Origin: Rhea pennata | Lineage: Eukaryota > Chordata > Aves > Rheiformes > Rheidae | Direction: 5' to 3' | DNA length: 64,000 nt | Assembly: GCF_028389875.1 (NCBI RefSeq) | Contig: NC_084675.1 | Location: 21,352,412-21,416,411, forward strand | Part shown: positions 1 through 64,000 of the stretch, piece after piece | Layout of the letters: each line of letters starts with the position of its first letter | Position numbering within the stretch: the first letter of the stretch is position 1 | The notes under the pieces: generated by a model | Told to the model about the DNA's origin: nothing | Databases searched by the model: none | What the model saw: the letters and a program-made list of their open reading frames with translations, nothing else | Made by a program: the position numbers and the translations under genes

Positions 1-670
1 GACACACCAAACAGCCTGCCAGCCTTGCTAAGCCTCCCAGGGCATCTGCCCAAACTGGGCTTGAAATGAAGCCAGCTGATGAACAGATGTTCAGCCTCTG
101 CTGTGCACCTCAGCCTTCATTGCCTGACCCAGGTTGAAGCTCCCTTTTTGCCATCAACTCCTGGCTCCACGCAAGTGAGACCTCCCCAAACACTCCCTGC
201 ACAAGACTTGCTGTTTGTGGTCCATGAGAAAGGCGGGTAGAAAGGATGGTGGGTCACAGCTCCAGCAGGCAGCACAGGGGCAGGGATCACCATATGCCTT
301 CCAGCCAGACACCTTGGGGCACCATGGTCTTGGCCATCATGGCCACAAGCAAAGGTCAACGAGGTCAAGTGCTGTGGGATAGACATGGACTTGACTTCAC
401 GCTCCTTTGAATAGAGGCCCCATGAGCAATACCCTTCCTCCTCCCTTGAGCTGCATCATGGCTTTTGCACCCAAGTTGAGGCCGAGCAATTACAGAGGAG
501 GAGAGAGGCAGCAGAGGCTTAGCACAGGCCCGGCCACAGGGGAAACCGAGGCAGGAACAAGTCAGAGGTACCCACTGTCCTCACCAGAGATTTGGCACTT
601 CACTTGTTGCAATGAAAAGACAGACCATTGCAAGAGAGATACAAAATATAGCACTTTAATGGCAGCAAGA
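1..670. other. Intergenic flank beyond the IRF8 3' end
   Basis: I see no gene, repeat array or RNA gene here. The open frames are short and show no family resemblance. This is the sequence downstream of the IRF8 transcript, which runs on the minus strand and probably ends near 670-680. Confidence 0.5.
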
Positions 671-1641
671 TAAAAAAAATTACAAAAACCATTTATTAAA
701 ACTCAGGTATAAAATAAATAGGCAGCCTTAGCAACACATGCAGAGTCCTGGTTTGTTGTCAGCTGCAAGGCACAAGCCCCACATCCTAGCCACACGCACA
801 GAAAGCATGTTAATGAGGATTTACACATGGACGCTGCTGCCTGGTCACGCTTGGGAGACACCAACACGTGCATTTCTGAGGGTGAAGCCAACCTATTAAC
901 ACTATGCTGAGATCTTCAAAATAAAACATATAAACTCTGTCTCTGGTTAGAGGAATTAAAACTCTTAGGTCTCTATATCCAACATTTACATATATAATCT
1001 CTCTGCACTGGTTTCCAAATTTCAAAGTACATCCATATTACAGATAAAAATATAAACTCATAGCAAAAACAACAAACAGGAATTTCTTGGAGGAAGTTTT
1101 CCTTGGAAGGTATACCTTATTCTCTATCCACAGTATCACAAACCTTTGGGAAGAACTGATTTCTAGGAAGAATTTACTACATTTGAGCATTTTAAAGCTT
1201 TTCCAGGAGTCACCTCCTTCCGAAGGGATATTCTCAGCCAGGTCCAAGTTGCAGACTGGGGCAGGTCATTATAGCTGTTGATTTTCGGTTCTGCCCGACT
1301 TGCACTCAACAGAGGCAGCACAAAGTGCCGCTAGCTTGGATTGTCCCACACAGCTCAACGCTCTCCTCCCCTTGCCATCAGCTAGAGGAAGCAATACAAG
1401 AACTATCTCATTTGGTACAAAAAGCATCGTTATCAGTAAAGTATCTCCACACCTGACATTTGGGATCCAACTAACTCACAAATAGCAATTTTTACTGCTG
1501 TGTTTATACAGACTTTAGACTGGAAACAGCAAAGAAAATTAAGAACCAGAGGACACTTTCCAAAAGGACAGTTTAGGCACTAATGGAACCAAATTGGATC
1601 TAGATTAACCCGAACAGCTATATTGTCGAGAAGGCAGCGGC
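671..1641 (-). other. IRF8 3' untranslated region (probable extent)
   Basis: This is the stretch between the IRF8 stop codon at 1642-1644 and the first good polyadenylation signal on the minus strand (AATAAA at 692-697). It contains no competing reading frame with family resemblance. Just before the signal lies an AU-rich element reading TATTTATTTT on the minus strand (711-720). The 3' end is inferred and was not seen in transcripts. Confidence 0.55.
692..697 (-). terminator. Polyadenylation signal of IRF8
   Basis: The minus strand reads AATAAA here, about 945 bases after the IRF8 stop codon. It is the first canonical hexamer I find downstream of the stop. Cleavage would fall roughly at 670-680. 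Confidence 0.55.
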
Positions 1642-4600
1642 TCAGACGGCGATCTGCTGATTTTCCCGGTAGAGCGGCCGCTGGTGTGTCCCACAGATAT
1701 CCTGGAAGATCCTATACACTTGGTCGTGCTGTGTCTCATCTGCGATGGGGAGCATGGGGCTGCTGCTGCAGGTCTTGCCGGCCTCCTCCACCACCTGCCT
1801 GACACACAGCTGCTCCACCTGCAGCAAAAGGGTTTAAAAAGGCATGAAGACACTGAACCAAGAGCAGCAGCTTGAGGCACCTCCCGTCACCTCCGTCCAC
1901 GCTCCACCGAGCCAGCCAGCAGAGCGCAAGAGGTGGGAGAGATGCAGCAGAGCGGACCAAGGCGAGAAGCGATAAGCACATGGGAGTCAGGCAGGGAGGA
2001 GTGAGAGCAGGGCAAAGGGGGAACAAACACACTTCCTAGCAATTTAAAAAAGCTTTTTAAATTGCGAGCCGCATGGGGGCTTTGTTTGCTAGTGTGATCT
2101 AACCAGATGGTCCAAGGGGTCTCTGAGAAGGAGCTGCCCAAGCACCTCTCTGGAGGCTCTGTGTAAGCCAACATTCATGCCCCACTCACCACTCCACCAA
2201 TTTAGGCACCCAAATGGCCAGTGGCCCCAGGGGTTGAAGCTGCGCAGAGAGTGATAGAGCTCAAAAAAGGGAAAAATTGAGAGCTGGGGGCTGGGAGCAG
2301 AGCTCCCAAAGGCAATCCTCTCACGGTGAGGCCGCACCTGAACGAGGATGAGTTTGCACCGCAGCGGCACCGTGTCCGGGAACTCCTCGCCGAAGCACAG
2401 GATGACTCTGCTCTCCGGGAAGCGGCCTTGGTTGTTGTAATACTGCTGCAGCTCTGCAAGGAGAGGAGCACAGCTGGAAGTCACCTGGCACAGCTGTGAT
2501 CTGCTACACACCCCTTAGGGACCAAACACACCCTGCCACAAAAGAAACCTGTCAGCTTGCTCAAGATCTTGGTTTTTTGGGTGGGAGGAATTTGTTAAGT
2601 GACACTTCACACACCAGATTATTCCTCCCCAATAGAAAACAACTACTAGTCCAGGGAGTACCAGAGCCCCTGGGTAACATAGCAGTGATGGATGCTGATA
2701 ACTTCAAAGTGGTCCAAGGCAAAGGACTCACCTGGGGCAGGCAAAGGATTTACTTCCCTAAGGGTATTTAGCCAAGCAAGGATTAAGACTGAACACTGGA
2801 TGCTTTGGGCCAGATGCTTCGGCCCCACATGCCTGGGCTTGTGGACTTCAGCATTAGGAAGTACAGCAGAGTCACTGGGGTTGTCACTCAGCCATGGAAG
2901 AGCCATCATCAGCACCTTCCCAGCTCAGCTGAGCTTCGCCTCCCTGCCAACACTAGCAGGATCAGCAGACAAAGGCAGTTAAAAAACCTAGAGTCAACGA
3001 AGAGAAACAAGGAGGGAAAACGCTCCTACAAACCTCGGAAGAACAGGTTGGTGTCAAATATCTTCACCACTTCATCCCGGTCCAGCTTGTTGGGCCTGTC
3101 CTTGTACACCATGGTGTTCCCACTCCAGAAGACCCTGCCTTGGCACAGCCTCTTGATGAAGATGCCTTGCTTGTTGCTGTGCAGCAGGACGCCTCGTTCC
3201 AGGTGCCCAAAGAGCTTCTTGGTGATCTGCTTCTGGCGGTCATTCTGGATCGCTTCGGCAGACGGGAACCTTACATGCTCCAGGGCATCCGGGGCATAGA
3301 GCTTCTCGCCATGGCTGGAGGGCTGGCTGAGCGAGATCCGGCAGCCTTCAGGGTAAGAGGTGGTGATGTGGCCAACCAACCTCCCTCCATAATAGAAGCT
3401 GATCACCATCTGGGAGTAACCTGTGAGGAGACGCACGCAGACATAGCCCATCACGGGGAGCAGCCACACTCTTCCTGAGCTTCAGCTGCAGGGCCTGAAT
3501 CCAATGAGGAGCACAATATTTCCTGGGCACAAGTCTTACTCACTGGAGGAAACCTTTTACTTACTAGAGCACATCTCCACTTGCTTTCAGCCTTATAGCA
3601 GGAATAATCAGCAAGTGAGAGCTCTGATTACTGAGCCCCCTTTTCCTGGCTGATGTCAGTTTTCAGCATGGGACCATATTGGCCCAGGTAATACTCACTT
3701 CCCCAGGTTTTGCCTTTAACATATAGCTTTGGTAGGTGGCTACAGCCTCAACCATTTTATGTACATAAACACCGCACTTACAACAAGAGCTGAACACCAT
3801 TGAGCTGAACCGCAGGAAGGACAGTGCAGTGGTTAAAGCAACAGGGATTAGAGCAATCCCCACATGCTGCAGGTGGTACTCAGCAAGATCTTCTTCCGCC
3901 AGTGCTTTCACTCCACACTTCCCCTGTTGTGGGCAAATCTGCCCAAGCCAAAGGCACAACTGACGCCAGCATCCTGGATCAGCCCGTGCAAGGGTGCCCT
4001 GGCTGCAGGACACCCCAGCAGCGGTGGGATGTGTCCTGGCTCAGCCTGCAGACCTTGTGAACACTCAAGCATCCCCAAAGCTGACAAAGTCCCCCACCCT
4101 GGGCACAGGGCTTAGCTGGCAGAGCCACCTTCTGCCACCGCAGCTGCACGCACAAGGTGGGGACCAAGCTCTCCAAGGCATTTGATGACCACAGCATGGA
4201 GCAGGGAAAGCAGGGCAACGGGAGCTGCCTTACCTGAATGTTGTTGCTCGTAGCCAGAGTATCCGTTCATCAGGGGCAAAGCTGTTGGCAGAGAGAAACC
4301 ACAGCTGTGCCTATGTGCCCAGCTCTGGCACGGGGCATCCTCCCCAGAGCCCGAGCACCAAGTCCTGCTCGGCACCACCACCCCCCCAGGCTTCTCTCTC
4401 CCTGGGAGCCTTGTGCTCACCAGGGTTCCCCAATCCTGCTTGGGGGATGCCAGCGAATACATTAGGGTGGATTTAATCTCATGCAATAAGCATTGTGCTG
4501 CCAGCTCTCTTGTACGGACTGCAGTGTTCACAGTTAACACTTCAAGTATTCTTAATAAACTGAAAGAAACATAAAAACAGCTGCTGTCTGGGAGGCTGTC

Positions 4601-7600
4601 CTGCTGCATTTTTCTTTGTAGCTGCTCCCCAGGACAGGAAGCTCGGTCCCATTAAACACCGCACAGACTATCGCCTACTTACCAGGGCTGGGTTGCTGCA
4701 CCCACCAGTCCGGTATCGGGGGGTTTCTGCAAGTCTCCTGAGGGGGCGAGGGGCTTCTCTTGATGATACCCAGGTATTCGTCTACACAGGGGGGCTGGAG
4801 CAGGGAGAGAAGCCCGTTAGATCAGCCAGAGGCGAAGTCAAAGCAGGTTTCGGTCACTGATCTGCCATAGTCACTCAGTGGCCAGCATCCCCCTACAAGG
4901 GGTCCCAAAGGCAAAGCAAGGAGGACAAGAGATCAAGGCACAGATGAACGGTTTTGGTTAGAAAGAGGGACTTTGGGAATCCCCAGGCTGTGTCCCCAGA
5001 TAACACCCTCGAGAGCTGCTGAGCAGAACCAGCCCCACGCTATGCCATGAGGAAGGGGAACAGAGCTATGAAAACACCCTCTGTCTCCCCGGTGCACGTC
5101 CTGCTGACCCGAATGCAAATCGAAAGCACGGTCCATTCATGGGTAACGGCCCCGAGGCCCCGCGGTCGGTTACGTGAATGAATACGGCCATTGTAGCTGC
5201 GAAAGAGCCTCGCGGGCTGCTCCGATTGCAAGAGTCGGAGGTTTCACTTTAGAAAGGCAACGTTTCAACCGAGAAACTTGGCTGTCCCTCCTCGCCCGGT
5301 CGGAAAGGTCCCCGGCGGTCGGGACGACTCACCTCTTTAATCAGGTCATCTATTGCGGAGGGGCTGCAGTCCATGTCCGCGACTTCGGTCAGGCTGCTCC
5401 CGTTCCCAACGCCGATTTTGCCTGGGAACAGATAGAGGGATCCAGCAGCGGCCTCCGGGCCCGGCAGCGACGCGGCGCGGGGCCAGCCAGGCGGAACAGC
5501 CCAGCGCGCCGCCGGCGCCGCTGCCTTTCCGAGGACGCTCACCCCGTGAAAGTTATGAAACCGAGAACCGCAGCGACCCGGCGCCCCGAACACCGCCCGG
5601 GCGCAGCTCGCAGGGGCCGGCAGCCCCCCGCCCGCCCCCCGCTCCAGCGGCCGGGGCCTTTCGGGGCTCAGCTCCCCCAGAAACCCGTCTGCGAGGGGCT
5701 TTGCCTGTGCCAGTCTGCCCACAACGAGCAGAAAAGTCAATCAGATTGACCTGGGACAGAGCTGGCCACGGCACCGAGGTTTTTTTTCTGAGCACCCAGA
5801 GACAGGAGATGCTGCTGCTTCTCCTTTCTCTGCGCGCTGTCGGCAGGAACCTGCCGTGCCATTTGCATACCGCGCCAGAGCCCAGCGCCGAGCCCCCCGT
5901 GTGAACACGACCGAAGAGGACCAAGATGCTAAAGGGAGATTTCCTGGCAATGAGGGTTTTTTTTTTTTTTTTTTTTTTGCAAAAAGTTTTACTTTAAGAG
6001 GAAAAAAAAGTGCGCACACACACACATCTAACCACAAATAAAGATATACTTAGTGCAGCCTGCACCACACCGGACATCACAGCAACAACCGCTCTCTGCT
6101 CAACTGCTGTTACTCTAATCACTGCTGTCACTGCTGGGCAAGGGGAAGGGATTTATTGCATTTATTTTACTGCCTCGATTGCATCCTCACAGGGCAGTCT
6201 GGAGGCTCTGCAAGGGGAAGACAAAGCATTGGGACTCAGTTCCCCGCTTCTGCCCCAAAAGGACCTCACTGGAGGAAGGGCTTCAGCTGTGCCCCCATGC
6301 TATGGCAATGCCACCACAGCAGCAGCTCCCGGGGGCCTCTACCTGGCTCCCAGGTCTGTGGCTCACAGATGGCATTGCTACATCTTTTTCTCCCCCCGTT
6401 TGGGAGGAAGTAGACTGAAGGAGGCACAGTATAAGCCCTTCCAAAGGCTCGAGACCATCTGTCTAGGAGAAAAGGTTCAACTCTGAGGTTGTAATGAGAG
6501 CTGGATCCCAGGATCCACAACAAAACCCTCTGCCTCTCAGCAAGGTCTTTTCTCCCTCTTTGCTGAAAAGCAGCATCCAAAACCTTACAGGACAGAAGCT
6601 CACGCAACGCTCCAGGTAGGAGCAGCTCTTTAGGGAAAAGGAGTGCATCCTCCCTCCCGCGCCTCCCTGGAAGTGCCGGGCACATCCCCAGCGCTGGAGC
6701 ATGGGGGTGCGAGCACGGCACCCAGCCCAGGAAGCACAGCTCAGTGCCCAAATGTAGGTCAGCAGCAGCGGCACGAGGCCGCTTGCTCTCGCCTGCGGTT
6801 ATTCGCAGGAGAGCTGTGACCTCTCCTAGCTGCGATGTCCGCGCACAGGGCTGGTCCCGCATCCGGACACTTACACTTCTGCTCCTCCTCCGGGACGATC
6901 CGGTAGACCTTGTAGGGCTCAGAGATGTCCAGCTGGGACCTGTCCGTCACCTCCTCAAAGTCGGGGCTCTTGTTCAGGGCGCAGCGGAGCCGCGTCTTCC
7001 AGGTGGCCGGCTCCGCTTTGTCGCCTTCCTTGAACTTGCCTTTGAAGACGGCCCAAGCCTAGGAGCAAAGCACAAAGCCCAGGGCTGAACATTTGCCTAC
7101 TGAGGGCTAACTGGCTTGGACATTCCTCCCTGCTTTGGGAGCAGGGCACCTTGCGCTTGGATTTAATATCCATGGAAAGCTTAGACATTAAGTCACACGC
7201 CCCAAGTCTCTGCCAACTAAATTACACCAGCCTAAGTGAGCTAAGATTCAGCCCAGCACCTTTTATACCACAGCTTAAACTAGAGCCAAGACTACAACAC
7301 ATGACCTCATCCTTGCACTGACAGATGAGGGAAAGCAGCTTGGGATACAAGGAAACCCATCAGAAACAGTGATGGGTCAAGTGATCCATTAATACCTAAA
7401 TTAAAATCAGAAGAAAACTATTCTCAGCTTCCAGCTAATGAGCAAGGATATACAGATATCTGAATTCAGCACAGCCTGGCTGCCATCATAGCTCAGCGTC
7501 CCTGAACTAGCCCCGAAAGACAACTCCACCTGCCAGGGCAGACATTCGGAGATGCGGCTGGAAGCCAAGGGAATTCCTGTGGAAGGATCTCACCCCTTTA

Positions 7601-8231
7601 GTTCAAGAAAGGGTTTCCAGCTCTTCACCCTCTTGCAAAGTGAAGTATTTCCCCCTCCCCTCCCCTGCAGGGAAAGCTGACACTTCCTTCCCCTAAAGAC
7701 TGGATTTACCAAAAAGAAAAAAGCTTTAAGCAAAAAAACTCTCATGAGAAGGTTAGACTAGGTCAAAAAGAGCATATTCAGCTCTTCCTCGCATCAGACC
7801 AGAACTAGAACATGCTGAAAGTGAATGCAAATCAGGCATTTGCCAGAGAAGATTCAAACAAGCCCCACAGAAGCCCTCTGGAGATTCACTCCTACATAAC
7901 AGGAGGTGGCGAGGCATCTCCTGGGAGGAGCAAACTCGCAAAATCTGCGGGCGCTGAGGATGCTCCTCACCAGCCAGAGCAAGTCCGCCGGCAATGAAAA
8001 AGAGCATCATGGCACCCAGGAATCACGAGGAACACGAGACCAACCATCCTGCCCCACCTTGAAAATAGACGCATCCACCTCCTGGTTATAGTCCTGCTTC
8101 CCAGCGTGTTTCCAGGGGATGCGGAACATGGTTTTCTCCTCATTTTCCCAAATGAGGCCGGGGTAGAGCTCGCTGTCGATCTGCTCGATCAGCCACTGCC
8201 GGAGCCGCCTCCCACCGTTCCTGTCGCACAT
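1642..8231 (-). CDS. IRF8: Interferon regulatory factor 8, complete, eight coding exons
   Basis: IRF8 is a haematopoietic transcription factor that directs myeloid, dendritic and B-cell programmes, partnering with PU.1 and other IRFs. Coding exons on the minus strand are 8058-8231, 6875-7058, 5333-5421, 4683-4794, 4234-4281, 3034-3420, 2338-2453 and 1642-1818. They join in frame to 428 aa, close to the 425-426 aa I recall for chicken and human. The N-terminal DNA-binding domain (about 1-115, starting MCDRNGGRRLRQW) keeps the five-tryptophan pattern at W13, W28, W40, W60 and W78. The IRF-association domain (about 200-380) lies mainly in the 387-bp exon, which includes SYPEGCRISLSQPSSHGEKL. The protein ends RENQQIAV. 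The start is preceded by a CAG|G acceptor with the ATG one base into the exon. Several donors are textbook, for example GTAAGT after 6875 and 4683. Nothing looks broken. Confidence 0.97.
5957..5978. repeat. Poly(T) tract, 22 nt
   Basis: An uninterrupted run of 22 T on the plus strand, in the IRF8 intron between coding exons 2 and 3. No SINE or processed-gene body is recognisable beside it. Confidence 0.9.
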
Positions 8232-8232
8232 C

Positions 8233-10800
8233 CTGGAAGCGAGACAACACTGGTGTCCGTTAAGCCACCCCGAGCAATCGCACCCCGCTCTGTGGGGACA
8301 CCCCCGCCCCAACGACACTGCCGCCACGGCGTGGAGAAGGGCACCACGGGGAGACGACGGCTTATCCATCAGCATCGGGAGAAAAGGAGCTACTACACTG
8401 CTGTGTTTTGCCAGTAAGAACTTGGGTACGGAGGTACTCAAATGTGTTTTGCTACCTTGATGTATGTATTTTCAGCCAACAGGGACTGCTTGTTGCCCTG
8501 TGACTGCAGCAGGGCATTAGCCTGCGAGAGCCTGCAGATTGCAATGAGACTTCCAGGAAAAAATAAATGAAGCAAAGCAGTTTTGCTACAAGCGACCACA
8601 CTCTGCTTTTGTTTGTCATGTTTGCACCTGGAAATAGCAATGCCTGCAAGCAGCTTTAGGCTGGTCTGCACATCCCACGGGTTTATACGTTAGGACTTTT
8701 CTCCTTTTTAACGGGAAAAGGAAAATCAAGGCAGTATCCCCACGAGCGGCTTCTAATCACCCCTCAGCAGCACCCAGGGCCATCACCTGCCCGAAGCCCC
8801 CGCCAGGCCAGCCCGGGACCGCCACGCTCGCCGTATCCGTTCCCCTGGATTCGGGCACGCCACGAACGGCAGCTGGAATTCCCCGTGCCGCAGCCTGCCA
8901 GCGTTTCACACGGCATCTTGGGCGTGAACCCCCCCCCCCTTCCCGCTGGACAAGCGCCGAAGGGAGAGCTACGGGAGACGACGAGAGCCCCAATTAGCCC
9001 GCTCAGACCCTGCAGAAGCGCTGCTGAGAAGACCTTTGAGACAGCGTAGACATGGCAACAATAACATGCCAAATTTTTGGAGGATTTTTTTCTTTCCTGA
9101 GAATTACTTTAAATTCATCTCCCAGCTCCTTTGATCAAAGCCCAAGTGTTCTCATCACGGGGCGGGGGGGAAAGAAAAGAGCTCTGTTTACTCCTTTTTT
9201 TGGCTGCATGACATGTCATGCACGAGCTATGGAGCCGGAGATTAGAGAGCCTGGTTGTGGGGTCACCTAAAGGAGTGACACTGCCTGCACCGTCCTGGGG
9301 TAGACGGTCCCTTAGGTCCCCAGCACACAGGGACCGAGTGCTCTAAGCTATCGGCACGCTCTGCCCTTTAGTGTCTCTCGCAGTGGCTCAAAGAGCAGGT
9401 TTTCTGCATCAGATCTCCCCACATCCCATGCGACCTCTGCTTCAGCAGGGGGGAGAAAAATAAATAAATAAACGCAGGATTAAGCCACAACTCAAAGCAA
9501 AAGCAGCAAGGACTTCTGAGTCGGCCCGTTTCTGTGCACGCAGCCCAGTGCTATACTTAGCGGCAGAGTTTCCTCTTGCTCACAGGACTTGGGGCCCCAG
9601 CACTGCGCTGGAGGCCACGGGCGACCCAGCCCAGCTGGGTGCCTACAGAGAGCCTAGGAGAAAACTGCACCCAGGTCGCCGAGCTGGAAGCCGAGCACCC
9701 AGCCCAGCCCTTTCCAGGTGCCCCACGGCAGCGAGACCGGCGGGGACTTCGTGGCACTGACCACGTCCGGGTCTTAGAGATCAGGCAAAAGCTATTTGCA
9801 GCGCGCGGCCCCGGCAGCGCTGCTGGCGGAGCAGCCCCGGGACGCCAAGGAGCGCCTCTCCACCAACCCGCCCCGGGCCCTGGGCAGAGGTCAGGACATT
9901 CCCAGCACTGGGACGGCCCAGGGACGCGTCACCGGCAGGAAAGTAGGTCAACAACGCTCCGAGTCAAGCCAGAGGCAAATGCTCCTCACCCACCCGGCTC
10001 GCGGCTTGAGTTACTTGGTTTTCCCCTTCTCCAAGCGCTCGGAGACTCTCTCCCCCCTATTACTTTTTGGGGATAGATGGCCGCATTAAAGGCTCCCGGC
10101 ATCCCGAAGCGATGCAGAGGGCACAGCCCTGCACCACCTCCGCGAGCCGGGCGCCCCGAAACGGGAGCCTCTCCCCGGAGCTACGTGCAGCTCGCCGCCG
10201 GCTCCCCGCACCGAACGCCACGGTCTGAGTTACGCTTTCTAGAAAACAGGATGAATCAGAGCAGTCCCACTGAGAGGGCTATTTCCTAAACCCTTCCTTT
10301 GGGCTTCTTCCCACTGCTGGCAGAGGCCAGGGCTCCGGTCCCCCCTCCTCCAGCAAGCTCTTCAGCACCCGCGTTTGCAACACGAGGCGGCATGTGCACA
10401 CGGCGAGGCCTGACCGCTGCCTTCCCTGGAGCCCACCCGAGGCTGCAGCCGCCGCTCGCTTGCCCCCCGTGCAAGGGGGAGCCCGGTGGCATCGCTGGAG
10501 CCCGCTGCCACCGAAGAGACGAGGAGGAGGCCTCGGCCACCATGTATCATCCCACCTCTGTGCAATGCACAGCAAGACCAGGGTGGCACTCTGCACCCAT
10601 CCCCGCTGCCTTTGCTGCCCCACGCCTCACACCAGACCGAAACTCCCCAGCCCGTGGTCAGTCACATCCTGTCCTTCCGAGCGGGCCTGGTGGTGACTTC
10701 ACCCAGGCCACTGGAGCAGCTGCAGGCCCCCCCGCTCCGCACAGACCTGCGGGAACGAGCCTGGGCTCAGCCCAGGGCCCCAGCCCCCACATCCCCTGTG
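8233..10800 (-). other. Main part of IRF8 intron 1
   Basis: This lies between the IRF8 coding start and the intron-1 minisatellite. The part from about 9,500 is GC- and CpG-rich and belongs to the IRF8 promoter CpG island, while 8,400-9,500 is ordinary intron. I see no coding exon or RNA gene. The many open frames follow the GC content. Confidence 0.5.
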
Positions 10801-11130
10801 CCCTGTGCCCACATTTCACACATTCCCAATGCCCCACATCCCAATTTCAGGCATCCTTAACACCCCACACACCCCTTTCATGCACCCCCAGTGCTCTGCA
10901 TCCCAATTTTGGGCATCCCTAATGCCCCACACACCCCTTTCATGCACCCCCAGTGCTCTGCATCCCAATTTTGTGCACCCCTAACGCCCCACACGCCCTT
11001 TTCATGCACCCCCAGTGCCCTGCACCTCGATTTTGTGCACCCCTAACGCCCCACACGCCAATCTCACGCATCCCCAGCACCCCGCATCCCCATTATTGCG
11101 CACCCCTAGCACCCCGCCTCGTGCCTCCCC
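10801..11130. repeat. 62-bp minisatellite in IRF8 intron 1, about five copies
   Basis: The block CCCCACAC recurs at 10863, 10925, 10987 and 11049, an exact 62-bp period, with weaker copies on both sides. Each unit holds a CCCCAGTGC-type block and an AATTTTG-type core. The array begins about 75 bases inside the intron from the donor of the non-coding first exon. The IRF8 coding (minus) strand is the G-rich strand. Confidence 0.85.
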
Positions 11131-11203
11131 AGTGCCGTGCCTCCCCAGTGCCGTGCCGTGCCGTGCCGGGCCGCCCGCTCCGCGCACCCCCCGCACCCGC
11201 TAC

Positions 11204-11228
11204 CTGCCGCCGGCGCCGCTCTCCGCTC
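11204..11228 (-). other. IRF8: Non-coding first exon of IRF8 (upper edge approximate)
   Basis: A donor GGCAG|GTAGCG on the minus strand ends this exon at 11204. The upper edge is set about 27-30 bases downstream of the TATA-like box at 11255-11260. A leading non-coding exon is the known arrangement of vertebrate IRF8. The exon is very short on this reading, so the true start site could lie higher. Confidence 0.45.
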
Positions 11229-11254
11229 GCCCCGCGCCGCGCACCGCCCGCCGC

Positions 11255-11260
11255 CTTATA
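11255..11260 (-). promoter_or_regulatory. TATA-like box of IRF8
   Basis: The minus strand reads CCCCTATAAGGCGG around these bases, inside the CpG island and just upstream of the predicted first exon. Confidence 0.55.
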
Positions 11261-11310
11261 GGGGCGCGGGGGGCGGGCCGGCGTGCGCCCCGCCCCCTCC
11301 GCCCGCCCCG

Positions 11311-11346
11311 CCAATGGCGAGCCGCCCTCCCGGCCGCCCGGCCAAT
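11311..11346. promoter_or_regulatory. Two CCAAT boxes of the IRF8 promoter
   Basis: CCAAT occurs at 11311-11315 and 11342-11346 on the plus strand, each in the context CCAATGGCGAGC. They are inverted CCAAT (ATTGG) relative to IRF8 transcription. They lie about 50 and 80 bases upstream of the TATA-like box, typical spacing for NF-Y sites. Confidence 0.6.
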
Positions 11347-11390
11347 GGCGAGCGCGCCGGACCCCCGGCGCTTTCTCTGCAGCGCGCGCC

Positions 11391-11400
11391 TTTCCGAGAA
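11391..11400 (-). promoter_or_regulatory. GAS (STAT1) site of the IRF8 promoter
   Basis: The plus strand reads TTTCCGAGAA, which on the gene strand is TTCTCGGAAA and fits TTCNNNGAA. From memory, this is the same sequence as the interferon-gamma response GAS of the mammalian IRF8 promoter. It lies about 130 bases upstream of the TATA-like box. STAT1 use in this species is inferred. Confidence 0.7.
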
Positions 11401-14400
11401 ATCAGCCCGCGGCGCCCGCGCGGGGGCGGCCCCGACGGCGCGGCCGCTCCGCACCGCTCCGCACCGCTCCGCGCCGCAGCCCCCGCGCCTGCCCCCTTAG
11501 GAGACCTCGCTTCTGCCTCCTACCGCGCACCCGGACAGCAATCTGCAGCCGGAGCGGCCCTTTGCAGTGTTATTCCCCTCGCCCGAGCCTTTGCAGAGCT
11601 ATCTGCAGCTTGACTTCAGAGCGGGTTGGGTTTTAGGTTTCTTTTTCTTTTTTTTTTTCTCGGATTACCAGATTACACACGCTTTTCTTGGAAGAAAACC
11701 ATAATTACTCCCATGCGGGTAATACAGAGAAATGGGAAATGCATGGAGTTGTACAGCTGGTATAATAAAAACAATGATCTAACGCAGACAACCTTTACTG
11801 TAATTTGTAACAAAAAAAAATGATGTAATAAACACCCAGATGATCTTAATCAGATCTCCCCTGTGGAATGTGGGGAAGAATCAAAAGCATCCCCTGCAAT
11901 CAGATCCAAGTGGGAAAGTTATTTCTGCTTTCACAGGGAACAGAGGTAAGCGACGCGGGGGGCTGCCTTCACCGGGGACCCACCGGTGCAGCACATCCCG
12001 GCTGCAGCAACCGGCACGAGAGGCAACAGCAGAGGCTGGTCCCTGCTCTGTCTCATGTTGAAAACTAGAGTTAAAAAATGTTTCTTTAAAAAAAGCTGCG
12101 ACACGTTTGGAGTATTTTAAAGGGGCTTCCTACAACGAAGCCTGTTGATCCCTTTCTCCCATCTGGAGCCCAAGGAGATGGAAAGAGAAGCAGGACTAAA
12201 CGCAAGCCTGCAGCCCAGGGGGGTGATCCCATCACCTCTGGCTTCATTTTGGTTGCATGACTTTGTAGACAGCCTGGAAGCAACTGCAAGGAAATTCAGA
12301 GAACTGCACAAATAACAAACACAGGCGAAATCAGAGCCAGGGCTGAAGCGGCTGCGCTGCTTTGTATCACGACCGAAGTATGCCAAAAGGGCTGAACTTT
12401 CTCACCATGCCAGCGCAGTTTAATAACGCCCTATCCTCCAAGGGCTGCGGTCCGTGAGCCTCACTCAGCTTGACCCTCTCGGGCTGCGGAGGAGCACACG
12501 GGGGCCGCGGGAGCCACCGTGCACCCGCATTGCTTTCCCTAGACGCGCAGCCCGCTGCCCTCCCGGCCCCCCGGTGCAGCGGCAGTCAGGAGCAGGAGCC
12601 CTGGGCGAGGTGGGTCCCGCCAGCAGGAGGGTGATCTCCGAGAGGCAGGAATATCAGCTGCCCCAAAACCCAGTTTGGGCTTTTTTGGATGTTCGGGCCG
12701 TCTCCCCCCGTGCAACAACGCAGGTCCCACTGCCACATGGCAGGAAAGGCAGTGCTGGAAGGGGCGGGAGATGCCCCGGGGTGGCCGAGGGCTTCCCGAC
12801 AGCCGCTGGCAAGGCGAAGCGCTGAGACAAGCCTCCGGGGCAAGCAGCGTGGCCAAGAATGTCTTGCAAACTATTTCCCCATGTGAGAACAACATCCTGG
12901 TAAGCCCATTTGCACTTAACGAGAGCAATTCCCACGTGCTGGAGGCACCAGGCTTGCAGTATTGCAGTATTGCTCGTGGAGCACAGGGGAGCTAAGCAGC
13001 AAAGCGAAGAGCTCTCAGCAACGTGCAAGTAAGGAGTGGAAATCGCTACTGTTTTAACTGCTTCAGGCCCCACCTTGCAGTGCCCAGAGGTGCTACGGCC
13101 TCCACGGCTCCCAGAGACGCGGTCCAGAGAAGCCACCGGAGCAACTTCATCCCAAGAGCGCGACGGGGCGGGCAGCCCGCGGGGCACCGCCACCGCCGCG
13201 CGCGTCCCTTGCGCTTCCCGAAAGTCCAGGTGGTTTCTCCCAGGGCGGCAGTTGCCTCGTTGCAGTCGTTCCTGGGGAACCATCGGAGGCCAGTGACCCC
13301 CCCGGGAAAGGCGAGCGGCCGCACTTGCCGTGCGCGAGAGGGGCGCGGACGGACGGACGGACGGATGCAGGCAATGGAGCAGCAACGCTTTGCACCGAGC
13401 CCGACCGGGGGAGGTTATCGCACCTAGCGCAAACCTAATCTCTGCTTATCACACATCTCTGATGACTTCCTATTAATACCAGAAACCAACTTTCTTCTCT
13501 TTTTCCTGTGCACAAGTTCCATTTTTCTGCTTCCTAAAATGATAACGGAGGGATTAAATACAATATCGGCAGGGTTTGCTCAGCTTCCCTTCAGTCCGTC
13601 GGAGCGACAGCATTTACGGCGCTTTGTCACATTAACAGCGCACAGCGAAAGGGGCCTTTTTCTCTATTTGAGGAGACAGCAAAAAGCCCCTGCAATATTT
13701 CTCCCCAAATCCTCTCCAATATGGCTAAATACTGCATCTTTTAATTGAGGCTTTTTTTTTAATTGGGACATATACTTTTGCTCGTGGGTCTCATCAAGAA
13801 AATAGAAAACAGGGCACAGCGGTGGAGCGGGCATGTCCAGCTCCTTTCATTCCCAGCAGCAACGCGGCAAATCAAGAACAGCCGTTCTCGTGGTTTTAAT
13901 CAGTCTCCGCTTTACTACAAATTTCTCAGGTCATATATGGCATCGTCACACTTGGAGACCTCAGTATCCAGAAAATTTAATTAAGGGAATTCCTAGAAAT
14001 ATTTTAAGCACAATTTTTTTCTCAGAACAGATTGCAGAACAGAAATTTTGAGAAACCGAGCAAGGTATTTATAGCAAAAGACGAAGCTAGCATGTCAGAC
14101 TTCAATGTTCCAGATGCAAAGGCGGCGAAGGCCTGTTTTGCTGGACAGAGAGATGATGGGTAGAAAATAAAGCAAATAAAGGACTGGGTCTGCTTGGGGG
14201 GGGAAAGGACCCTGGAAAGGGCCTTAATGCGGGGCCGGTCTCTTCTGTGCAGAGAAGGAGCTGTGTGCTGCACGGGACGTGGGACCTGACCTAAAAAGAA
14301 GGGCCCCGGCCCGGGTTTTTCAGCGCTAAAAAGGCGGTTGTTGCCGAGAGATGCCGTGAAGTCGTCCTCCAGGCCGGCCGAGCACGGCCGAGCAATCGGC

Positions 14401-14880
14401 TTCTTTTGCAACCAGGGACATTCGGACGGGGCAGCAGGGGAAAACCGAAGCCAGTGCGGCCCTAAGGAGCAGGACGCTGGGGAACGGGCAACTCTCCAGC
14501 GCCTCTGGATTTCCCCCCGCCCGGGGGATTTGAGAAAACGCCGGGCAAGCATCTGTCGAGGACAGCCTGGACCAGGAAAGTCCGGAGGCGCTGGCGGGCC
14601 GCCGCGGGCCCCTCGCCCGGACGTTTAGTTCTGGCGCCTTTCGCCCGAGGACCCCAAAACGCCTTCACGACCGCAGCCCCGCGGAGCCTCCCCGCCCCGC
14701 GAGAGCTCCTCCAGACAGGTAAACTGAGGCACAGGACAAGCAGCCGCTTCGCCCAGGGGCACGCTCCGAGCCGGAGCCGGCGGCTGGAAGCGGCGGGGTT
14801 CCCGGGGCTGGCGGCACCCACGGGTGCCCGGAGTTTTCCCAGCCCCCGGGGACAAGGTCTCTCTGCGAGCAGCCGGGTGC
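11401..14880. other. Intergenic DNA between IRF8 and the DUSP22-like gene
   Basis: No exon is recognisable. It starts in the IRF8 CpG island, passes a small GGAC tetranucleotide run (13347-13364), and includes an AT-rich, CpG-poor stretch at about 13,430-14,160 before GC rises again. It must also contain the 3' untranslated region of the DUSP22-like gene just below 14881, but I find no clear AATAAA on the minus strand to fix its end. Confidence 0.5.
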
Positions 14881-17800
14881 TCATCTGCTCATCCGGCTGC
14901 TTCCGCCGGCGCCGTGGGGACGCGGGTAAGCGGGAGCCGGAGCGTCGATCCAGGAGGGCTCCTGGCTCCCGGGCTGCTCCCTCTGCCGCTCCTCCTGCCG
15001 GGCGAGCAAGCGCTGCAGCTCCTCCTGGTCGCCAAACGGGTTCCTGCCGTAGTCACGCCGGATCCAGGCGCGGTACTGCCGAGACAAGGCCGAAAGAGGT
15101 TGGGAACGCCCGGCGCGCGCGCGGGAGCCGGCGAGTCAACCCGGGGCGATGCCCGCCGCGGCACGGCGAAGGGCCGGGACCCTGCTGCGCGGCGGCTGCC
15201 GCACATGTATTTTGTGCCGAGAGAGGCGACGTTTCCCCAAAGGGGCCTTCTGCGCCCCCAACTTAGCGGAGACGCTGCAAAGTGACGTCCCGTGCGGGGC
15301 AGGTGCCAGCCGCGTCCCCGGGCAGAGCTGCTGCGCGGCGCAGGGGGAGAAAAGCGGCACGTGCTGCCGGGAAGCGGCAGGAGGGGAAGGGGACACGTCC
15401 CCGGCAGAGAAGGCTCTTGCACCCAAAGCGATGAATTTTGCACCCAAAGCAAGGAAGTTGCAGGCAGCCCAGCGCCACGGAGCGCGCAGGAGGGAGCAGC
15501 CGGTGCCTGGGCGCCGCGCGTCAGCCCCGCCGGGAGACTTGGCGCAGCTCCGGCTTCGCGCGCAGGGCCGCGGCAGGCCGACAGCTTTATTTACCCCGCG
15601 CTGCCAAGAAGCTGCTGCTGCTCCTTTCGCGACCGAGTTACTGCACGGCAAGCTCCCCCGCGCTCGCCCCCCGCTCGCGCTCGGCGGCGGCGCGGCGCCG
15701 GGGCTGCGATCGCTGCAGCGAGCCGAGCCGCTTCTCGCGCGTTCAGCGGATACGTTTGCGGAGCCGCTGGCACCCGCCCCGGCCCTGCAGCCGGAGGCAA
15801 AGGGCAGCCCGGCTCGAGCAGCGCCGCGTCCTGCCGGCCGGCGGCCAGCTGGCGTCAGCCTGGAGTCCGGAGGTTGCTTGGAAGCGGAAGGCGGCTTGGA
15901 GAAACGCTTCCCGCTGCTGCTGGGATGAGAAACAGGCTCTAACTGCAAGCCCGGGGCCGGCGGGGAGAAGGGGGCCGAGGCGCGTCCGGCGGTGCCGGGC
16001 GCCTTCTCGTGAGAAAGGGTCGGGGCACGGATCGGCAATGCAAAAATCGCGGGGTGCAAGGATTGGAGGTGCTGCCCCGGAGAGGGAGCAAGCGTCGCAC
16101 CCCCGGCTGCGCCCGCCGCTCCCGGACGGCGCCGGGCGGCCGGCACGAAGCCCCCGCGGTTCGGGGGGCCGTGGCCGGGGGAAGCGGGCTGCGAGGAGCG
16201 GGGCAGGCAGCTGCCGCGTCCCGCCGGAGCCGGGAGCGCCGAGGTGCGGTGGGAGCAAGCCCGAGGCGAACGCTCGCGCCAGGCCCCCTGCTTCCCTGCA
16301 GCCAGGGAAAGTCAGCGGGGCCGGAGGGGATTTCCACTGGGAATGTCCGGGCTTCCCAAATCCCCTCGCTCGGCAGGCCGGGGACTCACCATGCCCGACG
16401 CGCGCTCAGACGCGGGAAGAGCCACCGGCAGGGCTGGATGCCAACCCGAGCCCAGCGAGCCGCGGCTGATATCCTCCGAGGGCTAAAAAACAACCGCTGG
16501 GAACAACATCCCAGGCGATTTCCAGGTGGGATGCGCCGGCGGCTGGACTGGATCTCGTTCCTCCAGGCCAGTGCCTGGAGGTCGCTTCGGGCTGCTCCGC
16601 ACCGCCGGTGCTTCCCGCAGCGCCAACCCTGCTCCTTGCTCTGCGGGCCGGGAGCACCGGTGCCACCGGCACGGTGCCAGCGCCGTGGGGCACCTGTGGG
16701 CGGGGGGACAGGTACGTCCCCCCCCTGCAAGCACCCGCCCTGCGGTGCTTCCTTCTGGGATGCCTCCGCCGTGGTTGGTCCCTTCCTTCCCCCTCTTTAT
16801 CCCCGGCGCCCCGAGAAGCCCCGTTCGCCGGCTCGAAGCCGCAGCGGCGTGCCAGAGCCGCGCTTCCTCGCGGGGCGGATCCTCCCCGCTCCTAACTCCC
16901 GGCACCTCGTCCGCGATCGCGGAGCCGGATGACGTTCTCCAGAACGGCGTTTCCGTATTTCCGCCTTCCGGGACGATAGCCAGGCTAAATTAGGAAATCT
17001 GACCTCCCCTTTCCTTTAGCATCAGCACGAGCTGCTACGCCGCAGAGGCCGGCTCACGGCATCCTCCGGAGGTGCCGTCTCCCGCGCGCTTCGGACGCGG
17101 CCCCGAGCCCGGCGCGAGGACGAGCAGCCTGGCGCCCTGCGCAGGGACAGGGACAGGGATGCGAGCGCGCTCCGGGCGGCACCCGACTGCGAGGCAGCTC
17201 CGGCGCATCCCACCTCCCGGCGCCCAGCCCGAAACCACGGTTTGCCTAACCTGTCCCAAGCCACGGACACCCCTTTCGCTCCTTCCGCTTGCAAGGAGGA
17301 GCTCGGAGGTGGAAAAGGCACCGGCTCGCTCCGAGCGCAGCAACACCCGGTCCCTCGTGGCTCGGCGATCAGCTGCTGCTCGTCCAGAGCAAATCTTCTG
17401 CACAAAAATCCTGACACTTCCCCTTATTAAAATGCAGCTGCGGCTGAGTAACGCGGGAGCGCTTTCATTCCCCCTCGCAAACGCCCAGCCTTCGCCCCGA
17501 GGACCGCGCGAGGAGCAGTCCGCCCACGAGGGCGTTTGCAGCTTCCCCCCCGGATACGAGGAGCACCGGGAACGCAACGCGTTTCAGCTCAAAGGCTTCG
17601 CTCGCAGAACCCGCGCCCGCCGCTCACGGCCCGGAGGCGCGCGGCCGCCCCGCGCGGCCCTCCGGCCTCTGGCGCTTGCAGGGAAACGCTCGCCAAATCC
17701 ACGGCGCCACTGCAAGAAACCAAAAGGCAAAGAAAACGCGGAGCCTAAAGAAAAGGGAAGAGCAAGTGACATTTGCAGAGGCCAGCCCGGATTTGGGGGA

Positions 17801-20800
17801 AGCCGAGGGGAAAAACTCCGCTTTAGGAGCCTACGGGGGCACGGCCAAGCCCGTTGCCCTTGGAGGACGCGGCGCTCCTCGCCGGGGGAAGCCCTGCGGG
17901 GAATCTCCGGCCCCGCGGGTATTTTGCAATCCCTCGGACCCAGCATTTTTGCTGGGGGAAGGCGGGGGTGACAGCCAGGAGGGTCACGGGCCAGCGCCCG
18001 GCCGTGGGAGGGAGCCCCGTGCGCTCCTGCGGGGAAAGGCGCTGACCATCGGCACCGGATCGCGTGCCGGGAGAAGAGGCGAGAAATCCCCTCGGACCGG
18101 GCGGCCGGGGAGAGCGCCGGGCCGCCGCGGCGGCTTGCACGCGACGACGGGCCGTCGCAGCCCCGCTCCCCACCGCAGCAGAGGAAGACGCGCGGCTGCC
18201 GGGCCGGCGGGGAGCTGGGCTTTGCCCGCAGGGATGCGGAGAGGAGCCAGGGGGTTGGCAGATGCTCTAGACACACCAAGCTGGAAGCTCACAGCTTATT
18301 TCCTACCGCTTAGCGATCAATCGCTGCTCGGAGCAGCCGCCCCCTCGCTAGTCACAGCCCCACCGGCACGTGCCCGGCTGCTCCGCGTCGCCTCTCCTCT
18401 GCCGGGGCTGCAAACGGCCTCGCTCGGGGGCAAAAGCGCACGAGCAATGCCATCGCTCCGGCTCCCGGGATGCGGCTCGAGCACGGGGACATCCTGCCCT
18501 GGCACGGGACATACCCGCTCAGCCACCATCGCTGCTCGCCTAAAACCCGGCACCCTGCTTCGTTTGGGGAAGGGAGAGGAGAATTTCTTAGTTAACACTC
18601 GCTTCCCTCCATCAGATGCTTCTAAAAGCAGGGATTTTCTTTCAAGGAAAATCCAAGCGCTGTCCGGGATCGCAGGCTTACAGGGACCCTGCCTCCCCCT
18701 CCCATTCCGCCCTCGCCTCCCAGACGCCCCAGCTGCACCTCGTTGCGCGTGGGAAGCTTGGGGCATTCCCTGGAATCACTCCATCGAATCACTCCATCAC
18801 CCCTTCCCTAACTCCCGGGGGGGTTGACGCTCAGGTGTCCTTCCCACCGCATCCTAACTGAACCCTCGAGAAAATAAGGATTTTCAGACAGCCTCGTTCA
18901 GTGCGCTCGCGTAACGTCGAGGCACTTTTTCTTTGCATGCATGCATGCGCACATGCAAAAAGCAAAACCTCCAGGTAATAAATAGCGCGCGGAGAGGCCG
19001 GCTCGGGCGAACATCTGGGCCCCGCAGCTAGCTGCATGCAAAGCAGCCGTGCCTGCCTGCACGCTCTGCAGACGCTATAAAGGGGCTTTGGCTCCGGAGT
19101 CCTTCGGCAGCGGGTCCCCGCGGCGAGGCGCGCGCGTGCCGCGCCAGCACCCACCTCCGCGAGCGAGGTCGCCTCGTAGTCCCGCAGCTGCCGCTGGAAG
19201 CCGAAGTTGGGGCTGACGTAGGAGCGCGCGGCCTTGGTGGCGGCCAGGCACGTCTCCCAGCCGAGGTCGGTGACCGTCATCAGGTAAGCGACCAGGACGG
19301 TGGTGCTGCGGGAAACCCCCGCCAGGCTGGCGCGGCGCGGCGGAGCGGCGTCAGCGGGACGCGCAGCCCCGGCGCCGGGAAGCACGGCCGCGGCACGTCC
19401 CTCCGCGGTGCGTTCGGGCGACGGGCTTCCCCCCACCGCCCCAGCGCGGACCCTCCGTCCCGGCCCCCGCCGCCTCCGCCTTTCCCTCTCCGCAGCTCGC
19501 GCTCCGTCGGGAATCCCGTTCCCATCCCGCAAACGGAGGGCGCGGGGACCCTCGCGCCGCTCCTGCGAGCGCCCGGGACCCTTCCTCCCTCCGCCAGCCC
19601 CCCGACGAGCGAGCCTCTTCCCCGCCAACGCCAGCTACGCCAACGCCCGTCGCTAACGAAGCCGAGTAACGAAGCGGGTGCGGGAGCGCTCACCAGTGAA
19701 CGAGGCAGCCGCCCCCACAGAGCCGGCACTCGTGGATGAATTTGATGCACTCCTTGAAATGCTGCATCCTGGAGGGAGAGAGCAGCCAGGTGAGGCGGGG
19801 ACGAGAGGCCGTCCCCAAGAAAGGAAACCCTTCCCAGGACTTCCCAGCCTCCGAGGAGGGAAACCACGGCCTCGGGATTTCCTGCTTCCCGAGGCGCCGA
19901 GCCCGGAGCGGGGCGATGCCACCAGCAGAACGAGCTCGGGCACGAGCCGGGGGCGAGGCAGCCTCCGGGGCACGGCACCCACGGGATGCGATTCCTTCCG
20001 CCTCCCAGCTCCCGGGGAGCAGCTCCGGGCCGGGGATGCAGAGCCTGCGGCTGCATCCCTGAAGCACAAAGTACTGCCGGTCCCCGGCAGCTCCCAGCAC
20101 GGCAGCAGCTTTAACCGGAGGCAGCAGGGAGCGATGGGCTCTGCTCCCGCTCACCGTTCCCACCTGACGCAGGAAGCTGAATCCCACCCAAACCAGGAGA
20201 TGCAACGCGGAGCCGGGTTATTTTTCCTCTAAACACATGCTTGCATGCTTGGAAGAGGACATGGATCTGGAAGGGGGAGGCTGAAAGGAGCCCGCCGCCG
20301 GCTCCCGGGCGGCACGGACCGCGTCCCGGCAGCGCTGCCAGGCCGGGAGCCGCGAGGGCCGTTCGCCTCCCGGACTTCCTCTGCCTGCGCGTGATGAGGG
20401 TGGGCGTGCGCTCGCCTTCCTGATTTCTCGGAAGCCGGGACCCGAGCCGCCGCGGAGCTCTTGCCCTGGCGCGCGGCTCGTCCCTGGCCGAGAGCCCCCG
20501 CGGGAGCTCGGGCCCGGCGGGACCCGCTCACGCTTTCTGCCCCCCCCCCCATCGAGAGGGATGCTCTTCTCCTCCTTGGGAGGGCAGAGTTTGGGCATCT
20601 TCTAAGAAACCGGCCAAAGGCAACGTTCAAAAATAGCTGCCCAGAGCTCAACAAGCACAAAAACAGGGGATTCGCCGAAGCCTCGGCCACACACACAAAA
20701 CGCTTAGTCTCTCGGCCGCTAAAGGAGGTGCCGGTCCGTGACCCCTCCCGGGCTACGGGGCGGCTACGGGACGGCTCGTCCTCAGCCGCTGGGGCACAGG

Positions 20801-23800
20801 CACCACCTCCGCCTGGAGAGCAGCTTTCCTGACCCCTACGGCTTGCCCTGGGGGATTTATCCTCGTCCGGCTCATCCTTGCGGAGCCGAGAGGCCGGCAG
20901 GAGCCCCCGGGGCCGCGGCAGGTTGCTTACGCAGACCGCGCAGGTCCGAGCTTTCCAGATCCCGGGTGGGATCTCCGCAGCTCCGCCGGGTTTTCCAAGG
21001 CCGGGCCGGCGAGAGGGAAGGAGGGAAGGCGTCCCCATGCGCTCCCGGCCTCGGCCCGTGGGATCGGCATGCTCAGCCCTGCGGGGCCCCGAGGCACAAG
21101 CATCTCCAGGACGCCAAGTTCACTGGGATTGTGAAATCCCAGGCATAAACCGACGAGCAAAAAATAGAATAAGTCTTCCTTCCGGCAGCCGAGCTTTTTC
21201 TTCTTTTTTTTTTTTTTTCAGTAGACATGCCACAAGCGCAGAGAGATGAGAGGAGAGAAAATAACATCCAAAAAACCCTGATCTTGCTGAGGCAGGGCTT
21301 TCTTGTAAAGCTTCTCTTTCCGCTCAGCGGGAGCATGAGCAAGCAGAATTATATGCCAGGGACACGGCCAGTTTCTCCAAAAGACACTGGGAAACCAGCG
21401 GCTCCGCAACGGGTTTAGCTGTGGTCACGGGGGACCGACTCCGGCACGTGAGGTCCTGGGAGAGGAGGCTGAGCCCGTCACAACTCGCTGCATCTCCCGC
21501 AAGGGAGCGGGAGCCGGCCCGGGCCCTGCTTCGCGTGCAATAACCCACGCAGAAAGCGCCAGCGACCGCCAAGGCAGCGGCGGGAAACCGCAGCCTCTGC
21601 CAGGCTGGTTTCTGCAGAACCGCCGATGCTGTCCCGCACGCTCGCCTCCCGTTTTCCATAAAAATCCATTTTAATAATTATTCTATTTCTCTTTCCAAGG
21701 AAAATGGGAAGATTTATGTATTTTTTTCCCTCTAGGGCAGGGAAAATTGCACCCTTTCTGAGCCCTTCCAGGTAGAAACCATTCTGAAATTCAGTTGCAA
21801 ACTCGATTTGCTAGATTTACTGGCTGCATACACGCAGAGAAACAGAGAGACTTTAAAACCCTTGAACACCGTCAGCCGCCTGAGAGTGAACCACCCCTTT
21901 TCTGAAGCTCAGCAACGATACGAAGCTTTTGCGGCATGAACAAGTTTGAACCTTGGCTCAGCAGAATTTGAACTTTTATTATCAGAGAATTAGCAAAATG
22001 CCACGCCGGGAGGCAAAAGGGTCACAAATCACTTACAGGTTTTGACTGGACGAGTCCGAGGCCGATATGCAGAGATAAGTCATGCCCTGCAAAAAAGGGA
22101 GAGTTGTAGCAGTCAGATACCATGGCACAAGGCCATATCTCCCGTTTCTCTCTGCGCCTTCTCCCTAGAGCAGCCTTAGCACAACACGTGCTTGGGGTAA
22201 AATCCCTCCTGCGATCACCGAGCCACGGCCCGAGGCAGGATTTTCCCAGGGCCCAGATCAGCGCCCGGGACAGTTCCCGAGCCGGGAGGACGCTCCCGGC
22301 GCCTCCGGCCCTGGAGCGAGGCACGAGCCCTGCCAGCAAGACGTGCGCGGACACGGATTTACCCTGCCACGCTCATCAACGAGTTATTTCCTCCCCGTCC
22401 TCTTAATACACCATAAATCATCCTGCCGCGCGTTGGCGTAGGTCAGGTTACTTTCCTTTCTTTAAAGCCTCACTTCCTCCATCCTCCCTGTTCCGAACTA
22501 AAATTAGAGCCTTTTCACCCGTTTCCCCCCCCCCCCTTCCAAGCCAAACGGGGTGGAAATCCTGCCAGAAAGGGCTGAAATAGCCAAACACCCATGCACC
22601 GAGGATTGCCCCATCTTCATCCAGCTCTTCCCGGGCATCGCTGCCTGCTGGGCGGCCCCGGCCCCTCCGCCCCCCGAGCCGCCGGAAAGCGCCCGGAGCG
22701 AGCTCCGGCACCGCGCGCTCCTCGCTCCCCTCGCGGGCTGCAGCCGGGCGGGAGCCGCTGGGAGCACACGCGCAGCGAGGTTGACGGGTCTCGGCCCGGT
22801 CCCTGAGGATGGCACCCGGGAAACCAAGGAAGCTCAGAGCGATGCTTGTGCCGAGGGAAACCCCTTCGGGCCGGGGGGCTGCAGGAGGGCCCGGGCTGGG
22901 CTCGCAGGGAGACTGTGCGGGGCTTTTCCCGTGTGTCCCCCCTCCGTCCCGCAGCGCACCCATCCTGTGCTCTCCGCCGCGGCGCGGGTGAAGCCAGCAG
23001 CCCGCCCGGCGCGGCCGAGGATGCTCAGCAAGGCCGTGGGAGACGGGGACCGAAACGGGGCCAAACAGTGGTCTGGACCAGCTGGGGCTGCAAACCGGGG
23101 GGTGAGGGGCTCCGGCGGGGGTGAGGGGCTCCGGCGGGGTGGGGACCGCCGGTTTGGGAGAGGAAGGGGAGGCAAGACGGGGCCGCGGCTCAGCCCGGGG
23201 TGCTGGCGGGAGCCGGCAGGCGCTGCCCCGCGTCCGGGCGAGCCGAGCCGGGCCGGGCCAGGCCGGCTGCTGCCCCGCTCCCACCGCCGGCCGTTTCGGG
23301 GCCGCCGGTTTTGTGCACGCTCCCTCCTGTGCTCTTCCTCCCCCCTCCCACGTCACCCGAGGCGCCTCCGCGGGGGAGAAGCTCCAGCGGTTCCGTGGAG
23401 CGGCGGCTCGTCGGGAGGAGCGAGCGGGGCCGGCCCGGCGCCCCTTCGGCTCCCGCAGCGCAGCGGGGCTCGGCCGGAAACGGCGGGGTGACTCGGGCAG
23501 CCTCGTGCCTCAGTTTCCCCCCTTTCGGGCAGGGGGGCACCGAGCCGCCGCCCCGGACTGCGCCCGTCGCAGCGACCCCCCCCCCCGCGCTGGGCACCGG
23601 GCTGCACACGGGAAATCCCGGCCCCCCCCCGGCCCCGGCGCCCCCGGGCGCTGCCGGACACCCCCCCCCCCCCCCGGCGCCCTGCGCCGCTTTGCACGGG
23701 CCCGCAATGCCCTCTCGTGGCCCCCGCGCCGCCAGCACCGCCACGCGCCTGCCGCCGCCCTTTGCTCTCCCCGCACCCCCCCCCCGGCCGCTGGGACCCC

Positions 23801-26800
23801 CCTCCCCGGCCCCGGGACCCCCCCCCCCCGCCGCCGGCACGGAGCAGCCGAGGGGCGGCAGCGCGGAGCCCCCTCGGCGCAAGCCCGGCATCGCCTCCCC
23901 CGCCTGCACCAGCCTCTCCGTCCCCACCGTCGGGGTCCTGCGCGGCCACCCCGGGGCGCTGGCGGCTCCCAGCACGCGGGGGGGGGGGGGCCCGCAGCTC
24001 TCCCCCCCCCCCATCCCCAGCATCCTCACCTCCAGTACGGGCTTGGCGTTGTTGTGCACGGAGAGGATGTGGGTCACGCCGTTCCTCAGCAGGTTTTCTC
24101 GGTCCTCGGCGTCTGCAAACGGGTGCAACGCGTGAACCCCCCCCCACCCATCGTTTCCCCTCGCACCTGCCGCAAACGCCTCTGCCACCCCCAAGGAGGG
24201 AGAGGGGTCCCTGCCAGCCCCCTGGCCCTGGGGCGGGGTGGCTGCGTGGAGTAGAGGAGGCATCAAGGCAAGCTCTGGCAAGGAGCATCCGAATAAAATA
24301 GCATTTCTCCTGCCGGAGCAGGATGGTTTGCAGCTCCTGTCCAGTCATTTCGCTCTGCCCAGGACTCATTTGTCGGCCCCGGGGCATTGCTCCTTCAAAG
24401 CAATGACCACCCCTGGGCGGTCAGCAGGCAAGGCAGCTCCTAAAACCACCACCAAAATCGGACACGGTGCAAAACACAACTTGAAAAAGGTGGTTGCATG
24501 CTCATTGCATAGGTGAAACCTGGGCTGGAGGCCTGGGCATGTGATAGGAAAGCCCAGCGTTGGCTCCACTGTAAACATCATCTCAGCAAACCCAGGGAGG
24601 TTTCCAGCCGGGAGAGCGGGTCCTGCGCACCCAGGCACGTTCGGTGACTGCCGGTCCCAGGGCCAGCCCCTGCCCAGGGCCAGCGCTGCTCCTTTTTGCA
24701 CGAGGCTGCCCTGGACTTGCTGCTGGGATGGGGCTTTTCCAGGCTTTCGGTTCTCCAGAAGGCCCCAAGGTCCCCAAGCGGGAACAGCCACAAGGAGCCT
24801 CCCCCCAAAATGGGATTTTCTGCAAGGTGCGAGGGGAGCGCTGGAAAGGGGACCCGGAAACACCCCCTTCCCTAGTGCTGGCAGCAGGTTTCAGGACACT
24901 GATTTCCAGGAACGAAGGATCTTGAAAAGGGCCGAGACCCCCGGCCAGGGAGAAGAGGGGCCCTCCGGCACCGCCGGCGGATCGCACGGAGCGAGCCGGC
25001 GCGGAGGAGGCGAAGCCGAGCGCCGCACTTACCACTGATGTTCCCGAGATAGAGGCCTGTGACCACCTGCGGGGAGGCAAAGCGGAGAGTTCAGACGGCG
25101 CCGGGCGCAGCGCGCGTCCTCGCACGGCGGGGCGGGAGGGCTCCCGCGGACCCGACCCAGGGATTCTCCTTCCTCCGGAGCAGGACGGCCCAAATAGCTC
25201 CCGGGGTAGGGGGGAAGCAAAGCCCCTTGGACGTGCTGCTGTCGGAAAGATCCCGCCGGGAGCTGGATTCCCGAAACGGGTCCGCCCGGGACCTGCCGGC
25301 GCGCGGCCCCCGGAGCACGAGGAGCCCGGCCCAGCCGCCACGGGCGGCTCGGACTCCGAGGCACGAGCGGAGGCCAGCCCACGGCTTTGCTTTGCCTTTC
25401 TATAGCAACCGGCTCTTCCAAATAGGTTCAAAGGTTGCCTCCGCCAGCTAGGAATAAACGGGCATTATAAATTTCTTATAAATAGCACCAGCTATTTATA
25501 ACGCTTCTCTGGCCAGGAGGCTGCAGTAAGCGCCTTCAAGCATGCAAAATCTGTCTCCTGCTCTCTGCTGTCGGCTACAAAAAAGAGACAATTTTGCGTA
25601 TTTACGGAGTGTAATAACCTGCTAGGGCCATTTCCAGAAGCACGGAAAGGAAGAGCTCCTTCCCATCAGCATTCATTTACACCCTTCCTGCAGAAGAAAC
25701 CCAGTTCAAGAGGCTGCAGAAAGGTTTTCCCAGCAGAGACGGGGCCTCGGCACCTCTGCGAATTGCCTTTGCGCGCCCTGGGTCGCCCGCTCGAACGCAC
25801 GGACGCTGCACGGCAGCAGACATCCTTGCCCTGGTCCAGGCGATTTGTTTCGGGCTGCGTAAAGCCGTTGCAGCGAGTGCAGCGATCTAAAAGGAGCAGC
25901 CCCTGGGGGCATTTCACAGCCCCGAGCGGGGCGAAGGAGAACACGACCGGCAAGGAAGCCCACGGTGAAAACCCGAAGGAGCGTGCAGCTCCTTGCAGGA
26001 TCACCGAGCTCCCAGGTGCGGGTACCGGGAGCCACGCTCTGAGCCCGACGGCTGCGGAAGAATTCATTAATTTTTGTTACCCAGGGGTGTAATAAGAAGA
26101 GAGCAGAGACGGCTCTGATTTATCCCGGCGAGCGCGGCGCTCCGCACGTAACGGGCGCCTCTCGCCCTCCGAGCGCCCGGCACAGGCTCCCGGCCGCCTG
26201 CGCCGCGGCCGGCCCCGCGGCCAGCCGGCCGGGGACGCCGGGGGCCCCGCGACGCGCCCGGGCGCAGCCGGACGGCGCGGCACGGCGCCGGGACCCGCGG
26301 CCCGGAGGCTGCCAGAGCCGCTTCCAGGGGCGGCCGCGGGGGCCGGAGCGCAGCAGAGCCACCCGGAGAGCTTGTCCTGATCCGGTGTCTCTGTTGTTGT
26401 TTCAGAGTCTAATTTTAAGCTGGTTAACGCACGTACCGAGCGGTTATTTAAGGATACAAACCGAAATCAATCCCCCCCCCACCGCCAGCCCTGCAGTTCA
26501 GCTGAGCAGCGACCGTCGGTAAAACGCCCCTCGAGCCGTGCGCACGAGGTGTCCCCGGGCACGGAGGCGTCTCGGGGGTGGCGAGGGAAGGAGATTTCCC
26601 TGCACGCGTCCCGGTAACTTTGCATCAGAGCCCGGGAGGCTCCGAGGGGCCCGCGTTAGCCCTGCGGACGCTGGCGCCAGGGCTCCACCGCCCGAGGGAC
26701 GAGCCCCTGAAGGCAGCTGTCACTTTTTAAACACTTTAGCACTTAGCTCATCGCCCGCAGCACAAACCCAGGGATCGCCGCGTGCTTTTAAATGCACATG

Positions 26801-26990
26801 AAGAAAAATCTCTTTCTTAAATGCTCGGAGTTTCAGAAGGAAAAGAGAAAAGGAAGATGCGACCGGCTGCATCCGGGGTGTGTTGTTGCGGCCTGGGAAC
26901 GAGCGTCTGCCTGGATAGTGGCAAAAAGGTGCCACGGAGGAGGACAGGCTGGCCCCGTCCTGCACGTACCTTGCTCATTCCACTCCCCAT
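14881..26990 (-). CDS. DUSP22A: Dual-specificity phosphatase of the DUSP22/DUSP15 family (DUSP22A type), seven coding exons
   Basis: This is a small atypical dual-specificity phosphatase related to DUSP22 (JSP1/JKAP), which acts on JNK-pathway and T-cell signalling; its own substrates are unknown. Minus-strand coding exons are 26970-26990, 25033-25066, 24030-24112, 22037-22086, 19694-19768, 19155-19326 and 14881-15075. All joins are in frame and give 209 aa. The N-terminus MGSGMSK fits N-myristoylation (G2, S6, K7). The general acid D57 lies in SASDSSSQN. The signature HCLAGVSRS has C88 and R94, the same numbering as human DUSP22. The fold ends near residue 145, followed by YRAWIRRDYGRNPFGDQEEL and a Gln/Arg/Glu then Pro-rich tail ending SSRMSR. 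This tail is longer than in DUSP22 (184 aa) and near the 208 aa I recall for fish dusp22a. The C88 codon is split TG|C by an intron. The gene appears intact. DUSP15 is the main alternative name. Confidence 0.9.
25476..25501. promoter_or_regulatory. Perfect palindrome of two MEF2-type sites
   Basis: The left arm TTATAAATAGC (25476-25486) and right arm GCTATTTATAA (25491-25501) are exact reverse complements around a four-base spacer, ACCA. Each arm holds a match to the MEF2 consensus YTAWWWWTAR. It lies in the first intron after the start codon of the DUSP22-like gene, in a locally AT-rich island. Function is inferred from the motif only. Confidence 0.55.
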
Positions 26991-27039
26991 GGTTTTTCCT
27001 CTCCCCACGGTCAGGACTCGGCAGTATCCAAAGTTTTAC
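26991..27039 (-). other. DUSP22A: 5' untranslated part of the first coding exon of the DUSP22-like gene
   Basis: On the minus strand a TTTATTTGCAG acceptor ends at 27040, and the following 49 bases lead to the start codon at 26988-26990. This implies at least one upstream non-coding exon. Confidence 0.45.
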
Positions 27040-27184
27040 CTGCAAATAAACACCCCAAAATCCCCAACAGGCCTGTGAGATCCGTCCCCCTCCAACAGCG
27101 CGTCCCGCTGCCGAGAGCAGAGGAAGGGGGCAGCACGCGCGGGGCGGGGAGCGTGCAGAGCCCCGGCAAACTCAGCGCACTCAC

Positions 27185-27300
27185 CGGCGGCGCGCTGCTC
27201 CCCAGGGCTCTGCCGCGGCGCTGCTGGACGAAGGGGGACCGAGGAGCGCGGCCGCCGCGGGGCGGGAGGGGACGAAACAAGGAGCTGGGGGCTGTGCCGA
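27185..27300 (-). other. DUSP22A: Candidate non-coding first exon of the DUSP22-like gene (upper edge arbitrary)
   Basis: A strong minus-strand donor CCG|GTGAGT ends at 27185 inside a CpG island, 145 bases before the acceptor at 27040. A second strong donor, CGAG|GTAAGT, ends at 27826 and could mark an alternative first exon. Neither start site can be placed from sequence alone. Confidence 0.35.
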
Positions 27301-27849
27301 GGCGCTCGGGTTTCTCTTCCGGACTCCCTGGCTCGCCGGGGCTTTTGCGGAGGCTCAGGCTCTTGGGGAGGGATGAAGAGGGGGGCGCCAGGGACGAAGC
27401 ACTGCCTCACCCCGGAGGTGCTCGCAGCGGTCCCCGGGCAGCCCGCAGCCCTGCCGGGCTCAGCGCCAGGGGACCCGAAGCGCCGGGACGGGAGCAGCGC
27501 GCCGGGCAGAGCGCGCACGTGTTTTCTCCGCGGGCTCTGGAGCGGCAGGACAGATTTCCGCTGCAGCGAGCGGGCACCTTCCCGCGCCGCTTTCCCGGGG
27601 GATCCGCTGGGGCATCGCTCTCGCCCCGCGGGGGCCCCGTGCAGCGCAGCCCGTCTTCCCTGCTCTCTGCTCCTTTCGGGGCCCCGTCTCGCCTCTGAGC
27701 CAGCGATGCCGCGGGCTCGTACAGGCTCCGCAGGCACCGGGCTTCCTCTCCCGGCCACGCTAAATCCTCCTGAAGAGGAGACTCAGGGGAGGAATGAGAT
27801 CGGAGTTCAGAAGAGAGCACTTACCTCGAAAACCAGTGTGGCGAGAGCG

Positions 27850-29760
27850 ATGTGCAGCTAATGGAGCGTTTCGGGGGAGTCCCTCTCCCTCTCCCTCCAG
27901 TAAGGGAGACAGCAGCAGCTCTAAAGCAGCACTGTAATTCCCACACATGCTTCAAAATATCAATTTTCAAAACAGATATGCCTGCCACCTCCCAGATCAA
28001 TGTTATTAGCCCGTCAGAGGCAAGAGCTGTACAAAGAATGAGCAAATATAAACCTCCGTGGTGGTGGAAACCCTGCAGTCATCACGTATCTGTGTTGCAG
28101 CAGCAAGGTGAAATCTAGGTTACAGCAAATTCCAGGGAATCTAGCCAGCTCGGAAGGACGGGTCAAAAGACATTTCCTTGTCATCATTTCACTTCCCAAA
28201 TCCAATAAATGAAAGCATTCCTCACACTTTAAGCAGCTTTCCACAGGCATTGGATGCATACCTACGTGGAAAACAACGGCACAGCCTCAGGATGACATTA
28301 AAGGCACTTCAAATCGCATTTGTTACCATGCTGTTGCCACGTTAAAGACAACCCAGTTCTGCTATCAGTTTTACCACCAACGTAACCAAGCCAACTGCCC
28401 TGCACTCATCTTCGTAACATCCTTCTCGGCACTCCGGAGACAAACATTTCACATAAAGGATCTTTCAGAAGCGGGACGGGGAGCTCATCGCTTAAATCCC
28501 ACTGAATCTTCTCACCTTTGAGCATCTTCTTCTAGAAGCTGCTTTACTGAAACAGAAAAGCTGACCAGGTCCCGACACAGCAGAGCATCAGAAGTGACTG
28601 AGAACTGAAGACTCCCTGGAGTTTCTGCCATGGCAGCTAAATACACACAAATGGATTTAAACCATGACTTTTCAGTAATCAGAGAAAACAAACTGAACTC
28701 AAAGCTGTTTTTTCAAAGGCAGATTTGATCTTTGGAGGCCAAACCAAAGGCCTGCAGTTTGCCTATGGAAAGCCCAGTATGCACATCAGAGCTAGGGAGA
28801 TAATCCTAGGGGAAAATTCAGCAGCTACCAACAGCTCACAGCACACACAGAGGTGTCATCCTTCTTAGTTCAGGCACTGAAAAACACTAACCCACATCAG
28901 ACAGTCCTGAACCAGAACTTGTTCACACCATTACATTTACTAAAAGGAGGTACTAGATATTCCCACCGTCTGTGGCATTTCTTTCACTTCCCCAACCGCA
29001 ACCATCCTCCCTGCACCTTTTGTCACTTTGGAGGAGAGGCAAAGCATGAAGCGTATCCAAGCCTACTCTTGCCTGAGCTGTATCTATTAATTCTCTCTCC
29101 TCCTCACTCCAGCAAGCGATGCTGCACTACGGAGTGAGGTCTGCAGACTGCCCATGTTGTTCAGTTGGAAGCAGCAGTTGAGAGGAACTGGAATTCTGAG
29201 TCAAGTTCCCTTTGCAAAAAGAATGGGGCAGCATTTATCTCCATCTGATAATATAAGCAGCTTGATTCATACTGCTGCCTTCTGGAGCGCTGACATGCTA
29301 TTTTTGGAATCAAGTTATGGGACACAGAGCCTCCCCAGGAGTCAGGATCTGCTTACCTTAAATGTAGTTCAGCTCTTTGCGCAGTGCAAGACTCCAGGCT
29401 GTGCCCCAGAAACACTAGATTTCCCTCCCCTGCCCAGCCCAGGCAGTTTCTGCTAAGAACAGAGCACCAGAGCAGCAGGGTATCTAGGCTGAAGACTTAA
29501 CAATACTCACTGCAGAGCCAGTGAAATTTTGCTGCTTCAGTTCCAGGGTAATAAATGCAAGATCAAATACTGAAACTTTTCAAACTAACTTTAATCTTGT
29601 ATTTTTCCTGAGAAACAAAAGTGTTTCATTCCTTTCAACTCATTAATCCTGTTCATATATCAACTGCAATAAGACTATTTGGAAAAAAATTGCTCCTCAG
29701 CAAACTGCACCACAAATTACAATCACAACAAAAGCATCTGAAGACCAGTAACAGCAAACT
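27850..29760. other. Intergenic DNA between the DUSP22-like gene and COX4I1
   Basis: GC falls sharply at about 27.85 kb. No exon, RNA gene or tandem array is recognisable. The plus-strand open frames at 28,853-29,137 and 29,154-29,456 have no family resemblance. Confidence 0.5.
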
Positions 29761-29777
29761 TTCAAGTTAACCAGACA

Positions 29778-29783
29778 TTTATT
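29778..29783 (-). terminator. Polyadenylation signal of COX4I1
   Basis: The minus strand reads AATAAA about 105 bases after the COX4I1 stop codon (29888-29890). This gives the short 3' untranslated region usual for nuclear genes of the respiratory chain. Confidence 0.75.
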
Positions 29784-29887
29784 AGCATCTATTTAGGTGG
29801 AGGTTGTTCCAGTACATAAGCAACGAGGTCACACACAGGTGATGGAATCATTTCATATTCAAGCAGAGCAGGTTCCACTGAGTTGCT

Positions 29888-32800
29888 TCATTTTTTCCAT
29901 TCGTTCTTCTCAAAATCCCATTGGGAAGAGATGCCCTCAACGGGGTTCATCCGCATGTCCAACATTCTCTTTGTCTGCATTGCCAACCACTCGTCAGAGA
30001 AGGTGTGGGGAATAGGGCCGTACACTGCAATTCGAAAGCAGGTGGAATTACACGGTGATACAAGACGGACAAGCCGGGAACAGACATACGAGTTTTGCTA
30101 ACAGAAAGCTTTTTCCCCTGAAGCAATTTGTGTTGATCCCATATATGCCAGCACCTGCTCAAACTCAGGTTCCCTAAATCCAATTCCAAGATGTTGGGCT
30201 TGGACCAGTTAAGACTCTAACAGCTTCCTTAATCAGTAAAAGCAGGTACAAAGACAACAGCCTTCTCCTAATCTTCACTGTGGGCAGATAAAGACTCAGG
30301 ATGGAGAACTGCTCATTTAACTGCACACACTGTCTCATGGTACCTGCAGCGTTCACTCAAGGCAGGATCTTTTCCTGGGCAGGAAGCCAGATGTGGCAAA
30401 ACCCCAAACTTTTACTACCAAGAAGACAATAAGCTTTTGTGATAACAGGTTTCACAAACAGGGGAAGCTCCCAGACTGCTAGTATATCACTACTCTTTCA
30501 CTCCCTTTTCCTCTCTTCCCTCCAAAACTCCATCCACAAACATCGCATTTCTACAGTCAACTTCTACATTTAAGCTACACATCTGCTTATATCTGTTAAG
30601 CCACAATTCCAGAACTGAGTTTTAAGAGGATAGCAAACAGCAATTGCCAAGTGGTCACCAATATGGCTGTATTATGCAACATTTTGAATTCCCAAGCAGT
30701 TTATAGAGGATTTTCAAATTCCACGTTAAATATTAACTGACACCTGTCTCAAACTAAAGAGTTATCACTATATACCATTTACTTACTATAAATTTTCTGC
30801 CAAACAAGGAAGAGACCAGTTATGCCAAGAAAGAACAGTACTCCACCGAGGACGGTCTTCCACTCATTTGATCCTCTGTTCATTTCTGCATAGCTCTCAT
30901 TGAATTTGATACGATACACTGCATAGGGGAGGAAAATAAAGCATCAAACTATTTCTTTCATTTTTCCTGCACGTGCAGGCAACAAGACACTCTCCAGAAG
31001 GAGATGATTAAAGCCTAAAGCTGTCTGAAATGGAACAGACGTAAAAATAACTCTTGATTCAGGTGGCCTCTCCCATGACACTTGTGCCTAAGTAAACAAG
31101 TTGTGTTCCACCATCCCCTCATGAGTAAAATCAGCGTTAGTCTCTATTTTATAGAAGCAAACATGATTGTAAGGTTGCGCTAAAGTCACATCCTAGGCCT
31201 GTCAGAAAGAGAAATATAGCTTTTCTTCCTTCCCAACAATTCCCAGTACGGCTATTTACCACAGATCTCACTCACACAAATCACTTGAACAGGAATGCTT
31301 TTATCTCAGAAGGCTACTGTCAGCTCTGCCAGTAAGGCCCCATCGCAAGAGATATTCTGAAGTTCAAAACAGCATCAGATTTGGAGAGGACTTATGAACA
31401 TCTGAGGATTTCCAAAGAGACAGTTTTACATCTTCTCACTTTGACGTAAGTAGGCACAACACCATTCAGAGATGCCACACAACATGGCAGTGTTTGCACA
31501 ACATGATGACAGCCAGAAAAGGTGATGTAGTTTCATTTACAAGTCAGACCACCTGCCCGACACTTCAATGGACTGAAACTCTGTAACACTAAGATCAGCA
31601 ATCGATAACATTCAAATAAAACATGGTTCATTTTACTCAATTGAACTAATAAGATTACATATTGTTAACCATAACTTGGAAAAAATCTCTTCATTGCAAC
31701 AGATTAGAAAGAAATATAAAACTTCTTTTTTTGGGGGGGGGGCGGGAATTGTTGAACTTTACCAATTGCTAGCTAAATCCCTTACATCAAATCTACCATA
31801 TGATGCCAGGCACCTAACAGATACCAAGGCAGGTGGCCTGAGTTTCTAAAATAGCACTAAGAATCCCAACTACAGAAGAATACATCGATCTCCATTTGAA
31901 CATATGCAAAGAGCTCCATCACATTTAATGGCTCCTTCTTGGCTCAACTCTCTGCCTGCAGATCCATTTAAAAGATCAGGGCTTAAAAGTAGCCTAAAGC
32001 TGCCTTCCATGGGTGTATCTGCAGTAAAATAGTCATCAATAATGCACAAGTAATAGATTAGGGCACATCATTGCTAGCTGCAAGGTTTATTTATAGCCCC
32101 CACTACTTACGTTCAACTTTCTCATCAACAGACAGAGCAGTCCACGATGCCTTTTCCTTTTCTTTCAGAGCCTTCTGCTGAGCAGACAGATCCCTTACAA
32201 AGGCCACTTCAGGCAGGGGAACATCACGGCGATCAGTGTATGCTGGAAGGCTGAAGTCCTCTGCTTTTACAACACCAGCTACATATGGGAACAGAAGTGA
32301 CACTGACTGAAGTTTCTGACTTCTACACAAACATATCCTACCAGTTACTATAGGAGGGAGGAAAAAAAAAATGAACAGGTAACCCAAAAAGGTTAAGTGA
32401 TAATGACAGTTAAAAAGGGAAAGAGGTTATAGATAATATTCAGATTCCATCTATTTGGTTAGCGTCATCCATGTTTATCACAGAGAAAAAGGGAAAAGAG
32501 ACAGCTCTTAAAAATAGTGCTATCCTAAGAGCGTAAGAATAACAGCAAGGGATCTCCAAAAAAGGTGATATCCGAAATGACTTTAAACTGTAAGTCTAAG
32601 ACACCTCCATTTCCAAGTGCCACACTGATTATCTAGAAATCCTCTACACTTTTTCCATCCTAGTTCCTGCCAGGACCCTCTATTCCTACAATTCCCCATC
32701 TGCCGTTACTCCTGCCTGCACTTCAGCTATGCCCTCAGCCGGAAAGGAGACTGCTCGGATCAGAAAAGTCTCACCAGCCCTCGGCCTGCCTTGCTCCTGG

Positions 32801-33362
32801 CATTACCAAAACACATTTCCTGGCAGAAAGCTGCAGAAGAGATGCTCAGCCCCCGCTGGGTCAGGAAATACAAAGTGAGAGCACTCTGAAATGGATTCCT
32901 GAGTGAGCATGTGCTGCCAAAAAGCATCATTTAGCAAAATGAAAAAAAACAAAAAGGATTCAGAATTTTTGAACCTCTCTGCACCTCATTCATTTTTTTT
33001 GTCAAACTTTATGTTATTTGTCTACTAAGGTTGTAACACATCAAGTTCTTATGTAAAAGCATTAATGACCTAATATTCCTCAACTGGTGTCCTTCCCACA
33101 CCAAACATTTCTAAACAAACCCTTCACAGCATCTTAGACTGCTTCACTTGATATCAGGAATCACCTTGCATTTGGCAAAGAAAGATCTCGTCAAGTTTAA
33201 AGCTCCTAACAGCAGCATCCTGTGTTCTTCTGTAAAGTGCTTATCTCACTGTCATTTGTAAAGGTGAAGCAGATGCCACCTACCCTCTCCATGTCCTCTC
33301 ATGCAGATGGAAGTGGAAATGGCTCTTTTGCCAATGAGACTAAATACCCTTGAAGCCAACAT
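29888..33362 (-). CDS. COX4I1: Cytochrome c oxidase subunit 4 isoform 1, complete, four coding exons
   Basis: This is a nuclear-encoded subunit of mitochondrial complex IV, with one membrane span in the inner membrane; it binds ATP and helps regulate the enzyme. Minus-strand coding exons are 33284-33362, 32111-32278, 30787-30918 and 29888-30024, joining in frame to 171 aa (human 169). The import presequence starts [18 protein letters not shown]. The mature part shows [19 protein letters not shown], then [11 protein letters not shown], then [20 protein letters not shown]. The membrane segment is [17 protein letters not shown] and the protein ends FEKNEWKK, the family hallmark. The ATG is two bases into its exon after a GACAG acceptor, so a non-coding first exon lies upstream, probably at about 33.9-34.2 kb. 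I call isoform 1 from overall sequence and from its place beside EMC8. No defect is seen. Confidence 0.96.
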
Positions 33363-33839
33363 CCTGTCAGGAAGAACACAAGTCAGTCACTGCAACAAGA
33401 TGACATCAAAATTGCACATTAAGTCAAAATAATACCATTTTCTGCTTGTTCAGATACAAAAAACCTCATCTACAGGCTTGCTGATTCTTCTCTGAAGAGC
33501 AGCATGTATCACCACACAGCTCCCGGATTTTCATGACTGCTCCACAACTGCAGCTTGTGGAAAGAGTCCTTACCCCCCCCCCCAACTTTTCCTAAAGGAC
33601 ACCTGTTTTTGCACTCAGACCTGCTCAGTGCAAGCCCTATGTCAAGTGAGTCTAAGAGCACCCAACTTCCACAGAGGAGCTCCTTCAGCAACACGAGCGC
33701 TCCCAAAGCGAGGGCAGACGGAGCTAACGGTTTCTCCAAGGTGCCACTGTGGGCCCAGAGCACCACCTCCTCTTTCTGTCGCGGATTTTCTGCAGCTACC
33801 TGATATTTACTAAAATATATGTGTGTAGATATTTATGTT

Positions 33840-34512
33840 CTTCGGGGGCGGGGGGGGAGTCTCGCTGCCAGCCGCTGTGACCTTGAGGCGGCCCGGCCAT
33901 ACGGCCCCGCGGCCCGCCCAGCCCTAGGCCGCGCCGCCGCCGCCGCCCGGACCCGCCGGGCCCGAAACCTCCCCCCCTTCCTCGCCGCCTCCCCCCGCCC
34001 CCCTCCGCCGCCGCCGCCGCCGCCCCGAGGCGCCGCGACGGCGGCGGCACCGCTCCGCGCAGCGTCGCGCCGGGGACGCGGGGTCTCGCCAGTTGCAGGC
34101 CGAGCTGCGGCCCCGCGGAGGCCGCGGCCCAGCGCGGCCCCTCTCCCCCCGCCCCAGTCGCCGCCGCTGCGGCCTGAGCTCCCCCCGCCCCGACGACCTG
34201 CCGACCGTCCTCTACGCCGCGCCCGCCGCCGGAAGCAGGCGCCGGAAGGAGGCGCCGGGCGGAAGCGCGGGGCACGCCGGGATGCGCGGGGCAGCGAGAG
34301 GCCGCGGGGGAAAGGCTCCCTCCGCGGGGCCGATGGGATGCGGGCGGGCCGGCGCCTGCCTTTTGCGACAGTGCTGCGGGCGCTTGGCGGCGGCGTGGGA
34401 GGTGCTTGGCGGCACTTGCCGGCGGGTGGCGTGAGGGGCCGAGCCGGGGCCGGTGTCGGGGCCGGTGTCGGGGCCGGTGTCCGGCGGCCGCGGGGCTGCG
34501 GGCCGTGGCAGG
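33840..34512. promoter_or_regulatory. Bidirectional CpG-island promoter of COX4I1 and EMC8
   Basis: A GC-rich island separates the two divergent genes. Three ETS cores lie close together on the plus strand: CCGGAAGC (34229-34236), CCGGAAGG (34242-34249) and GCGGAAGC (34259-34266). Such NRF-2/GABP sites are known to drive mammalian COX4I1, and the head-to-head COX4I1/EMC8 arrangement is conserved. A 12-bp GC-rich unit (GGGGCCGGTGTC) repeats about three times at 34446-34482, in the EMC8 leader. I could not fix the COX4I1 first exon or its donor. Confidence 0.75.
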
Positions 34513-42947
<8,435 letters not shown>

Positions 42948-44710
42948 AGAGACTTCTACTGACTAATTTATGGGCATTTCCACTATGTACTGAAGACACA
43001 GAAATGATATTTTTGAATGTAAATAGAGTAATATTCAGTACCTTGTGTGGAAACCCGACTGATTAAAAAAGAGTGGCATGTCACATTGCAAAGAGTGATG
43101 TGTCCTTAAGCAATCAAATCTTTTTAATGAGATTCCAGGAAAGAACTACAAACTGTCAGTTACAGCTGCCCCTGTGGATGTATTCTCAGTTGTAGTGAAT
43201 TTTACTATAACCTTCAAAACCAGAACTACTTCTGCTTGTCCTCATTGTTTATATTAACAAATTTTAACTAAGCTTTTGTAATATTTAGAGTAATTTTTAA
43301 AGATCTATGAGATATCTTTCAAAAAAAATGATTCTTGTCCTCAGATGAGATATTTTAAGGTCAAATACATAAACGAAATCCAAGGTTAACTAGTCTTGGG
43401 GTGTCACTTGGAAATGGCATTATGTCAGGGCAGTAGGGGGTGTATTGCTGAAGATGATGCACCATGCTTATGTGGCACCTGTTTTGCAGCAGTTTAGCAT
43501 GGCACAGCTACAGATAATGTGTTAAGCAGTATTCCCAAAGGATTCCCAAAGTGATTCCTGCTCTCCCTGGACATACAACCTCAGTTTCTGCTTGAAAAAG
43601 TTATAATGAAGGTAAAAACAAATGCTTGCCTATTGATTTGTTTAAAAAAAGAAACAGAAAAAGGGACTGGAAGCACATCAGTGATTTTGAATGAAACTTC
43701 CAAAAGAGTTTGTCTGCCTAGAAGAGGAGAGTGAAATACCATATTAATTGTATGCAGTCTTTTCTGTCTTATTTTTAAACAGATTTAATTTTCAGCAGGT
43801 TCAAGTGGTGTCCATTTAAGAAGTCCTAGAATGTATCTCTGAGTTGAAAGCAAATGATCTGAGTATGTTGGATCGAGGAGTCTAGAAGTACTCTAATTAA
43901 GCTTCTGTCTATCTTTCTAATCACTGTTGGTTTCTAAGAATAAGTTTACTGGTCAATGAGAAAGCTTTATAGCATCATTTCCTTTTACATTATTTTTATA
44001 TGTATTAATTTTTATCAGGTACACGAAAGGCAGTGTACCCTACTTGCTCTTTCTTTTCACTGCATTACTGTAAGTACTTAAGCTGGTGAACCTAATGAAC
44101 TCGGAAGGATTAATTTTATGTCATTCAACACTTTTTACCAGTAATGGTTTTGATGGAAAGAAAACAGCTTAGTTGATCCACTGTTGTTGTAGCATCATCC
44201 CCAGCACTTTAAAATATACTTGGTGTGGGGAATATCACTTGGATCTTCTGTGGAATTTTTGATGGAGAGGACAAAAAGGGGTCTGATGCATAGACAGCCT
44301 GCCTGCTTTGGTTGCCTGGTGTCGATGCACGTGCCTGGTGTCAGTCTGGGACTACATATGATCATTTCTTAATGAGTCCCGTTGTCTTGCTTCTAATGGA
44401 TGTTTGTCAACTTAATGTAGCCTTAGCCTTTGACTATTTGTCTAGATTTTCTGCTCCTCCTACCAAAAGTCTTTATACAGTGAAGATACATGTTTGTCTG
44501 CCACATGATTCACCTGCTCCAAGTTCCTGCTTTTTTCTTAGTGCCCTTATTTTAAAAAATGAGGGATGGGGTTGTCGAAACTTCTTGGTCTACCTCTGCT
44601 TCTGCTTAGATAAGCACAAGTTTTATTCTTGATCTTAGCAAGCGACAGGATAAGGCTAAAATCGTACTGTGAAGCAGCGAATAGAATAAAATGTTCTGTT
44701 CAGTCCTGCT
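42948..44710 (+). other. EMC8: EMC8 3' untranslated region (probable extent)
   Basis: The first canonical AATAAA after the EMC8 stop lies at 44685-44690, which gives a 3' untranslated region of about 1.75 kb. A second signal at 45425-45430 could extend it. No coding frame of note lies inside. Confidence 0.45.
44685..44690 (+). terminator. Candidate polyadenylation signal of EMC8
   Basis: AATAAA on the plus strand, the first after the EMC8 stop codon. Use is inferred from position. Confidence 0.45.
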
Positions 44711-47700
44711 TTGGCACTAACTGCAATTCAGATTCCACAGAACCATTATATCTGAGGTTTGGTTCCCTGTCCAAGGAAGAGAAAGATAGTGGTTTGAACT
44801 GAATGGTTCTGTTTGACCCTCTGCTCTACAGTAATAAGGTATGGTGGGGATTACAAAAGGGATTAGCACTTCTGTTTTAAGGAAGACAATACAAATAGTC
44901 TTTTTTAAAGCTTGAATCAGGTACACTTGCAGGAAATGAAAATGTTTTCACTTATTGAATGAAAACTACTATCTAGCTCACAAGCAGTGAGAAAAACATA
45001 TTTCAGAGTCTGTTTTACTACCCATCTATAAAATTTCTTAGGAACAGCAATGTTCTGGCAGTGCATGTTCAGAGTAAACTCTACAAATCACACATACTGC
45101 GGGAAGAAAACTATTGTCTTACTTTGTACAAACATCTCATGAAGTCTAAATCTGTTGTTTCCAGTGACAGATGTTATCTTATCAAGACATGTTGCATTAG
45201 TTATGTGAGGTTATTAACCAACACTGAAATATAAGCTGGTATGTCTTCTGAGCCACAGGAAATGTATTTCTCATTTTTTGTAACTAGATGTCATATAATC
45301 AAGCTTTGATCATATATATGTTAATACAGTCTAATCTGTCCTTGCACACACTGCCCCCTCTTTTCCTCTTAAGGCTTACCAAAATGATAAATGATTTAGA
45401 GAGAATAATTTCTTAAAGTTGCAAAATAAAATTAAGGCAAAGCACAATGTGTATCATCAGGCTGTAATCTGACGGAAATGATGAATGCTCCCAGTGACTA
45501 ACCGCTGAGACAAGTTGCAAGAAGGGGAGCAGCTTCTAATGCTTTATCTTTCCATTTTTTTTTATCTTCTTCTATTTGCTTTTGCTTTTCAGCAAGGTCC
45601 ATCAAGTATTTTGCCACCAGTAAAGGCAAGGGCTGGCTTTAAGCAAAAAGGATAAGCGCTGTAGTGTTCAGATCTTACCTCACCTATCTTATTTGTATTG
45701 AAGGCTGAACAAAAACCCAGGAATTTCACAAAGCCAAGGCAACCCAGAGCCAGAGCAACCCATGTAAAAGAATGAGGAAGCTGCTGGGCTCCAAGGAGGC
45801 CGTATTCTCTTTTCCTGATGACTTACCTGTGGGAGCAACTGCTGGTTTCCTGGCTTGGGGATGAACTGGATTAATTAGAGGCATTGAAGGTAACTCATTT
45901 TAAAACTTCTTGGGGAAGAAAGCTTGAGAAGGGAGTCTGCATCTCCATTAGTGGAACTCTCATGATAGCTTGGAAGATAGCATTGGGAACACATCTGTCT
46001 CACTCCTTTATTTGTTTTGTTAGCCGTTAACAACATGCAGAGCTAATTTTTCTTTCTCTCTGTTCACTAAGATTTGGAGTTGTTGCATTTGCCTGCCCAG
46101 GGCTCTGACTCGCAGCTCTTTTCCTTTACCTTATCTGCAGGACCTAAAGCATTTGAAAGTGGATAATTCTTCCAGTAAGGTGTGGGGTTCTTTTTTCCAC
46201 CGTCAACTCTAATGTTTAAAAAAAGCAGTAATAAATAGAGCCTGTAACTAACTGATAATATGAGCACAAAGTGGTTGGATTTTGGAATGTGAGTATGTAA
46301 GTTATTCTTTGCTGGATCTGGGTGAGTGCTGACCTTGAATCCTTTAGTCAGAAGGTGGGGAATGAATGGGCTTGTGCGTGCATGTCAAGGGGTTGTTTTA
46401 AACATCAGTTTTGTTTGAAATAAAGGATCAGATTGAGCTGAAGCACGAGTCACCGCAAGGCATGCCCCAAGGCAGAATGCATGCAGCGCTCTGGCCCAGG
46501 ATACCTTCAGTCTTTTGATACCCAGGTCAAAAACTCCATATTCAGCTTGAGATACCCAGAAGAGAGCTGTGGAGCAGAGAGTCTTTGGGGCCTGTATGTA
46601 TCATTTTCACTGAAAAATGGGAACATCCTGAAGTCCTAGGATGTTGAGCGGCTGGTTGGGACTAGATCCCTGGCAGAAGTGATCTTTGCTGCTGCTGCTG
46701 GCTTGTGCAGTGTTAAGAGTGGGAAAAACAGATGGATGACAAGAGCCAGTGCCCTCTCGCCAGGGGTATATTTGATCTTCTGTTTCCTGAGATATTCAAA
46801 AATGAGATATTCACCATGGGGGAAAGTATTGGATGCTGCATTCTCGCTGAGCTCACTGCTGTGTTTGAATGTGAGAATTTTCTTCTTTTTTCCTTCACCC
46901 AAGCAGTTGAAACAGTCTGCCGTCTGCCTTTTGTTCTGTCACTCATCTGCTGCGTCCCACTGGGGATTGCCCCCCACCGCCTCCAGTCTGCCAGCTGAGC
47001 AGCTCATGGGCTGTTCTTTAGCCTGTGTCAGCATGAGCGAGGAGCTATCGTGTAACCTGTTTCAGCTCATTAGAACTGACATGGCTTTAGGAAGCACACG
47101 AGCAGTTCAGCTGGCAGGATGGAGGAGCCATAACCTCTTCACCTGACACAGCTGGAGCCAGAGGCAGACAGATGTTCATTGCTACTGTGGTCCAGCCCTG
47201 CTCTGTTTGAGGCTGCATAGGCACACAGTGAGAGGTGATCTGCCCCCAAGAATTTCTTATCTAAGTGGCAAAGACGCGCACAGAGAGAGATGACAGTGAC
47301 AAATGCAGGAAGGAAACGGGTCTCTTTACTCCCTGGCTAGAGGCCTAATCGCTGCACTGCTCTGCTGCAATTTGTAAAGTGTCTTGAGATGCTCAGATGG
47401 AGGGCGTTACTGATACGGAAAGAGCAAGCAAATGTTAATGGCAAAAACTGTTAGCAGGGATGGACTTGCGGTTGACTGCAGCTTGGAAAATGTTCTCAAG
47501 GGGAAATATGGTTAGCCTGCATTTGAGAGCTGTGCTTCTAGTTTGTGTTTTAATTTAGATCCTGGAGCAGAGCTGAATGTGCTTAAGTCACATGCGATTG
47601 CCTGTAAAAAGTCTAGTGAGGTGGTGTGGGTTGGACAGAAGATGCTGTGCAAGCTGCTTCCTTTCCATTCTGCCCATGCTCTGTTGCCCCAGAATTGGGT

Positions 47701-47848
47701 TTCTGCGTGCTGCTTTGCCAGTGCATCTTACTCCTGCACTGCAGACTCCTTGTGTTCTTTTCAAGTCGCCCTGCCATCAGCCCTCCTGGAGCAGGCAGTG
47801 ATTTCATTGTGTTAATGTATCCACTGAGTACCTGATTGATTTTTTTTT

Positions 47849-47888
<40 letters not shown>

Positions 47889-50800
47889 GTCGCTTTTAAG
47901 ATCACATTTTAAGCTAGCCTTTTCATCCCAAAGTACACCCTATCTGCATATTTTTGCTTTGGTTTTTATCTGAGACTCTGTGAAAGGTTGCAGGTGTGTA
48001 ATCGAAGTGGACTGAGACAGATTGCTGGCTGTGGTCTGGGGTTTCCAATTATAGGGTCGTGTGAAAGGTGAAATCAGTCTGCTTTTCTGTGTGGCTGTGC
48101 AACGACTGCCACAAGATGGCCTTTGCTTTGCAGTTTCTGGCGCGGAGCTTGGCGCTTTGCCAACCTCCACAGCCCTGATGAAGGAGGCAGGGCTGCGGGT
48201 GGAAAGGATGCAATCGCAGGGCAATATAAAGCCATTAGGCAGTTCCAATTGACAGGCACAATCCACTTCACCTTTGAAACTGGATTGTCAGAACCGCAAT
48301 CCTCCGGTGGATAATTGAACGGAGTGTGCCTAAATGAGACCTTTCCCACTGCAGTGATTACCCAGCCATCAGCCTTCTGTGTTCCGCAGGGACAGATACG
48401 CGTTAGTGTCCTCAGCAACCCAGCAACTGCTTTTATTTCTTAATTTGGTGCAGACTAAATCCCTCTTATCCATATCTACCAACCTTCCTTTCTGCTTAGG
48501 CATTCTTCAGAGGCCTAAATGCCACTGTTGTTAATACACTGGGTAAGCAGGTTAGGGGTACCACGTGTAACTCCTTCAAGGAGTTTGGGAATGCAGATGC
48601 CAGTGTGTGCAGCAAAGGTTTTGTGTTCATACCCTAGCTTTGCATACCTCTAAAGATGTTAGTGATCATAATGGATTTCAGCAAGTCACGACTCAAATAC
48701 TTCCAGCCTGTGAAAGCTGTTTTGCTGATCTCTACAACAGGCTGAAATCTACCCCAAAAAATCCTATGAAGTTGCCATGAAGTTGTTTCCCCCATGCTAC
48801 CCCCAAAACAGTTTAGCAAAACCTGCTGTGGCAAGTGCACAGGGCTCATTTGTACAGTGTGTTTCCACAGGGGACAGACCGTGCATGGTCAAGAACAGAG
48901 CTTTCATACACCAGATAGCACTGCACTGGGTTGTAACGTGGCAGTACTTCTGCTGGATGCTGGAGGCACTGCTGCCAGAGATATCCCAGTCTTTGCAGCC
49001 AGCTTTCACAGCCGTGTGGCTACTGCAGCGTGAGGCAGAGCAGGAGCTTGCGGTGGCAGGAGAAAAAAAGCAGCCCTTCCTAGAAATGCCCTCTGTAGCT
49101 TAAAAGAGGACCTAATTGAAAAAATGTATAGAGCTTGTGTGAGAGGATAAAAGGGAAATCTGGGCTGAGATTAACCTGAAGCTCAATGAGCTGAGAAATG
49201 TGACAGACGCGGCCAGGTCTCTAAGCCAATTCCAAGCCAAGGCCTCTGAGCCAACTGCTGAATCCATGCCTGGCAGGGAAGCGGTTTGCTCTGGATGGAT
49301 GTGGGCTCTGGCAGGAGAACCCAGCACACTGTGTTTCGTGCTTAAGGTACGTGCTCGCCCTGCTTTGCCTCCCACTCTTTGCGACATCAGATGGACCAGT
49401 TCTTGGCGTACTTGTGAGGGTTACTGAAATGTCCCTGTGGATTTTCTTTGGGGGACTTTTTGCCTGCATGGTTTCTGCTGGTTATTCAATCTGCTGACCT
49501 TGCCAGGAGCCTGTGCTAGGGAATGTTGGAGTTGCTCCAGCTTCCCTGGTCTGCATTCTCTGTTGCTTCTCATGACGTACTCCCCCCTTCCCACGCCTGG
49601 CTTCTCCTCTGGCTACCTGCTCGCCCTCCCTCAGCGTTGGGCTCCATCAGATTTTCTTTTCTCCTTCTCCTCCTGACATCTATTCCCTCTTTTCCACATC
49701 GAGATTCATCAAGTCCAATGCAACCTTTCTGCCTCATTGCTCTGCTAGCATAGAGCCAGGCGGCTATGTTGCCTGTTTTGGCAGACCCTGAGACTCCCGT
49801 GACCCAGAAAGGTGCTTCCACTCGCTCCATTCTAAAATAAGCTCAGCTTGTTGTTGAACTAGCAATTTCTTCTGAAAGACACCAGCAAAGCCTGCCTCAC
49901 TGTAGCGCTGCAGCTCCTTGTTGGCTTCTATGGTGTATAATAAGCTGTGCTCTCCAACTAAAACTTTTCTTGTGGCTAGTGTTTTCGTAACATCTCTTCC
50001 ATGAGCTTTCTCTGGCATCCAAGAAGCTATGATCTCATCCTGCAGTCACCCTTCCAGCAAAAGTTTGAGGATGCCCTCCATCCTCACCCCAGCTGTTAAT
50101 CTTCCTTGAAACTCATGAGCGCTTCAGAGACCTCCACCCTCTTCTCTGTCAAGGTTGAACAAGGCCAGTAAGTTTGTGAACTCTGATCCTGGGGAGAACA
50201 GCACCCTGCTCTGCACCCTGCTGCCAAACAGCCACAACTGTAACTGGGAGGGACGTGCATCCACCCACACAGAGGATGACAGCACAGGGTCCGTCATCTT
50301 AGGAAACTGGCTAAAAGCTAAATATGTAAATGTCATGCAGGCTACGTGCGTCTGGGACAGCCCCTGAGAGGAGCTTGTAGTTGTCACTGGCCCTCCTGCC
50401 AGTGCACAGGGCAGAGACTGTCAGCTTGGGTGGGAGTTATCACTACGAGCCCAAAGGGCACTTGGCAGAGTGACAAGGTGAAGTCAGAAGCTAGAGAAAA
50501 AGCAGATGAGCAAATCCTGAGTGGAGCATTTCTGGGTGTGTGAGAGAGAGTTCCTGCCGTGTATGCTGGGAGGTGGGGAGCTGAGTGCCAAGGAAGCCAT
50601 GCCGGGGCTCTGGGAGAGAGCTGGCCTGCTCCAAGCCCATGCTGTAAGTGTCCTGCTTCTCCAGATGAGCGTCCTGGGACCAGGCAGACTCTTGAGTCTC
50701 CTTCAGGTGGCACCTTCCTCTGGATGGACATCCAACCAGGTCACCATTCATTCTCCTGAGCTTTGTTGGCCACATCAGAGAGCTGCCCTGGGCAATTGCT

Positions 50801-53280
50801 TGGTCTAGACAGAGACAAGCATTCCCTTTGAGAAGTCAGCCAGCTCTAGGAGTGGCCCAACAAGAAAGGTTAATGAGCCAGCATATCCATCCTCTTCCTC
50901 ACTCTAACACGATGACTCTTGATGTGGTTTGGCCGATTCCTCTGAAATGGATCCTGGCAACACTTGCAGCTCTAGCCTTGCGACAGCCAGTGGGAGCTCT
51001 GGCTGGGGAGGGATGGGACCAGGCAAGAGGACCCGGAGGGAGCAGGCTGCAGTCAGGTTGCAGGGCTGTGGCTTTGCCTCCGTAGCAGCTTTCCTCTCCA
51101 CACGCCAGCCTGCCTGTACTGAGCTGTCCTGAAGGCAGGAGGCTCTGTTCAGTAAAACACTGCTTGCTGAGCAAGCTATCAAGTGACACTTGGTGACCAG
51201 GGAGGGACACTGGCCACATTGTTCCTGTTGGCTGCACAAAGGAGACATCTGGCCTGTGGGGTAACTCCCATGGTCTTGACCTTCAGGCTCCCAGATCTTC
51301 CTAATGTCTTTCATGTGGGTGGTTTTTGCAGTAGTGAATAAGGCTACATCTGCTATGGGCTTTCCCTAGAGCTTCTAAGGCTGCTCAGAGGATCTCTGGG
51401 CTGTACCCAGCCACGATTCAGACCCTGTGAAACTTGTCCGAGGATGTCTTTGTTTTTCAGCCTGTGGGGAGAAAGGGGAAGGATGTGAAAAGCTGTGTTT
51501 GTGCATATTGGGTATCAACATACCAGATGGAGATGTGTTGCAGCCCACAAAGCAAACCACAGATATTTTAGCACACTAATATTTACCTCCAGACCACAGT
51601 TTTCGGTCGCTCATGCAGTCCTTGCTCCCATTTTAGCAACAAAAACAATTGTTGCTCCAAGCCAGACTAATTCTAGGACTTCTGGGTTTGGGGCTTTTTG
51701 TTCTTTCCCCAGAGAAGCAAACAGGTAGTTTCAGAGAGAGGCATCAAAATAGCTCATGGAGGGGGAACATGTACTGCTCAAACAGAGTTTGTCCTGCTGC
51801 TTAACAACCTCCGCTGAAGGCGGCGGTCCCTGGCCCCACGTGCTGGGATGCTGTGTGTGCTGAGGCTGGGATGGGAGCTGAAAAGACCAGGCTTGCCAGG
51901 CTCTGATGTGCTCTGGCATAGCCTGTCCCCTCCCAGGTCTTGTAGCCTGCTGCTGAGCAGCTGAAAAAATATATAAACCCGTTCATGTGTGTGCTTTCCC
52001 AAGGTGAAACTGGAGCCACTTGTTGCAAATGTTTTTGCCCTAGTTCCTGTAGTACATTTAGAAAAGGACCTGAAAGCGGGGCGGTTGGAGACACCCAGGG
52101 CTGGTTTCCCCCGTGCTGTCTGCTGGGCTGTACGAACTGCTTGGGCTTTTGAGTTTGAAGCTTTGCAATAACTCTGTTATTTAAGAATCGGAGAAGCCAG
52201 ATGGGGTAGGAAATCAACCTTTTCCATGTTTTTTTGTCACTGATTTTTGTCAAACAGTAGGACTGGACCAGCAGAAACTATGCTGGAGCAAAACCACTCG
52301 TTTCCCTTCCCCAGTCTTTTATGCGTGTCACATCTGTTCAGGCTGGAAGCCTGATGGAGCCAGGGTTTGTATTGTGTGCTGGGCTCTGATCTCAGCGGAG
52401 GCCTCTGAAACTCCTGGAATCAGCTTGGTCTGATCTCTAGGTGAAGTTCAAAGATTACCCTTAATTCCTGCCTCCAGACAGAAATCGCCACCGCTGCAGT
52501 AAGCAGTGAGGAGGGTGCGGAGCGTTTCAAGCGGGCACAGGTTTCCCTGCACGCTGTCAGCCTGTAAAAAGGAACCGCTGCTTTTCAGCTCTGTCTGAAA
52601 AGGAACCAGCCCAGACCTTCGCGCTGCAGTTGCAGAGGAGGCGAAAATAAAAAAGCCTTGCACCGGTTTTAATGCGTGCAAAGGTGACTCTGCTCCAGAG
52701 GCAGAACATTCACCCGGGCATCGTCACAGCAGGGCAGCACCCGACCCGGTTCTGCTCCTCTGTCCTGGACAGCCCCAGGCAGGCGTTTGCCTGGGTCCTG
52801 CTCTCTCCGGGAGGCAGTGGAAAACCCTCCACGCTTCCAGGCTCCCACCGCTGGGCTGCTCCTCGGGCTGGCAGGTCAGGCAGGAACCTGCGGGAGGGGA
52901 GAGACAACCTTTCTGGCTGCTGAAGCTGGAGAGGGAGCACCAGCCGCTCAGAGCACTGCTGTCTGTAGATGGGATTTAGGACCTCTGGGGTGCTGATGGG
53001 CCTGCCAGACCCCTCGGCAAGCTGGGCTGGGGTCAGGTAAATTGTATGGTACCATCACACCAAATATGTGCTTGCCTTTCTAGCTATTTAGTAGCCTATT
53101 TAGCCGTTTGTAGGGAAGTTTAGTGGTCCACGGGCTTTGGCTGCAACCAAGGTGTGCGCCTCTCTCTCTAAGCATCAGGCTGGGTTGTGCAGTGGGGTGA
53201 GGAAAAAACAGCATTTCCTCATCACCCAAGGGCTTTGCAAGGCTTGGATGGGCCGGGGGAGGGGGGGGCGAAGGGGGGAT
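44711..53280. other. Intergenic DNA between EMC8 and C16orf74
   Basis: AT-richer, CpG-poor sequence. I see no coding exon, tRNA or transposon body. It contains a 35-nt T run at 47851-47885 and a motif-dense segment at about 48,000-48,330, which is described as a finding. The open frames around 46.6-47.1 kb and 48.8-49.4 kb are short and unrelated to known families. Confidence 0.5.
47851..47885. repeat. Poly(T) tract, 35 nt
   Basis: An uninterrupted run of 35 T on the plus strand in intergenic DNA, preceded by eight T and two C. Confidence 0.9.
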
Positions 53281-53299
53281 GGGTGGGAGGAGCTGGGAC

Positions 53300-56267
53300 T
53301 TCACTAACCTGATTAACCAGGTTAGAAACCAACCTTGCAAAAATCAAAGCCATCACTGCAACCTCCTCCTGTCCTCCGAGGGCAGAGCTGGGCCGCGGTG
53401 GGTGTTGGAGGACGAGCTGGGTTGGAAATCGCCTCGCGTCGCCCCCCTGCTCCCATCCTGCATCCCAGCGCGGCGCAGAGACGAGCCGGAGCAGCGGTGA
53501 GGTGGGATGCGACTCGCCCTCGGCGCCTCCGGCTCCCGGGAGCGGGTAAGCGTTGGCCCCTCGCCCGCGCCCTGGGGAGTTTCTCCTCCGCGATGGGTCC
53601 CGTGTTCGTCCCTCCACCCTTTCCCCTCCACCGTGCCCACCCCACCTGCCTCGCTATCCGGGCCGGAGGAGCCCTGCGCTCTGAGCCGGCGGCCCCGCGC
53701 GCGGCTCGGCGCTGCCGGGCAGTGCCGCCCCTGCATCGCAGCCCTCTCTCGGGCGTAGCCTTTCTGCGTGTGTAACGCTGCTGCCGCTCTAGTGACTCTT
53801 GCAGTGAGTGTCTGGAGGTTTCTGGAGCGTGAACTCATCGGGAATGCAAATGCCTCTCAGCCCAGGACTGACGCAGAAGCAAAGTTGAAACCCCAGCAGC
53901 AACCACCAGCCTGCAGAGCAATCCTTCCCGCTGTCTCTTGAACGTCGACGGGGGGATTTCTCCACTTAAGCATCTTTCCGAGCTCTGTGAGCAAGCGGCA
54001 CTGGTATTTGGCCGCGGTGGGGGCACAGGTCTCCAACCCGGTGGCTGTAGGAAGGACGCTGCTCCGTCCCGCGAGGGTGAGGCTTTGCCGCGCGGGTCCG
54101 GTCCCTGGAGGAGGCAGGGCTAATGCAAGAGGAGGGTGTGTTACGTGGCTGAGCTTAGAGGTGTGGGGTTATTCCCCCTTGCGCTCCCAAGCCTGCCGGG
54201 GTAAGCGCCGGCGGTTTGTAGAGGAGGGTGTGTAAGACAGAAACGTTCGCTCGGAGCCCCGGCGGAGGGTGCTGCCGAGCGCCTTGCACCTGCAAAGGGA
54301 GGAACTCGCGTGCCCATGCGCTGAGCTGAGCTGCGCTGAGCTGGGGCGCAGGCTGCGACACGCAGCATTTCCCTCCCTGCCAGGAGCAGGTCGTGGACAC
54401 CGTCTGGGACACGGCGAGGGGCTGGGGACGCTCCTGTCCCCGCTGCAGCCACGAACAGCAGAGGCAGAGCCCTGCAGCCCGCACCATCCTCCTCCTCCTC
54501 TCCCTGCAGCAAGGCCAGACCCGCAACAGGGGCTGCAGGGATCCCGACGGGTTCCCAGCTCTGCTCCCGGCCGCCCGCGTGACCGTTCACACAGCTCATC
54601 TGTCTTTGCAGGCAGAAACTGGGTGATGCACAGGAGAAGTCCCAGGTGCTGCTGTCACCTGGGGCCCGAGGGTCGATTTCTGCCCTGCCGCGTGGGGGCC
54701 AACACCGGGTGTGGGGCCAGGGTGGCACAAGCGGGCTCCGGGGAAGAGCCAGCGCTTGCGTGTCTGCACGCCGGGCGCTCGCCTGGCAGAGAGACGAGAG
54801 ACCTCCGGCCGCGCGGGGGAAGCTACGGCGTGGGGCTTTCACGGCGCGGGGAGCGCTGGGGGAACCCGGGCGAAAAGCAGAGTTAAAACCAGCGCAGCGC
54901 GCAAAGGAAAGTTCCCTTCGCCGCTGCCCGGTGTCCTGCCCCGAGCACGTCAGTGCTGCTTGGAAATGCGCAGTAAACCCGTGACGGAGGTCAGGCAGCG
55001 GCAGAAGAAGGTTTTCTGCAGGTCCTGAGAGGTTAGACAAGCAGAAATGAGTCACTGACCCTCTTTGCAATAAACTTTTCCCAGCAGCTGTGGGCAGGAG
55101 GGATATGAATTTCCCAGTAAAGGCATTTTGCCCAGAATGATTTTCAGCCTTTTTTTTTAAAAAAAGGGGGAAACGCTGCAGCGGGCAGTGTCCTAAGACA
55201 CACCGCCGTAACTCGGGACCTCCAGCCGCCCGCGCCTGCCTTGCCCAGCCCCTCGCCCAGCCTCTCTGTGCCTTGCTTGGGAGCTTCCCCCCCCCCGGCT
55301 CAGCGCGGAGCCGGCTTCGCCAGGGAACTTTCCACCCGAAAGCTCTCGGAGGCACCGCGGGAACCCGCTCCGCCGTCGGAGGCGCGCGCGGGAGGTTTCG
55401 TGGGCAGACGCCTGGTGCCGTCGCTCAGGCAGAGCACGAGCCTGCCGGCGCGGATCCCAGCTCCGGGGACGCCTGGGAGGAGGGCTGCGGAGCGAGCGGG
55501 CCGGCTGCGGTTCCCGGCAGGGCGGCGGTGGGTTTGCGCCTTCGCCTTGCCGCGCCGCGGGGGCAGGCGGCGGGGGCGCGTGCGTCCCGGCCCGGCATCG
55601 CCGCCCCGCGGACGGGGAAATCCGCCCGGGCGCGGAGCGAAGGGGCCGTTTCCGCCGGCGGCGCCGAGCCCCACGGTCGCGGGCTGGGAGGCGGGAGCTG
55701 GCCCGGGGCAGCTTTTCGTACCCCGAGACCTGGCGACGCGTCGCTCTTAGCAGAGGTCGGCGTTGCTTTCTGGAGCCCGCGAGCCTCGTCCCGGGCTTTC
55801 TGCAAACCTCGCTGGGGTGAACGGGCAGCCCGGAGCTGGTGCAAAGCAGGTGCAGGTGGCGGCAGGATCAAACCCAGCCTCCCGCTTCCGCCTTTCGCCG
55901 TTTTGCCGGCTCGGCAGGACGGTGCCGAGCCCATTCGGGCAGCGGGCGGGCTGATCTCCCGAAGCGCGGGCTCGGCTGGGTCGCGAGCCCGGGACGCCGA
56001 GTTTGTAGCTCGGCAGCCGAGATTGAGTCACTAAACGCCGTGACATCAGCCGGCGGTTTTTCTGCCGAACAGCAAAGCTTCCTGTTGTGCCCAGGCAGCG
56101 CTCTGCGCCTGGGTGCATGTATTTATATATATATATATATATATGCACATATAGGTGCATGCTTTTAGCAAGCAATCAAGTTCTCTCTGGAGCCTTTCGC
56201 TCGAAACATCAGCGGCCCCGCTTCCCGCCGCGGCGCTTCCTGCAACGCTCGCCTCTCTGTTTTGCAG
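53300..56267 (+). promoter_or_regulatory. CpG-rich region upstream of C16orf74, with a candidate non-coding first exon
   Basis: GC and CpG rise sharply from about 53.3 kb. A plus-strand donor GAGCGG|GTAAGC ends at 53545 and could belong to a non-coding first exon that splices to the acceptor ending at 56267. Alternatives closer to 55.7 kb are equally possible. The long frames here on both strands (up to 404 codons) look like CpG-island artefacts. Confidence 0.35.
56124..56144. repeat. (TA)n dinucleotide repeat
   Basis: About ten TA units in a row on the plus strand, roughly 120 bases before the acceptor of the first C16orf74 coding exon. Confidence 0.9.
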
Positions 56268-56320
56268 GGCGAGCGGCGAGGGCGAGCGGCAGGGCCGGCG
56301 AGCCGGGCGCCGCGGCGAGG

Positions 56321-56338
56321 ATGAAAACATGGGGCTGA
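56321..56338 (+). other. Upstream overlapping micro-ORF in the C16orf74 leader
   Basis: An ATG at 56321 opens a five-codon frame, MKTWG, ending at a TGA (56336-56338) that overlaps the first codons of C16orf74 (ATG at 56329) in another frame. Ribosomes starting at the first ATG would stop seven bases past the A of the main start codon. Regulation by this ORF is inference. Confidence 0.6.
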
Positions 56339-57976
56339 AGTTATCCTGCCTGAAAGGTGAGCGTGGCTCGCTCCGGCCGGGCTCCGGAGCGCCCGTGGGC
56401 CGGCCGGCCGCGCCGCGTGGGAAATCCTCGGGGACGGGAAGGACCTCGGAGCCGAGCGGGGCCGGCGGTTTGGGGAGCGGGGAAGGACGGGTCGCGTGCC
56501 GGGCGCCGCAGCATCCTCCCCGCCGGCGGGGGCTAAGGGACGTGACCAAGGGCGCTTTGCAAAGCAGTGGCAGGGCGGGAGGGCTCAGAGCCCGGGCGCA
56601 AACCCGGCGCGGGCGCGGGCCCTCCGACGCGCCAGCCCTCCGACGGCATCCCTGGGGATGCCGGACCCAGGGACGGGCGCTCGGGGAGGGGGGGCCCCAG
56701 CGGCGCCTCCTCTGGGACACCGAGCTCCCTGCGGAGAGCTGGTCCCGGCAGCAAAAAAAAACCAAAAAAACAATAAAACCCCCAAACAAAACAAAAAGGC
56801 AAAAAAAAAAAAAAAAAAAAGGCCATTTAAAAGCTGGAAAGCACATCCCCGTTGATCCTCCCCAAACGCAGCCCGACCCGGCCCCAGGTCAGAGCCATTA
56901 AATATCCGCCTGCCCCTCTCTTTTTTTTTCCCTGCGGATAAGCAATGAGTCTTGAATAAAATAAAATTACCCCCCCCCCCCGCTGCCCTGCCAGCTCTCT
57001 TACATAAGAGAGGGCTTTATCCTTAATTAAAAAGAGATTAAAAATATCAGTGTCTGTCCCCTTCGGGCATTTTCCTGCTTCAGAAGAGTTAAAACCTCCC
57101 CCCCCCCCCGCCCCGCCGGCAAAGCAGGGCTTTTCTCTTGATTAAAAAGCAGATTAAAGCTATCTGCTCGGCGGTGGGGCGAGGTCTGGGTGTTTACCAG
57201 CCACCGCGAGCCCGGGGCTGCGCCTCCGCCGCGGCTCCTTGCCCCAGCCCGGCCGCGGCGGAGGGCGATTCTCCGGCGGCTGCTACGGGGTTGAGCGCCT
57301 CCCTCGCCCCGGGCTCCCGCTGCCCGGCCGGGCCGTCCCGGGCGGCCTGGAGCGCGGCCAGCAGAAAGGCCGGCTCTTTCCCCGCGGAGGCTTCGCCCGG
57401 CGCCGAGGCCGCGTCTCCTCTTTCGGGAGAGGGCACTCTTGAGACGCGCCAGCTGCCGGCTCCGGCGCCCAGCGCGCTCCCGGCTCCGGCTCCCTTTGGC
57501 CCGGCTCTGCCCGGCCCCGGGGGGCCGCAGCAGCCAGACCCGCCTGGGTTGCAGCCGGGCCGGGGAGCTGCCGGCCGCGGGAGCGCGGCGAAGCCGAGAG
57601 CGTGGGGAGCGGCTCGGGCGGTGGGAGCCTTTGGTCTGCTGCGGTTTCGGGCGGTTTCCAGAGCGGTTTCGCGCCCCGGGAGCGTCCCCGTCGCTGCGCC
57701 GGGACTCGCTCAGCCGTGAGCACCCGGGGCGGGATTTTCCTCCGCGGCGGGGCGCGATGCAGCCGGCTCGGTGTATAACCAGCGCTCGCGTGCCTCCTCC
57801 CTTCTCCAGGCCTGAAGACGTGCGTGAGCGGCGGGAGCGGGGGGCGGCAGGCGGCGGGCGGCGAGAAGCGCCTGCGGGTCCCCGCCATCGTCGTCACGCC
57901 GCCCACCCCGACGGGCACCGCGCTGGCGCGGGAACCCCGGCGAGCCGGCGGGCAGCCGCCGCGCGGCGGGCGCTGA
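56329..57976 (+). CDS. C16orf74: C16orf74 orthologue, small calcineurin-docking protein, two coding exons
   Basis: Human C16orf74 is a 76-aa membrane-associated protein that binds calcineurin through a PxIxIT motif. Here exon 56329-56356 encodes MGLKLSCLK (human MGLKMSCLK) and donates at G|GTGAGC. Exon 57810-57976 follows a CTTCTCCAG acceptor and continues in frame to a TGA at 57974-57976, giving 64 aa. Residues 34-39 are PAIVVT, followed by PPTPTG, aligning with human PDIIITPPTPTG. The N-terminus carries G2 and C7, candidates for myristoylation and palmitoylation. The middle is Gly/Arg/Ala-rich. The tail after PTPTG reads TALAREPRRAGGQPP and stops early, without the acidic WLDE...DPEA end of human. 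I found no match to that end in the other two frames. The first coding exon starts after an acceptor ending at 56267. Confidence 0.85.
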
Positions 57977-58305
57977 GCGCCGCGCCGGGCCCCGGCCCGC
58001 GACCAGCCCCGCGGGACCGCGTGTTCCCGCGAGCCGCCGGGACGGAGCCGGCGGCCCCGCGGCGCCAGCCGGGATCGTCCGGGACGACGAAGCCCCGGGA
58101 GCACGGCGATGCCGCGGGCGGCACGGGAAAACGGCGGCGTTCCCCGAACGCGACCAGGCACCATTCCCGGGGGCCGTTTCCAAGCAGGTTGTGACATTGC
58201 TGACTCTTTTTTTTTTGTTTGTTTGTTTTTTCCTTCTTCTTTTCTAAAAACATTGCACAGGGGTTTCCGCTCTATGGCAGCCAATAAAGTGCTCAGCACC
58301 GCCCC
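57977..58305 (+). other. C16orf74: C16orf74 3' untranslated region (probable)
   Basis: This runs from the stop codon to just beyond the first AATAAA at 58283-58288. It includes a T-rich stretch at about 58,205-58,245. Confidence 0.55.
58283..58288 (+). terminator. Polyadenylation signal of C16orf74
   Basis: Canonical AATAAA on the plus strand, about 310 bases after the C16orf74 stop codon. Confidence 0.6.
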
Positions 58306-59339
58306 GGCCCATCCGGGTCTGACCCCTCCGGCTCCCTTTGGCTTTCACCTCCACCTATATACATATTTTAAAGAGAAGGTGGCTGTAGCAAGCTAGAGGA
58401 CAAAAGCCCCCTTCACCCGGGCGAAGACGCTGCCGGCGTTCGCAGACGGGGGCGGCGAGCTTTTTCTTGCTGCTCGTTTTCCCCTACGAGGAGCACCCGC
58501 GATTTTAAGCGGCCCTGCAAAACGGACTCGGTGAGGAGCAAGGCGGGGAGCAGCATCCCCAGCGCCGCCGGGGCCGAGCTCCCGGCCGAGCCCGGCGCCC
58601 CGCGAGCCCCGGCCGCGTCTCCCGGCGAGGCGGGGGCGATGCTCCCGGCAGAGAGGCTTCGCCGGGAGCCTACGGGAAAGGGGAGGGAGAAAGAGTGTGA
58701 AAACAGATGGAAATTTAATTTTTTAATGACAGCAGCAGATGGCAAAAGACACAAAAGTGTATTCACACCGTGTCAGAGCCATTTATAGAGCGCCTGGCAC
58801 AGCCGTAACGCATCCCGGGAGGACGGCGGGTGTCGCTCCCCGGGGGGACCGAAGCTCCGGTTTCGGTGGGGGGGGGACACCCCTGCCTCTCCGCAGGCCC
58901 CCGGGGGCGGCCGGATCCGGCAGGGCCGGGCGACGGAGCCAAGCATCCAGGAGACCTGTCACTGCTAATAAGGCTCGGAGGGTTTCCGTTTCCATGGCGA
59001 CCCGGCAGCCATTCCGGGCTGGCAGTGCCCGGAATCACGGTCCCAGCCCGCCCCATCCATCTTTCCCTCCGGCGTCTCCCGCTTTCTCCGCAAGAGCCAG
59101 GGGAAGGGACGAGAACTGAGCCAGGGAGAGGCAGGAGCAAACCCCCGCGGAGATGCTCCGAAAGGGGTTGTTTGCGGCCACCATCGCATCACCGGTCACA
59201 TCAGGGCAGAGGTGGCCAACCCTCCTCCCCCCCCCCAAAAAAAAGCAGCAGCCTTCACCCCATGAATCCGTGCCCTGCCCTCCACCAGGCCTTGCCAGGT
59301 GTGAGTTGAGGTGGTCTGGTGACATAGGAGCCCAGTGGA
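58306..59339. other. Intergenic DNA between C16orf74 and the GGAT-rich repeat
   Basis: GC-rich at first, then mixed. I recognise no gene, RNA gene or element. The overlapping open frames show no family resemblance. Confidence 0.5.
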
Positions 59340-59770
59340 TAGACAGACGGAGGATAAAACACCCGAGGTGGCCGGATGGATGGTGGGTATGGGTGGGTGT
59401 CTGGTCCAACGGCACGGATGGGTGGATGCGGGCCGGTGGACAGGTTGGTGGAGCCAGGATGGATGGATGGATGGAGCCGCACGTGTGTGTGCGGATGAGC
59501 AGATAGACGGGAGAAGGAGGGCAGACTGCTGGTGCAAGGCATGGGTGGGAAGACAGAGGATGGATGAAGAAGGACGGGCTGATGAATGGAGGAAACGGAT
59601 GGCTGATGGCTGGCACAAGAGCATGGGCAGCTGCACAGGGACGGAGGGACGGATGGATGGATGGATGGATGGATTGATGGATGAATGGATTGATGGACTG
59701 ATGGTTAGATGGCACATGGACAGGAAGGGATGGGCAGATGGGTGGAGGGGTGGCTGGACGGCCATGGGGA
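59340..59770. repeat. Degenerate GGAT (ATGG) tetranucleotide-derived repeat region
   Basis: Units of GGAT, GGTG and near variants fill much of this stretch. Clean cores lie at about 59457-59474 and 59650-59690. The repeat makes long false frames on both strands, for example Ser/His/Pro-rich on the minus strand. Confidence 0.8.
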
Positions 59771-60019
59771 TGGACGACTACCCCTGCTCCAGGCCCCGGT
59801 AGATGGAGGGACGCCTGGATGGGGCGGGATAGCCAGTGACGGAGGAGGGCCGGAGGGCCGACGGCTGACGCTGGCCCACGCGCATGGCCTGCTCGGGGGA
59901 CAGGGGCGCTGGAGGCGCCCGGGGGTGCCCCAGGGTGTCCCGGGGTGTCCGAGATGCCCCACGGTGCCCCATGGGCGCCCCCAACCCCGGGGCCCCTCTG
60001 CCGGGCGCCGCCCTCCCCG

Positions 60020-60477
60020 CCGCCAGGGGGCGGCAGCGGCGCGCAGCGCGCATGCGCAGGGCAGGTGCGTTGGGCGCGTGCCACGGCCCCTTCGGCCCCC
60101 TGGCAACAAGTGCTGGGAGCTGATTGGCCAAGACTGTCCACGCCAAGCAACGCCGGCCGTCCTTCCGCCTGGCCGCAACACTAGCCAGTCACAGAGCAGA
60201 ACATCAGCAGGAGAGCCAATCAGAAATGGCAGAGCCCTACTAACCAATGAGCGGTCCACGACTCTCTGGGAGAGCCAATCAGAGTGCTCCAAGCTTCCCG
60301 AACACCCGCCCCGAAGCTGGGACCGCGAAAATGAGTCCGGCGGCGGGAAAATGGGGCGCTGTGGGAGGGGTTTTGCCGCCGTTCAGCCAATGGGGAGGGA
60401 GGCCGGGCCGGGCCGCGCGGCGGGTGCGGGTCCGGGTCCGGGTCCGGTGCCGTTGGGGTCCGCCCGGGTGTCGCGCC
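60020..60477 (+). promoter_or_regulatory. GINS2 promoter region with CTCF, NRF-1, CCAAT and E2F motifs
   Basis: In order there is a CTCF-type core CCGCCAGGGGGCGG (60020-60033), a palindromic NRF-1 site GCGCATGCGC (60048-60057), and five CCAAT boxes (60123-60127 inverted, then 60216-60220, 60244-60248, 60275-60279 and 60387-60391). An E2F-type GGCGGGAAAA lies at 60342-60351, about 130 bases before the start codon. E2F plus NF-Y control fits a DNA-replication gene. Two of the CCAAT boxes sit in a repeated GAGAGCCAATCAGA block. Binding is inferred from motif match. Confidence 0.65.
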
Positions 60478-63400
60478 ATGGAGCCGGCCGAGGCGGAGTT
60501 CCTGGCCGAGAAGGAGCTGGTGACGATCGTGCCCAACTTCAGCCTGGACCGGATCCACCTCATCGGGGTGGGCTGGGGCGGATATGGCGGGGGGAAAGGG
60601 CTGAGGTGGGGCAAGATGGCGGGGAAAGGGCGTGAGGTGGGGCAAGATGGCGGGGCAGGGCGTGAGGTGGGGCAAGATGGCGGGGAAAGGGCGTGAGGTG
60701 GGGCAAGATGGCGGGGAAAGGGCTGAGGTGGGGCAAGATGGCGGGGGCAAGGCGTGAGGTGGGGCAAGATGGCGGGGGCAGGGCGTGAGGTGGGGCAAGA
60801 TGGCGGGGAAAGGGCTGAGGTGGGGCAAGATGGCGGGGCAGGGCGTGAGGTGGGGCAAGATGGCGGGGGCAGGGCCGATGGGGCAGGGCCGCTGGGGCAG
60901 CAGGGTCGGGGCAGAGGCAGCTCCTCCCCCCCCAGTGGTTGGGGGGCAGGCAGGGCTGTGCACCTCCAGATACGCCTTGGGTATTGGGCCTGTGGGGTCA
61001 CATTGTGGTGATAAACATAGTTTCTAGCTCTAAGTTTTGTGAAACACCATTGAAAAGAAAATGCACTGGAAATGTTAGTTATTACTCCGCAAAGAAAAGG
61101 AGCCAGAATCTGTGAGCAAGAATTATGAGAAGCAAGAGGCAATGCTGATGCTATTTGACTTGGGCTTTTCAAAATCCCCTGAAAATTCATACTCCTTTGA
61201 AATGGCTGAGGCCAGTTTAGCAGATAAGTATTGCAGTATCCTAGCCATTGCTAGCTGTCTTATTCTCATCTTAAATTGCTCTTCCAGGGAGATCTAGGTC
61301 CTTTCAATCCTGGTTTGCCAGTGGAAGTACCTGTCTGGTTGGCCATTAATCTGAAGCAGAGACAAAAATGTCGTCTGATACCTCCAGAATGGATGGATGT
61401 TGGTAAGCGCAGCAGCTTAAACTCAGGCCTGCCTCAGCCCTGGGCTTAAGTGGTTCCAAAAGAAGCACAAAATAAAGACATATAGTCTTTGTCCTTTAGT
61501 GGGAAGCATAAGTCAACAAATACAAAGTAACTCTGAGAGAAGGAGCTAATGTTCCATCACTGGAAAATTTTATATTTACCAGAAATGTAATCTTCCAAGT
61601 CAAGCTAGGTGTTTAACTTCTGCTTCCTTGATTAGGAGGAAGAACAAGGATTAGATTTCATTCCTGGCTCTGCCCCTTACCTTCAGTGTGCTGCTTCCTT
61701 GCTCTGTGCCCTTTCTGGCCAGAGATAGAATGAGCAACACTTGCATTGCTGCAAGACTTGTTTGTAAAGAGCTTTGGGGACCTTGGATGACATTCTGTGA
61801 AGGGGGTGACTTTGGAGAGCATATATGTGTTTTAATGACTTGTTCATTCACTCCATGAAGCTCTTTTCTTTGAAGGCATGACAAATCAAAGGTCTTCTCA
61901 CTCTGTAAAAAGCAAGAGTCATGGTCCCCTCTTTTTCATAATAATAATATTATAATAATAATATAAATCTTAAGGATTTTATCATAATAATAAATCGTAA
62001 GGAAAACTCAGGAAGAAAAGTAAATACTAATGAAACTGCAGTGAGAGAAAGAGCTGCATCAAGCATCCATACTATATTCAGTCAAAAGGACAAAAATCAG
62101 TGGAAGTGTTTTGTGGGTAAAGGAACCCCTCTCCCAACTCCTGATCAGTGCAGTGATCAAGCAGCTGTGGATTAGCCTCCTAGACTGACATGCAGAGAGC
62201 TGTTTTGCAATGCTTGTCAGCATCCGTGTGTGTTGATGGGCATCTTTTCTCCCTAGGGAGTTGAGAGCTGCTATGGCAATGCTGATGCTAGACACCAGAA
62301 CAGACATTAGCTGTTAGGGTTGTTTTGCTTCCTTGTAGAAGCCTTTTTCTGTCCGTATATTGATTCCAACTGGTATAAACTTTGGTGTGTAGTTGATCTT
62401 CCTGAAATAGGACATACAGAAATAGTTGGTCTTACAGAAAGAGTGTGTGTGTTTTGCTGGGGAAAATCATGTCTGGAGTATTGAAGATCTGGCAAAAGTT
62501 GACCATTCGTGGTTATGTTTCAGAAAAACTGGAGGAAATCCGGGACCAGGAACGTAAAGAGGACACCTTCACTCCGATGCCCAGTCCCTATTATATGGAA
62601 CTCACAAAGCTGCTATTAAACTAGTAAGTAGGAAATGTAACAGTTTCCGCCTGAGTTAATGCTTGCATAGACAATTCTTCAAGCTTTCATTGGCAGTAAC
62701 CCCAGAGGCCTGTGGGAAAGTGAGAGTTAATGGAGGTTTATTTCACAGTGTGCCAAGATCTTGTTGCAGCAGTTTTCTCATGGTAACTTTGCATTTCAGT
62801 AACTTGGGATTGCTTGTTCTACGGCCTGATAATTGGGGCTGTGCTGCTTTACTGAGCAGGAGCTAAGCATTGAGGCCTTGGGTATCTGCAGCACATTCCA
62901 TGGCTGCAATCTGTTCAGCAGCCTAACCCCTCCAGGCGTCTTTCTTGGCTCTCCTTCAGGAGGAAAGCTCTTCTTTCCTCAGCCTGAGAAGCAGGAGATC
63001 AGGAATATTGTGAGTCTAAACTCGTGCCTGCTGAGGCATTTCACTTGTAAAATGTGCTGGCTGGTATTTTTCTAAGCACAGATTCTTCTGACTGTAAGCC
63101 CTTGATTACAGTGCAGTGGTCATTTAAGCACTGGCTTTTCCTCTGGAGATGGCGCTCTTGGCGTGCAGCTCCTTTCCACATGCTAGAATAACCCTGGCAG
63201 TTCTGTCCATGTGAATTGATCTTATCTCTTGAGGTCCTTATGGCAGTGCTGAATTGCCTTAATGGGAGGATGTGACACAACTTGTACAGTCCTTTCAACT
63301 TAATGCTCTCTGATAGAGCTGTGAGAGCAGAGGTCTGAACTCTGGCTCTAATCACAGTTGAGCCGTTTGCATTCCCTGGCTGAGTGCGACTTTGGCCAGG

Positions 63401-63592
63401 TTATTGGCCCTCCTTGTACCTCGTACCAGCTGGGCAATTAAAGAGCAGAAGGACTGTAGTGAGAACCAGATGCTGCATCAGAGCTGAGAATTCCTGGGTA
63501 AATAAACTATCCCAAAAATCCCAGCAGAAGTACCAGGCTGGATTTTAATGTTGAGTGTTGCTTTTTTTTCTTTTTTTCTTTTTTTTCCTTTT

Positions 63593-63633
<41 letters not shown>

Positions 63634-63874
63634 TAGCAAACTGCTCTGCTTATGCCTTAGAGGGTTGAAAAGCTGCCAGCATTGCTTATGCCAGTGACAT
63701 AATGTACGAGTCCCTTGCAGCCTGTTCTGATCTGCTCTTCCCTCTAGTGCCTCAGACAACATCCCAAAAGCCGATGAGATTCGGACGCTCGTTAAGGATA
63801 CCTGGGACACTCGGATAGCCAAACTGCGGCTGTCTGCGGACAGCTTCGTCAAACAGCAGGAGGCCCATGCCAAG
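60478..63874 (+). CDS. GINS2: GINS complex subunit 2 (PSF2), first four coding exons; cut by window edge
   Basis: GINS2 is a subunit of the GINS tetramer, which with CDC45 and MCM2-7 forms the replicative CMG helicase. Plus-strand exons are 60478-60567, 61288-61402, 62524-62623 and 63748-63874, joining in frame to 144 codons. The human protein has 185 aa, so the last exon should lie beyond 64000. The protein opens [20 protein letters not shown], followed by [60 protein letters not shown] and [20 protein letters not shown], and ends at HAK|GTATGG. The start sits in GCGCCATGG, a fair Kozak context, and matches the family's N-terminus. The gene is read towards the window end, on the same strand as C16orf74 and EMC8. 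Confidence 0.96.
60601..60874. repeat. About 30-bp minisatellite in GINS2 intron 1, nine copies with a YY1-type core
   Basis: The unit is about 30-31 bases and contains GAGGTGGGGCAAGATGGCGG followed by GGAAAGGG or GGCAGGG. Nine copies keep CAAGATGGCGG exactly, and a decayed copy precedes them. The array begins 33 bases into the intron after exon 1. AAGATGGCGG is the known YY1 recognition core. Confidence 0.9.
61938..61966. repeat. (AAT)n-rich microsatellite
   Basis: Imperfect ATA/ATT trinucleotide repeat on the plus strand in GINS2 intron 2. No other element is seen next to it. Confidence 0.8.
63595..63630. repeat. Poly(T) tract, 36 nt, with T-rich lead
   Basis: A run of 36 T on the plus strand preceded by T blocks broken by single or double C (from about 63562), in the GINS2 intron before coding exon 4. 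It begins about 150 bases before that exon and could serve as an extended pyrimidine tract. Confidence 0.9.
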
Positions 63875-64000
63875 GTATGGTAGGGACGCTTGGAGAGGTT
63901 TGTTAGCTCTGTCCTGGGAGTGTTCCAGATGCCATGTGATTGTGTGGGCTTGTGACTGATTAGAGCTGCTCATGAAAATGCCAGTTGGGGCATGTTTTTC

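Follow-up and report, generated by a model that had tools for sequence, protein, structure and literature searches.

In Rhea pennata, a dual-specificity phosphatase gene lies between IRF8 and COX4I1. This IRF8-locus DUSP is very probably an ohnologue of DUSP22 and DUSP15, derived from a multiplied DUSP - IRF4/8/9/10 - Fox block; it is likely to be the dusp of frog and fish, and its product would be DUSP22-like. The window analyzed here is a stretch of 64,000 nucleotides (C13:21352412-21416411), and the same-genome searches covered the assembly of 1.27 Gb in 180 contigs. The first-pass annotation had described an intact seven-exon phosphatase gene between IRF8 and COX4I1, and the gene model agrees with this. 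The gene occupies positions 14881-26990 of the minus strand, its product is 209 amino acids long with no internal stops, all six introns have GT-AG ends, and the phases join. Exon 4 (50 bases) was located in a separate step. The features of the gene are given below, where the three paralogues are this gene and the DUSP22 and DUSP15 of the same genome.

26970-26990, minus strand: exon 1, encoding MGSGMSK, in which Gly2 is the predicted N-myristoylation site; start context ACCATGG
25033-25066, minus strand: exon 2, 34 bases in all three paralogues
24030-24112, minus strand: exon 3, 83 bases in all three paralogues
22037-22086, minus strand: exon 4, which holds the catalytic aspartate D57; 50 bases in all three paralogues
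19694-19768, minus strand: exon 5, whose end falls within the codon of the catalytic Cys88; 75 bases in all three paralogues
19155-19326, minus strand: exon 6, with the remainder of the HCLAGVSR P-loop (S93, R94) and N128; 172 bases in all three paralogues
14881-15075, minus strand: exon 7, the C-terminal tail and the stop codon
26001-28000, strand not given: CpG-rich stretch covering exon 1 (GC 0.60-0.74, CpG observed/expected 0.81-1.08), a possible promoter judged from base composition only

The gene is GC-rich at third codon positions: GC3 is 0.87, against 0.50 in the DUSP22 and 0.62 in the DUSP15 of the same genome. No AATAAA occurs in the 6.5 kb downstream of the gene, where only ATTAAA is present, from 899 bases on; this is a point against function. 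A scan of the window with Rfam at gathering thresholds gave no matches. Between IRF8 and the phosphatase gene there is a tandem array of a 62-base unit in about 4.5 copies (window 10837-11115).

Residues 12-140 of the encoded protein match the Pfam DSPc domain with 101 bits, above the cut-off of 33.5. Among solved structures, the protein is closest to human DUSP22 (1wrm), with 228.6 bits, and human DUSP15 reaches 168.7 bits; for comparison, human DUSP22 and human DUSP15 match each other with 200.2 bits. D57 and C88 are catalytic in DUSP22, and D57, S93 and N128 form an active-site network, as reported in the accessible part of PMC7589817. All these residues, together with R94 and Gly2, are present in the IRF8-locus protein under the DUSP22 numbering. 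The P-loop HCxxGxxR reads HCLAGVSR, with C88 and R94, and the general acid D57 is in place, as expected of a dual-specificity phosphatase. Myristoylation on Gly2 has been termed unique among protein tyrosine phosphatases for JSP1 (DUSP22) and DUSP15 (PMC13090511). The IRF8-locus protein has this glycine too (MGSGMSK), which is the subfamily mark of predicted myristoylation. Judging by these residues, the product is likely to be an N-myristoylated, active DUSP22-like phosphatase. A search for relatives among prokaryote contigs gave, from 76 pattern matches, one locus, which proved bacterial with 28% identity and was set aside.

It could be supposed that the gene is a pseudogene, or that the gene model has no working product. 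The fast evolution of the sequence fits this, as does its reported absence from mammals and, in the accessible part of a 2006 survey, from chicken (PMC1634998). Against it, all seven exons are open, the six introns have GT-AG ends with consistent phases, the start context is good, a CpG-rich stretch covers exon 1, and every catalytic residue tested is kept. We consider a pseudogene very improbable and treat the gene as intact.

Along the minus strand, COX4I1 comes first, followed by the phosphatase gene and IRF8. On the plus strand, EMC8 and a GINS2-like start follow beyond COX4I1.

3125-8207, minus strand: IRF8, downstream of the phosphatase gene; DNA-binding domain matches at 8058-8207 and 6894-7058, association-domain motif at 3125-3169
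29894-32261, minus strand: exons of COX4I1, which lies upstream of the phosphatase gene and shares its strand
34513-34728, 39727-39813 and 42798-42920, plus strand: EMC8 exons, the middle match being weak (E 0.009)
60523-60561, plus strand: GINS2-like N-terminal motif, from a motif search that permitted up to 3 mismatches

We take the IRF gene of the window to be IRF8 from its linkage to COX4I1 and EMC8 and from sequence motifs taken to be those of IRF8. The 20 PDB matches listed include none to a chain named IRF8, and the best is IRF4 with 203.5 bits; these matches place the gene in the IRF4 group and do not separate IRF8 from IRF4. The GINS2-like label is likewise our assumption. Directly after the GINS2-like start, at window 60591-60875, a 31-base unit is repeated about nine times.

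We compared this locus with the rest of the genome. The DSPc search gave 44 matches, and three of them start at profile position 82, which corresponds to the start of exon 6. One of the three is the gene of the window, and the others belong to two complete genes:

C2:99720875-99759876, plus strand: DUSP22, complete, 206 amino acids, upstream of IRF4
C16:17562727-17554964, minus strand: DUSP15, complete, 215 amino acids, upstream of IRF10

It turned out that the first six exons have identical lengths in all three genes (21, 34, 83, 50, 75 and 172 bases), and that the phases are 0, 0, 1, 0, 2, 2 and 0 in each. The last exon has 195 bases in the IRF8-locus gene and 186 or 213 in DUSP22 and DUSP15, in that order. 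Because six exon lengths and all phases recur in two further genes of this genome, the model of the IRF8-locus gene is not a product of chance, and this architecture puts the gene in the DUSP15/DUSP22 subfamily.

The surroundings of the three genes correspond as well. At all three DUSP15/22-type loci found, a DUSP gene is followed by an IRF of the IRF4 group and then by forkhead matches, in one order and on one strand, as ohnologous loci should be. The IRF genes lie at 99786539 on C2, 21360618 on C13 and 17550508 on C16. About 26.7 kb separate the stop codon of DUSP22 from the nearest IRF4 match; the IRF8-locus DUSP is about 6.7 kb from IRF8, and DUSP15 about 4.5 kb from IRF10. The IRF on C2 matches IRF4 best with 257.6 bits (IRF10 189.9), and the one on C16 matches IRF10 best with 211.8 bits (IRF4 196.0). 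Same-strand forkhead matches number three on C2 (100.21-100.35 Mb), three on C13 (21.12-21.07 Mb) and one on C16 (17544620). These are 7 of the 56 forkhead matches genome-wide. At C16:17544501-17544620 the forkhead exon is followed by a run of N, in the position expected for FOXS1 adjoining IRF10.

The first-pass annotation had proposed that an ancestral IRF4/8-DUSP22 pair was duplicated and that one copy was kept beside IRF8. The same-strand order, the exon lengths and the tree described below all support this. It had also spoken of a pairing of IRF and phosphatase at two loci; the IRF4 and IRF8 pairs stand, and the set was drawn too small. It is at least three-way, because DUSP15 and IRF10 make a third oriented pair. 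Apparently, the genome duplications of early vertebrates would have multiplied a same-strand block of a DUSP gene, an IRF4/8/9/10 gene and a Fox cluster, and DUSP22-IRF4, DUSP15-IRF10 and the window gene with IRF8 would be the three surviving DUSP-IRF pairs in this genome.

We also looked for members of a fourth block. There are 20 IRF domain matches, spread over 9 loci; IRF9, the IRF of the fourth pair, was not found among the four loci examined (C2, C13, C16 and C97). COX4I2 was not found: three of the four COX4 matches are above the cut-off and all lie in the window, while the fourth (C15) is below it. EMC9 was not found either, all three EMC8/9-type matches being within the window. No fourth DUSP15/22-type gene was recognized among the stronger of 43 protein-search matches, and starts at position 82 occur only on C2, C13 and C16. 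The fourth IRF locus examined, C97:40380-42028, lies on a contig of 54 kb with a GC content of 0.71 over 7 kb, and has two exons that encode an IRF3 DNA-binding domain. Its best match (202.3 bits) is a fusion chain with IRF3 as one part; the IRF3 chain 2o6g gives 147.0 bits and the best IRF4 chain 88.6. Non-avian reptiles also possess IRF3. According to the accessible part of PMC12220609, palaeognaths are the only birds in which IRF3 has been found, and there it occurs in each of the five orders; the exons on C97 would therefore suggest a palaeognath bird.

The relation of the IRF8-locus protein to its paralogues was assessed by sequence comparison. Over 146 codons, it and the DUSP22 of the same genome are identical at 0.68, 0.77 and 0.39 of first, second and third codon positions, with 60% of amino acids kept; for DUSP22 and DUSP15 of the same genome the values are 0.67, 0.77 and 0.40. 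Read at the codon level, this pattern points to old purifying selection. Over 156 residues, the IRF8-locus protein is 60.9% identical to human DUSP22, 59.0% to the DUSP22 of its own genome and 50% to DUSP15, while human and same-genome DUSP22 are 88.5% identical to each other. At 11 of the 156 sites it agrees with the DUSP22 pair against the DUSP15 pair, at 8 the reverse holds, and 14 are private. The tail end of the protein has little likeness to the tails of the DUSP22 and DUSP15 of this genome.

The tree was built from the three proteins of this genome and human DUSP22 and DUSP15 from PDB. Two DUSP proteins of the same genome, from C17 and C20, whose domain lies in one exon, served as the outgroup. 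The five DUSP15/22-type proteins group at 100/100, apart from an outgroup of only these two other DUSPs. In this tree the IRF8-locus protein joins the DUSP22 pair (87/100) and stands outside human and own DUSP22 (93/92); the DUSP15 pair is not recovered, yet it is not rejected (p 0.398). Without the outgroup, the DUSP15 pair is supported at 100/99 and the DUSP22 pair at 93/92. The branch of the IRF8-locus protein is long, with 0.61-0.73 changes per site.

These data bear on two other origins of the gene. It could be a fast-evolving, lineage-specific copy of DUSP22 inserted beside IRF8. The protein is indeed nearer to DUSP22 than to DUSP15, both in bits (228.6 vs 168.7) and in identity (59-61% vs 50%), and its branch is long. 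However, it shares residues with own but not human DUSP22 at 3 of the 156 sites, and with human but not own DUSP22 at 6. The AU test disfavors pairing with own DUSP22 (p 0.041 with the outgroup and 0.046 without it, a thin margin) and with human DUSP22 (p 0.043 without the outgroup). In its place and strand beside an IRF4-group gene, the gene agrees with the other two pairs, and frog and fish reportedly carry a dusp at this locus (PMC1634998, accessible part). Because all introns are kept, the gene is not a retrocopy. DUSP22 itself lies on C2 beside IRF4, and the IRF8-locus protein falls outside the DUSP22 pair (93/92), so that it is not an orthologue of DUSP22 in the strict sense. A recent copy of DUSP22, which would have spoken against the first-pass annotation, is thus disfavored by a thin margin, and we give this origin very little weight.

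The gene could also be the orthologue of DUSP15 or derive from it. In line with this, 8 of the 156 sites side with the two DUSP15 proteins and against the two DUSP22 proteins (11 the opposite way), and the AU test does not reject a group of the IRF8-locus protein and the DUSP15 pair (p 0.149). But an intact DUSP15 lies elsewhere in the genome, on C16 beside IRF10, and the AU test rejects a pairing with just the DUSP15 of the same genome (p 0.00014 and 0.0002); a place inside DUSP15 had been named beforehand as evidence against an ancestral pair. We regard a DUSP15 origin as highly unlikely.

The ohnologue reading is the one we retain. On this tree, the divergence of the IRF8-locus gene most likely predates the mammal-sauropsid split, with a thin margin for DUSP22. 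The IRF8-locus protein may be nearest to DUSP22 or may stand outside DUSP22 and DUSP15 together; the latter order is not rejected (p 0.183). A heading in the accessible part of PMC4718558 calls IRF10 most closely related to IRF4. Therefore, an order with DUSP22 and DUSP15 together and the IRF8-locus DUSP outside would be favored, and our data are compatible with it.

The gene resembles DUSP22 (JSP1, JKAP, VHX; beside IRF4) in the domain, the catalytic residues, Gly2, the six exon lengths, the phases and the same-strand place upstream of an IRF4-group gene. It differs from DUSP22 in its locus, its C-terminal tail, a serine at residue 6 and its GC3 (0.87 vs 0.50). With DUSP15 (VHY; beside IRF10) it shares the gene architecture, Gly2 and the same-strand place upstream of an IRF4-group gene; unlike it, the gene has another C-terminal tail and a product only 50% identical over 156 residues, and DUSP15 is a separate intact gene in this genome.

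A paralogon of this kind has been described. In the accessible part of their paper, Wotton and Shimeld (2006, PMC1634998) report four paralogons with IRF4, IRF10, IRF8 and IRF9, with DUSP22 and DUSP15 beside the first two. Since this four-fold IRF/DUSP/COX4/Fox paralogon was published in 2006 (PMC1634998), our finding is not new in principle: it is ordinary ohnologue retention, of a kind already described. The new points are the intact copy in a bird genome and the presence, within that genome, of three DUSP-IRF pairs that are oriented in parallel. According to the same text, both Xenopus tropicalis and a region of zebrafish chromosome 18 have a dusp together with psf2, noc4 and cox4I1, "unlike chicken and mammals". 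As assembled in 2006, the frog genome had irf8 on a different scaffold, and in zebrafish the gene lay on a contig with no assigned place; in neither was it linked to the dusp. Two pufferfish had a similar cluster with irf8 included, and a DUSP beside IRF8 is thereby reported in other vertebrates, as the first-pass annotation had called for. The mammalian lack of the IRF8-locus gene, which that annotation assumed, is reported there as well.

The dusp of Xenopus tropicalis, zebrafish and pufferfish beside cox4i1 shares with the gene of the window the neighbors COX4I1, EMC8 (NOC4) and GINS2 (PSF2), and in pufferfish IRF8 (PMC1634998, accessible part). The likeness is one of position only, and its link to the name dusp22a is our own. 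Judged by position, the IRF8-locus DUSP is most likely the gene kept by frog and fish beside cox4i1 and reportedly absent from mammals. In zebrafish, dusp22b and irf4a sit together on chromosome 2, and the twin region on chromosome 20 is described as being without dusp22 (PMC9597995, accessible part); because of this, zebrafish dusp22a may be of the IRF8-locus type. In salmon macrophage-like cells, dusp22a, possibly the IRF8-locus gene, was lowered by poly(I:C) at 24 h (PMC5591513, accessible part). Subscription papers aside, we found no report of the IRF8-locus DUSP in a bird among the literature matches listed; automatic models in sequence databases are possible. There is no mention of dusp in the accessible main text of PMC7915476, PMC4718558, PMC12220609 and PMC12954441. 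An early chicken assembly could have missed the gene because of its GC-rich setting (GC3 0.87).

DUSP22 is a positive regulator of JNK and dephosphorylates LCK at Y394 (PMC13090511). By analogy, the IRF8-locus product would be N-myristoylated on Gly2 and membrane-associated like DUSP22. It would remove phosphate from tyrosine or serine/threonine of signaling proteins by means of Cys88 and Arg94, with Asp57 as the general acid. Its targets may be kinases or other signaling proteins, as for DUSP22, and it may be expressed in myeloid cells, because IRF8 adjoins.

Why a DUSP gene persists upstream of IRF4-group genes may be approached through regulation. One speculative and rather improbable explanation is that its introns or promoter hold enhancers that the IRF needs, so that one regulatory unit was kept three times; in mammals the DUSP exons would have decayed, leaving the IRF8 enhancers in place between COX4I1 and IRF8. 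With all three DUSP-IRF pairs oriented alike within a single genome, the question of shared regulation becomes testable. The 2006 survey, in its accessible part, recorded the dusp in frog and fish and in none of the amniotes examined (chicken and mammals; PMC1634998). A bird genome with the IRF8-locus DUSP means that the gene persisted in the sauropsid line. For immunology, the finding draws attention to a DUSP22-like phosphatase as the neighbor of the myeloid regulator IRF8; mouse and human models reportedly lack this phosphatase.
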